From Coffea arabica (taxonomy: Eukaryota > Streptophyta > Magnoliopsida > Gentianales > Rubiaceae): a DNA stretch of 64,000 nucleotides. A program made the translations under genes and the position numbers. The stretch lies in assembly GCF_036785885.1 (NCBI RefSeq), contig NC_092323.1, forward strand, positions 9,990,501-10,054,500. Reading direction: 5' to 3'. Below are positions 1-64,000 of the stretch, in pieces. The notes under the pieces are model-generated. The model did no database searches. It was not told where the DNA came from and saw nothing but the letters and a program-made list of their open reading frames with translations. The first letter of the stretch is position 1. The number at the start of each line of letters is the position of its first letter.

Positions 1-348
1 AATTAGTAAATTTTGTTGGAAACGTAAATCTAGTCTAATATTTTCCTAGAATACCCTTAAATTAATATTAGAAGTATCACTAATCACTAATCACTATACC
101 TTTGCATTAATTATAACAACAACAATGACGTTATATTGCACCATTCAAAACGTATATCAAAACAATTATTAATAAGAAATTTGACTGTATTAAATAATAT
201 ATGGTTTATTTACTGATAACAAATTATATTAAATAAGCATATTTTAGAAAAATTGAAAGTTAACTATATTCTTGAATTATAAGGTAAACTATAATTTAAG
301 ATGGATGAACAAGTAAAAAAAGACTCTATTAAAGTAGGACGGAAGGAG
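1..348. mobile_element. Stowaway-type MITE, right part (left end outside window)
   Basis: The right end reads as an inverted Stowaway terminus (GTAGGACGGAAGGAG) followed by a TA at 349-350, the expected target dinucleotide. Internal wording near 45-60 (CCTAGAATACCCTTAAATTAAT) resembles the interior of the complete Stowaway copy at 19413-19741. The left terminus is cut off by the window start, so the length is unknown. It has no coding capacity. Confidence 0.6.
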
Positions 349-350
349 TA

Positions 351-921
351 GCATTATGTATAGTAGTCTTCAGCAGGGAGGAATAAGGAACACTGCTTCT
401 CTTTGGAAATATAGAGAGAGAGATTAGTATTTGATCGACAAGAAAGCAAGGTTTTAATTACTACTATATGGTATCCATCATGACTTGGAATTGAAGTTCA
501 TCAAATTTTAACCCATCGGCTTGAAGACATAGAGGCAAATTCATTAAATATTATCACGTGATTTGTCTTTTAATATTTTCCAATTAAAAATCTGGCTACA
601 TGAATAAGTATATTAAAAAACTTGCATCTCGCATGAATTAAACTATTAAGTATGGTGAAGAATAACTAAGGGCCAAAAAAAAAAACTAAGGGGGTTATTA
701 TTTAGTATTTCCTCCAATACTGAATATAATGATTTTCGCACTTGAAGTAAATGAATGAAAATGCGCTTCGAAAAATCAATAGTGCAAATGTTAAATTTGT
801 GGAGCTAAAGCAATGGGGCCTCACAAGGGTCCGGCTCCATTGGCATCCATTGCTGTTGGGCCGACCCAAGTAGCCAAAGAATTTAGATAAATAAAGGACT
901 CCAGTGTCCATCCGTCACCCA
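351..921. other. intergenic, nothing recognised
   Basis: AT-rich sequence upstream of the tRNA gene. I see no open frame with family resemblance and no repeat with clear ends. Confidence 0.5.
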
Positions 922-1004
922 GTCAGGATGGCCGAGTGGTCTAAGGCGCCAGACTCAAGTTCTGGTCCTCGTGAGAGGGCGTGGGTTCAAATCCCACTTC
1001 TGAC
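922..1004 (+). tRNA. tRNA-Leu(CAA): tRNA-Leu (anticodon CAA), intronless
   Basis: An 83-nt cloverleaf. The acceptor arm GTCAGGA pairs with TTCTGAC (one G-U pair). The D-arm contains box A (TGGCCGAGTGG). The anticodon stem CCAGA/TCTGG closes the loop CTCAAGT, with anticodon CAA at 956-958. A long variable arm follows, as expected of a class II tRNA, then the T arm with box B (GGGTTCAAATCCC). There is no intron; as far as is known, plant nuclear introns are mostly confined to tRNA-Tyr and elongator tRNA-Met. A run of four T at 1017-1020 is a likely Pol III terminator. The gene decodes UUG. Confidence 0.95.
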
Positions 1005-1016
1005 ATGACTACCCCC

Positions 1017-1020
1017 TTTT
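1017..1020 (+). terminator. Pol III oligo-T terminator of the tRNA-Leu gene
   Basis: The first T4 run, 12 nt past the tRNA 3' end. This is minimal for Pol III termination, and longer T-rich sequence lies just beyond (around 1034). Confidence 0.6.
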
Positions 1021-1075
1021 CAGTATCTGTCTATTTTTTCCAATCGTACAAGGCCCTTTATTTTTTATTATTATG

Positions 1076-1500
1076 TAAAATCGGAATCCTAAGTAGGATC
1101 GATTTTAGTTTCACAGAATCGGATCGTAGGATCGTAAGATCCAAAAGCTCCTAATTGCAATTAAAGGCTGCAATTCTTTGATAAATTACAAATATACCAC
1201 AAATATTTTTATTTACTTGCAAAATGGAGTTTCGTATTTCATAAATTTACAAAAAATTGTAGGATCGTTAAAGGCTGCAATTCTTTGATAAATTACAAAT
1301 ATACTACAAATATTTTCATTTACTTGCAAAATGGAGTTTCGTATTTCATAAATTTACAAAAAATTGTAGGATCGTACGATCCTACCGATCCTGCTACGAT
1401 CCTACGCGATCTTACATAGATTAATATGATTTGCGACTCTGAATACGATCCGGATCGATTTTGGTTATCCGGATCGTAGGATTGTACGCGATTTTGACAA
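1076..1500. repeat. GATC-rich foldback repeat with an internal 107-bp tandem duplication
   Basis: Both ends are reiterated GGATCG/CGATCC words that can pair (1076-1141 against about 1365-1497), bracketing a direct duplication: unit 1 at 1161-1267 and unit 2 at 1268-1375, nearly identical, each ending AGGATCGT. It may be a small MITE-like element. I could not fix a target duplication, so the borders are approximate. Confidence 0.55.
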
Positions 1501-1799
1501 CTATGCTTCAGACTCAGCAATTTAAGCATAGTGCTTAATTAGTAGCCAACAAGATTCGGAGTATCGTAGTTGCTACTCTACACATTGTTGAGTTGTTTCT
1601 CCCAAAATTTTTTTTTAAAACAATTGATTCATTAAGTATATCATTTTAGTAGTATAAATATATCTTTAAAATTTTATGATATTTAACCCCACGAGGTTGT
1701 GGCTTAGTAGCATAAAAAAATTCAACAAAAACAGCTCGAAGGCATATACAAGCTCAAGATACAAGCAAATTGTTGTTCCAATGTTCATGAGATTTAGTT
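1501..1799. other. intergenic, nothing recognised
   Basis: AT-rich spacer between the GATC-rich repeat and the Tourist MITE. Confidence 0.4.
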
Positions 1800-1802
1800 T
1801 AA

Positions 1803-2461
1803 GGGTCTGTTTGATAACATAAAAAAGTGTTGAATCTGAACTTTTTCAGACATTCAGATGTTTTGAGTGTTTGATAAATGAAAATCCATTTGCTGAACTT
1901 GTTAACTAGTGCTGAACTTGTGTGTATTTTTTTCAGTACAAGAATCCTAACTGAATGCTTAATTCTGATAAGAATCAATAGAATTACTTCAACTATCTTA
2001 TCTTATCTACCAAATCTACCCTTGTTTATTAATTATGTTCAAAATTCTTGTATAATTAAACAACCTAATATTCTCTATCTAATCATTTTCTATTTTTCTT
2101 TTCTCTCTTTTGAATGACTTTCACTTCTTCTCCATACTCCTCATATAATATAATTCATCTTTTATATTAATTTGATTTTAAAATAAATATTGTCATTTTC
2201 ATACCTAACATTTTTAGCTAATTAAATCATAAGTTCTATTTCTTTTTTGGATGAAAAGATATAAGGGCAAAATTGTCAAATTTAACTTATGAAGCATTCA
2301 GTTATAATTGTTTATCAAACAGTATAAATAGGTTTAGCATTAAAATTTAGACATTCATATATTTCTTTTCAGTGCTTAAAATTCAGCAAATTAATTGTTT
2401 CAGTATTCAGATTTCAGAATTCAGACTTCAGAATTCAGATTCAGTTTTATCAAACGGAACC
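1803..2461. mobile_element. Tourist-like (PIF/Harbinger) MITE, 659 bp
   Basis: The left end GGGTCTGTTTGATAAC is matched in inverted form by GTTTTATCAAACGGAACC at the right. Both sides carry TAA (1800-1802 and 2462-2464), the three-base target expected of PIF/Harbinger elements. A 79-codon frame inside (1878-2117) is shared with the second copy at 20515-21172 but resembles no protein I know. It is probably chance conservation of non-coding MITE sequence. Confidence 0.8.
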
Positions 2462-2464
2462 TAA

Positions 2465-5145
2465 GCCAAAAGCGGAATTTAGTAGACAAGACAAATTTTT
2501 TGAATCTGCTCTTCTGAAAATTAATAGAGCCAGCAGCAAGTAGGTGGTAAATCATTGGCTTAGTAGGCTTCCTAGACTATGTCAAAGTTTGCTTCCAAGT
2601 TCTTGCCAACAACCGGCAATAGTCTGATTCTTGTGTTGATGGCATGGTAAAAAAATGAGCAAAGTTTTTCTTGCACAATATTGTATATATGGATTAGTCC
2701 TCAACAATGTCAAGAATGGGTGCATCTGCAAAAATGGCGTGGCCTGCTTCCTCTGATCTAGTCATGAGCACTACCAACTTCATTATCAGAATCTAGTGTT
2801 CTCTGGACCTTTCATGCAGACTATGAAAACTTTCAACACCTATGGAAACCTTCCATCAAGGGAGCACAAGAAATGGGCAAGACAAACCTAGTGCACTAGA
2901 GAACAACAATATTACCCACCATGCAAGCTGCTGCTAATTAGTGCAGATTCTGTTGTTCAACACAGAATCAGAAGGGAAGCATATTCTTATCTCCATAGAT
3001 ATAAAAAGACGAATTCAGCAGATGAGATCAACTGATGGTGATAATTTATCATAAAAGGGCATGTGATGGCAGAAATTGTTGTTGCTTCAGGGAGAGAAGT
3101 ACCTTCCAGATTGGAATTTGTTTCCCTTTAAGTATCATTAAAACCCAACGCCATAACACTCAAATTAACCTCTTTTAAACTCAATAACAGTAGTTGTTTC
3201 AGATTGTTGATTGGCTCCCAGTGAAATTGGTCCAATCTAATTTAAATCAAGTGATACTAGATGATTAAAAAAAACATAATACAATAAATTCTTGATGATC
3301 GATTTTTGGATTAACTGAACCTGTTACTTGTCTAATTTCCCATCAGACTGACTAGCCTTATCTGAATTTTACTACATCGAATGTTTCTTGCTTACTCAAT
3401 TCAGCGTCATACTTGTAAAGTCCTAGCATGTTTTTGAGCTTCATTCCAATGAATCACAATGCGTGATGAACAAATGCTCGTGAAAGTTCGTTCCCTTGCC
3501 GACTTCTTGATTGAAAGTTTTTAAGGCTGAATCAACATTAAAATTCTCTGAATCCACTAACTTTGTGACAGGACCCTGAATTGGCGGAATCATGTATTCA
3601 TTGAGATAAGCATCATGTTGCAATGTCTACAAAGAAATCATATGATTATCAGAATTGATCCCCCCAAGACTAATCTTCTGCTACCACGAAGTTTAGTACA
3701 AAGCATGATCTATAATTCCATTCTTAAGTATGAATATCACCGTACTCGCATTAATCCTTCCGCAGTACCCTTACCTTCAGGGACATAATTTTTATCTAAA
3801 TGGTTTAGAAACAGACAAATAGTGTCAATGATTGGTAGCATGTTACTTTTGCTAATTAAGAAGTCAAGCATAATGTGCATTACCATCCTACTATATTCCA
3901 TAATACTGTTTAAAATTCCACAGCATGATGATTATAGTGGGTTTTTTTCTTCCTCCATGTTCTGCAACATCTTTACTACGACATCTAGCAAACCACTCCT
4001 TTTGTCTTTATGGAATGATGATACGTTAATCATAATTATTCATGATAAAGAAATATTACGAGGTTAAATTAGATTTCCTTCTCCACATGATGATTCTGTT
4101 AGATTGCAATCAATAGTTTCTATAATTTACATACGGATAAGACGTGGCATGATTGGAGAATAATTCATTGCTCTGTCAACTGGGGTATTGTGTACCATAA
4201 TTTGCACCCGAGTATATATATATTTTTAGATGCAAGAATAGATCTAAATCACTGAATCGTCATCACATTTTTCTGACTGTAACTGTGAAAAATAGTTGCA
4301 AAAGAAGATTTGCCAGTGAAATTGAAGAATTTTCCACAATGGACAGGCAACTAAAGGACTATGTTCTGCAACAAGAAACAAAATGGCGACAAAAAGGAAA
4401 GCTCATCAAGTCCTCCTATCGTACTAAACTGTACAATGTAGAAGACAAGAAGATGAAACCTTATATTTCAAAACTAAAATTCTGAAGGGAAAGTGAATAG
4501 AATAATAACTTTCAGTGCTATAGCTTTTGATAACTTATTACTAATCATCATTTGTTTTTCTTTGTTTTTCCTTTCAGGGCAAGGGTAGAACTGGGAGAGG
4601 GGGTGGGGGGAGGAGGGGCATGCTTCACCCCTCATAAAATTTTGAGAATTGTCAAAGGTTTCTATATATATTTAGTATTGCCACTCCATGTTCTATAGAA
4701 AATCATGCTCTCTCTCTCTTTATAAGTTTCAGAATTTTTAAAATTTCTTTTATATACTCAGCAATTTGTCCCCCAAAAACTTTTCAAAAATTTTATGTTG
4801 ACTCCAAAATTTGTATGTACACATATTTTGCCCCGTCAAACTAAATTTCTAGCTCCTGTACTCCAGGGTAAGACAAGTATTGCAATCTTGATTGAAGTTA
4901 ATCATCCATGGTTCTGCTCTACTTCTAGCGGATTTGACATGCAAAATGAGAATACTAAATACCATAAAAATGCTACAACAGAAGTACTTGCAAATGACAT
5001 TGGTACTATTGGTAAAAGATGTTCTTCAGCACTCACATTCAATCGTATTTCACATAATAATACAAAATTTGTATTTGTTACATATAGGCTATCCTTTCTC
5101 CTCAACTTTTTTTCTTTTTCTTTCTTTCTCTTTTTTCCCTTCCCC
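2465..5145. other. intergenic with decayed repeat remnants
   Basis: 2.7 kb without a convincing gene. Around 4285-4485 a plus frame beginning at GTG contains a stretch (LQQETKWRQK, then RTKLYN) faintly like the linker ahead of the reverse transcriptase in plant LINEs. Around 4600-4850, repeated words of CCCC plus AAAATTTT look like worn transposon sequence. A 60-codon minus frame at 3441-3623 resembles nothing known to me. Confidence 0.35.
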
Positions 5146-6066
5146 TCAATGGATGAGCATGTTAAGAAGCGTAACTCTATATCGGACCAACTGCCTAAAC
5201 AAGCCTTCTACACCAGTCTCAAGACCTTCAATACTGGTATCAAGCATCTGCAATTGTTTTCCAGCCAGTTGCACGTCAGCTTTGATACCACCATTTTTTA
5301 TGTGTCCCTGAAGGGATGTAAGAGCAAGATCAGCACATCCCATGTTGTTGAGAACATGGCTTTTATTGGCAACTGCAGACTTTGTTAACATCAACTTTGA
5401 AATCAGAGACCAGCCACTAGGTTTTGTCCTTGCGGAAGCTGGTGAAGACAAGAAAAATAAAAGAGATCTCAAGACAGATGTGGTGATAACAGTCACTTCT
5501 CTAAAGACCCTAATCACCATTGCTAAATGATGATCTATGTCTAGAACATCATGAGAAGATCCAATTCTGCTTTCCATATGCTTCAATGATCTAAGGCTTT
5601 TTGCTACTTCTTTCTTTACTTGCTTTCTGAAGCAAAGATAACGGATTATGTCTTTTCCAATGCTGGCATCTCCATTTTTTCGTCGTAATGCTGATTGAAG
5701 CTCTTGAACGTGTTCCTTAACGGAGAAAAATAAGTCACGAATGATGCCGCACGAGTCTAGTAACTCGACTGATCTCTCAAGTGATTCTTCCACAACTATC
5801 CCATTTTGATGTTGAATAAGAGCTGCTTGTGCCGTTGAAGACTGCATGAGATCCTCAGTGCAGTTGTATAATTCAGCAAGGCCAACTAGACCAGCTTGAA
5901 TTGCGACTTCACACAAGGGCTCTGTTATTGAAAGGGAAGATGCTTCCCAGTTCTTTAATTTGTTCAGCTCTGCTTCAAACCTGATGGCATTGGGATGTAA
6001 CCTTGAAGGTAAACTAATGGATCTAGCAGTGTATTGAAGGCCAAAAGATACAGAACTGTTTGCCAT
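5146..6066 (-). CDS. DUF241 family protein, single exon, 306 aa
   Basis: An uninterrupted minus-strand frame of 306 codons from ATG (6066-6064) to TGA (5148-5146). The N-terminal SLPSRLHPNAIRFEAELNKL pattern, the LQSALRRKNGD segment, a central basic stretch (FRKQVKKEVAKSLRSLK), the FREVTVITTSVLRSLL helix and the C-terminal GLETGVEGLFRQLVRYRVTLLN are hallmarks of the plant-specific DUF241 family (PF03087). Members are usually intronless and of this length, so the gene looks complete. The predicted protein is mostly helical, with no signal peptide. The molecular function of the family is not established. The PPR gene downstream and the NAC genes may be old neighbours (see findings). A TATA-like box lies about 80 bp upstream of the ATG. 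Confidence 0.9.
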   Translation of the reverse strand: MANSSVSFGLQYTARSISLPSRLHPNAIRFEAELNKLKNWEASSLSITEPLCEVAIQAGLVGLAELYNCTEDLMQSSTAQAALIQHQNGIVVEESLERSVELLDSCGIIRDLFFSVKEHVQELQSALRRKNGDASIGKDIIRYLCFRKQVKKEVAKSLRSLKHMESRIGSSHDVLDIDHHLAMVIRVFREVTVITTSVLRSLLFFLSSPASARTKPSGWSLISKLMLTKSAVANKSHVLNNMGCADLALTSLQGHIKNGGIKADVQLAGKQLQMLDTSIEGLETGVEGLFRQLVRYRVTLLNMLIH

Positions 6067-6146
6067 TTTCTTTGTATGTTTGGTTAAGCTAGTAAGTGGC
6101 TTAATGTCTATGGAGAAGGTTGAAGGACTGTCTGCGATGGAGTTTC

Positions 6147-6156
6147 TTTATATACC
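6147..6156 (-). promoter_or_regulatory. TATA box of the DUF241 gene
   Basis: On the minus strand this reads GGTATATAAA, 81 bp upstream of the DUF241 ATG. That leaves a plausible leader of about 50 nt. Confidence 0.5.
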
Positions 6157-6159
6157 TGT

Positions 6160-7385
6160 CAAGGGTCTTGTGGAAATCATTTGCATGTGACAGCATTCTG
6201 ATTCCCTTACCTCTTGAATTGATTTTGTTGCATGTCTCCCCAACAATCGGTGATAGTTTATGTTGTTATATGGAGACCCTATGGTCTCAGGAAGGCAACG
6301 TTTACAATTGTTTACTTTATGGCATTTACTTCGGTTATTTGAATAATATTGCTGCCTGCAAGAGTCTCTTAAACTTGACTCCCCACAGTATCATGCATGG
6401 TTTCCTTGATTCGCTTACAGATTTTTATTATTTGCGTTAGAATTTGTTTATCCTATGCAGAAAGGTCGTTGTTTCAACAAAAATAGTTGGCATTGGTCTA
6501 TGTCTGGAACAGATTGTCAGAAACAGTGAACTAATAATCTTGATTGCGGAGAAAAAGAGGGATGACAAGGTTTTAGACATTGTTTAGTTTTCTGTCTGTG
6601 ACAGTAGCTACAGATTTGGAGGCGTCTTGTTCTATTTAGTACTTGTTACCTAGTGAAACTAGAAGTATTCTGCTTGAAACATTTCAAGGTCGAAATTTAC
6701 CTTATCTTAAAATCAATAGAGCTGGCTGGAGAGGCTGTCTTTCTACTTTTTAGTAGACAAAGAAACACCAACAGTATATGCTAATAAGTCCTGGAATTTG
6801 ACACCATTGACATAAAATATAACGGTATCTTCGGCATGGAAGAAGGCTGCAACTTGTCGGCTGCAGTAATTCGCCACCAAAAGTTTTTAAAATATTCCCC
6901 AGTAATTCTTTTTGTTATTTTGTTTAATTTCTTTTGGTAAAGTGTTTTATACCAAACTAACAATTAGCTTCTTTATAAAAACATACCATTAGTATCTTAC
7001 TTTACCATAGGATTAGTACTACTCTTGAACAATTATGAAACATTAAGTTGCTTTTAATCAAATATTTTTATAACAAATCAACTGTTTAGTTTCTTTGATT
7101 ACTATAATTTTATAATAGCAACTAAGACAACACTGTACATGTTATGTAGGAAATCAAAGACAAACAAAACAGGAAAAAAAAAAAAGAAAGAAAAATTCAA
7201 CTATCATTTAAATTGAAGAAGTTTTAACCATGGTTATGAATGCCCCACATTGATAATAAATAATGGTATAGAGACTAATTTTCGCATTTTTTTTATATTT
7301 TGTCTTTGTTTTTTAAGAATTTCTTATTTCTGATTATTATCTACCAAACTTTCATTTTACATTTAGTATACTTTATTTGCTATAG

Positions 7386-7419
<34 letters not shown>

Positions 7420-9845
7420 GTGGCAGCTAGTCAAACATTGAGAGCACATAACTACCCTCAACAAATTCTCACCCCTACCCGCAGCCAAGCCGGAGATGCT
7501 TTCGTGAATCTATATCAAATGAGCAGATCATTTCTCCTCTACCTATTTGCACATAAAGAATTGAAGGGCACCTACTTATAATCTTGGGGTCTAGTTCAGG
7601 ATCTACTATGAAGAACAAAAGAAATGCAATAGGGGATTCCATGGTGCCTTAGGCCTGTTAGGCTATGAAAATGTGATGTCATATTCTTCGCAATCTAGCC
7701 GGAGGACCCTGACGGGGATAGGAGAAGCTTTCTCTCCAGATTAGCGCACGAAAATAAACATTTGGAGATAACAAATGTTAATGTGATAAGAAGGAAAGAC
7801 TAAGAGAAATTGAACAGGGAAAATACTTAGCCCGTTAGGTCCATTAGTTTCAGAGATAATCAAAGAACCTTTTCCGAACTAAAAATTACACAAATTACCC
7901 AAATCATCAATGCCATAAGCGTCCCTTACAAGCAAAATTATATATATGTTAATGTGCATACTGTGGGGCAAGCCAGTATAGTTGTCAGGTATATGCCAAA
8001 GTAACACCTTACAACAAGAAAGGAAACACAAAAAATGGAGGTTTGAAACCGTGGGAAACATTGGCAATGAGGACATCTTTTTCCATTGAGTAGGAAAGAT
8101 GATGTTTTTTTTTTTTTGGGCGGGGGGGCGGCGCGGGGAACTTAAAACCCATCATCAGAGCCATAAGGTAAATATGGGATGCCAGCAGCTTCATGACCTG
8201 TTGAAATGAAGGGTGCTGTCAAGAATGCCAGCTAGAGTCAACCAACTTCACGCCTGGGGTTGAAAACGGGCTATAGTAAATGGATCTCTATTACTTTTGG
8301 CTGGGTAATGCACTCAGCTTTCCACTCGAATTGCAGCATTTCCAATCGCTATATAACTTCGTATTAAGAAAATATGGCTGATAAAGCTGTACGCAACAAG
8401 AAGTTTACTTTCAGCATTTTCATTTTAGAGTTCAGCAGGCCATCCTCATTTCTCTCAAAAAGAATTGATCTTGATCATTTCCGACTGAGACACAGCAGGG
8501 TTGATCCATATTTCAAGAATTCTTTCAACTTTGAACCAGGAAACTTGCTTGCACTTCTGTAGCCAATGCTTTTGATTTTTGCCATACACAGAGCAAGAAA
8601 GCGCCAGAGACTTGCCCAGTGGAAAGCACCTAGCATATAGATATCAAAAATATCATCAAATAGGCAACTTTAGTAAGAAACTTGGGTCCTACTTCTACCT
8701 CAATGCAGATAAGGGGTAAAACTGATGGTGAATTGCTGATACTCAAAGCATGAAAAATATGAACCCAAAAGATGCAGACATTCAACCGAATGGCTACAAT
8801 CTGAATGACTAAAAATATGCAAAACAGCAAAATTCAATTGTACACCAGACTCAAGACTTCAAGACAATATCTGAACGAGTTACCTATAACACACCAAAAT
8901 AAACTATTCCACCAGAGAACATAATAGCTTTGTATGGTGCAGCTAGAGCTAAAACAACTGACCCAGCCCTTTCATGGCTTTATCCATTCTACAAGTAACA
9001 CCCCAATTAGGCAGGCAGGGGAAGCAGCACAACTAGAATGTCATTACCCTGAGTTTTACACTATTATGCTTTTGCCATTAATAATATCTGGTGCAGCTAA
9101 AACGAAAATAATTGCTAACCCCATTTACAAATCATGATATTTCCTTTATTGTTTTAAAATTCTCTATCTAGAAAAACAGCAACAGTTTCTCCAGTGGGAG
9201 CTATATATGCCAGACTTTTGAGGCACATTTTTGGTTACCAGAGTATTTTAAGAATGGATCTGGTTGGAACCACAATTTCCCACCTGGGGTGCATTTCCAG
9301 AGGGGAGAAAAAAAAATTGGCACGGAAAAACTCTATCATTTAATGCTTCATATAATCACCGAAATAATGTGCTAATTTGCAAGCTTGATGTCATGTGAAA
9401 GGCTTGCAAGGACTCTCACAACTTTCTTAGAATCCTTTTTCTTTATCTGACCAATAAGGCAATCCTCATATCCGGATAAACAAACATAAGCAGCGACTGA
9501 AGTAATGCTGAGTTGGTCAATGACAAAAAAGTTGGTTCAGTTTTTTACTCTTATCGTCTTGCATAGATGGCAGATGTATATGTCTACATATGCACATGGG
9601 TCCATATTCACAGACTTTGTGATACAAGAATGAATGCAGATGGGTGCGAATGGGCTATAGTGAGTTTTGACAGTAAAGCTATGCAAATCCATTTCTCCAT
9701 CTAAAAGAATAATGGACCAAGCACGTACTATATTAAAAATATATATCTGCCTATATATACAGAGAAAGTCCTAATAGACCAATATTGAATGCCAACAAAC
9801 ATTTAGTTCAACAATTTTAAGAGGTAAAAGTACCATCTATCTAGA
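6160..9845. other. intergenic, nothing coding recognised
   Basis: 3.7 kb between two minus-strand genes. It contains a 28-T run at 7389-7416 abutting non-AT sequence, which read on the minus strand looks like a poly(A)-tailed insertion, and a T-run joined to a G-rich patch at 8105-8138. The short frames here lack family resemblance. The part next to 9845 should include the PPR 3' UTR. Confidence 0.4.
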
Positions 9846-11246
9846 TCAAGCAGCGAGGCCTTGTTCTCTAGCTTTCTTCAGCCACTTAAGAGTACTTTCC
9901 AGAGTTGAATAAGCTGCAACATCAGTCATACTCTTACTCTCCACTGCATAATCAAAAACTTCATAAGCTTCCGCAACTCTACCTTTCCTACAAAGCGCCC
10001 TCACAAATGTCCCGTAACATCCTGTCTCAAGCTTCATGCCACCCTCCTGCATCACCTTATACAATTCAATCCCTTTATCCAACAGCCTCGCCTTACACAA
10101 CCCATGAAGCAATGTGTTATATGTGCACACATTAGGATTACACCCCTTTGCTTCCATTTCCCCCAACAATGCCAATGCCCCAAGTGCATCGCCCTCCCTG
10201 CACATTCCATTCATCAAAGAAGTATAAGTAACTGCATCCGGAAAATGTCCCATTTCTGTCATGATGCCAAGAAACTTCTTAGCCTCCTTCACCCTCCCTG
10301 ATTTTGATAGCCCATAAATCAAAGTATTATAAGTTACAAGGTCTGGCTCCACCCCTTCCTCCTTCATTTTCTCATACACATCCAATACCTCTCTACTTTG
10401 ACTCAACATACAATGGCCCTTCATAATGGTATTGTATACATAACAATCAGGCTTATATCCTTCCTCACTCAAAACTCCCAACAACCGGGTAGCCTCTCGG
10501 AGATTCTTCCTATTACAGACATTATCGATCATAATTGTATACGTCACCAGATCAGGCTGTATCCCGAAGCCCTCCCTCATTTCCTTGATGAAACTATTCA
10601 CAGTACTCAATTCCCTATTCCTTACAAGCTGTCTAACTAAAAAATTGTAAGTATATGAATCAGGAACCAAATTCTTGCCTGATAGATCCTTAACCAACTC
10701 AATGGCATCCTCTTCCCGTCCACAGGAGCAAAGGGTCCTCACAGCAATGTCCGTAGACACCTTATTTGGTGGAAAACCTTGGCTGGACATATAATTAAGC
10801 ACCTGGTGGACGGATGAGATAGAAAAATCATTAGCTTTGCAAGATTGAACGAGAAGCACATTGTAAGTAGAGCTATCAGGGGAAAATGAAGGGTGAGTCT
10901 TGATCATGTGATTGAGGAAAAAGATTGAATCTTGAAGGGTCGCTCTGGATGAAAATGACTGGAGGACCGAATTACAGAACCTGAGGTCAAAGGGGGTTTT
11001 TCCTGGAGTTGATATAAGCTGATTGAAAAGGGTTTTGGCTTCTGAAATGCTAGGGGGATTGAAGGTGATTGCAGGGAGCTGAGATGTCATTTTCGATGGC
11101 AGTTTTGTGGGTTTTTTCTTGGGAATCTTTTTGTCTGCCCAATAAGGGAAATTTTCAGTGAGGGGATGGGGTTGAGATGGGGTTTTGTTCATAAGGGCGT
11201 TCATGGGTAGCTTGGCTCCTCTCATGGAGGGTGGAAATTTTCCCAT
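9846..11246 (-). CDS. P-class pentatricopeptide repeat protein, single exon, 466 aa
   Basis: An intronless minus frame, start ATG 11246-11244. After a basic, proline-rich N-terminus of about 55 residues (possible organelle transit peptide), about nine or ten tandem PPR motifs of 35 residues follow. The clearest are PDSYTYNFLVRQL, PDLVTYTIMIDNVCN, PDCYVYNTIMKGHCM, PDLVTYNTLIYGLSKSG, PDAVTYTSLMNGMCREG and PNVCTYNTLLHGLCK. There is no E, DYW or SMR tail, so this is a P-class protein expected to bind organellar RNA in mitochondria or plastids. The layout and MGK start recall Arabidopsis At2g17670 (from memory, not aligned). Part of this gene was copied with the NAC gene in a tandem duplication, and its broken copy lies at 17013-17240. 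Confidence 0.93.
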   Translation of the reverse strand: MGKFPPSMRGAKLPMNALMNKTPSQPHPLTENFPYWADKKIPKKKPTKLPSKMTSQLPAITFNPPSISEAKTLFNQLISTPGKTPFDLRFCNSVLQSFSSRATLQDSIFFLNHMIKTHPSFSPDSSTYNVLLVQSCKANDFSISSVHQVLNYMSSQGFPPNKVSTDIAVRTLCSCGREEDAIELVKDLSGKNLVPDSYTYNFLVRQLVRNRELSTVNSFIKEMREGFGIQPDLVTYTIMIDNVCNRKNLREATRLLGVLSEEGYKPDCYVYNTIMKGHCMLSQSREVLDVYEKMKEEGVEPDLVTYNTLIYGLSKSGRVKEAKKFLGIMTEMGHFPDAVTYTSLMNGMCREGDALGALALLGEMEAKGCNPNVCTYNTLLHGLCKARLLDKGIELYKVMQEGGMKLETGCYGTFVRALCRKGRVAEAYEVFDYAVESKSMTDVAAYSTLESTLKWLKKAREQGLAA

Positions 11247-13745
11247 CTCTTTCAGTTATGGAGTTTTTCCGGTTTCCCTCTTCTTCTGGAGATTCAGAAG
11301 TGCGATGTTTGAGTTTAGGGCTTTTGAAGGGTTTAACAGTTAGGATCAATAAGCAGAACAGTGAAAGACCCGGCAACGGCGAAAAGTGAGGGGTGAAATT
11401 TTGAAATTCCGGCATTGGGTTAAAGCTAAAAATTGCGAATTTAGTCCTCCGAATTCTGATAAACTGTAAATTGAGCTCTACCAAAATCCATTTTTTTATT
11501 TAATGCATTATATTTGATATTTGTTCCAATCAACCATCCAAGATTTTGGCGTTATCATGTGAGAGCTCAGCTATGAGACCATACATTCTTGAGGTTCTTA
11601 AAATTCCGTGTCCTTTCATATTTAATTAGTAAATTTTCAATACCATGTAAGACAGGAAACGAGTAATAAATGTTATTCTTAGAAAATTCAATAGTTTTTT
11701 ACTTTATCCTTACCTCTTGTCTCTTAATTTATTTTTGGTTCAAAGAGAACCATTTTAGAACAATAATTCATTTTTCATTTTATTGAACTTCAATTCCTGA
11801 AAAATCCTTGATTTAAAGTTCTCATAAACAAGCAAAAAGCCTTTAGTTATTATGGTCATTGTCCAAACCTAACGACTTAAGGCCTCCACTAGAATCTCAG
11901 GTCACTTGTAAGGATCTAGATGAAAAGCTTGTTGAAATATCTAGCAATCAATATTTTCAACAATTTGGAAGCAGGGGATGACTAATACTCTTGCCCGTCA
12001 TTCATAAATCTTTTACTAGACATGCTAGTCTTTCATCTCTAGTTCTCTTGGTTGAAGTTTAATTGAATCAATGAAATATAAATTAACCCGTTAACAAAAT
12101 TTTGCATCTTCAATTTTTTAGTAGCGAAAAAATCATTCACGTTATCGTTTTTCTTGCAGTTTTTTCCCTAATGGATTGGATTTATATGAAAAGAGAAACC
12201 GCGTGAAAGAGTATAGAAAATGTTGATCGCACTTTACTTTTTTTTTTTTTTTAATCACACTCGTATAATTTATTTTATAATTTAGTCTAATAAATGAAAA
12301 TTTTGTAATAGAAATGATACTTGAGCTGCAATTAATAAAAAGAAAAGTACAATTAACATTTTTCGAAAGTATACACTGGCAAGTGTAATAGCTGCTCGCC
12401 TTGGGCCCATGGAAGTATGGAGCCCATACAGTACAGTTTCACGAACAACCTAGAACAACAGCCCAGCAAACATTCTAGGGGGTTTTAACAACTGATTGGC
12501 TCAATGTAGCTAGTCTCGATTCGAGATAAGTCCAAACCTTCCAGAGGACAACTAAAATTTTGTCCTGTTTGATTCTCAGGCGTGATTTGTTCAATCGTCT
12601 ACAAGAAATGATTCTGAAACGTTGAATTTTCCCATGCAAGTTCACATTGTGAAAACAAACGAAAAATAAAACAGTTGCTTTGGCCTAACTCCTAATTTCT
12701 TCTCTCTCTCTCTCTCTTTTTCTTTCTCCTCCCCCCCTCTCCACACAAAATTTTCTACTACCACTAATATAAGTACAGCTCAGGGGAAATACGTAGTGGT
12801 GGTCTATTTCTAGATATGTAGTGGTGATCCATTTCTTTCTTTCTCATTCTCTTGTTGATGGAATTGGTCTGCTAATCTTGCAAGGATTTCGGCAATATTT
12901 GTGTGTTTTATTTTAAGACAATGAAATGCAATTAAGTAGGCGAGGCACTACACATGTATAATTGAGAGGTCACGAGATTGAATCACGGAAAGATACTACT
13001 CACTATTGCTCCTCAGTTAAAAAATGAAAATAAAACTCATGAAACATAGAAGAGTGTGCAATCAAATTTAGTTAAAAACGATGATGCTTATGGAGTACAT
13101 TTAGTTTGCGTAAGGCAGCTGATTGGCTGAAGGTATTGGGTCAATAGTCACAATTTTATGGCAGATACATTTCGTGGTTTGATTTCTGTGTCGATACGAA
13201 TGACTGGTTCAAAGCCCGGTTAAACTTCGTTGGTTGAATTAGTCGACACATGGAAAATCCAATAAGAGTAGAACCAACATTTTCTAAGCAGTTACATCGT
13301 ATTTCTTTTTCATGTTTACCGAAACTTTTTTGTCGGGATCAGCTAAATCGGTTGAACCGAATGTTGATTACTAGTGGTTTATTCTGGTTTGGGCATGCAA
13401 AAAATGCGGATCTTTTAGTCACAACACAACACTACAAAGAAACATACGGTCCTATGTCAGGTCTTCTTGATTGTCTTTGATTTGTTTTCTAAGTCATGAA
13501 AAGTAGAGGTCCTTCCTCTAACGAACGTGGGTACAACAACTTGGCTGGGAAAATTTGATGATCAATAACATCATGGACAGCTCAAAAAGAGGAAGAGACC
13601 AAGTCTTCGGGGATGACTCAAAGTGATTGCTGTAACTCTTTCCAATGACTCTAATAATTACCACATAACTACCTTCAAACACTGTTGCAATTATAGTAGT
13701 CAGCAGACTTAGCACGCTATTGCCCCAAAAAAAAAAAAAAAAAAC

Positions 13746-13893
13746 TTGTTTGGATTGTGATTTTTTGCAGAAAAATTTTTAACTTTTTCATAAATTAAAA
13801 TTTTTAATTACTTTTTATTTTATATATATATATATCAAATCACTGCAATATATTTTTTATTAAAAAAATTCTTAAAAATAGCAATCCAAACAA
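13746..13893. mobile_element. small MITE with TTGTTTGGATTG termini (copy a)
   Basis: About 148 bp, with left end TTGTTTGGATTGTGATTTTT and inverted right end AGCAATCCAAACAA. Related copies lie at 38370-38490 and 50021-50160. The superfamily is not certain because no clear target duplication was seen. Confidence 0.6.
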
Positions 13894-15220
13894 TTGTTCG
13901 CACGGTGGTATGAATGCAATGGTGGTTAATCTTCTGGATATATTTGAGATGCAATCAGATAAAGTCATAGAAAGCATAAATAAAGCAAAGAGAAGAATTG
14001 GTGGTTCTTCTCTTCAAATCTATTAACCATTGGTTCTTTTATGTTTTCCTCTATATTTCCATGTGAGAAACCCTTGGTATGGTGATGGTTACATTTTTTT
14101 TTTCCCTTTAAAATAACATTTGAAACTCACATGGGACGATCGAATTTTGATCACCCCTTTGGCTCTTTTTTTCTGTTTACGCTGAAAAGAACATACTTGT
14201 ATGTAGATTCAAGGTTCGAGACTAAACAATTCTTGTTATGCACTCAATAATTTCAAGGCCAAGTTTGGGGAATGACCATATAGATTTAAAGCGTCAAAGG
14301 GTAACTTTCAAGTTTCAACCATACCATTTTATACGTATAACACCGAAAATCACAAAAATCATTTTAGTTAATATTTCATGTTAAAAAAAAATGTACTAGT
14401 GAAATACAGTCATGTAACTGAACTTTTTTGTTTTTGGAAAAAGAAATATATTAAAAAGGTTAAACAAATACTTTTGAGAAAAAAAAATTGAAGACTTTTT
14501 ACGCCAAAAGGAAATCCTCATACATGCTTTATAAAAGAAATTAAACTTTTCTATTTGTAACTTTGTTTGAGTTGAAAGCAATATGAAGAAAATTTTGATT
14601 CACAAATTCCAATCACCTTTTTATCTCACATACATGATACATCACATCACACAAAGTATTACAGTAATTATCTCCAGTAAATCATCCAAATAAACTCCTA
14701 TCCAAACAAATTTATTATCAACAGAAAAGAAAGTTTGGTCGTGGGATACCTATAGTCTTAGTCAATCCTATGCTCTTTAACTGTTTCATCAGCCTCTTAA
14801 TCAAGAAATCAAATTGCATTTCTCTTCATTTGAACCAATTGGCAACCACCACAAATAAACCCATCTCATCAACTCATGAAATCCTGCTCTAAAACTTCAA
14901 AAGCACTAGTGACTGGTGAAAACTGAAATTGGCCATCATTAGTTATCAGTCGAGACTCTAGAGGGTCAAAAACAACTTCGTTAACATCAATTATATATTC
15001 CAACACTAAAATATTTCTGTTTGTGGAAGAAGATTGCTCCACTAAATATTTTATTAACTTAAGGGATTTTTTTTCCCTTCTGGTGATGGTGCGGTACTGC
15101 GGTGGTGCATCATCTCAGAGATTCAGATTGACGGAGTAAAAGATGAGAAACCGTAAAGGGCAGAGAAAACACCTCTTTGCGTCAATTTTCTAGTCAACAC
15201 CTGTGGTTTCATGGTTTGCC

Positions 15221-15263
15221 TGTCACATCTTTTGGGAATTTTATACCGTGTGGACCTTCCCCC
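15221..15263 (+). promoter_or_regulatory. promoter block conserved between NAC1 and NAC2
   Basis: A segment of about 43 bp (TGTCACATCTTTTG, then ACCGTGTGGACCTTCCCC), nearly unchanged at 21906-21950 ahead of NAC2, although the surrounding DNA has diverged. It sits about 60 bp upstream of the TATA box, so it is a candidate shared regulatory element. Confidence 0.5.
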
Positions 15264-15323
15264 AGGCCAACTGTCCATATTCTCCATCACCATCTCTCCA
15301 ATTACCAAGATGATTATTACTAG

Positions 15324-15330
15324 TATAAAT
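15324..15330 (+). promoter_or_regulatory. TATA box of NAC1
   Basis: TATAAAT followed by TAGCGCCGC, about 143 bp upstream of the NAC1 ATG. The same TATAAATTAGC motif lies ahead of NAC2 at 21988. Confidence 0.65.
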
Positions 15331-15472
15331 TAGCGCCGCAAGCCTAACTTCAGTAATTCATTAGAGAAAAGAAGTAAAGTTTCTTTTGATACTGTTGGAG
15401 ATCACTGAGTTTCGATTCCATACTAACGGAAATTTTCGAAAAATAACAATTTGCCATCTTTTTGCCAAACGA

Positions 15473-16958
15473 ATGGACAATAATTCATTGGGGGAGCTAC
15501 CTCTTCCTGGATTCCGTTTCCATCCTACTGAAGAAGAACTCCTCAGCTTCTACCTTAAAAGAACTGCCTCCGGCAGGAAGATACGTTCCGATGTCATTGG
15601 CTTCCTCAATATTTACCAGCATGATCCTTGGGAGCTACCTGGTAATTCTCATGCATGTATTACAATATTCTTTCTTATCTTTTCATTTTGTCAAAAAAAA
15701 AAAAAAAAATCGGAATGCTCCAAATTTTGTAAGGGACGATTCAGGAGTCGAAACTCATCATCGCCTAACTAATGTTCCTACTAGCTAGCTGAACTGCAAG
15801 TGTTACAATATTCTTTGTTATATACGTTAGCATATTGACATACTTGTTTAGGTCCAAAATTTATTGGATCAGGTCTCTGCGGTGGTGTCACATTTAGCGC
15901 TTGTTGCGTGTAGTATTGTTTTTCATTGACATAATAATTGTCTCAAGTTACCAAAAAAAAAAGGAATATTTAATTAGTTTTTTGAAAAAAAAATGTGCAG
16001 GAATGGCTAAGATAGGAGAGAGGGAATGGTATTTCTTTGTGCACAGGGATAGAAGGCATGGTCATGGGGGAAGGCCTAATAGGACTACCAAAGATGGGTT
16101 CTGGAAGGCAACTGGTTCCGACCGTCAAATTCGAAGCTTATCAGACCCTAAGAAAGTTCTGGGGCTGAAAAAGACGCTAGTTTTCTACAAAGGCCGGGCA
16201 CCACGAGGTTCCAGAACTGATTGGATTATGAACGAGTACAGACTTCCTGATAACCACCATCATTTACCTAAGGTACTACTCATCAAACTCAACTAATTTA
16301 TGCTAATAGGTCGGACTTAATTAAAGACTACATTTTCCTTCTTTTTTCTGCCGGGTTCTGACTACTGAGCATTCTATAGTAGTATTTTAAATATTGATGA
16401 GACTTGGAGTGCAAACTTTCTTTTCGAGGGCGTTGGGAAGCAATCATGCATATGTTTTCAATTTCTGATAATTATCTTTTTTGTACTTTTTTTTTTTTTG
16501 GGTGGGGATCGAAGCTAATGATACTTGTGTGAATGCAGGAGGATGTGGTACTTTGCAAGATTTACAGAAAGGCGACGTCATTGAAGATTCTGGAGCACAG
16601 AGCTGCAATGGAAGATATTATATCAAAAACAGTTGACCCAACTTTATCGTCTGCTCAGTCTCAGGAGGGAAAAATCCCAGAAAAAAACTTGGGAGAATCA
16701 TTCTCACAAAAACAAAGCACGATCAATCTTCCAATGACAAAGCAAGAAGATGATGACCTCTCTGTTCCTAATTCATCTGCTAAATTTGGTTGTCTGAATT
16801 ATAATTGTGACTTGAAGGAGCTACAAGTACTAGATGTGCCCAAGTTTAGCATGGATGCCACTACAGACGCATTTTGGACTCAAATGAGAAGCCCGTGGCT
16901 TGACAATTGGAGCCCGAGTGTTTATGCCAACCTTCTTAACTGCTCGCCCCATTGTTGA
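15473..16958 (+). CDS. NAC-domain transcription factor, copy 1 (286 aa, 3 exons)
   Basis: Exons 15473-15641, 16001-16272 and 16539-16958 have GT/AG borders, stay in frame throughout and total 861 bp. The NAC domain covers about residues 10-160. Subdomain A is [19 protein letters not shown] is [18 protein letters not shown] is [15 protein letters not shown] with RPNRTT and [10 protein letters not shown] is [16 protein letters not shown] with [11 protein letters not shown], and E is [14 protein letters not shown]. Intron positions match the usual NAC plan (after WELP-G and after LPK). The DNA-binding residues around WKATGSD are intact. The sequence resembles the ANAC036/ANAC094 subgroup (my recall). 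The C-terminal half (residues 160-286) is Ser/acidic-rich, as expected of an activation region. It should act in the nucleus as a dimer. A tandem copy lies 6.7 kb downstream. Confidence 0.93.
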
Positions 16959-17012
16959 AAATCCCAAGTTAGTGTGAATTACTACAACTGGAGGATAATT
17001 TATGGTAATCTT

Positions 17013-17680
17013 AGCCTCGCCTCACACAACCCATGAAGCAATGTGTTATGCGTGCACGAATTAGGATTTACGCCCCTTTGCTTCCATTTATCCAACAATG
17101 CCAATGCCCTCCCCACGACTACTAAGGGTTTTAGAGGGGTTTAACATTTTGGAGAATGGTGCAGAACGCAGCAATCGGCACCCTGTTTAAAAGTGAGGTC
17201 AAATCTTGACACTCTGACATTGGCTAAAGCTGTGACAAAATGAGGAAGCTATAAGCAGAATGATGTACGTGGGAAGATTAAAAAAAAATTAATTGAAAAA
17301 CGTATGTATGTATGATGTAAACAAACAATGATTTGTAGATAATATCTTTCCAATTCCTTGAAAATTCATCAGTTTTTTGTTTTATCCTAACCTCTTCAAT
17401 AATGTCTCTTTCACAAATTTTTTTTTTTTTTCAAAAAATAGCTCTTTTCAGGAGAGTACTTTACTTTTTTATATTCTGAACTTCAATTCCTTTTGCTTTG
17501 AGAATTTGTTGATTTTAAATTCTGATAAACTAGCCAAAGCCTTTAGTTATTGTGCTTGTCCAAATTAACCTAAGGCCTTCACCGAAGTCTCAGGTGCCAA
17601 CCACCACGAATATGGTATCTAGATGAAAAGCTTGCTTGGTGAAATATCTAGCAATCATAATTTTGACAATTTGGAAGCAC
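17013..17680 (-). pseudogene. fragment of the PPR gene and its upstream region
   Basis: 17013-17115 matches PPR codons near 10084-10195 on the minus strand. After an internal loss of about 1.1 kb, 17128-17240 matches the PPR leader near 11315-11440, and 17330-17680 matches the sequence upstream of it. No usable frame remains. It marks the left end of duplication unit 2, lying directly after the NAC1 stop. Confidence 0.8.
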
Positions 17681-19372
17681 CGTGAAGAATAATCTTTTGC
17701 TGTACAGTCTGGGGCTCTCATTTCAATTGTCTAGTCATCTAAGTTGAAATTGGTAAAGACACGCATTAACTTAATAACAAAAGTTTTGTATTTTCAACTT
17801 TTCACATGACTATTTTTCTTGCATTTTGCTCCCTTTCGGGGGTGTTAATGTCAGAGCTTGAAATTTGTTTTCACACCAATATTTGGATCAAGTCTTAAAT
17901 GCAATTTAGACTTGGAAATGGGCTGCATACTTAGCCGCTTTCGTGCGCGCGCGCACACACATACATATATTTATACAAAGACCCAAGAAAAGATCCATCA
18001 GTGCTGAGAAGTGTTGCCTCTAGGAGAGGTCTTTTAAACAAAATTTTTGTACCAAACTCGATCGTGATCTTATTTGCCTCATCAATGTATCTTATCTGGT
18101 ACATATATTTGAACGTGTGCTTTAGGCAAAGCTGATATCTGTAAACTATCATGTGATAGGGTGAAGTTGCCAGAAAGAAACTAGAGTTTTAACTAATAAT
18201 AAGGGATTTTATAATTTATCACCTGACCACTGGATGATAAAGGAATATATGGTCTCAGTGGAAAAAGTGTAAAAACTCCAAACCATTCTTGTGGTGTGGA
18301 AGCCAACTTTCAGCAGACGCACCCATGATTGTGGCTGTTTTTGGCTGTTTGCTACTCAGGCGTGATTTGTTCAATTTATCCACATGCATGAATCTGAATT
18401 GTTGAATTTTTTCCCCATGCAAGCTGAGATGAGATTGTGAACCAAAACCAAAAGTGGCTTTTAGCCTAACTCCCAACTTCTTCTTTCTCCTTTGTCGCCC
18501 TTCATTTTCTGTCGGCCATAAAAAAAAAAAGTTTTTGGATACTAATATTTAGTGTTAGTCCATTTATTCCTTCGTTGTCGTTTTCCTTTTGTTAAATAGA
18601 ACCGCTCTGATCTTCCAAGAATTTCATTAATCTTGGCCTCGTTTTGCTTGAGACTTAGTAGGGCTGCTTATAAGTCAGTCTAAATACTTTCTAGAAATGT
18701 AGAAGACGTCTGGGTCCAACTTTTGTTCATCATCCATCTCCTCTATTTTTTTTTTTTTTCGTTTTGGCAATTGTATTACATGTTTTTGTAGATTTATGCT
18801 AAGCTTAATTGATTTTATACAGAACTTGTAGGTGCTTTGAAGATAGAAAAACGCTTGGGACTACTTTGAAGTGTTTAATATAAACGATGATGATGATAAC
18901 GGAGCTCTAAAACTAAATTTGGACCTGTGATACCTGTGGACTTGGTACAGATCCATACGTGCTATTTTCTCTGGATAATTTTACATCTGGCAAAATGGAA
19001 TTCGAAAAAACAAACGAAGCTGCCGCTAGGGACCATGCAGACATTCCTAAATATGTATTTATGTATATATATATATATATATATCATAAGTGGGTATTTT
19101 TGTGTCACAGGACTTAGGCTCATTTTTGGCAGATACATTTCAAGGTTATGATTTCTGTGTTCACACGACTGACTGGTTCAAAACCCGGTTAACACATGCA
19201 AAGTCCAACAAAACCAATCATCTTTTGACTAATTATAGCTACATTTTTTTCTTTTTCATGTTTATCTAATTAAATTTTGATCTGCATCAGTTAAACCAGT
19301 AGAACTACTACTAAACCAGCCAGCAGTTAAGTGAGTTGTACTGATTTGGACACACACGCATACACGCACCTG

Positions 19373-19412
<40 letters not shown>

Positions 19413-19415
<3 letters not shown>

Positions 19416-19741
19416 CCTCCGTACCACTTTGATAGTCCCGTTTTCTTTTTTCGTCTGTCTCAAATTGTAGTCCACTTTCCAATTGAAAAATGTAATTGTA
19501 TTTTAATTTTCCTAAAATACCCTTATTCAATGTAAGTTGTTGTTACTATAAACCTACCCCATTTAATGAGAGTTGATTCTTTTTTTACCATCAATTCAAA
19601 TTCCCATAAAGTTGTACTCTAATTAATGTGAGGGCATTTTAGAAACATAGCTATCTAAATTTATTGTTCCAACAAAGTTAACTACTTTTTCTTAAACTGT
19701 GTGAAAAAAGAACTAGGATTATCAAAGTGGTACGAAGGGAG
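19413..19741. mobile_element. Stowaway (Tc1/mariner) MITE, 329 bp
   Basis: Inverted ends CCCTCCGTACCACTTTGATA at left and TATCAAAGTGGTACGAAGGG at right, flanked by TA on both sides (19411-19412, 19742-19743). It is absent from the corresponding place in duplication unit 1, so it inserted after the duplication or was lost there. Confidence 0.85.
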
Positions 19742-20280
19742 TATATATATATATATGCAAATATTTAGCCACATCAATGAAACATGCTTTCCCAACGTAT
19801 GTCCTCCTAAGTCAAGTCTTCTTCCTCGTCCATGAAAAGTAGGAAGTTCTTTGCTCTAGCAAACATGGGCATTGGGAAAGCGATCGATCACACGGCGTAC
19901 AACTCAAAACGATGAATAGACCAAGTCTTCGGGGTTGACAGTTGACTCCCAAGTGATCATAAAATGCTTTTCAATGATTTTTAATTATCAAACACAAAAG
20001 TGCTCCCTCCCTTCAACACTGTTGTAATTACATCTCAGTACGTAGGCTAATTATCAGAAGAAAAAAAAAAAGTTACATACAATGTAGATTCTAAGGGTCA
20101 AGAGTCAAGACGAAACAAAATTTTAAGACTGCTCAATTTTTGTTATGCACTCATTAATTTGAAGCACAATTTGGGGAATGACCATATTTTAAACTGTGGA
20201 AGGGTAACTTTCAAGTGTAAACTTAAGGAATTTTATGTGTACAACACCAAAAATAAATTAAAAAAAGGTTAATGTCTTTA

Positions 20281-21203
20281 GGGTGCATTTGATAAAACTG
20301 AAATCTGAAATCTGAAATCTGAAATTTGAATCCATTAAATTATTGAATTGTTAAGTACTAAATCTAATACATTTGGGTGCATATCACATTGTGATAAGTG
20401 AATAGCATATCAATTAATTTTGGGAGCAAGTTTTGCCTAGAAAATTCAGTGCCACTTAATTAATTTAGATGTTCAATTTTTTATTATCAAAAGGTCTGAA
20501 TATATTAAGTTTAAGGTTCCGTTTGATAAAACTGAATCTGAATTCTAAAGCCTGAATTATGATATCTGAATATTGAAACAATTAATTTGCTGAATTTTAA
20601 ACACTGAAAAGAAATATATAAGTGTCTGAATTTTAATGTTAAACCTATTTATACTATTTGACAAACATTAATAACTGAATACTTAATAAGTTAGATTTGA
20701 CAATTTTGCCCTTATATTTTTCATCTAAAAAAGAAATAGAACCTGTGATTTAATTAGTTTAAAATAGTTAGGTATAAAAATGACAATACTTATTTTTAAA
20801 TCAAATTAATATAAAAGATGAAATATATTATATGAGGAGTATAGAGAAGATGTGAAAGTCATTAAAAAGGGAGAAAAGCGAAACAGAAAACCCTTAGATA
20901 GAGAATATCATGTTTTTTAATTAGATAAGAATTTTGAACATAATTAACAAGTAAGGTTAGATTTGGTGGATAAGATAAGGTAGTTGAAATAATTCTATTA
21001 ATTTTTATCAAAATTAAGTATTCAGTTAGGATTTTTGTACTGAAAAAAATACACACAAGCTTAGCACTGCTTAACAAGTTCAATAGATGGATTTTCATTT
21101 ATCAAACATTCAAAACATCTGAATATCTGAAAAGGTTCAGTTTCAGCACTTTTTATGTTGTCAAACAGACTCTAAGTGTTGAATTAGGTTATCAAACAGA
21201 ACC
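20281..21203. mobile_element. Tourist-like MITE (outer), interrupted by a second Tourist MITE
   Basis: The left end GGGTGCATTTGATAAAACTG is answered by GGTTATCAAACAGAACC at the right, with TTA on both sides (20278-20280 and 21204-21206). Without the inner element the body is about 262 bp. Confidence 0.75.
20515..21172. mobile_element. Tourist-like MITE (inner), 658 bp
   Basis: Same family as 1803-2461 but in the opposite orientation, and nested inside the outer element. The ends GGTTCCGTTTGATAAAAC and GTTGTCAAACAGACTC are flanked by TAA on both sides (20512-20514, 21173-21175). Confidence 0.8.
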
Positions 21204-21905
21204 TTAGTTAACGTTTCATGTGAAAAATGTGCTAGAGTATAATAAATATACTTTGCTGATAGTTGTAACTGATTTTTTGTGTGTTATTGAAGTAAAATAT
21301 ATACATGAAAAAAAGAAGCTTAAACGGGTGCTTTAGAAATAAAAACTGATTGTTTGTTTGGGCATAAACCAGAAGGGCATCCCTTTTCGAAAGAAATATA
21401 TCAAACTTTTTCTGTTTGTAACCTGTTTTGAGTTAAAACAATATGAAGAAACACTAGAAAAATTGAAATTGAAAGAAAATTTTGGACATAAAAAACCATT
21501 TTATAGACTCTTCTTAATCAAAAAAAAAATCAAATTATACTTGCACATTTCTTTTAGTTTGATCAAATTCGCATCATCCATTCATGGCAAATAAATCTAC
21601 CTTATCAACTCGTGAAATCGCACTCTAAAATCCCAAAGGGTCCTCATGATCAGTTGTCAGTCGAGACTCGAGACGGGCTAAAACAACTAACATATCACTC
21701 ATTCCAACACTAATATTTCTGTTTATGGAAGACGATTCCTCCACTAATTATTAATTAATTAACTTAAGAGATATGGGATTTTTTTTTGCCCTCTACTGGT
21801 GGTGAATCAACCATAGAGATTTAGATTGACGAAGTAAAAGATGAAAATACTTCATTGTCCAGTCAAGACTCAAGACAAGACCTGTCTTTATAGTTTATAG
21901 TACTC

Positions 21906-21950
21906 TTGTCACATCTTTTGCAAATTATAAAACCGTGTGGACCTTCCCCT
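21906..21950 (+). promoter_or_regulatory. promoter block conserved between NAC2 and NAC1
   Basis: Counterpart of 15221-15263, lying the same distance ahead of the TATA box, with only a few changes. Confidence 0.5.
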
Positions 21951-21987
21951 CACACTGACTTCCAAATTCCCCTATGGTCACTGCTAC

Positions 21988-21994
21988 TATAAAT
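21988..21994 (+). promoter_or_regulatory. TATA box of NAC2
   Basis: TATAAAT followed by TAGCACCGCC, as in NAC1, 153 bp upstream of the NAC2 ATG. Confidence 0.65.
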
Positions 21995-22146
21995 TAGCAC
22001 CGCCAGCCTTTACTTCATTAATTGATTAGGGAAAAGAAGTTAAATTTCTTTTGATATATAGTCTTGGAGTAAGGTCGGCAGAGTTTTTGAGTCCAGACTT
22101 GAGGAAAACATTATAGGCAAATAACATCTTCCTGCTGATTAAGGGA

Positions 22147-23800
22147 ATGGACGATAATTCACTGGGGGAGCTAACTCTTCCCGGGTTCCGTTTCCATCCT
22201 ACCGAAGAAGAACTTGTCAGCTGCTACCTTAAAAGAATTGCATCCGGCAAGAAATTACGTTCTGATATCATTGGCTTCCTCAACATTTACCATCATGATC
22301 CTTGGGAGCTACCGGGTAATTTTCATGCATCTATTACAATTTTCTCGCGTTATACACGAAAACTCTTTTTTTGGTATGGTTTAGGTCCAAAACTTATTGG
22401 AACAACTATTGCCATGGAATTGCATTTATTTGGCATATGTTGTGTGTGATTTTGCTTTTCATGGGAATAATTTTCTTGAATTAGCACAAAAGAAAAAACT
22501 TTCTTGAAAATATGTGCAGGAATGGCTAAGATGGGGGAGAGAGAATGGTATTTTTTTGTGCATAGGGATAGAAGGCATGGTCATGGGGGCAGGCCCAATA
22601 GAACTACTAAAGATGGGTTCTGGAAGGCAACTGGGTCGGACCGTCAAATTAGAAGCACATCTGAGCCCAAGAAAGTTTTGGGTCTGAAGAAGATTCTAGT
22701 TTTCTACAAAGGCCGTGCACCACGAGGGTCCAGAACTGATTGGGTCATGAACGAGTTCAGACTTCCTGAACATCCTTTACCTAAGGTACTAAATCATAAA
22801 CTCAACTAGTTTGCACTAATAGTTGGGTTTTTTTAAAAAAAAAAAAAAATTTATAAGTAAGAGATTTTGAACTTAGGACGTTTCACTTATATTCCCTTTC
22901 ATGATATCATCCAATTGATTCCTTCCTGTATTGGGGTTAATTAAAGAGTCAACTGTGCATTTCTTCTTCTTTTGTGCATTTCTTCTTCCTATGGACCTTT
23001 TTATTTTCATGATTGGTTCAGTTTCGATGCACTTTAAGTATAGGTGAGACTTGGAGTCCAAATTTTCTATTTCGAAGGAGTAGGGCCTAATGAGCTTTTA
23101 TTTCTATTTCTATTGGTGAGACTTGGAGTCGAAATTTTTACTTCTATTTGTGTTCGAAGGAGTAATGCAATTAGCTACAAAGTGGGCCGAGACTTAACTA
23201 TCATAGATAACTTTTTTAATATCTAATAATTACCGGATAGGGACATTACCTGGTGAGGTCCCTGGTTTGATGGTCAAACTCTCTCCTCTTTGTAAACCAT
23301 GGAGTTTTGTATTGAAAAAAAAAAAATCTAACAATTGCATTTTAATTTTTTTTTGTGGGGGATTGAAGCTAATGATACTTACCATGTAAATGCAGGAGGA
23401 TGTGGTACTTTGCAAGATTTACAGAAAGGCAACGTCATTGAAGATCCTGGAACATAAAGCTGCAATGGAAGACATTATATCAAAAACACTTGAACCAAGT
23501 TTATCATCTACTCGACCTCAAGAGGGAATCCCAAAGGAAAACTTGGCAAAATCATTAGCACAAAACCAAAGCATGACCAATCTTCCCTTGACAAAACAAG
23601 AAGATGATGACCTCTTTGTTCTTAATTCACCTGTTAAATTTGGTTGTCTAAAATACAGTAATGACTCGAAGGAGTTACGAGCACTGGATGTGCCCAAGCT
23701 TAGCATGGATGAGACTGCAGATGCGTTTTGGACTCCAATGAGAAGTCCGTGGCTTGAAAATTGCAGCCTGGATGCTTTTGCCAGCCTCCTTAACTGCTAA
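22147..23800 (+). CDS. NAC-domain transcription factor, copy 2 (279 aa, 3 exons)
   Basis: Exons 22147-22315, 22520-22785 and 23396-23800 have GT/AG borders and stay in frame (840 bp). This is the tandem paralogue of the gene at 15473-16958. All five NAC subdomains are intact ([104 protein letters not shown]). The C-terminal region has drifted more than the DNA-binding half but keeps its Ser/Asp-rich character. Exon 2 is two codons shorter than in copy 1 (a His pair missing in the DNHHHLPK stretch). Both copies appear functional. Promoter motifs are shared, so expression may overlap. Confidence 0.93.
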
Positions 23801-23951
23801 CTCCAGTGCTGAAAATCCAAGTTCATGTCCGCGGAAGACTGTGATTTTCAAGTGAAGGGTAATTAATTGAAATATTAGACTCGAGGTCTGATTAAGCACG
23901 ACATTTTCTTATAGTTGGGAGTATTTTTAATCACATGTGCTTGTACAAAAT

Positions 23952-25248
23952 TGATAGGTATCAAGTCTGTACAATAATAAATACTTATTTGAAAAAGAAA
24001 AAAATATGGTAATTTTTGTGTATAGCGGTGAGTAGGGTCGAATCCACAGATATTGGGGAAATATATTTCTTCTCGGATTCAAAGTATGGAGGAATTTTGG
24101 AGATATTTGGAATTAACCAACTAAATTTAGTAAAATCAAAATAACACAAATAAAATAAAATTAAGTCGATAATTGCAAAACTCTAACCAGAGGAATAACT
24201 GTTCGACTAAGTTCATAAACTGATCATAGATGCAATGATGAATTCAATTATTTATTGATAAATTAATTCTACCATAAATGCCAACTCTTCATTATTTTAT
24301 CGATAGTCAAGGTACAACCGTGGACTATTTCTCCAAATAGAAAACAACTCTAGGTACGACCACAGAAGTTTAATTTCCCGATTGCATGAAGAATTAGAAT
24401 AGTTTAATTCTAACCAATCAACACGCTACGAGGGTCTCCTTAAGTTAGATTATTTGTTCCCCTAACACAAATCTAATTATGCCAGTTGCTACCGAGATTA
24501 AATCAATCTAATAATTATGTATTAAATCACTTAAATTAACAATCAACTATCAAATCAATTCAAATACCGGGTCCTTTGATATTCAAATAACATAATAATC
24601 ATAAATATTAAAACCAAAGAACGAATAAATACCAATAAATGAAAGAAATACTATAATTAATGCGAGCTCAAAATTTGTAGATTCAAGTTTTCAAGCTATC
24701 CTCAGGCTAGAAAAAGAATTTAGCGGCGCATCCTCAAAGGAAATCCACAAGAATCCATTGATAATAATTGTGTATAGTTTTTCCTGCCAAAAAGTGAACG
24801 AAAGACTCCTATTCTGTTCCAAAGAATCACCCTTGCGAAATTGTTGCTGGCCGACCTCTTAATCACGCAAGTCCGTCTTTTTTTTCTCCCTTTGTTTCCT
24901 ATTTAACATCAACTACTAATAATAAGACATGTTTCCCAATAGAAAAAGGAAACTACTTAAGATGATATTCCAAGTTTCCTAATTCAATACTAAAACTAAT
25001 AATGAAAATTAAAGTTTTCAAAGTTTTCCTCCAAAAGCTGCCCTGAGTTCGATTTGGACTTGGAAACCGACCCGAACATGCCACCATCAAATTAACTGGA
25101 AAATTGCCCCTTTTAATCATGTTTTGCTCATTTTCCTACAATTAGCATCATTAACCAAATATAAATAAAATCCATCAATTAAAACAATATTTGGCTGAAA
25201 TCAAGAAAAAAATAATCATAAATTAAATAGCAATTTTGCATCCTATCA
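23952..25248. mobile_element. probable solo LTR or LTR-like insertion, about 1.3 kb
   Basis: Starts TGATAGG and ends CCTATCA (short inverted TG...CA termini), and has no coding capacity. It lies between two direct copies of the NAC 3' end (23611-23940 and 25250-25580). No matching target duplication was seen at its borders. Fossil; family not assigned. Confidence 0.45.
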
Positions 25249-25590
25249 ACCTCTTTGTTCTTAATTCATCTGTTAAATTTGGTTGTCTAAAATGCTGTAA
25301 TGACTCGAAGGAGTTACAAACACTAGATTTTGCCCAAGTTTAGCATGGATGAGACTGCAGATGCGTTTTGGACTCCAATGAGAAGTCTGTGGCTTGAAAA
25401 TTGCAGCCCGGATGCTTTTGCCAGCCTCCTTAACTGCTAACTCCAGTGCTGAAAATCCAAGTTACTGTCCGCGGAAGACTGTGATTTACAAGTGAAGGGT
25501 AATTAATTGAAATATTAGACTCGAGGTCTGATTAAACCCGACATTTTCTTATAGTTGGGAGTATTTTTAATCACATGTGCCAATAACAGC
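25249..25590 (+). pseudogene. duplicated 3' end of NAC (last part of exon 3 plus 3' flank)
   Basis: Near-identical to 23611-23940. It keeps the end of the C-terminal coding sequence ([13 protein letters not shown] and on to the stop) and the same 3' flank down to AATCACATGTGC. There is no promoter or NAC domain. One extra T near 25330 (GATTTTGCCC against GATGTGCCC) breaks the frame. Confidence 0.85.
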
Positions 25591-26926
25591 ATCTGTAATA
25601 ATCAATTGGAAAATTTTTTAGCCTCATTTGCGGTAGAAAAAAGATGGTCCTCGACTCCTTGTAATCTAATATGAGTGGCAGACCAACTTATTTTCCTTAT
25701 CTTAAAAAAGAGACATTAAAGAACGTATATAAATTTCCAAGGGGTAATGTAACTTGGGTTCTTTTCTTTTCTCTTTTTTTTTTTCCCTTTTTTCTATAGA
25801 AGCAAAAAAGGGGTTAATTACACTTTGCCCTCCTAAACTTTGGTAGTCATTACACTTTATCCTTCTCAACTTTAAAAATATACAGTTTACCCCCATAAAG
25901 ACTAGTCAAAGCTAGAAATGCCAAAAAAAAGTACAATAACATTATTATCCTTTTATTTATGACGTTATCTGTAACTTATTATTATTTTCTTTTATTGCTA
26001 GAAAATGAAAAAGTTATATTCAGTTTATTATCCTTAAAATTTTTTCTATTGGATTAATATTTACTTTTACATATGTTCGGTTCAATTTATAAATAACACA
26101 ATAATTAACAGTAAATATAATTAGCAATTTTTTGAAAAATGGTAATATTAAACTTGTTATTTTTTATTATTGTAGTTTACATAGACTTTTAGAATGATAT
26201 TATTGTCATTTTTTTTTTGTCAAATTAGTCAAATGTCAAAGACTTAACAACCAAAATTGTTGAAAAGCACTGGTATGCCTTATTTTTTAAATTTAGAGGA
26301 GAAAAATAGAAATTAAATAAAACTTCAATTCTTTTTGGACAGAAAAGGCAATAATGTTAAATTATAAATAATTTCAACAACGAAAGAGCTATGTTGTCAT
26401 AACACTCAGGAACAATACTAAAGGTCTCTGATTTTCTTTTGCTTAAGACGTAGGAACTAATTTATTAGGGCCTGAGTCTAGAGAAATAGGTTGGGCGCCT
26501 AAAGGGTCGAACTCGAAAATTTACAATGCAGGGCGAAAACTGGATTTCTTGTTATCCATGTAACCTTTATTCTGGTCTGGTGTATACTTCTTCCCTGTTT
26601 GTTCATGATTTCTTGTTATCTTTAGTAAAATTTATCCCCATTATGGCGTTACGTACGTTGTAATTTTATAACTTGTCACTTGCAAACCTCTGACGCAAGG
26701 CAAGCCTTTTGCCTTGTCATATTTTTTCAAGTGGGCAAAAAGTTTAAAAGCATCGGTAAGGAAAAAAAAAAAAAAAAAAAGAGAGAAGAGAAAATACGAA
26801 GCAAGAAATTCAATAAACAAAAGTTTATTAGGGTTTTATTATTAATATACTGATTCTGTAGAATTAGACATGGAAGCCATGAGAAGGGTCACCTCAAAGG
26901 GGTGAACCAAATTTTTATGATGCCAA
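25591..26926. other. intergenic with repeat sequence
   Basis: From about 25811 the sequence (GTTAATTACACTTTGCCC, then CTAAACTTTGG) looks like one terminus of a common plant transposon, but no inverted partner was found. The remainder is AT-rich. A TTTATT at 26927-26932 reads AATAAA on the minus strand, 27 bp past the chitinase stop, and could be its poly(A) signal. Confidence 0.4.
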
Positions 26927-26958
26927 TTTATTTAAATAAAAGACCAACATAGGCCTAA

Positions 26959-28143
26959 TTAGGAGCCGAAAGGCCTTTGGCTGGCGCAGTCCAAATTGTC
27001 GCCATAGCTCACTCCCAGTATGTCGCAGTATCTCTTATAGAAACCAATTCTGTCGTTCATCTGTGGGTTGGAGCCTTTTCCGCATTCAATTCCACCATTG
27101 ATGATGTTGGTAACGACACCGTATCCTGGGCGGCGACCAGCCGCATTATCAGCTTGGGACGGTGTCCATCTGCCGGTCATCACGTCGTGGCAAGAAGGCT
27201 TTGGGGACTGGGGCGTCATCCAAAACCAAAATGCAGTCTTGAAAGAAATGGTTGGGTCAGTTGCGACTAAATCTGGGTTGTGTAGGAGATCAGATCCTAT
27301 GGCTCTCCCTGCTGGACCATAGTTGTAGTTGCTACAATATTGGATCAAGTATCGATCAGTAAAAGAAATTCAATTAAGAAGAAGCTAAGTTAACGTTTCT
27401 TCTCAAGAATCTTGGATAGACTGGGATTTTGTTTACTTACTAGGAGATTTGAATTGGTCCTCTGCCGTAGTATTTTTTCCCAGGAGCACAGGGCCACTGT
27501 TGGTTGGCGACACAATAATCTGGAGGATTACCTTGTTCTTGCTTGAAGCAATACCCCCATGCATAAGGACCATCTGGGGCAGTTGCCCATCCGCCTGTGT
27601 CAAATCAACAAATGATGATGCCCGTTAGTATCACACTCTTTCTCCTCATTCCCATTTTCTTTCTTTCCTTTTTTTTTTTTATTACTCCTATCATCATTTT
27701 TCCCTCTAGCCTCATAGTTGTTTGACAACTTGACTTCGTCCTTACAGTCTTGACCATTTCAGTAGGTATATACGTAAATTAAACAACAATGGAATCATCA
27801 TGTTATCGATCGTTATGGGAAGATAACAAAATAAGGGCCACTAAGGATTAAGACAAGGTAGTTTTGATTTTGTACCTGTTGTTTCATGAGAAGTTTGAGC
27901 CAAGAAGGCCGCTATTTCTCTTTTACGAGCAGTAATATCACCAGTTGTTCCAAAAGCCCCATTTGACCTGGCAGCAGCTATGAAAGCTTCGTAGGTGTAG
28001 AAACCGTGAGCAGGACAGTTTGCATCATTTCGATGCTTTAGCATTTGCTCGAAAAGGGGTTTTGTTATAATAGAACTGACATCTTGTGCAAAGACCCCTA
28101 CGAGGGACAGAAAAGAGCACAAAACCACTGCCCAGAACCTCAT
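26959..28143 (-). CDS. GH19 chitinase, class II (no hevein domain), 264 aa, 3 exons
   Basis: Minus-strand exons are 28143-27876, 27594-27441 and 27331-26959 (795 bp, in frame, GT/AG borders). I start at the ATG at 28143; the longer open frame upstream has only TTG. An N-terminal signal peptide ([20 protein letters not shown]) leads directly into the catalytic domain, with no chitin-binding module, so this is class II (PR-3 type). Catalytic Glu residues are in SHETTGG (general acid) and CFKQEQG (probable general base). [18 protein letters not shown] and IINGGIECG are conserved. The C-terminus ends ASQRPFGS with no vacuolar extension, so secretion to the apoplast is expected. It hydrolyses chitin of fungi and insects. 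It is the most diverged of the four chitinases here but shares both intron positions. A TATATATA box lies 65 bp upstream. Confidence 0.93.
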
Positions 28144-28207
28144 TTTTTTTTCCCTCTCTTTCAAACACTGATCAAGTTTCTGTGCATTGTCGAAGGAAGA
28201 GTGCAGG

Positions 28208-28217
28208 CTATATATAG
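28208..28217 (-). promoter_or_regulatory. TATA box of class II chitinase
   Basis: CTATATATAG (palindromic), 65 bp upstream of the ATG. A transcription start about 30 bp downstream would give a 5' leader of about 35 nt. Confidence 0.6.
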
Positions 28218-30373
28218 TGTGTAGAGTGATAAGGTTGGAGACTTTTCCACTCGTTTCTTTCGAGGAAAATCAGCGTTTTTTTTTTTTTTTTTGGATAAAA
28301 CGGCGAAACAAGAAAATCAACGTTTGACTACTGCTAGGCACTCCTAAATATTCAAACAGTGACCGCTTAAGGAGTCATACTTCATTGTCATGGTAAAACG
28401 TACCTTAATATATCTTACATATATAAAGCGTCCAACGCCTTGTGAACAGTGCAGGATGAGCTGGTTATGCCGTGATTTGTCTGGTTTTGAGGGGCCTTTT
28501 GGTCCTTTGATGATGGGTGTCAGTGGCTCTGCTGGCATTTTGCTTCTGTCCGCTGGCTCTTTTCGATTGTAACTTTGTAAGTCCACGTGGCTTTCGATTT
28601 TGGTAGTCAGCAATTACTATTAGTTAGTGGGCGGTTGCGGTCAGCAATATTCTTTCTTTTCTCTTAGCTTTTTTCTTCTTCTTAGTTTTCTTTGGCAGCT
28701 TAAGAAATGTCTTGAAAAGTTTCTTTCTCAAAAAAAAAATGCAATTTAAGAAATGGATTATAATTTTTGAACTTTTACAATAGGTCCAATTTTTTTTCTT
28801 TTGAGCATGAAAAAAATGATTCAATAAATACAAATTATCAAAACCAAAATCATCAAAATCTCCAAAAAAAAAAAAGAAATAGACAGCCTAAAAAAGGGAA
28901 GAAAGAAAGAAAAATAAGAAAATATGTATATTCACCCTTGCAAGTTAAACTTGTTCAATATTGAGAGTTAAGAAATGGATTATAATTTTTGAACTTTTAC
29001 AGTAGGTCCAATTTATTTCTTTTGAGCACGAAAAAAAAGATTCAATAAATACAAATTATCAAAACCAAAATCATTAAAATCTCAAAAAAAAAAAGAAGGA
29101 AATAGACAGCCTAAAAAAGGGAAGAAAGAAGAAAAATAAGAAAATATGTATATTCACCCTTGCAAGTTAAACTTGTTCAATATTGAGAGTCCTATGCTCA
29201 TTTTCAATAGATGATGTCTTGTCCAAAAAAACCATTGTCGCTCCCTCCACTCTTGAACACTTTTAATCTATCAATCAAACAATCATCTGAATTGCAACAA
29301 AAAGAATAGGATCCAATATGAAACCCTGATTAGGAGACATGGTAGTATATATAAACCGAGATCATGGAGGGATAGAGTTGAATAAAAATTATGTGTCATG
29401 AATATAGACCTATTAATGTAAAACAAAAAAGCCACTGAATATACAAAAAATATTAATTCAATTTTACATTGGTGTGAAAATATTTTTAAATATGTTTGAA
29501 TGCTCATTCAAGTCTAGCAAACAAAAGAAAATGACAAACCCATTTTATAATTGCCTTGCTTTATTTCTTTCTTCTAAAAGATTGTTAAATGTGAAGTACT
29601 AACAAATAGAAAGTGTCAAAAAAATGGAAATTGTCAAATTGCTTGTCTTAGAGAAGCAACGTAACTAATAAGCAAAGCTACACATTACATGTATAGTCAT
29701 ACGCCTTTTAGTTCTACCTAATATTAGGCATTACTTACTGATTAATGCTATATTAAGAATGTAAGATAACCTGATTTCAAAGCCATATTTATTTGTGTAA
29801 TTAGGAAAAAACATACACTCACACACATGACTATTGTATCTAACAAATAAAAAAAGCACACAAACATAACAGGAAAATAATGAGTCTCAGCTACCTGACG
29901 CATGGCGTCAGGGCTAAAAAACTAGTATATATATATATAGCTAAATCCTAAAGCAGCGGAGGAGGTAGAAAAAATTTTCAATGGGGCCAAAAATAACACT
30001 AGCATTTCTTACGAGTTATTTTGTTTATTTAAAAAAAAAGGGAAATGCCAATATTCATGCAATTAGTAACATTAATGCATTTATTTTGTGAACAACGTAA
30101 AAAAAAAAAACTCAGCTGAATTTACTCGCGTAATTACCATTTTTCTTGAAAAAGAATAAAAAGTCATTTAAAATTATTCACAACGGATTTTCATGTTCTG
30201 ATAACCATTTATAATCTTTCATTTTCCACTCCATATATTTTTGTCAATATAAATAACTAAGCGATCATTTATTCAAGATTCTAAAATGAATGAGTGATAT
30301 ATTATGCCACCTAATTCCTAGGGAATTAAATGACTAATAAATATAACAAACGAGTCATAAATTATACTAGCAA
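28218..30373. other. intergenic with a tandem duplication
   Basis: No gene seen. Contains the 222-bp tandem repeat listed separately, plus AT-rich sequence. Confidence 0.45.
28746..29189. repeat. 222-bp direct tandem duplication
   Basis: Unit 1 at 28746-28967 and unit 2 at 28968-29189, almost identical, each starting TTAAGAAATGGATTATAATT and ending TTCAATATTGAGAG. The low divergence indicates a recent event. Confidence 0.85.
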
Positions 30374-30381
30374 CTTCCAAG

Positions 30382-31406
30382 CAATGTTTTGAAAATCGGA
30401 CCGGACCGGCCGGTTAGACCGGTTGAGCCGCGAACCGGCCATGGCACCGGTCCGGTTCAATGATATAGTTGACTTTGCCAGAAAACCGGTCAAAAACCGG
30501 TTGAACCGCGAAAACCGGCGAACCGGTGGTTTCCGGTTTTCAGCTTTTCCTCCTTTTTTTGTTGTTGCAAAATGCAGTTATCAAGATTCGAACTCAAGCC
30601 CTTTGTAATAGAAGACCAATGTATTAACCGTTGTACCATCACATCTTATTAATTTTTTTTGATAACTTATTTATATAAAGCAAACACTCATATTTTTTTT
30701 TCCATTTTTCTTACAAAATCTCATTCTCTCATGGCTCTTTCTTTTTAATTTTCAACTCTCTCTCTCTCTATCCTCTTTTCTTTTGTCACTCCCTTTTTAA
30801 TCAAATCTCTTTATTTTTAATTTATTGATGTTTTCTTCCATCTTTTAATTTTGTTTTTGTCCATTAAATTGAAAAAAGTTAAAAAAGAATTATTTTTTTA
30901 ACCCCAATTATTTAATACCACAACCACTCACTTTTATCTCACTTTTTGTTTCTTATCAAGTTTACATTTATATTTTCGATTTTCTTGACTTCCTTCGAAC
31001 TCCAAACTTCATTTTTTAAATTGCAATCTCTAAATCCCAAAACGTAAATTAAAATTTAAGTTCACAATATCTAAATTCTCATAGACTTGAATTTTGTATA
31101 ATTTCAAAATATTGTGATATTTTTGGGTTGGATTTAGATATAATTGAAATTGAGATGAAATTTATTTGTTTTTACTTATAATTTAAAAAAATTATTTTTA
31201 AAAATTCAAGTTATTAAAAAATAGTAAACTTTTCATCATATAAAGTATTAAATTAGTCCATTACATGTCTTATTTTGTACATATATATATTTATATAAAT
31301 TATTTTTTAAAAAATTCATTGAACCGAGGTTGAACCGGTCCGACCGGTTAAACCTCGACCCTTTCACTTCACCGGTTCAATTAACGGTCTGGTTTTTAAA
31401 ACATTG
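30382..31406. mobile_element. hAT-type non-autonomous element, 1025 bp, 8-bp TSD
   Basis: Termini CAATGTTTTGAAAATCGG and (inverted) CAATGTTTTAAAAACCAG, followed inward by ACCGG/CCGGT-rich subterminal repeats. An exact 8-bp duplication, CTTCCAAG, flanks it (30374-30381 and 31407-31414), diagnostic of hAT elements. There is no transposase. A tRNA-like segment with Pol III boxes lies inside (30585-30640, minus strand). Confidence 0.85.
30585..30640 (-). other. tRNA-like segment with A- and B-box-like motifs inside the hAT element
   Basis: On the minus strand the motif TGGTACAACGG (box A-like, 30638-30628) is followed 32 bp later by GAGTTCGAATC (box B-like, 30595-30585). No complete cloverleaf forms. 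It could be a captured SINE head or tRNA relic. Confidence 0.4.
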
Positions 31407-31414
31407 CTTCCAAG

Positions 31415-34400
31415 GGAACTAAATGGCTAGACTCTTAGTGTTAGAAAGTTTTGGGTTATTTATTGCCCATTTTCATTAAATTACAAAACTGGTAGTGTTA
31501 TGTATATTTTACTTCTTAATATTTTAGTGGGGGCATGAAATTTTTTCAAATTACATGGGTAATAGGGGAAATTTGGCATTACTAATTGGAAAAATATTGA
31601 CGGAGGCTTGTGCTCCCAGTGCCCTCTCCCCCCCCTGCATCCACCACCGTCCGAAAGGACAAATAGAGGTAAAACCACTTGTACCATTTTTTATTATTTA
31701 TATCGTTGGGATGTTAAATACTCACGGAAGTGTCAAAAAATTCAAAGGTGAAAGTACCTAAAATATAGGGATAAAGAAATAAGATAACAATGAATTTGAA
31801 AATTTTAGTGGTTAAAAGTATTTTATAACCTTCAAAAATCACAGCTTCCCGCAACATTTCTATTTTCCCTTGACATATATGACTTGTAAGTAACCATCGT
31901 CACCTTGAACAAGATACATACTATCGATTGATCTAAACAAGCATCAGTTTTACAGGAAGGAAAAAATTGAACGTCTGACATCATCATGCGTTGGATACTT
32001 ATCATTATTTTTTCAATATTTACCATTCCAATTAACTGCTGGGGACTGAACTGAAGTACCAGTTTTGTATTCAAGTAAAAATGGAGATTTGCCTAATATT
32101 TTGACTATATGGAATGAGGTTGAGTGCAGGAGGTCGTATCCATGGACTTGCGTTGGGCAAGACTGGGTCACTGGGAGAAGATTGCGGGAGGAGATTAGAT
32201 CATTGGGCTGCTAAATATACAAGGAACATAACGGTATGAGCAGCCCTTTATCTTCATCACTTTTGACTATTGAGCGCTGAATTTGTTTTGCAAGTTACAC
32301 GTATAATATATAGTAGTTTGTCAAGTAAACCGACGTCTAGATGCGGCATCCCAATTGTCAAATCAAATCATCATATCTGATTTCAAAGCTTCGCGAGGCT
32401 GCTGTTAGCTACGCATCAAATTAGAAAAAATGTCTTACCATTTGAATGGTGCGTTGGCAACCAATTAATCTGATGGGTGGAGGGGGGGGGGGGGGCGGCG
32501 GCGTGAAATACAGAAGCAAGCCGCCACAAGGGGTGGCTCAACTGAGTCGGAGGAACCTGACGGAGATTAATTATCATCAGATCAGACGGATGCATCGCGT
32601 ATCGGTATAAATTTAGAATAAATTTCATATAGAGGCACGTTGATGAGAGGTAAGGTTTGAACTATTGATCTCCCATTCCATAATTAATGTGGTGATCAGT
32701 ACCTTTAGAAGGAGTTGGTTGCCATGAGGGGGCCGTTAATGTCATTTTCTCCATTTTGCAACGCATGTGCCTAGTTATCTTATCTGCCATCAAAGTGTCA
32801 TTAATTTGCTGATTAAGATTTGATAGGATACTTGGAAGTTTAGACCGGTAAAGATCATCATGGGTTGTTTTTTGACTGTCATCTGATGGGTTCGGCAACT
32901 GTATAAGCAGAGCAGCAGAAAGATCGCCATCATCACATGTTAGTGTCATCTGATGGGTTAAGTAAGAAACGTCTAAACTACTTTGTGTTGAAGTGTTGGT
33001 TTTGGTTAAAAGAACTATGGAGGCCTGAACCTAGACTAGACATTGTGGTAGAATTCTTCTGCATCGAGTTGCAGTTGCAATAAGCCATAAAGGGCTTCGA
33101 TACATACACAAGCTACTTATATTATACGGCAGGTTCAAACTGATCTTTAGTTGCTAGAGCTTTCAACTTTTCATTCATCAGAGAGTGTATTTAGCGTGGA
33201 AAGTGAGATGAACTTGCAAACTCTTTCCCGGGGCGGCTTCCAAGTTCTTCGACGCCCTAAATACGCGGTTAATGGACCATCAAGGAAAACGGTGCGCTAG
33301 CTAGTGCCGGACTGGCAATGGAATTTTGTATTTGGACCAATTCAAACAACTGATTCCGACAAGTTGATGGACTCACTCACTCACTGATGTAGCTGCTATC
33401 CATACAACTCAGTTTCGAAATTATAAAATGAGTTGATAGGAACCGTTATTCTATTATAGTTGGTATTTTTTTTTTTGGCAAAACCCCTTATATAATAACA
33501 CTGGAAAAGATATTTTCTATGTTCAAACGGAGAGAAGAAATCAAGAGGATTTAAAAGTCCAGTTAGCAATTTCTTGATCAACTTATAATATCCACCTAAT
33601 CAATAATGTCTCGAGTAACTAAATTAGGTCTTGACAACACTAATAGCGTTAGAAGACATCGATTTTTACTCCTACAAAAGATCAGGTCCAGTTAAGCATG
33701 GCAACACTTCCATTTTTTTCTACTTCTTTTAGTACTACTCAAGTTTCTATGGATTGTAAGAGCAAAATGTATAGTGAATTAAGCTGTAAAGGCTCAGGTG
33801 TTTCCACGAAAAGTCTCAGTTTGGAATAGCTAATTTTCTACCACTACCTGAATGACTTAACCTGCACTCCTAATCACAACATATTAAAGTGAATCTTCCA
33901 CAAATTATTAAAGTGAAGTTGATCAGCTCCGCCATCATGATGAATTAGACGAATGCCGAGTTGAAAAATCGTATAAAACAAGTCACAAACTTTTGAGGTT
34001 TTATACTTCGTGTATGATACTTTAATTATTGCAGAATTTTAAAGCTTGAGTAAGAATAATATTAAATCTTCCATTAAGTTGCACATATACAACTAATAAT
34101 ATGATAAAATTTTAAACAATCTAATGTCTAGTATAAAAAAAAAAATTAAGAGTAAGAAATTAGTATTAATGGACAAAGTTGTAGAAAATTAATTCATATT
34201 TTTTATTTCACACTTTCAAATATATTCGTACTATTTACATACAAGTATACAGACATAATAAGTTTACCGAACTCGTGATTAGTAACTAAATGCATAGAAA
34301 TACTATTTAATTTGCCTTGACTATGTCTAACATACTATAGGTTATTGTACATTTTTTATTCGAAAAAGAGGACACTCTCAGCATTTGAATTGGTCAATTG

Positions 34401-35095
34401 GACCAAGGGTTTTAGTGCTACACTTTGATGTTAGCTTAGTGCTAGTTTACTTAGTCATTAGTGGTGGAATTCTTTTCACTAGAAGATCTTCTTTTTTTTT
34501 TTTTCAACAAACGGCACTAGAAGATCTCAACAAGTGAGATTTGTCACGAGTACGATGGATTGAATAATTCGTAAAAGAGAATATAAATAAGAGGTTTTGA
34601 AATCGAATTCTTCTGTCAGCCACACTTTAAATTGTTGCTGATTTTAACAGGCCCATGAGTTTAAATAATTGTAGCCTGGTGTGGAGTCAGAGCAGATCCT
34701 ACTTAGTAGTGGGCTTGGGTTTTGTGTTACAAAAGAGGACTGACTGCAAGCAGGTCATTAGTTGAGGCAGTCTACCGTGGAACAGACCATGCGCCAGTAA
34801 TTTTCTTAATACAAGATTTGGCCCATGGGGGATGGCCTATTTCTACGGCTTGAAGACCACAAGAATTTATCATGCTGTTGCAATCACCTGAAGCTTTTTT
34901 CATTTTGTATTTCTGATTTTTAAGCCTATTTGCATTGAAATAATTCACTGGGATGGAAGCCAGAACAATTGAAATCAACAGAGAAACACACACAAAACAA
35001 AAATGAAAATGTTGGACCAAGATTTTAAGGATCCATGTATAGAAATTGACCAAAAAGAATCATTGATTTGTTGATTGCCACTGTGATTTTCTGCT
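31415..35095. other. intergenic, no convincing gene
   Basis: 3.7 kb without a recognisable gene. One exon-like island (32130-32233) has AG and GT borders but resembles no family I know. A run of 14 G lies at 32482-32495. The stretch next to 35096 should include the TBL 3' UTR. Confidence 0.4.
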
Positions 35096-37110
35096 TCAAC
35101 TTGGTGGATACAACAAATATGCATATAAGAACTCATTCCAGACATCAGGAACTCCAGGAAGGCACCAATGCGTACAATCAGTATGGTAATTAGGTGTTGT
35201 TAATTGCTCGTGAGTTAGTTGATCCCAGAATTTTCTATGCATTGATGGATGTGCATCTTTTCTATATTCAGAAAGTTGTGTGATGTTCAGCATCTGTGCA
35301 TTGAAACCCTGGCTGCTCAACTTGTTGATGTATTTTTCCACTAACCGCATCATGTTTGGATCAGAATCCATGCTCCAGTACCCTTCTTCATAGATAGGCT
35401 CTGTCTCGTAAAAGCATTTGTGCTTCTTAGGTTTTCCCCATTCTTCAGCCCTGTCATGCATAATGCCTCTTCAAGAAAATTTCCTTTCAAGTTAAGCAAG
35501 GATATCTTTTTCCTTGTAATCATAACAAATCAAAAAGAACCTACCCCCCAGATAAAAAGCAAAAAAGCTCAAATAGAACAGAAAAAGAAAGCGGCAAAGA
35601 AAAAGAGCAAAGTCGGATAAATTAACTTCAAAATTAGGACTAATTATACGTATTAGCATGCCTGTTATGAGTGGGGGATGAGCTAACAAAGAAGACTCTG
35701 GTCTTAGAACGATTGACGTGATTATCTAGCCACTCAAACCATGTTGTAAGAGCCATTTCATACGCCTTTAGCATCTCTACATCCTCGTAAATTCGATCAG
35801 CATCAACATTTTCGAATGATCCCCACCTGATAAAGTCAGAAGCAATGGACTTTTTATTATATGATGATTAAAAATTGGTCTCCAATCAATGAGTTTGATT
35901 CAGAGCCGGAGATGTACTCACAAGATTTTTAGTTTGAGCTGTCTCCACCAAATATAGGAGTTAAATACAAGAACATCTGCGTCATTCCAGTTTCTGGCAT
36001 GCTTTTCAATTGACTGCCCTCTTATAATCCTCTCAGACACACGGTGGTTTGTTGGATCATCACAAGTTGATTCCAACAACATTGGCTCCCAATAGAAGTC
36101 AATTGAAACATTGTACTCCTTTAACATATACATGAACAAATAACAGACATCAACACAAACTGTCTGAAAAAGACGGGATATGCTATAAATGACGTGATCT
36201 TATTATCGTGTTTGGAGACAAAATTCTTATAAGTAGTAACCTTCATAAATACTTAAAGAAAGTTAATATTAATTTGTGTTTTGGTTAATAGGATTAATGC
36301 ACAATATTACATTGTGGTTCAACATTCAATAGTTTTCTCTCTTTTTTTTTTCCTTTCATTTCTTCATGCCAAATAAAATCATGTTTGAATCCAAATTGAA
36401 TAAACGAATGCTGGACTCAGAACGTGACTTACCAAGGCTTTGAAAGCAATTAGGGAGCCATTGTAGTGAAGTGTTTTTGGTCTGTCAGGGATGGAAGACT
36501 CAATTAAACAGACCATTGACATCCATTGATTCCTATTTAGTGAATCTCCAACATACACAACCCTCTTATCCCTTAGCTTCTCCAACAAATCAATGGCGTC
36601 AAACCTTAATTAATTCAAAACAAAGAAACACCATCATTTTTATCCAGATCTTCAGGACAGTCAAGAAAATTTGAAAGGGAACAGGAGAGCACAGTACCTG
36701 GGGAGATCACAATGATGTGGTTGCCATCTCCAATACTGATAGTTGAGGTTCTTTCTCCCGTACATTTCACAAGCCAATTCTTCATTCATCAAAGAACATT
36801 GTCGGCCTTTGTACAGAGGGTAAGATTTGTTATCAAAAACCCATCTACCTGAAAACAAATCACAGCTTGAGAATGCGGTTTGACCAGTTGTATCACTAGT
36901 AATCTCATTTATCATATCCTTCTTCTGATCATATACTTCAGTACTTCTACTACTACGACTACTACTACTAGTCCTGCTGATTTCCCTGGAAACGTACGCA
37001 GCCATGAGTAGAAAGAACATGGCGACTACAAAAGCAATCTGCAAGTGAAGAAAATTGAATTTCATCCCCAAGCTACTGGCAGCAATAAATTGCTTTCTGG
37101 TTTCTTTCAT
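35096..37110 (-). CDS. TRICHOME BIREFRINGENCE-LIKE (PC-esterase/DUF231) O-acetyltransferase, 433 aa, 5 exons
   Basis: Minus-strand exons 37110-36698, 36604-36433, 36118-35922, 35826-35662 and 35450-35096 total 1302 bp in frame. I start at the ATG at 37110; the frame extends upstream only to a TTG. A single transmembrane anchor near the N-terminus (IAFVVAMFFLLMAAYV, about residues 23-38) fits a type II Golgi protein. A Ser-rich stem follows, then the TBL domain (CDLFSGRWVFDN to YWRWQPHHCDLPRF). The esterase signature GDSLNRNQW and the DCTHWCLPG motif (DxxH catalytic pair) are both present. The closest family I recall is the xylan O-acetyltransferase group (TBL3/31/33/34/35), so cell-wall xylan acetylation is inferred. 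The fourth intron appears to use a GC donor (see findings). Confidence 0.9.
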
Positions 37111-38369
37111 TTTTTTGTGCAGCTGTCTCGGTGCTGAGACTGTCAATGCTACAATCTCGGGTGTCTGACTGCTGCAGCTATGGTAGTGGTCCTCCCGGAT
37201 ATGGTCTCAAGTTGGTCTTCGGGTAATAAAGGGTTGTCTCCATTGCTTGACGATTGACTACTTGATATCATGTTGCTTATACTCTTGTGGAATGCAAATC
37301 ATGAAGTCTTTGGGGGTTGCTTAGGACGAATCAAAATATTTTTTATTCGAAAATTTGATTGAAAGCTAAGCAAATCCGAAGCCAGCTAGATTATCCACGT
37401 ACTATAGTGTAGTGTCTTACCGGTAGTTTGGATTGGTTTAGGAAAACTGAGAGCGGATTTCTTCTCATGGTCAATGCATTTTCTTACATTGCCTTGTTGC
37501 CATGTTGTTGGAACTCCATAGGATCCTTATTTATTCCACGAATTAACAACTCCATAATATTCAAATTTGACAAGGCCCACGGGTGTCGGCAGACCAGACA
37601 TATTTTATTGTCAGGTTAGCAAGCAATTGTTTAGTTGGCTATAATGCCTCTGCTAAATGTTTTAAATTGTATATTCTCAGCCCAACTTCCAATAAAAACA
37701 TCCTCCTTAATTACGAAGAATATGGCTGCAGCTTTCCTAAAGCATTCTTTACTAGTAACTAATTAGGGGTTATTATGGTTGTACCTGCCTAAAGTAAAGT
37801 TTCTTGGCGTATTTTCAGGTACACGCCAAAAATCAAGAATTAATAATGTAAACCCAATATATTAAAGAATTTAGAGGGAGGGGCAAGTGAAAGTTGGAAA
37901 CCTACCAAGAAAATTTGCAATATAGATGTTGATTACAGCAATCTTTCTTTTCCTTTTTTTTTTTTTTTTTTTCTCTTTGTTTGGATTTTTATACTGAAAA
38001 TTAAAGCATCCCATATTTCCTAAGGAATGAGTGAAGCGATTGTGGCTGCTCTTGGAAGGATCAGATGCTTTAAGGATAATCAGTCACCACAAAGGATGTA
38101 GTAGAAATTTTGCAGAAGCCCAAGTGGCAATTCTTAAATTATTTGAGGCTTCAACCTCCCAATAACTCACAAAGCCAAAAGTGGAACATCAAATAATTGA
38201 ATCTACAACTACTTCGTTTCGTTTTATAGCCAAAAAAATTAAAGAAATAGTATAGGAGGAGATGGATTGACATTACAAAAAAACAAAAAAAGGGTCCACT
38301 ACATTATTAGTGTCCTACAATGAATTCTCATCGAATCTTCCATAAGAAGTGATTTAACAAAATTACGCC

Positions 38370-38490
38370 TTGTTTGGATCGTGATTTTTCACAAAAAATT
38401 TTTACATTTTCTAGTCAACTTTTATCTTATATATGTCAAATCGGAATAATATATTTTTCTACAAAACTCCTAAAAATAGCAATTCAAACA
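38370..38490. mobile_element. small MITE with TTGTTTGGAT termini (copy b)
   Basis: About 121 bp, with ends TTGTTTGGATCGTGATTTTT and AGCAATTCAAACA. Same family as 13746-13893. Confidence 0.55.
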
Positions 38491-38557
38491 GGTTTTAAAG
38501 GCTACGTGCATAAATCTTGGGTAAGAAGTGATTTAACAAATTCTGGGGCATAGAATA

Positions 38558-38632
38558 ACATCAAGCAGCCGCAGGAGATTAGTCAGGCGGTCCCGGAAAC
38601 CCCTATGTCGAAAAAAAAAAACATCAAGCAGC
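38558..38632 (+). mobile_element. 5'-truncated SINE-like insertion with 12-bp TSD
   Basis: An exact direct repeat ACATCAAGCAGC (38558-38569 and 38621-38632) brackets a 51-bp body: a short GC-rich tail (GATTAGTCAGGCGG, then TCCCGGAAACCCC) and ten A. Poly(A) and a long TSD are signs of LINE-driven retroposition. The tail is like the 3' part of plant tRNA-derived SINEs. Confidence 0.65.
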
Positions 38633-39349
38633 AAAATTCAAGCTATTTTTGGCGCAAGAGTTTCCTTCTCGCTATTGAGCTACAGGATTAGTATGTTAGC
38701 GCTTTACTACTGACCAATAACGAGCCACAAAAGCACCTCCAATCACGTTTCCAAAAGCACAGAGAAAAATTTTCACTCTACTTTCCATTATTCGGCGCCG
38801 CATTACCATTTGTACCTTTTCACCCTTGCCAACTATAATGGGCCTAACGATGAAATTGAAATGGATGAATGTGACTGGAATTCATTGGACCTGCCCCAAT
38901 CAATCAGTATCATCAATCAATGTAATCTCCCGCAATCGCAAAAACTGGTACTGGAACGAGTTTTTACACAAACAGGAGAAGGCTATACATGACAAACTCT
39001 ACGCTCATCACATTTTTTTTCACTTATGGGCATTGCAATTTACAACACAGATCTCGATTGGGCCCCTAGAGCCTTTTTGACGACGCGGGATTGCAGAATT
39101 TATGTTTGCCAATACTTTTTTTTTTATTATACTTTTTCTCTTTCTCCATGTCTTTTGACTCCACCAAAGGCAGTAGCAAGGACCAAAGAGAAAAGGGTAT
39201 GTCTCATTTATTTTTCCCAAGCCAATGATTTTGTTTATCATGGTGCTCTAAATATTTCATTGCTTATCGTAATTGCTGCAAATCAGTTAGCATCACTTTC
39301 TACTGGAACGCGTATGTTTGAATGCGAAAGTCAAACTTTCGGACACTAA

Positions 39350-39745
39350 AAGTGTAAACAAGTCGAGTCAATTCTGAATAGTGCTATACTTGAGTTTGAG
39401 CTCGACTTGATACATCGCTGCTTGAGATCGAACTCGACTCAATCAAGCTTGAAATTTTACAAATTAAACTCGATTTGCTAACGTTTCTGAAATGTTTGAA
39501 TTCAACTCGTTTGGGTTTCTGAAATGCTCAAATTCAACTCATTTGGGTTCGAGCAAACTCAAACCCGAACTCAAAAGAGCTCAAACTCGAGTTCGATTAG
39601 AAAAAAAGATATTTTGGATACTCAACTCGTTTGACTAAACAAACCACTTGAGATCGACTCGAATTCGGTCAATGCCAAGTCGAGTCGATCATTTGACCGA
39701 TCAGCTTGTAAGTAGCTCGCGAGCTAATCTGTTCGTTTACACTTC
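39350..39745. mobile_element. MITE with AAGTGTAAAC termini, TCGAGCTCGA-rich
   Basis: The left end AAGTGTAAACAAGTCGAG is matched by GTTCGTTTACACTT inverted at the right. The body has repeated CTCGACTCG/GAACTCGA words, typical of a common plant hAT-like MITE. I could not see a target duplication. Confidence 0.5.
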
Positions 39746-40917
39746 TATTCGCACTTACACCTTGAAAATTGTTCATGTGTTATCTTCCCCTTGAAAAAAC
39801 ATACACTACACAATATCTTCTGACTCTCAAAATTGGCAATAAACTAGAAATCAATTCATTGTTGGTGTTTTATTAGTGCAAATCCAATAATAAATCGCAT
39901 CAAATCCAATAATGAAACCGCATCAACGGGTCGGGTTCGGGTCAAAATTGAAAATTTTGAACCCGAACCCATTATAATGTGACAATTTCGGTACCGACCC
40001 ATATATTTGACGAATCTTGTGTTTAGAGTTCCAGAATCGGGTTCGACAAGTCTTGGGTCTGGGTCTACCAGAAAAAATAAAACCCAACAAAAATAATGTA
40101 TTTAGAAATATTATTGTATTTTGAAATATTCATATTATTGTATTTAGAAATGATGTATTTAGAAATATTATTATATTTAGAAATAAGGCCCCAACAAGAT
40201 TAGGATTTGTTAATTTAGTAAAAGAATTATTATTGTATTTATAAATATTTATATTTTATAATCATTAATGCATTGTTCGGGTCTGAGTTGGATACGGGTT
40301 GAAATCCTATCTTCCGTATCCGATCCACTTTTTATGAAAGTAAACGGGTCCGAGTAACGGAATTATTTCTTAATCCATACCCAGGAAAAAAAATCGGATC
40401 CGGGTCCAAACTCAGCCCATTAACAGCCCTATCTCTAGCAAAAACATAAAAAGTTAAACAGGGTACTACTGGGTATATGAATTATAATACTACGTGAATT
40501 CATGTAGGCTGCATGCAAAAAAAGCTAGATATTTTCTGAAATGCTTGAATTCAACTCATTTGGGTTCGAGAAAACTCAAACTCAAAAGAGTTCAAACTCG
40601 AGTTCCATTAGAAAAGAAGGTATTTTGGATATTTAACTCGTTTGACTAAACAAGCCGCTTGTGATTGATTCGAATTCGGTCAATGCCAAGTCGAGTCGAT
40701 CATTTGACTGATTAACTCGTAAGTAGCTCGCGAGCTGATCTGTTAGTTTACACTTCTATTCGCACCTACACCTTAAAAATTGTTCATGTGTTATCTTCCC
40801 CTTGAAAAAACATACACTACACAATATCTTCTGACTCTCAAAATTGGCAATAAACTAGAAATCAATTCATTGTCGGTGTTTTATTAGTGCAAATCCAATA
40901 ATAAATCGCATCAAATA
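39480..40917. repeat. direct repeats of about 380-420 bp flanking an inserted segment
   Basis: 39480-39905 and 40538-40917 are near-identical. Between them lies 39918-40538, a copy of DNA otherwise found in chitinase intron 2 at about 45185-45790. Confidence 0.75.
39918..40538. repeat. copy of the intronic MITE and its right flank (donor at 45185-45790)
   Basis: Nearly identical to 45185-45790. It lacks the first few bases of the MITE but carries about 95 bp of chitinase intron flank beyond the MITE's right end, so it moved as a DNA segment and not as a clean transposition. Confidence 0.75.
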
Positions 40918-40999
40918 CATATCTTGGTCTTGATGGGTCACACACAACAGTTATTTATGCTTAAACGAGGACGGTAATTCGCCAGTCCCCTGTTTGGCT

Positions 41000-42444
41000 T
41001 TAGGCAAAAGGTCTCTGATTGTAGCAATCCAAATTGTTCCCATAGCCGATTCCAAATAGGTCACAGTACCTCCTGTAGAATCCAATCCGATCAGCGACCT
41101 TATCATTAGTACCCATGCCACACTCGAGTCCACCGTTAATAATGTTGGTGATGACCCCGTATCCTGGGACTCGACCAGCTGACGTGTCAGCACCAGATGG
41201 GGTCCATGCCCCAGTGATGACGTCATGGCATGAGGGCTTGTTTGACTGTGGTGTCATCCAGAACCAAATTGCTGTCTTGAAGGATATAACGGCGTCCGTT
41301 GCCACCAAGTCTGGATTGTTTATAAGGTCAGCTCCGATTGCTTGGCCAGCTAAACCGTAGTTGTAATTGCTGAAAGTAAAAAAAAAAAAAAAAAGTGTTA
41401 TGCAAATCAATTGCCAAAGTTACCTATAATGTTCCAATGAGGTAGGCTGATGAATTATTTTGTTGTGTCATTTTAGGAAGGGCAAAATCTTAAAAAGTTT
41501 AAATTTGGGCCAAAAGCTGATAAGAACTCCGGAATAGGTGTTAAATAAAATCAAAATCTACATTACTAATATGTGAATTGCTTTCTGGCAAATGTCGCCC
41601 CCTCCTTAGTTTTAAGCAGATTATTGTTACATGGGTTTTTTTTTCATGTGGAGAATTTCGTTTGTCGATCCGCTGTTAAGGTAGAAGACAAGTAGCAGAC
41701 TACTCGAAAACTTACTGAGTCAATTGTATTGGTCCTCTGCCATAGTACTGTTTACCAGCAGGACACGGCCAGGATGGAGAATCGCAGAAAGACCCAGAGG
41801 CGCCATTTTCCGTTATGAAGCAATATCCCCAAGCATAAGGACCATCTGGTGCACTAGGCCATCCACCTACACATGATTGAAATCCATTTAGCAACGTAAA
41901 ACTCAAAGAAAACGAAGAGGAAAATGTAATTTAATTGTTTGATCAATCGTGCCAGGAATGAACAAAACATATAAATAGATCAAGCCGGACCTGTAGTCTC
42001 ATGTGAAGTCTGTCCCAGAAATGCAGCAATTTCTCGTTTACGAGTTTCATCATTACCAGTTGTTGCAAAGCCCGGGAAGGATTGTGCAGCAGTGATAAAA
42101 GCGTTGTAACTATAGAACCCATTGCTGGGGCATCTTGGATCGTTACGGTATTTCAGCATTTGATCAAAAAGAGCTTGACTGATGAGGGAGGAAATGCCTG
42201 TACCACTGCCGGGGTTAGGGGTTGAACCACCACCGCCGGGGCTGGGGGTTGAACCACTGCACTGGCTCTGGCAATTGTTAGAGGGAGAGCAATAGTCGGG
42301 GGTGGAGCCACACCAACCATACTGGCTACAGCACAGCCCATTTGGGCACAGAGCATTCCCTGCCTGTCTTCCACATTGTTCTGCTAGTGATGATGTTGTG
42401 AACAATGGGGCTAGAGTTAACAGAATCAAAATCCAATTCCTCAT
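41000..42444 (-). CDS. GH19 chitinase, class I with hevein domain, 324 aa, 3 exons
   Basis: Minus-strand exons 42444-41991, 41866-41716 and 41369-41000 give 975 bp in frame with GT/AG borders. The signal peptide ([21 protein letters not shown]) is followed by a complete hevein/CBM18 module with eight Cys ([35 protein letters not shown]), a Gly/Pro/Ser hinge, and the GH19 domain. Catalytic Glu residues lie in SHETTGG and in [25 protein letters not shown] and IINGGLECG are intact. The C-terminus ends NQRPFA, with no vacuolar extension of the kind seen in tobacco class I enzymes, so an apoplastic location is possible. This is the only copy here with both the binding and the catalytic module uninterrupted. 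A TATA-like box lies about 40 bp upstream. Confidence 0.94.
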
Positions 42445-44351
42445 GTTTTGTTGCCTCTCAATTGTGGGTTAATTTTGTGGATAAATATAGAGCTCTAGCG
42501 GGATTCCTTGTGGGCATGTAAAGAGGCTCAGACCGTGTTCTTTGATTATTCTTGAAAATTCCAAGTCAATTTTGGCAGCTTAAAGACTTGGGACATTCAC
42601 TGGAACGTCATAGTCACACTAGCATATTTCTTGATAATCGATACCGTCACTTAAGATAATGCTTAGTTGTGGTCTCTGGAATTTTTTGACGCAGTCAGGT
42701 CTCAAGTTCAACTGTGCGATATTCTTCTACTATTATCAAACCAAAAAAGAAAGCCGTTTTACTAAATTGAGGAGCATTTTCTCACGCCCTACATTAAACT
42801 CAATTTGTGGATTTTACATAAAATGACAAAGTAGCTGCTTGATCAAATTGTAGAAAGGCATAATGTTGATGGACAGATTGAAATTCAGGCCAACAACTTT
42901 CTTCTTTCTTTTTTTTTTTTTAGTTTGATTTTTTTACATATCTCTGGGTCTCCAAAAGCCAAAATAATAACGATTCTAGCTGGGCAGCCGAAATTTGTTT
43001 AATAGTACTTGTAATTGAGTAATTAGTTTAGATAAGATCGAAGGTTGGAAAATTGGAATGCCGCCGGAAGTTTGGAATTAGGACAGGGGGAGGGTATATC
43101 CTGGACTTGTGCACATCCCAGTCCGTTCCTTCTTGGCAATCGATGTATATTTATTTTATGAATAAGTTTTTTATACACTTTCAATGTAGAATTATTTTTT
43201 ACACTAACAGATTTATAGTATTAATATCGTATAACATAAATTCAAATTTGAAATTCAAATAATACATATATTTCATACTTCTATAGTTGCTAGTGTAATA
43301 TTACTACATTGTCAATGCATAAAAAGTGAAGTATTTATCAGATGTGCCGAAACCTCGAAGAAGACTTTTTGGGGGGGGGGGGGGGGGGAGCGTAGCGAAT
43401 ATTTTGGCGTGCACTGTACTCAGTCGGATCTATGAATTTTTTGTTGCAGTAAGTGCATATAATATTTAAACTCGATTCATAATTCATAATTTATAGTCTA
43501 AATGACGAAATACCTACGCGATAGAGATAGAGCTATTGCCATGCAGGAACATGGAGGATCGGTGTTGCAAGTTTGGAACAAGTCAATTCCCAAGAAAGTC
43601 CAGGGGACAGCATGTCCTGCACACAGCAACTGCGAAAATGTGTCTTGAGGAGTTTGATCTTCATCCAGATTCTGATTTCTTCCTGATTGCAAGTGCAGCC
43701 ATCTGAATAGAATTGAACAGAACAGTCCATTTCAAATTATATTTGATATCAAGTGAATGGTATTCCCCTATCCTATGCACTTTGTGGTATGTATTGGACA
43801 ATTCTTAGAGTATAGTGTCCTATAGGCGTATAGAGGTCTTTATTCCTCTAAATCAATGAGCGTGCAAGAAATTTACTACATGCGTTCAAGAATTTCCTCT
43901 GAATTTTTCTACTCTACTTTTGCATTTTATTCAGACAATATTTGGTCTCACATTTTCTCAGGATTTGAAAGGGTTGCTATTTTGTTAGCGTTTTCCTTTG
44001 TCCCCAACCCAGGTTTTGAAAGGATTGGAGCAACTGTCCCTTAGACTTCGTTAATTCCACTTTACTCTTCATATATTATTTTGCATGCTTTTTAGAAAAT
44101 TCATACATACCACATCATACTACTTGGTACTTTGCAAAATTAACCAAAAACATATCATGAGATGCTAACAGATTAGTGATGGGCATCAAATCATCAAAAT
44201 TAAAAATAAAAACATCTTCAAAATCTTATTGCAGTAAAATCCATCAAATGCACTTCTTCATCACTCGTAATAGAGCAATTTATTCGGGCTAAACATGATC
44301 AAACAAATGAATCCCTTCATCGTTAAATCTTCCAATTTCATTGCAAAACAT
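42445..44351. other. intergenic between two chitinase genes
   Basis: No gene recognised. Contains an 18-G run at 43371-43388 and two overlapping short minus frames (43498-43730) without family resemblance. The TATA-like AAATATAG around 42482-42490 belongs to the class I chitinase promoter. Confidence 0.4.
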
Positions 44352-46951
44352 TCATGCAAAAGGCTTTTGACTGTAGCAATCCAGATTATTTCCATAGCCG
44401 ATTTTGAATATATCACAATATCTCTTGTAGAACCCAATCCGATCAGCCGCCTTAGCATTAGGACCCATGCCACACTCGAGTCCACCATTAATAATGTTGG
44501 TAATAACACCATAACCTGAAACCCTTCCAGCCGCCCTATCAGCACTGGATGGATGGGGTCCATCCCCCAGTAATGACGGCGTGGCTTGAAGGTTTGTTTC
44601 CCTGCGGTGTCATCCAGAACCAGATTGCCGTCTTGAATGAAACCACAGCATCTGTTGCTACCAAGTCCGGATTGTTTATCAGGTCCACTCCAATTGCTCT
44701 GCCGGCTTTTCCATAGTTGTAATTGCTGGTGAAAGAAGGAAAGAAAAGATGTAAAATCAATGCCCAAGGTCAAGAATAACTGATCTTTTTGACACCATGC
44801 ATTTAATTAGTTTCAATTGTAGTAGGAACTAGCAAGTACTCCGCAAGTTTGAGATTCCTTCATGTCATGGTGGCTTAGTTTAGGTTTCCTTAATCCTAGC
44901 CATCAGTTTAAAATTCCATTCCATGGGGTGGCGACTTAAGTTAGGTTACCTAAAAAAATAGATGCTATGAAGTTTAAAACGGCTAGCAAGTGATCAAAGT
45001 TTCATTACCAATTTTTTTGTCTTCTGGTTATTAAAGTCCACAACGGAAACATGATAATATGTGATTTGTATGTCTGGACTTCTTGTTTTTATCCTCGTCA
45101 ATTTGTCGTTTCTTTTGAATGTAATCATCTATCTACTAGTAATAAATTAATCGTGCCCAAGTATTTTCCTCTCCAGTTAAAGCTGTCAACGGGTCGGGGT
45201 CGGGTCAGAATTGAAAATTTTGAACCCGAACCCATTATAATGTGACAATTTCGGTACCGACCCATATATTTGACAAGTCTAGTGTTTAGAGTTCCAGAAT
45301 TGGGTTCGACAGGTCTTGGGTCCGAGTCTACCAGAAAAAATAAAACCCAACAAAAATAATGTATTTAGAAATATTATTGTATTTTGAAATATTCATATTA
45401 TTGTATTTAGAAATGATGTATTTAGAAATATTATTATATTTAGAAATAAGGCCCCAACAAGATTAGGATTTGTTAATTTAGCAAAAGAATTATTTGTGTA
45501 TTTATAAATATTTATATTTTATAATCATTAATGCATTGTTCAGGTCTGAGTTGGATACGGGTTGGAATTCTATATTCCGTATCCGATCTACTTTTTATGA
45601 AAGTAAACGGGCCCGAGTAACGGAATTATTTCTTAATCCATACCCGAAAAAAAAAAAATATCGGGTCCGGGTCCAAACCCAGCCCATTAACAGCCCTATC
45701 TCCAGCAAAAACATAAAAAGTTGAACAGGGTACTACTGGGTATATGAATTATAATACTACGTGAATTCATGTAGGCTGCATGCTAAAAACGCTAGATTCC
45801 AAAACTCAGCAAAATATGCTTCCAAGGTAGAAACTATGAAAGTATACGTTCGATAGATTTGTACTCTAATTAACTCAATATCATTTCATTTGGTGAGCTT
45901 TCCAGGGTTCAGAGCCAAAGGAAATTTATTTTTATTTGTCAAAATAGAATTTTGGATGATTAAACGCCAAGATTAAGGTGTAGCCAACGTCCATTTACGG
46001 ATTGATAAGCATTGTGCAGAACTGGCAATCCGAATTTATTAGTTTTTGCTCCAACATGTTGATCTCTAATGAGCACGCTTACTGTAATATATACTCCTTA
46101 CATTTCCCTAGAAGTTCGACTTGCATGGATTTTAATCGTGTATAAAATTTCAGTATCAATTGTGACGAACTAGTTACTAAACTTACTGAGTGAGTTGTAT
46201 GGGGCCTCTGCCATAGTATTGTCTACCGGCAGGGCAAGGCCAGTCTGGAGAATCACAGAAAGACCCCGAGGCACCTATTTCTTTTATGAAGCAATAACCC
46301 CATGCATACGGACCATCTGGTGCACTTGGCCACCCGCCTGCTCAAAATCAAGCAATACTAAACTTTTAGCAGCCCCCCCCAAAATAGGAAAAAATCCCTC
46401 CTTATCTTAGTCTTTTTGATGAATTTAAAAAAAAAAACAGGAATACAGAGTAATGATAACAATGAAACGAAAAAATTTTAAAAAAAAAAAAAATCAGCCC
46501 GACCTGTAGTCTCATGTGAAATCTGGCCCAAGAATGCAGCAATTTCTCTTTTACGAGTAGCAACATCACCAGTTGTTCCAAAGCCATTGAAAGATTTTGC
46601 AGCAGTGATAAATGCATTGTACGTATAGAACCCATTGCTGGAGCATCTTGGATCGTTATGATATTTGAGCATTTGGTTGAAAAGGGCTGGACTGATAAGT
46701 GAGTCAATGCCAGCTCCGCCACCGGGGAATGGGGTGGGGTTAGATGGCGTAGGGGATGAACCACCACCGTTCTTGCATTGGCTCTGGCAGCCATTTGTGC
46801 AATAATCAGCTGTAGAGCCACACCAACCGTACTGGCTGCAGCAAAGCCGATTTGGGCACAGAGCATTTCCAGCTTGTTTACCACATTGTTCTGCTAATGA
46901 CAATGTTAGCAATGGTGCTAGAGATAATATAATAACAATCAAATTTCTCAT
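44352..46951 (-). pseudogene. GH19 class I chitinase with frameshift in exon 3
   Basis: Minus-strand exons 46951-46504 (signal peptide, eight-Cys hevein module, Gly/Pro hinge, first part of the GH19 domain), 46337-46187 and 44725-44352. Exons 1 and 2 are intact (SHETTGG, CFIKEIG). Exon 3 is 374 bp where the intact paralogue has 370: a 4-bp tandem insertion (ATCC) in the [12 protein letters not shown] region shifts the frame and brings a stop within a few codons, removing about 70 C-terminal residues. Intron 2 is 1.46 kb, against about 350 bp in the class I paralogue, because it holds a 522-bp hAT-type MITE and other sequence. A Mutator-like element sits 219 bp upstream of the ATG. Probably non-functional, though sequencing error is possible. 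Confidence 0.85.
45177..45698. mobile_element. hAT-like MITE in intron 2 of the frameshifted chitinase, 522 bp
   Basis: Ends AGCTGTCAACGGGTCGGG and, inverted, AGGGCTGTTAATGGGCTGGG. TCTCCAG repeats on both sides (45170-45176, 45699-45705; 7-8 bp), as expected of a hAT element. A truncated copy with flank is at 39918-40538. Confidence 0.7.
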
Positions 46952-46954
46952 CTT

Positions 46955-47160
46955 TCTTGCCTCTTCTCAATTTGTCTGAGTCTATGGATGAAGATAAGAG
47001 GGGATCGATTGCTGGTATTTAAAGGTTCAATCAATGGTTCGGTTCTGATTACAGATTACCTTAAAGAAAGTATACCAATTCAAAGTTGGTTGCTCAGTGA
47101 TTTGAGTTTAGTTGGTGTACTTGACTTTCAGCATTCCTCAGCTCGTTGACTGGTTCTTGG
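46955..47160 (-). promoter_or_regulatory. remaining proximal promoter of the frameshifted chitinase
   Basis: About 210 bp between the ATG and the transposon. A TATA-like TTTAAATACC (minus strand, about 47017-47026) lies about 70 bp upstream of the ATG. Confidence 0.4.
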
Positions 47161-47672
47161 CTATAAATAGGGATAATTTCAGAAACCTCCCCTGAGGTTT
47201 CTGACACTTTCACTGACATCCCCTGAGGTTCTCAAAATTTCACTTACCTCCCTTGCTTTTGATTTTGTGGTAACAATCCAGTCCAAATCAGATTAAAATA
47301 TTATTTTCATGTGTGAGAAGGTATTTTTATTCCATAGCTACCCTTTGCAGAAGTTGTATTAGTAGAAGATTCAAAGAAGAATAAATGATTTGGACTAATT
47401 AGTAAAGTTGAGGGGGGGTAAGTGCAATACAAAAAATTGCATGCACCAGATGTGCCATGCAACAGTTATTTGGCAGATTTTGCAACGGCTAGCTGCAAAT
47501 TGCAACGGCCAGAAGGTTTGCTGTTTCAGTAGCAATAGCATATAAAGCAAAGCAACTTAACTACCTCTGAGGTTTCAAGCTATTAACATTCTTTGCTACT
47601 AATTTGGAGTGATAACAAGTGCATTTGCTGTGCTACAATTAGAGCTCTGAGTAAAAAGTTTTAGCTGCAACC

Positions 47673-47816
47673 ATGGCCTCTTCAAGCCATAGGGGAGAAT
47701 CATGGAATTCACCTACATCTTTCTCCATTAAAAACAGGTTTTGCCGCTGTAATCGCAAAGCAACCGTAATGATATCAGAGAGTGAAAGGAATCCAGACAA
47801 GTTGTATTTCTATTGA
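47673..47816 (+). pseudogene. GRF-type zinc finger fragment inside the MULE
   Basis: A 47-codon frame from ATG. It has a Ser-rich start, then RFCRCNRKATVMIS and SERNPDKLYFY, matching the first half of a plant GRF zinc finger (CxC, then NPxxxxYxC). A stop falls where the third Cys would be. This is likely a captured host or transposon-associated gene piece. Confidence 0.55.
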
Positions 47817-48254
47817 GAAATTTCCAACTTTGTGATGAATTTTAAAAAAATTATACAAAAGGGGTGATTTTGGGTTTAATTTCTGTCAGGGGGGTCTTCG
47901 CATTTGTGAATTTCACAAATGCGAACTTACAAGAGCTCGCATTCGTGGAATGCGAGCTTTGGTTATTGAGCTCGCATTCCACGAATGCGAGCTCTTCTCA
48001 ATTTTTTTTTTCCTTTTTTAAGAGCTAGGGAATTATTTCTAGGAAGCAAATGCGAGCTCTTATCTTTTTTATTTTGGTATTTTTTGAGAGGTAGGGAATT
48101 ATTTGCAGAAAGCTTCTAATTTTTGTTTTAAAAAATGTTGCAAATATTTAAAATTTTGCAAATAGCTCGCATTTGTTAAATTTGACCTGCAAAAATTGTA
48201 TTTAACTTTTTTGTTAGATTTCGCATTTATAAGTATGACTTGTAGAAAATTAGA

Positions 48255-48979
48255 TTCAAATTTAGATGTATTAGGGTTTTAAAAATATTATATAAGTGAT
48301 AAAAATTTTATAAATTGTAAAAATAAAATCAAACTGCTTGGATAATTAAATGTTATATTTGCATAAGAAATAATACAATAATCATAATAATGATAATACA
48401 ATAATATTGGTGTAATAAAACTGCCATTAATTTAAATATTTACTTATAATGCCCAAAGAGCCTAATTACCAATTTTTTCTTCTCGCGCTCAAATATAACA
48501 TTAACCCGCATGCGAGCTAACCTTGAAATAGAAAAAACACAGAATCCCGCTTGCGGGTTTCAGGAGTATTCGGATATTCTCATATGCACCTATGCAAATC
48601 GAACCAACCGGATATCTTATCCGTATCCCATTTTTTTAAATAAAAATCTTATAAATTTGAAAAATAAAATCAAATTTAGATGTATTAGGGTTTTAAAAAT
48701 ATTATATAAGTGATAAAAATTTTATAAATTGTAAAAATAAAATCAAATTTAAATAATTAAATGTTATATTTGCATAAGAAATAATACAATAATCATAATA
48801 ATGATAATACAATAATATTGGTGTAATAAAACTGCCATTAATTTAAATATTTACTTATAATGCCCAAAGAGCCTAATTACCAATTTTTTCTTCTCGCGCT
48901 CAAATATAACATTAACCCGCATGCGAGCTAACCTTGAAATAGAAAAAACACATAATCCCGCTTGCGGGTTTCAACGTTA
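48255..48979. repeat. direct duplication inside the MULE (two units of about 310 bp)
   Basis: 48255-48567 and 48666-48979 share the order TTAGATGTATTAGGG, AATAATACAATAATCATAAT, CCGCATGCGAGCTAACC and CCCGCTTGCGGGTTTC with very few differences. Confidence 0.8.
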
Positions 48980-49675
48980 TTCTGCGCTTCGTGTGTTTGC
49001 TTTTGTTTTGCTTTTGTCTTTTTTTTTTCGAAATGGAGGGTTGGCGGTGGAGCTTAGTACGAGAGCTCACTGAACTCTAATAGGTTTCTAATTAGGTTTC
49101 TAATAAAGACTTCGTTCGATATGTGATATTTCAGCCGAACTTCGAATCCATGGCACTTATTACGCGCTTAAGCCACCTGTCCACATTAGCAATCAAATGG
49201 CTTGATATCAAGAATTCCACAAAGGTAAATTACCTAATAACCTTGCAAAATAGGCTATCCATCTTCCTTGAGTTCATATAAAAACATTATCCTAAATACC
49301 AAAAAGGACAAGCTTGAATTCCCAATCCCACCTGTGTACATAAATTGTTCTTATTTGATTGAACTTCTTGTCTTGTAACAAATGACTCCACAGACATTTT
49401 CTTGCAAAGTACGTAATTTGAAGTCAGGCGTGTAATCTTGCATGACAAGAATAGGTACGTAAAGAATAAGAAAATTCATTATGTAACTTAAACATAAACG
49501 GTAGTAATTAACCCCAACTACTTGGGATATATCTGTAATTTTGGCCCTGATGACGTCAGAAAAGGGGCCCAATTTTTTATCAAGGGAGGTAAGTGAAATT
49601 TTGAGAACCTCAGGGGATGTCAGTGAAAGTGTCAGAAACCTCAGGGGAGGTTTCTGAAATTATCCCCTATAAATA

Positions 49676-50939
49676 TCATTATCAAATGGAAGTTTGCCAG
49701 GGAGACTGGGTTGACTTACTAAAATTAGTAACTGTGACTGTGGCTAGCCTGCAAAGGTGTACTTTGTGTTCAAGAGTGGTACTCAGTGACGTTTGAGAGA
49801 ATTATTTTGAGTTTGACACAGTCTAACAACGTACTTTATGGAAATTCTGCAATGATTGAATGGAAAGGGAATATATTATTAAGGAGGGGTGTAGTGATAC
49901 GCCATCAATTTAGAGTTTACAATGTTATGTGACTGTTGTATGGTGGTGTTATGTCAGTCATTGAGACATGCAATAATGATCATTTACTTAAAATTCAACC
50001 TTAAGCTGAAAACTAAGAACTTGTTTGGATTGCCGGTTTCCGTCGAAAAATTACGTCATTTTTCATGATCACATTTCCCTATTACTTTTTTTCCTCACAT
50101 AAATCAAATCGCTACAGTAATTTTTCCATGAAAAATCACGAAAAATGCAATCCAAACACAACCTTATTTGATGCGATTAAACCCTCATCGTCTTGATTTT
50201 CTTGCAACCATTATATCAACCTTTATGTTCATCAAGGAATAGTTGCATCATTTTGTGTTTATCCAGTGAAACTTAATTTTTAAGCTCAAAGAAACCTTAA
50301 GCATATGAGAGTCCTTCTGTTTGAGTATTGGCAGACTGAACTTCCTCGTTTGAGATTTGAGACAGTCCATACTAGTGCAAATGACACAACCCATGTGTGT
50401 GCAATTTAGAATTAATAAACTTTTGTATGAATTAATTTGATACAAACTGTTTTTTTTTTTTAGTATTCTTTCCACCAAGGATAGTCATTTGTTAGTTGTG
50501 AATTACTTATCCAAGGAAAGCTGTGTGGAAATCAACAGAAAATATTGTCCAAAAAGGAAAATTGAAAGTTATGAGAAGTTAATGGTTTATGCTGTGTAGT
50601 TTTATGATCAAACAAGAAAAGTATTCCATGAATGTAATTATAGAAATTTAAAAGTGACATAAAATATTCTTTAGCATGCCGGCTAGCTAAGTTTGAATAA
50701 TAGTTCCCGGCATGGGCATAGATCAATAATCATTCTGAAGCCGCAATATAGAAATTACGAGGAGTTCATGGCAGAATTTGAGAGATTATCATATGGTCCA
50801 AACAATAGGATGTTATTTATTCATTTATTATATGTAATTTCTTTGGGGTAAACCCCAAAGTACATTTCTTGATAGCTCACAGCAGAGCAATTTATTTGGA
50901 TTAAAATGTAAATTTTTCCTCTGCAATGGGAAAAAAGAC
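49676..50939. other. intergenic with small MITE
   Basis: Downstream side of the last chitinase. Holds the MITE at 50021-50160; no gene seen. Confidence 0.4.
50021..50160. mobile_element. small MITE with TTGTTTGGATTG termini (copy c)
   Basis: About 140 bp. Ends TTGTTTGGATTGCCGG and TGCAATCCAAACACA. Same terminal motif as 13746-13893 and 38370-38490, but its interior differs, so it may be a subfamily. Confidence 0.5.
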
Positions 50940-52323
50940 TCAGGCAAAAGGCCTCTGATTGTAACAATCCAGATTATTTCCATAGCCAATTCTAAACAAG
51001 TCACAGTATCTCTTATAGAACCCGATCCTATCGGCCACCTTATCATTAGGACCCTTGCCAGTTGCCACACTCGAGTCCGCCATTAATAATGTTGGTGATA
51101 ACACCATAACCTGGGACTCTACCAGCTGCCCTGTCAGCACCGGATGGAGTCCATCTCCCAGTTATGACATCGTGGCTTGAGGGCTTGTTCCCCTGCGGCG
51201 TCATCCAGAACCAAATTGCCGTCTTGAATGATATTACTGCATTTGTCGCCACCAAGTCTGGATTGTTTATGAGATCGACTCCGATTGCTTTGCCAGCTTT
51301 TCCATAGTTATAGTTGCTGCGATGGAAATATTAAAAATGACAACTGTTTTATGCAAGTCGATGGAAACTCACGTTAATTTTGCACCCAAAAAGTACACCA
51401 GTAGTTGTTTATACACAAAAATTACAGGACTTTAGTCCAATGGCACCAAGGGGGGCTAAAGTCACTCTTAGGAAGTGAGGTCTTTACTGGGGTTTATCCG
51501 GGAAGACAAGTCCAACGGGTGCGATAGTGCGTCCGTTTGGTTCTGAGATAGTGCGTCCGTTTGGTTCTGAGATAGTTCAATTTCCCTAACCCTATATTGA
51601 CCCAGTTGGATTATTCCCATTCCTTATACTATATGGTTAGGAATGGGTTAATTGTTAAAAAAGAAGAAGAAGAAGAAGAAGAAGAAAGTAGTTGTTTATG
51701 CACAAAAGTTGTATGTATGGGGTTAATTTAATCATGTTTAATTTCCAAATAAATCCCAAATTAGTTTAAGAGTACTAGTGAACTTACTGAGTGAGTTGTA
51801 TGGGTCCTCGGCCGTAGTATTGTCTACCAGCAGGGCACGGCCAGTCTGGAGAATCACAGAAAGTCCCAGATGCTCCCTTTTCTTTCACGAAGCAATAACC
51901 CCATGCATATGGACCGTCTGGTGCACTTGGCCACCCACCTGGACAGCAACAAAAATGCAAAATATATATATATATATGGTTTAATTTAACCATTTTTATC
52001 ACTTGGAAAAAATTTAAAAAAAAATTATATGAGAACAAATGTTCAGCCTGACCTGTAGTCTCATGTGAAGTCTGGCCTAAGAATGCCGCAATTTCCCGTT
52101 TACGAATATTAACATCACCCGTTGTTCCAAAGGCACCGAAAGATTTTGCAGCAGTGATGAATGCATTGTAAGTATAGAAGCCATTGCTGGAGCATCTGGG
52201 GTCGTTACGATATTTCAGCATTTGATTAAAAAGTGCTGGACTGATAAGGGGGCCAATATCGCCGCCAGCAACTGAAGATAACAATGGGGCCAGTGATAAC
52301 ACAATCACGATCAAATTCCTCAT
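50940..52323 (-). pseudogene. GH19 chitinase that lost its hevein domain, with frameshift in exon 3
   Basis: Minus-strand exons 52323-52053, 51938-51788 and 51316-50940. The signal peptide ([17 protein letters not shown]) is almost that of the class I copy at 44352-46951 but joins the catalytic domain directly ([17 protein letters not shown]): the hevein module and hinge, about 60 codons, are missing in frame. Exon 2 is intact (SHETTGG junction, CFVKEKG). Exon 3 is 377 bp instead of 370; seven extra bases after IINGGLECG (a GGCAA repeat separated by CT) shift the frame and give an early stop, removing about 45 residues. So this is a class I gene turned class II and later broken, or a truncated enzyme. 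A TATA-like box lies about 70 bp upstream, with a 26-bp tandem repeat beyond it. Confidence 0.85.
51522..51571. repeat. tandem repeat of 24-26 bp in intron 2 of the last chitinase
   Basis: GATAGTGCGTCCGTTTGG plus TTCTGA occurs twice in a row. A GAA tract follows at about 51662-51688. Confidence 0.6.
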
Positions 52324-52429
52324 CTTTCTTGCTTCTCAAATTGTCTCAGATTTGTGCCTTAATGATGATAATTGGGGGATTGATTATATGGGTATATAAA
52401 GGATTACTGTAAGGGATGCTCCTGATTAG

Positions 52430-52481
52430 TTTATAGATTATATACCGTTTCAAAGTTTATAGATTATATACCGTTTCAAAG
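52430..52481. repeat. 26-bp tandem duplication in the promoter of the last chitinase
   Basis: TTTATAGATTATATACCG plus TTTCAAAG, repeated twice, about 107-158 bp upstream of the ATG. Confidence 0.7.
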
Positions 52482-52484
52482 TTT

Positions 52485-53307
52485 CAAACCAGGGATGCTC
52501 CTGGTTTAAGTAATTTCAGTTTAGTGCGTATTCGCGACTTTCAGCATTGTTTAGCCCCTTGATTACTTCTTCTTAAGAAGACTGGCGTTGACTTGTTATG
52601 TCCATGGCGTATATAGGATTGAACAAGTCAATTCGAGGAACATTAGGATGAAATCATTACCAGACTAAACGCCCAAATGCTAAATAGAAAAACTGCAAAA
52701 GTTCGACTTTTACTTGTTTTCATAGAATGTTGAAAGCTTCAAAGGTTAGTTTCATTTTTGTGAACCACCCTCTGTCCTTTGCTTCAAATGTTCTATATAT
52801 GTCTTTCCATGATCACGATTTTGATTCTTTTTCACCCACAAAAAGTAACTTACCAGCAGAAGTCATCGGCCTAGATGAACGATTTTGGCAATGATAGAGG
52901 AAAAATAAATCACTATTACTATTTATTCTATCAAATTAACTCCAGTGCACCAAGTGGATTCGCATTCAGCATTTAGGACTAAACAGTCAACTAAAATTTG
53001 ATCTTGATCATTAACTAAAAACTTCGTGCCTTGGAGTCAGCAAGGGATGGGTGGGGTCTCACCGTTGATGTTTTTCGTTAAAAAAAAAACTAGAAAGGAC
53101 TGTTGATTTTATAGTAGAATCCAACTTATACATTTTAGTGTCATTAATTCTACATACAAGGTGGAATTGCTCTATGAGATAATGCCTTATTTAAACGAAA
53201 AGGATGAACAGGTCTGTCTTTTTTTTCTTTTCCCTTGTATAAATGCTTGGGAGTTGAAATTGGAACGGAAATTGTATAAAAGTAAATTGGACTGGGATTC
53301 TTTCCCC

Positions 53308-53395
<88 letters not shown>

Positions 53396-54429
53396 AATGG
53401 GATTCTCAAAACCCTTGGGCATTTGATTACAAATTAAGAATAGTTGCCATTATTTTCGTTGGTAGACAAATGAACCCAATGATAGACTTGTTAAAATGGT
53501 TGACGTTGTTGTGTGGAAATCTCCTCTTTCTTTGAAAAGAACATGCTTTACAATTAGACTGCTACAAAAACGACAGGAGAGTTTTCTTTGTTAAATCTTT
53601 TTAATATTGGCCTTCGATTTTGATAAGTTAATTTTTTTGGAGCTCATACCTTTTTTCCCCTCTTTCCTTTTTCTTGCCATAGCGGAGAAATGTTGCCGCC
53701 TCAACCACACGCTGGCATTGAACCATTGCATCCCTACCAAAAAAATACGCCCCACTCTTTTTTTTTTTTTTTTTTTATCAAAGTTTTTCTCCTCCAAGAC
53801 AAGCACACATGACACAATAACACACACACACACACACCCTCTATCTCTCTCTACACATATGCAAGATCAAAGTTGCTATGGTTTTTAGTGTTACCATATG
53901 TCAAGAGAATGTTTTTGTTCTACATGAATGTTTTGGTAGGGTGGAAGGGGACTGGAAAAGGGGGCTTGGCTCTTAACTTTAGATTTTATGAGTTGAAAGA
54001 TAAGAACATTGCTATTCTATAAGTATAGTCTATTGTCAAAGCACTTCAAATAGATGTTTTATTTCATCTCTAATTTTCTCCAGTTAAACCCATGCCAAAA
54101 CTTCCCTTCTCTCTTCTTTTGTATCTTTTCTTCTCTTTTCTTTTGAATCACAGAAGTTGATGAAATATTCAGCATAACCTCCCAATAATTGTGCATGGTT
54201 ATGAAGTGTAGGGGGTCTCTAGAAGTTGGATAATAAATTTTGATGGAAGTGGAAAAGAAACGAATGAGGCACATAAAATGGTGTAGTCGCAGGAGATAAG
54301 AAGTTAGTTTTAAATCTTAAAGCTCAACTATTTTCCCTTTCTTTGGTGCAATTCTAAACTAGAATAGAAGAGCAATTAGGTAATGGATTCTTATCAACCA
54401 ATCCCGGACACAACATTTGTTTTAAAAAA
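52485..54429. other. intergenic with long AT microsatellite
   Basis: No gene recognised. Frames rich in Tyr-Ile are the translation of the (AT)n tract. CA and T tracts occur near 53757-53836. Confidence 0.5.
53312..53393. repeat. (AT)n microsatellite, about 80 bp
   Basis: About 40 uninterrupted AT units. Expected to be highly length-variable and prone to cruciform formation. Confidence 0.95.
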
Positions 54430-54652
54430 AATTTAGCCTTAGAATACTTCTAGAAGACATCAAACAAATCAACGTAATACTACTATTCCAATTCATTTTG
54501 CTTGAATGGATTCACTCTATTCTTTTCTTGTTTTATGCATTTTTTTCAACCCTATTATCAAAACTTTCTACTCTCAAACCCAAATGTCAAGAAAGACAGG
54601 ATTTAAAATTCAAAATAGAACATTTACACATGTTAAGTTTTATCAAGAATGA

Positions 54653-55234
54653 CGTATTAGGATCCAAGCGCGGAACACACAACTATTGAGATGCCAAGTA
54701 CACAATAATTTAATGACAAATAAGCCAGAAGTATGAAAAATAAACAATACACAATATTTAACGTGGTTCGTTTCCACCATTGAACCTACGTTCATGGAGA
54801 GAAACCCGTTCTTTAATATGAGAGAAAAACCCTATATAAGAATACAATTTGAACCCAAATCCAACCTTTGTATACCATCTCTCATCTCCCAAGAACCCTC
54901 TCTCACCCCCATGTATAAGGCTACATATTGCCTTTTGTGCTCCTTGTATGTCTCTTTGTAATATGTCAACTCACCTATTTATAGAGAATATTATTTGGTC
55001 AAAACTCAAATAATAATAGGAAACCAATACTAATTCCTCCACTAATTCCTCCACTGATTTAGAATATGGAATAACTTCTATTCTTAACTACTCATATAAA
55101 TAGGAAATTCCTTGACTACTACTTCAAGTAACTAAAAATAATTAGGAAACTAGTTACTTCCATACAAAACAAGAAATCTACCTAGAAGAAATTAAGCCAA
55201 TTTCTTAACATGATGGTTGGCCCATCCAAACATA
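54653..55234. mobile_element. arm-specific insertion, possibly LTR-derived
   Basis: Present in the left arm and absent from the right arm, where the flanks are directly joined (AATGAC to ATAAAGCTGAC). On the minus strand one part begins TGTTAAGAAATTGG like an LTR start; the body has no coding capacity. Fossil; family uncertain. Confidence 0.4.
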
Positions 55235-56000
55235 AAGCTGACCAGGATAAGTTAAATTCTACATCGGATACCAAATGATGAAGAATTGGAGGCTAGCTCT
55301 TAAGTATTTCAATATCCATCAATTGCCATGTAGATTTCTGGACACGCAGTTGATATTAAAGGTGGAACTAAAAAGTTGCAAGAAAACGCGCTCTTCATCC
55401 GCGTCTCTAGAGTGTCAAGATTGTCAAATAATGGATGATGGTTCGACATCCGCATGCATAATAGTCTTCGTCGCCGCCCTCGCGTGATCAGCTTAAAGAA
55501 AGCAACGGAGAAATTGCTTTTTTTTGCATGTTCTCCCGCGATAAAAAGGAATTGCTGATTCATTTTTGCTGAATCAGCGCAGTGACGTCCTTGTCTTGAT
55601 CACTTTAGCTAGTCTTTATTCATTTCTTTTGGTTGAAATATTTGTATTATGGTCTGCCACGATATTCACTGCATCTCCACTATTTCAGAACGACATCGTG
55701 CAACAATTCTGAAACTCTAGTTACCTCATTGTGTGATTAGCGAAGAATAATCTTCTTTGTTTTATTGGGTGGAGGTGGGATTGAACTTGATGGTAAGGTA
55801 CGAGAAATTATAAGTAGGAGGTTTTATATTCAAAATTTCTTACTTATAAAAAAAAAATTCTTTGTTTTATTGTTTTCTTAATTGTAGATGAACCATTTTG
55901 AGCTCCACAACTGAGGATATATATGAAGTGTCTGATCCGGCGTTATCATCAGATCATGCGCGCATTTTCGAAGTAGAGGTCAGCCATCATCTTTCTGATA

Positions 56001-56198
56001 ATGGAAGGTATGGTCGTCTGCTCAGCAAACTATGTACCTCTCACTCCCATTAGCTTCCTAATGCGTGCAGCATTTGTTTATAGACAAAGGGTCTCCATGG
56101 TTTTTGGAGATACACGATATTTGTGGAAGGAGACGCATGAAAGATGCATCAGGTTGGCTTCTGCTCTTTCTCAGTTGGGAATTACCCGCGGCGACATT
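56001..56198 (+). pseudogene. orphan exon 1 of the acyl-activating enzyme gene (inverted copy)
   Basis: 66 codons from ATG, followed by a good donor (GTGAGT at 56199). Only three residues differ from the true exon 1 at 61153-61350 (FLMRAAFVYRQRV against FLERAAFVYGQRV, and ITRGDI against ITSGDI). No matching exon 2 exists downstream in plus orientation: past the arm, plus-strand transcription would enter the antisense of the real gene's exon 2. It lacks the 81-bp 5' duplication of the real gene. Confidence 0.9.
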
Positions 56199-57772
56199 GT
56201 GAGTTTCTCATCAACTCATCTATAATATTTGAATTCTGATTTTAGTAAGAGAAAAAGGATCTTCTTTTTTTTTTCTCTAATTTTTTTTTTTGGGGGAGGG
56301 GGCTTTTGAAGGGGTGTAGTGATTACACGGATTTGAGTACTCTCTAATAGATTCTCTCTTCATTTTTCATCCTCAATGTATATCTGAATATCTGGATGTA
56401 TAACATGTGTTTTCATTTATTAGGAAAGGATATGGTCATTTTAAATCTGACTAATTCTAACCCTTATTAATAAATGAAAACACGTGTCATGCATCTAGAT
56501 ATATACTGTGGGAACTGAAGAGAGAATCCATTGAAAAGAAATCAAGTCCATGATTCCACTAGTCTACAAATTGATAAATTGATGAGATAATGGATTTGCG
56601 GCTACTAAATTGATGGATTCATTGGAGTTCAGTCTAGTGTGAGTTTCTTGAGTTCAGTCAAGTGTTTAAAACGCGTATTTGGGACGGGCTAAGTGTTGTT
56701 GACCATCTATCCGGTAGCATGAAGTGCGTGTCATGGCAAACACCCGGTATTTGGTTTTTTTTTTTTTTTTTTCAATAAAAAATTCCTAATTTCTTTTTCA
56801 TGACTTTATTTCTTATACTTTTTTTACTAATGTAGTTTATGTCAAAATATCATTATTCGCTGTAAACATGATTAGATGACTAATTTGTAAGCTAGAATTT
56901 AGACCTTGATGCTTCGTGATTTTGTTATTAAAGAAACATAAAGGTGTAGGTGTGAGCAATTGAGCATTACATAAGATCTCATAATTTCTAGCAAAAACAT
57001 ATTGAAATTTAGGATTTTAAGTTTGTTATTCATGACTTTATTGCTTAATTTTGTTGTGATTTATTTGAACATGATTTTAATTTGGTATGCTATATATTGT
57101 ATTTATTAATAATACACATACACACACACACACATATATATATGTGTGTAATTTTTATAGTAGTATTGTCTTTTTTTATATATATTTTTAAATTAAAAAA
57201 ATTCAAAATTTGTAAAAAAATTCAAAATTTGTGGGGTTTACACTCATGACTCTCGTCCTCACTAGTTGAACATATAATATTTGTCTAACGTCTTCGCCTT
57301 GGTTCAATATAATAATGCACTTTTGTGAAAGAAGAGGTCATTTTGTGACAGGAACGCTAAAGGATCAACCAAATGCTCCATTGCATTTATTTGTCCCAAA
57401 ATTCAAATATATTATGATTTGTATAATCAAAAGCTTCATTTAGGATTACCAACCTAACGGTAGACAAACATGCGTTCTTAGAATCATAATCATTAATTTG
57501 CACAAATTGTTTGATATGTATTCTTTTTTCTTTTTTCTTTTTTAAAAAAAATGCACCATCAACCATTCTCAAATATAGTTGTTCCAGATGGATGGGGCTC
57601 CATGTCCATGGTCGAGAAACGTCATTCATGAGATCAATTTATTTCTCATGACCAATAACTCTTTTTTTTTTTTTTTTTTGGGGGGTTTCGAGAGGGACCA
57701 TGGTGGTTGATTAAGAAAATATGAACTGTCATGAAAAGTCGCAGAAAGAGATAGATACAGATGAACGCTAAG

Positions 57773-60700
57773 CTAGAGGGACTTCCCATCCCCCTTAATT
57801 AGCCTATCTCTAAGAACAAATTTTTGTACTTTACCAGTGGAATTTACGGGCAATTCCCCAAAGAAAACACTCTTAGGCCTCATATGCTCAGGCAAATGAC
57901 TAGCACAAATATCCATAATCTCTTCCTCAACAATACAACACCCGTCTTTCAACTTCACAAAAGCACAAGGTGTCTCCCCAAGTAACTCATCAGGCCTTCC
58001 AACAACTGCAACCTCTGAAACCATAGGGTGCCTAATTATCACGCCTTCAATTTCTAAAGAACTTACAATCTCACCCCCACTGTTGATCACATCGATGGCC
58101 CGATCCTTCATTTGTATATAACCATCAGGATGCTTCACTCCAAGGTCCTTCGTCCTATACCATCCTCCCTCAAAGGCTTCCTCAGTTGCCTGAGCATTTT
58201 TCAAGTACCCCGACATTAATGTATTGCTCCTAAACATTATTTGTCCAACAGTTTTCCCATCAGCTGGGACACTTTCCATGGTTGTAGGATGTTTTACATC
58301 GGCTCCCTCAATTATTAGGTTGTGCGTTCCTTCGCGAATTCTTGTTCTAGCATCTTCATGATCTAGCTGCGACGTTACGCCGTGACAGGATCTTCTAATT
58401 GTTCTCGACGTTACTGGACCAAGAGCTTCACTCATCCCATATGCACAAATAATATTGAAACCTAATTCACCGAGTTTGGTTTGAATTTGGGGTTCGGGCA
58501 ATGCTCCTGCGCCTGCAACAATAACATCCACCTTCTGAGGCAACGGTTGCGGATCAGCTGCTAGCGTTTCAGCAATCTTGCTTAAGAGGATTGGTGGACC
58601 GCAAAATAGGGTGACATCGTGAAGAAAAATGGAATTTAAAATGGCTGTCCCCGTTACATCTCTGAGACATATATTAGTGCCTCCCAATGCGGCCATCGTC
58701 CAGGGGAAACACCAACCGTTGCATCGGAACATGTCTACTGTCCAAAGAAACACGGGCTTTTGTCGCATGCCTATTCTAAAAATTTCTCCAAGTGAATTTA
58801 GATAGGCAGCTCTGTGGCTGTAGATCACTCCTTTTGGTTTGCTGGTGGAGCCAGAAGTATAACATATTGAAATTGGGTCGCATTCGGATTTAGGATAGCT
58901 GATATCGAAATCCAGTTTCCCTGTTGCAAGAAGTGCATGATAATCCAGTCGAAAGTTAATTGGAGTGGCTGAGGAAGCATTTGTATGGTTTTCTTGGATT
59001 AGGATTAGGACTGGAGAATTGTTTTTAGTCTGAGATAATGATCCAAGCGCTTCCAGGACGACTTTGGTAAACTCATAATCTACAAAAATTGCTTTGGCTT
59101 CTAGCTGCTGCAGTTTGACGGCTAAAGTCGTTGCATTCAACTTTGGGTTAAGGGCACAAAGGACAGCACCGGTCATTGGAACTCCAAATTGCAGCTCATA
59201 AAGTTCTGGTATATTGGGCGCCACAGCTGCAACCTATCGAGACAAAAAGGATTTTCAATTTCTTCAGTAACTTTTCACATAGAAAATTGCCCAACTCTTG
59301 AATGGAAGTTTATATCAGAAAGAAATCTATCGGCTTTAAAAAAAAAAAAAAGAGAAATCTGCAGATGAATAATAGATTCATCAGAAATTTATTAGGTGTT
59401 AAGGATCTGATATTAACTAGGTAAATTGTCAAGGCTGATTACTTAACGAATTGTTCACTTAATAAAAGCCGAAAAAATGTTGAAGAGCTCTAATTAAGTT
59501 CAGGACTATCCATGGTCGTCCCACAAAAGGACAAATTAGAGAATGATCAACGAAATGATCCTGCTCGGCCTGTCATTCATGCACCGCATGAGAGACTAAG
59601 AGTTAAGACTAAAGGTTTTCTGGCTAATATAGGCATGGATCATGGTTATCTTAACCGAAAATCGAACTCAAAATTCCTTATGGTTTGTTTTGATTGAAGA
59701 ATTTGACGAAAGATTTGAAATCCTCTCAAATTTGTCGAGTTGTTTGAATTACTTAAAGAGATATCTGGATTAGAAAATTATCAATTTTTGAGTGTTTAAA
59801 ATGTATTTAGATAATTTATGAATAACAAATCTAATTGTATCTTAAACAATTTAAATAACTAGAGCAATTTGGTCGGATTTTAAATCTTTCATCAAATTTC
59901 TCAATCCAAAACAAACCAGCACGGCAACATAAATGATTGAACCAAGGTGAAGCTTTGGGCGAAGGTGTTAGACAAGGTATTATATGTTCAACCAATTAGG
60001 ACGAAAGTCCTGAGTGTAAACCCCACAAATTTTGAATTTTTTTCATATTTAAAATAATAAGAAAAGACAATACTAATGTAAAAATTATACACACACATAT
60101 AATACTAATAAATACAAAAGCATTTGATATAATTAAGAAAAATCATAAATGAAGTATTGTTATCTAACAAGCAAAATTATAAAATAACAAACACAGCCCA
60201 ATGGTTCAAACAAACTCAATTTACAAGTATCAATATATAGCATACCAAATTAAAATCATATTCAAATAAATCACAACAAAATTAAGCAATAAAATCATCA
60301 ATAACAAACTTAAAATCCTAAATTTCAATATGTTTTTGCTAGAAATTATGAGATCTTATGTAATGCTCAATTGCTCACACCCACACCTTTATGTTTCTTT
60401 AATAACAAAATCACGAAGCATCAAGGCCTCAATTCTAGCTTACAAATTAGTCATCTAATCATGTTAACAGCGAATAATGATATGTTGACATAAACTACAT
60501 GAGAAAAAAAAGTATAAGAAACAAAGTCATGAAAAAGAAATTAGGAATTTTTTATTGAAACTAAAAAAAAAAAAAAAAAAAGAAGACCATATGCCGGGTG
60601 TTTTCCGTGACACGCACTTCATGCTATAGTGTGAATGGTCAACAACACTTAGGCCCCGTACCAAATACGCGTTTTAAACACTTGACTGAAGAAACTCACA

Positions 60701-61350
60701 CTAGACTGAACTCCAATGAGTCCATCAATTTTGTAGCCTCAAATCAATTTATCTCATCAATTTATCAATTTGTAGACTAGTGGAATCATTGACTTCTCTC
60801 CAACGGATTCTCTCTCCAGTTCTCGTATTGTATATCTAGATGAATGACACGTGTCTTTATATATTAACAACGATTAGAATTAGTTAAATTTAAAATGATC
60901 ATATTCTTTTCTAGTAAATCAGAACACATGTCATGAATTCAGACGTATATTGTGGATGGGAAATGGAGAGTAAATCTATTAGAGAGGAGCCAAATCCGTG
61001 TAATCACTGCAACCCTTCAAAAACCCCCTCCCAAAAAAAAAATTATAGAAAAAAAAAGAAGGAGGGCTAGAGCTATAGTTTCATTTCTCAATCCTTTTTC
61101 TCTTACTAAAATCAGAATTCAAATATTATAGATGGGTTGATGAGAAACTCACGATGTCGCCGCTGGTAATTCCCAACTGAGAAAGAGCAGAAGCCAGCCT
61201 GATGCATCTTTCATGCGTCTCCTTCCACAAATACCGTGTATCTCCAAAAACCATGGAGACCCTTTGTCCATAAACAAATGCTGCACGCTCTAGGAAGCTA
61301 ATGGGAGTGAGAGGTACATAGTTTGCTGAGCAGACGACCATACCTTCCAT
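57773..61350 (-). CDS. acyl-activating enzyme (AMP-binding acyl-CoA synthetase, AAE1/BZO1-like), 552 aa, 2 exons
   Basis: Minus-strand exons 61350-61153 and 59233-57773 (1659 bp, in frame, GT/AG). Start MEGMVVCSANYVPLTPISFLERA is the usual N-terminus of plant AAE clade VI proteins. Motifs: ATP-binding YTSGSTSKPKGV (about residues 185-196), MFRCNGWCF, YGMSEALGP, GWYRTKDLGVKHPDGY and the C-terminal NSTGKVQKF lysine motif. The enzyme should activate a carboxylic acid as its adenylate and pass it to CoA; relatives use short or branched acids, benzoate or cinnamate in peroxisomes. The C-terminal tripeptide is KSL, not a classic SKL. Several signature positions differ from the family (see findings). 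The 1.9-kb intron contains a MITE and the inner part of the inverted-repeat arm. Confidence 0.92.
59682..59917. mobile_element. MITE in intron 1 of the acyl-activating enzyme gene, 236 bp
   Basis: Imperfect inverted ends of about 40 bp: GGTTTGTTTTGATTGAAGAA at left and TTTCTCAATCCAAAACAAACC-like at right (inverted). It can fold into a long hairpin. It lies just inside the spacer next to the right arm of the inverted duplication. Confidence 0.7.
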
Positions 61351-61482
61351 TATCAGAAAGATGATGGCAGACCTCTACTTCAAAAATGCGCGCATGGTCT
61401 AGTTTGCTGAGCAGACGACCATGCCTTGCATTATCAGAAAGATGATGGCTGACCTCTACTTCGAAAATGCACGCATGATCTG
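61321..61482 (-). repeat. 81-bp tandem duplication at the 5' end of the acyl-activating enzyme gene
   Basis: Units 61321-61401 and 61402-61482 are about 90% identical. The inner unit holds the true start codon (61350). The outer one repeats it in the 5' leader. Confidence 0.9.
61399..61431 (-). promoter_or_regulatory. upstream ORF (10 codons) made by the 81-bp duplication
   Basis: ATG at 61431 reads MQGMVVCSAN and then TAG, copying the first ten codons of the main protein (MEGMVVCSAN). If the leader begins upstream of 61431, this uORF should reduce translation of the main frame. Confidence 0.6.
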
Positions 61483-63040
61483 ATGATAACGCCGGATCAG
61501 ACACTTCATATATATCCTCAGTTGTGGAGCTCAAAATGGTTTATATACAGTTAAGAATACAATAAAACAAAGAACTTTTCTTTTTTTTTAATAAGTGAGA
61601 AGTCTTGAATCAAAAACCTCTTACTTATAATTCCTCTCACCTTACTTTCCATCTAGTTCAACCCCACCTCCAGCTAATAAAACAAAGAAGATTACTATTC
61701 TTCGCTAATCACGCAATGTAGTAACTATGGTGCCAGAGTTTCATAATTGCCGCATGATGTCGTTCTGAAATAGCAGATTGATTGGCTCATGGGGCGATAA
61801 TGGAGATACGGTGAATGTCGTGTCAGACCATAAGACAAATATTTAAACTAAAAGAAATAAATAAAGACCAGCTGAAGTGATCAAGACAAGGACGTCACTA
61901 CGCTGATTCAGCAAAAATGCATCAGCAATTCCTTTGTCATGGGAGAACATGTCTCAAAACGCAACTTCTCAAAACGCAATTTCTCTGTAGCTTCCTTTGA
62001 GCTGATCACGTGAGGGCGGCGACGAAGACTATTAGACATGCGGATGTCGAATCATCATCATCATTTGACAATCTTGACATTCTAGAGACGCGGATGACAA
62101 ACGCGTTTTCTTGCAACTTTTTAGTTCCGCGTTTAATATCAACTGCGTGCCCAGAAATCCATATGGCAATTGATGGATATTGAAATACTTAAGAGCTAGG
62201 CTAGCCTCCAATTCTTCTTCATTTGGTATCTGATGTAGAATTTTAACTTATCCTAGTCAGCTTTATGTCATTCTTGATAAAACTTCACATATGTAGGACG
62301 TTCTATTTTGAATTTTAACTCCTGTCTTTCTTTCTTGATAAAACGATGGTTGTCTAGATGCAGCCTTGAATCTTGATGCATGACGACGAAAAAGATCAAT
62401 AGGGTCATATCAATTAATCACTTTGCCAGCTAGTGGAAATCGATCGGTTGGCCTTAAATATTAGCTGCGTGCGTACTTTTATCATTCCAGTCACTTAGCA
62501 CAATGAGATTGATACGGTTGGAGAATCAGACTGTAGTATTACGTAATTGGGTCCATGAACGAGGCTAGAGTGTTAACACTAATCTAAGTAGATAGGGACC
62601 AACCCAAGTAGCTGTATGAACTCGGGCGAGCCAAACAATTGACTTTAACGCTGTAATTTGATTTAATTAGGCAAATTGAAGCGTACGTTTAAGATACATA
62701 GGCTGGAATTGATTGTGTTGTAAGTGATGACGCGTATTTGTTGCACCTAACTAGATGATGAAACACTGGCCTACCTATTTTTGTATTATATATGTTCTAT
62801 AAAATTATAGAGTGATTGCTTGATCACACATCTGTTGGTCCAAGCAAGTCTGTCTGTTTCCAGGATTAGGTCCCTGGAGTTATCCTTAATCATGGTAGAC
62901 TCATAATAGATGGTAGACATTTGGGTTGGTGAGTAGAAATTTTTGATAATAGGGTTGAAAAAATGCATAAAACAAAGAAAGGGATAGAGTCAATCCATTC
63001 AAGCAAAATGAATTGGAATAGTAGTATTCTAAGGCTAAAT

Positions 63041-64000
63041 TTGGGTATCTGTCAATTAAGGTATGTCAGATTATCTGTCAATTCATCATCAATGATATCA
63101 CAGCAATAAAAGACAAGGGAGGTATATGTAACTCATTAATGATATCATCAATGACAGCATTAATGAGTTACCCAAATTAAGGTACTTTTATAGCAATAGG
63201 GGAGGTATGTGTAACTCATTACTTATATTTGGATATCTAGTGTAACTCATTACTTATATTTGGGTAAATTTGGTTTTCAAAATTCAATGACGTAAATTGT
63301 ATATTACATTATCTCATAAAGTGATGCAACACAATTTGGGTTATTGAATTTTTTGAAAATCGGATCTACCGAAATTCTGGTATTCAAACGAAACTTGTTG
63401 AATAAATTCGACTAACTACAGTGTGAATTAATTTTTTTTAAAAAAAATCTCAACTAAAGTATCTAGCACTAAATGAAATGAAGTATCTTGCTACTTCATT
63501 TCATTTTCCACAGAGAAAATCGCAAAAAAGAGTTATTAAACTATTGAAAATTTGGTTATTTGATCATTACACTATTTATTTAACTGCAATTGCCATTCAC
63601 TCAATTAACCAAATAGTGAAATTTTTTTGTGACTTAACTAGTAAAAATTTATACTTTTAATCACTCAAATAATATTTTTTTATGACTTAACTAATAAAAA
63701 TTTATACTTTTAATCACTCGAATTATAAAACTATACATTTTTTTATATCACTAGAAGTATGTTTCAATTAATTGAATGATCATATTAGCTAATTAAATGT
63801 CTAATAGCTAAAATATATATATATAGCATTGTAACATTGCTTGAAGAAGCCATCTGCATTTGTCTCTATCTGGTTCAACTTATTACTTCATTTTTTTGCT
63901 TTTGCTTTATCTCAAGTTGTGGATAAGCAAAAAGGGCACATGTAGAACACAAATATCATCTCATTCCTCAAAATATTTTTTTAATGCTCATTTTTCTGAC
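63041..64000. other. intergenic, nothing recognised
   Basis: AT-rich sequence with short direct repeats (AGTGTAACTCATTACTTATATTTGG-like words near 63200-63265 and ACTTTTAATCACTC words near 63652-63718). No gene or clear element seen. Confidence 0.4.

Follow-up and report, generated by a model that had tools for sequence, protein, structure and literature searches.

We propose that the locus described here is probably an old and decaying inverted segmental duplication, in which a truncated, promoter-bearing gene copy converges on a working acyl-activating enzyme (AAE) gene. It lies in the window, i.e. the whole 64,000-nucleotide stretch of Coffea arabica DNA that was analysed, on the contig named C14 here; the assembly comprises 1.198 Gb in 131 contigs, and a second locus of the same arrangement is found on contig C13. 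Blast and repeat searches paired the reverse-complement pieces 54476-57298 and 63028-59958, with an E-value of 0 for the two longest inverted matches between the arms. The inverted arms that the sequence-only reading had placed at roughly these coordinates are therefore real, and the 2.6-kb spacer between them holds the only exon 2 of this gene in the window, as that reading had it. The left arm carries exon 1 and a splice donor and lacks exon 2, again as described; the accompanying claim that it has the same upstream sequence held only in part, since 573 bp (54657-55229) of the left arm and 583 bp (62333-62915) of the right arm are unpaired. Two parts of the left-only segment resemble sequence on contig C11 (84% and 77%), so that this segment is probably a dispersed repeat. 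Of 2030 aligned sites between 55229 and 57298, 199 are different in the two arms, an identity of about 90%, and there are 24 indels. Scattered fragments of the locus also occur on contigs C11, C15, C21 and C22. Rfam models, microRNA genes included, gave no match at the gathering score in 53000-64000. The coordinates of the features are collected in Table 1.

Table 1. Features of the inverted AAE locus (window positions on C14 unless a contig is named)
Feature	Position	Strand	Description
Left arm	54430..57308	+	Promoter-like sequence, exon 1 and part of intron 1 of an AAE gene copy; without exon 2
Right arm	59936..63040	-	Promoter-like sequence, exon 1 and part of intron 1 of the full gene
Outward continuation of left arm	53996..54388	.	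Right-arm partner on C13 at 8191876-8192263
Left-only segment	54657..55229	.	No right-arm partner; two parts resemble C11 sequence
Exon-1 tract	55891..56258	.	97.6% arm identity; TATA, 5' UTR, exon 1, intron start
TATA-like hexamer of left copy	55918..55923	+	83 bp before its ATG
Left exon 1	56001..56198	+	198 bp, 66-codon open frame, then GTGAGT
Intronic tract	56762..57098	.	96.7% arm identity
3' flank of full gene	57309..57772	-	Stop codon to left arm; AATAAA at 57643 and 57391
Exon 2 of full gene	57773..59233	-	486 codons and stop; AMP-binding and AMP-binding_C domains
Intron 1 of full gene	59234..61152	-	1919 bp
Exon 1 of full gene	61153..61350	-	198 bp, then GTGAGT
81-bp tandem duplication	61319..61481	-	2.0 copies, 92% matches; across 5' UTR and exon 1 start
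C13 left arm	C13:8182244-8185205		Counterpart of 54430..57308

C13 has the same inverted repeat at about 8.18-8.19 Mb. The surroundings of the locus are collinear between the two contigs, and further AAE genes lie on both in matching order. Inverted repeats are a hazard for assemblers, and this counts in favour of reading the arrangement as an artefact, either a foldback or a mis-joined haplotype. However, the arms differ by 10% with the indels noted above, and C13 repeats the arrangement with its own changes; therefore an assembly error appears very unlikely, to the point of being barely credible. The C13 right arm reaches further outward than the counterpart of 54430. It includes a partner of window positions 53996-54388, with 96.4% identity between the two C13 arms, and continues into two short stretches that resemble one of the genes in the chitinase cluster. 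It is therefore probable that the duplication once extended toward that cluster, and the promoter and exon 1 now seen would be the remainder of a larger inverted duplication. On C14 a right-arm partner of 53996-54388 was not found up to the end of the stretch examined. Three copies on C11 carry the junction of the left arm with the 3' flank at 89-90% identity, which indicates that the junction itself is old.

The relative age of the repeat was read from an alignment of all four arms (left and right, C13 and C14) over 55229-57308, which gave 1999 columns with a base in every arm. Among 117 sites that divide the arms two against two, 112 set the left arms against the right arms, one groups the arms within each locus and four are crossed; the remaining variable columns comprise 201 single-arm changes and 11 more complex patterns. 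Left and right arms diverge by 10.1% on C14 and 12.6% on C13, the two left arms by 5.6% and the two right arms by 6.2%. Since almost all informative sites join the two left arms and the two right arms, the four-arm comparison indicates that the inverted repeat arose before C13 and C14 separated. These site patterns and the arm identity of about 90% contradict the earlier suggestion of a recent event. That suggestion had been drawn from exon 1, which we rejected as a measure of age: it lies in a tract of 97.6% identity, between tracts of 84.9% and 80.5%.

The similarity of the arms is indeed patchy. Identity is 96.6-99.0% in the TATA region, exon 1 and the beginning of the intron, and 85.7-88.9% in the remaining segments, with the exception of one intronic block of 96.6%. 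Among 5000 shuffles of the arm differences, 0 equalled the observed dispersion, 0 the emptiest 250-site window and 32 the longest identical run, and a segmentation with two rates gained 26.7 log units over one rate. In the exon-1 tract the C14 arms diverge by 2.4% and the C13 arms by 3.3%; in the intronic tract the values are 3.3% and 9.2%. The two left arms differ by 3.6% and 3.9% in the respective tracts and by 3.6% upstream, where left and right differ by 10.6%. Because the left arms are as far apart within the tracts as upstream, while the arms of a locus differ little there, the exon-1 tract was probably homogenised between the arms by gene conversion shortly before C13 and C14 separated, and the intronic tract probably likewise, though less certainly. 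Exon 1 thus looks young because it sits inside a tract that was probably homogenised before the split. The right arms diverge by only 1.6% in the exon-1 tract, so that constraint also contributes to the low divergence of exon 1. The left-left divergence is itself uneven, with 12.0% and 10.2% in two other intron segments, and part of the identity pattern may therefore reflect uneven mutability. Simple conversion also fails to explain the 9.2% difference between the C13 arms in the intronic tract and the 16 changes found there in the C13 right arm alone. Conversion after the separation of C13 and C14 is unsupported, with one within-locus site pattern against 112.

The right copy is a two-exon gene of 552 codons on the minus strand. 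Its exon 2 alone scores 147.4 bits for PF00501 (cut-off 29.9) and 68.2 bits for PF13193 (cut-off 24.5), and the full gene thus carries the AMP-binding and AMP-binding_C domains by which the ANL superfamily is recognised. In both full genes, that of C13 and that of C14, the reading frame is open through all 552 codons. Both have the 81-bp tandem duplication, which is absent from both left arms and whose first copy gives a 10-codon upstream open reading frame starting at 61431. Between the two full genes there are 15 nonsynonymous differences over 1275 sites and 17 synonymous differences over 381 sites (P = 0.0002 against neutrality; NG86 dN 0.012, dS 0.046). This comparison indicates that the full gene is under purifying selection, which speaks against its permanent silencing. 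At conserved residues that presumably belong to the TGD and MFH motifs of AAEs, D429 is kept; the gene has K428 at a position that is G in 77 of 80 bacterial relatives, and R236 at one that is H in 77 of 80. Both K428 and R236 are also found in the C13 full gene. Of 191 columns with at least 90% conservation among the 80, the full gene departs at 50, and part of these two departures may therefore be a difference of the plant clade.

The left copy has fared differently on the two contigs. On C13 its exon 1 has suffered an 8-bp deletion, with a frameshift and stops. On C14 the reading frame is intact and a TATA-like sequence and a donor are present, so that the copy may be expressed. The three residue changes reported earlier for exon 1 were recovered, at residues 21, 28 and 63. 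On C14, residues 21 and 28 of the left copy are M and R in place of E and G; CGC encodes residue 63 in both left copies and in the C13 full gene, which places this third change in the C14 full gene. The polarity of these changes was taken from the other arms, the bacterial relatives being a weak guide (position 21 is E in 46 of 80, and position 63 is variable). Could the left copy be a short gene in its own right, in which polyadenylation within the intron yields an mRNA for a 74-residue peptide (66 residues from exon 1 and eight coded by the intron)? The left frame does stay open to a stop within the intron, and plus-strand AATAAA hexamers lie at 56469 and 56774. The C13 counterpart is frameshifted, however, M21 is not among the residues listed for 76 of the 80 bacterial relatives, and R28 occurs in none of the 80; we give this explanation a slim chance. 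A chimeric plus-strand protein running past the left donor was rejected, as no stop-to-stop frame of 100 residues was found there. The left copy is instead probably a decaying relic, and the left arms have drifted since C13 and C14 separated.

Taken together, these results suggest the following history. An old inverted segmental duplication would have included the AAE gene and probably some of the chitinase cluster next to it. The right copy would have persisted as the working gene, while the left copy lost, or never had, exon 2 and became a truncated pseudogene standing tail to tail with it. Before C13 and C14 separated, the arms would have exchanged sequence over exon 1 and probably the intronic tract, an exchange that we infer to have been gene conversion; after the separation the left arms would have drifted. 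We also weighed an origin of the left arm by transposon capture. The stop codon of the full gene is 464 bp from the left arm. Transcription of either strand through this gap and the spacer could produce a hairpin RNA, which in turn could feed small RNAs directed against exon 1 and the promoter.

How far such a hairpin matters for the AAE gene is a separate question. The strongest form of the idea is that the locus is an endogenous hairpin source, in which read-through from the left promoter or past the 3' end of the full gene gives siRNAs that silence the AAE gene or methylate its promoter. The orientation and contents of the arms agree with it, as a truncated copy with promoter-like sequence converges on the full gene, and there are documented parallels in the CHS, PAI, VIM4-VIM2, Mu killer and ARR17 repeats. 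The duplex predicted for the exon-1 tract reaches -673 kcal/mol on C14, against -142 for one shuffled control, and -626 kcal/mol on C13. The C14 arms share 23 perfect runs of at least 21 nt (879 nt) by one count and 21 (818 nt, longest 82) by another. Perfect pairing is being eroded, however, and on C13 it is less complete (21 runs of at least 21 nt, 613 nt in all, longest 53). The mRNAs of the left and right copies are both sense copies, so that double-stranded RNA needs read-through past AATAAA on either strand; on the plus strand this hexamer occurs at 56469, 56774, 59461 and 60107 within 55900-60200. The observed/expected ratio of CpG, 0.61-1.03 in six arm segments, is not below the whole-window value of 0.60, and transitions are no more frequent at GC sites within CpG (17 of 122) than at the others (110 of 663), so that an excess marking methylation was not found, although CpG content and CpG transitions are weak proxies for methylation and silencing. 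With the purifying selection on the full gene also standing against it, we regard silencing of the AAE gene by such a hairpin as doubtful; for strong and lasting silencing in particular, the sequence proxies lean against. Detectable siRNAs from the locus in some tissue are somewhat easier to envisage, and we hold them possible without expecting them. The DNA gives no sign that the inverted copy is kept for silencing, and a maintained regulatory role for the hairpin seems improbable. We likewise think it unlikely that the partial, promoter-bearing inverted copy has been kept since before the C13/C14 split as a conditional hairpin source, with conversion between the arms renewing complementarity and the RNA tuning the AAE gene and perhaps the fragments on C11, C15, C21 and C22.

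The decaying duplication that we prefer is a relatively dated case of how a partial inverted gene duplication ages, and the locus on the second contig serves as its internal replicate. It displays the fate of such a structure, in which the truncated copy drifts, the parent survives and the arms appear to be homogenised in patches. It also carries a warning, namely that the age of an inverted duplication is poorly read from a short conserved exon. Small RNAs, if found, would show how much divergence and how long a spacer such a locus tolerates. Papers that mention acyl-activating enzymes together with inverted repeats appeared, among those listed by a literature search, to be unrelated.

Inverted gene repeats are a well-documented source of siRNAs in plants (PMC3534067, PMC13213937, PMC9636151, PMC7674411, PMC3440606). 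The present locus shares with the repeats of the CHS I, PAI and VIM type the presence of gene copies close together in inverted orientation; the near-perfect arm identity of that type is here confined to short tracts. The soybean chalcone synthase I locus is likewise an inverted cluster of duplicated biosynthetic genes, but its siRNAs and seed-coat phenotype are documented, whereas the present locus was read from its DNA (PMC3534067). The partial ARR17/FERR duplicates of poplar resemble the left arm in containing parts of the promoter and exon 1, and in P. euphratica the inverted ARR17/FERR segments give siRNAs and show relaxed selection (PMC9636151, PMC7674411). The poplar copies, however, are found in a sex-linked region of their own and exert their silencing in trans, whereas the present partial copy adjoins its parent (PMC9636151, PMC7674411). 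In maize, Mu killer is likewise a partial inverted duplication that keeps an end region of its parent, and a read-through hairpin has been proposed for it; it differs in being transposon-derived and in that silencing has been shown, the present locus being a host gene read from its genomic sequence (PMC3440606).

A further comparison is with Arabidopsis, where VIM4-VIM2 and PAI4-PAI1 in Cvi are likewise duplicated plant genes arranged as inverted repeats (PMC13213937). PAI4-PAI1 is arranged tail to tail, as is the present locus, and VIM4-VIM2 head to head (PMC13213937). In Cvi, the identity between VIM4 and VIM2 is 99.86% and their start codons are about 96 bp apart, and read-through is the proposed trigger; in Col-0 the identity is 92.22% and the distance about 2.8 kb, and the small RNAs described in the VIM study as Cvi-specific are lacking (PMC13213937). 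Set against the Cvi VIM genes, the present arms are less alike (90%), enclose a spacer of 2.6 kb and include one without exon 2. By this analogy, which also weighs against the hairpin as a source of siRNAs, the AAE locus would be closer to the Col-0 state of VIM4-VIM2 than to the siRNA-producing state in Cvi.

The full acyl-activating-enzyme (AAE) gene is under purifying selection despite two unusual residues in its protein, namely an arginine at position 236, where 77 of the 80 bacterial relatives have histidine, and a lysine at position 428, where glycine is found in 77 of the 80. Both residues are present in the full genes of C14, the contig of the window, and of C13, which carries the same inverted arrangement. 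Judged from the residue comparison, they may mean that the enzyme is altered, that the protein is a non-catalytic relative, or that the plant clade differs here. An 81-bp tandem duplication is likewise common to the two full genes, and is absent from the left arms (the inverted truncated copies) and from the fragment on contig C15. This duplication gives the full gene extra upstream start codons, one of which opens a 10-codon ORF that imitates the true N-terminus. The full gene may be translated less efficiently as a result. The MITE-like hairpin of the left intron has a degraded counterpart in the right intron, and the corresponding right-arm stretch is matched at dozens of places genome-wide.

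Positions of the features in the window and, where an L number is given, in local coordinates of stretches from other contigs
Feature	Position	Strand	Remarks
NAC-type gene, first of tandem pair	15365-16955		similarity in window self-comparison
NAC-type gene, second of pair	22117-23797		NAM domain confirmed (Pfam)
Chitinase (glycosyl hydrolase family 19) cluster member	26962-28269	-	Pfam or similarity
Chitinase cluster member	41003-42468	-	as above
Chitinase cluster member	44264-46966	-	as above
Chitinase cluster member	51049-52335	-	as above
MITE-like hairpin	56388-56502		left intron
K428 codon	58148-58150	-	full gene
R236 codon	58724-58726	-	full gene
81-bp tandem duplication	61319-61481	-	5' UTR and start of exon 1, full gene
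C15 fragment	L091 4030-5142		promoter-like sequence, 5' UTR, about two thirds of exon 1
C11 fragment, copy 1	L092 4972-5837		similarity to window
C11 fragment, copy 2	L093 5034-5899		similarity to window
C11 fragment, copy 3	L094 5048-5905		similarity to window
C21 3'-flank piece	L131 4925-5325		matches window 57321-57728
C22 3'-flank piece	L132 4674-5065		matches window 57321-57728

The neighbouring chitinase cluster, assigned by Pfam for two stretches and by similarity to those two for the remainder, consists of genes and pieces, and some members are perhaps broken. Elsewhere, contig C2 holds thirteen AAE matches at 3.43-4.31 Mb, of equal score and equal identity to the query (not a measure of their identity to each other), versus one such match on C1; they apparently form an amplified array.

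Parts of the AAE locus also occur on other contigs. The C15 fragment, in which the start codon is changed, is nearer to the right arm of C13 than to C14. The three C11 copies extend over the junction of left intron and 3' flank and also include the last part of exon 2, with 89-90% identity to the window in their main piece; for two of them, the surrounding 10 kb is 99.96% identical. On C21 and C22, a piece of the AAE 3' flank, some 400 bp long, lies in a different sequence context, with no AAE coding matches around it in either stretch, and the C21 piece is bordered on both sides, as read by eye, by the same 28-bp stretch. The arrangement resembles filler DNA at a repaired break.
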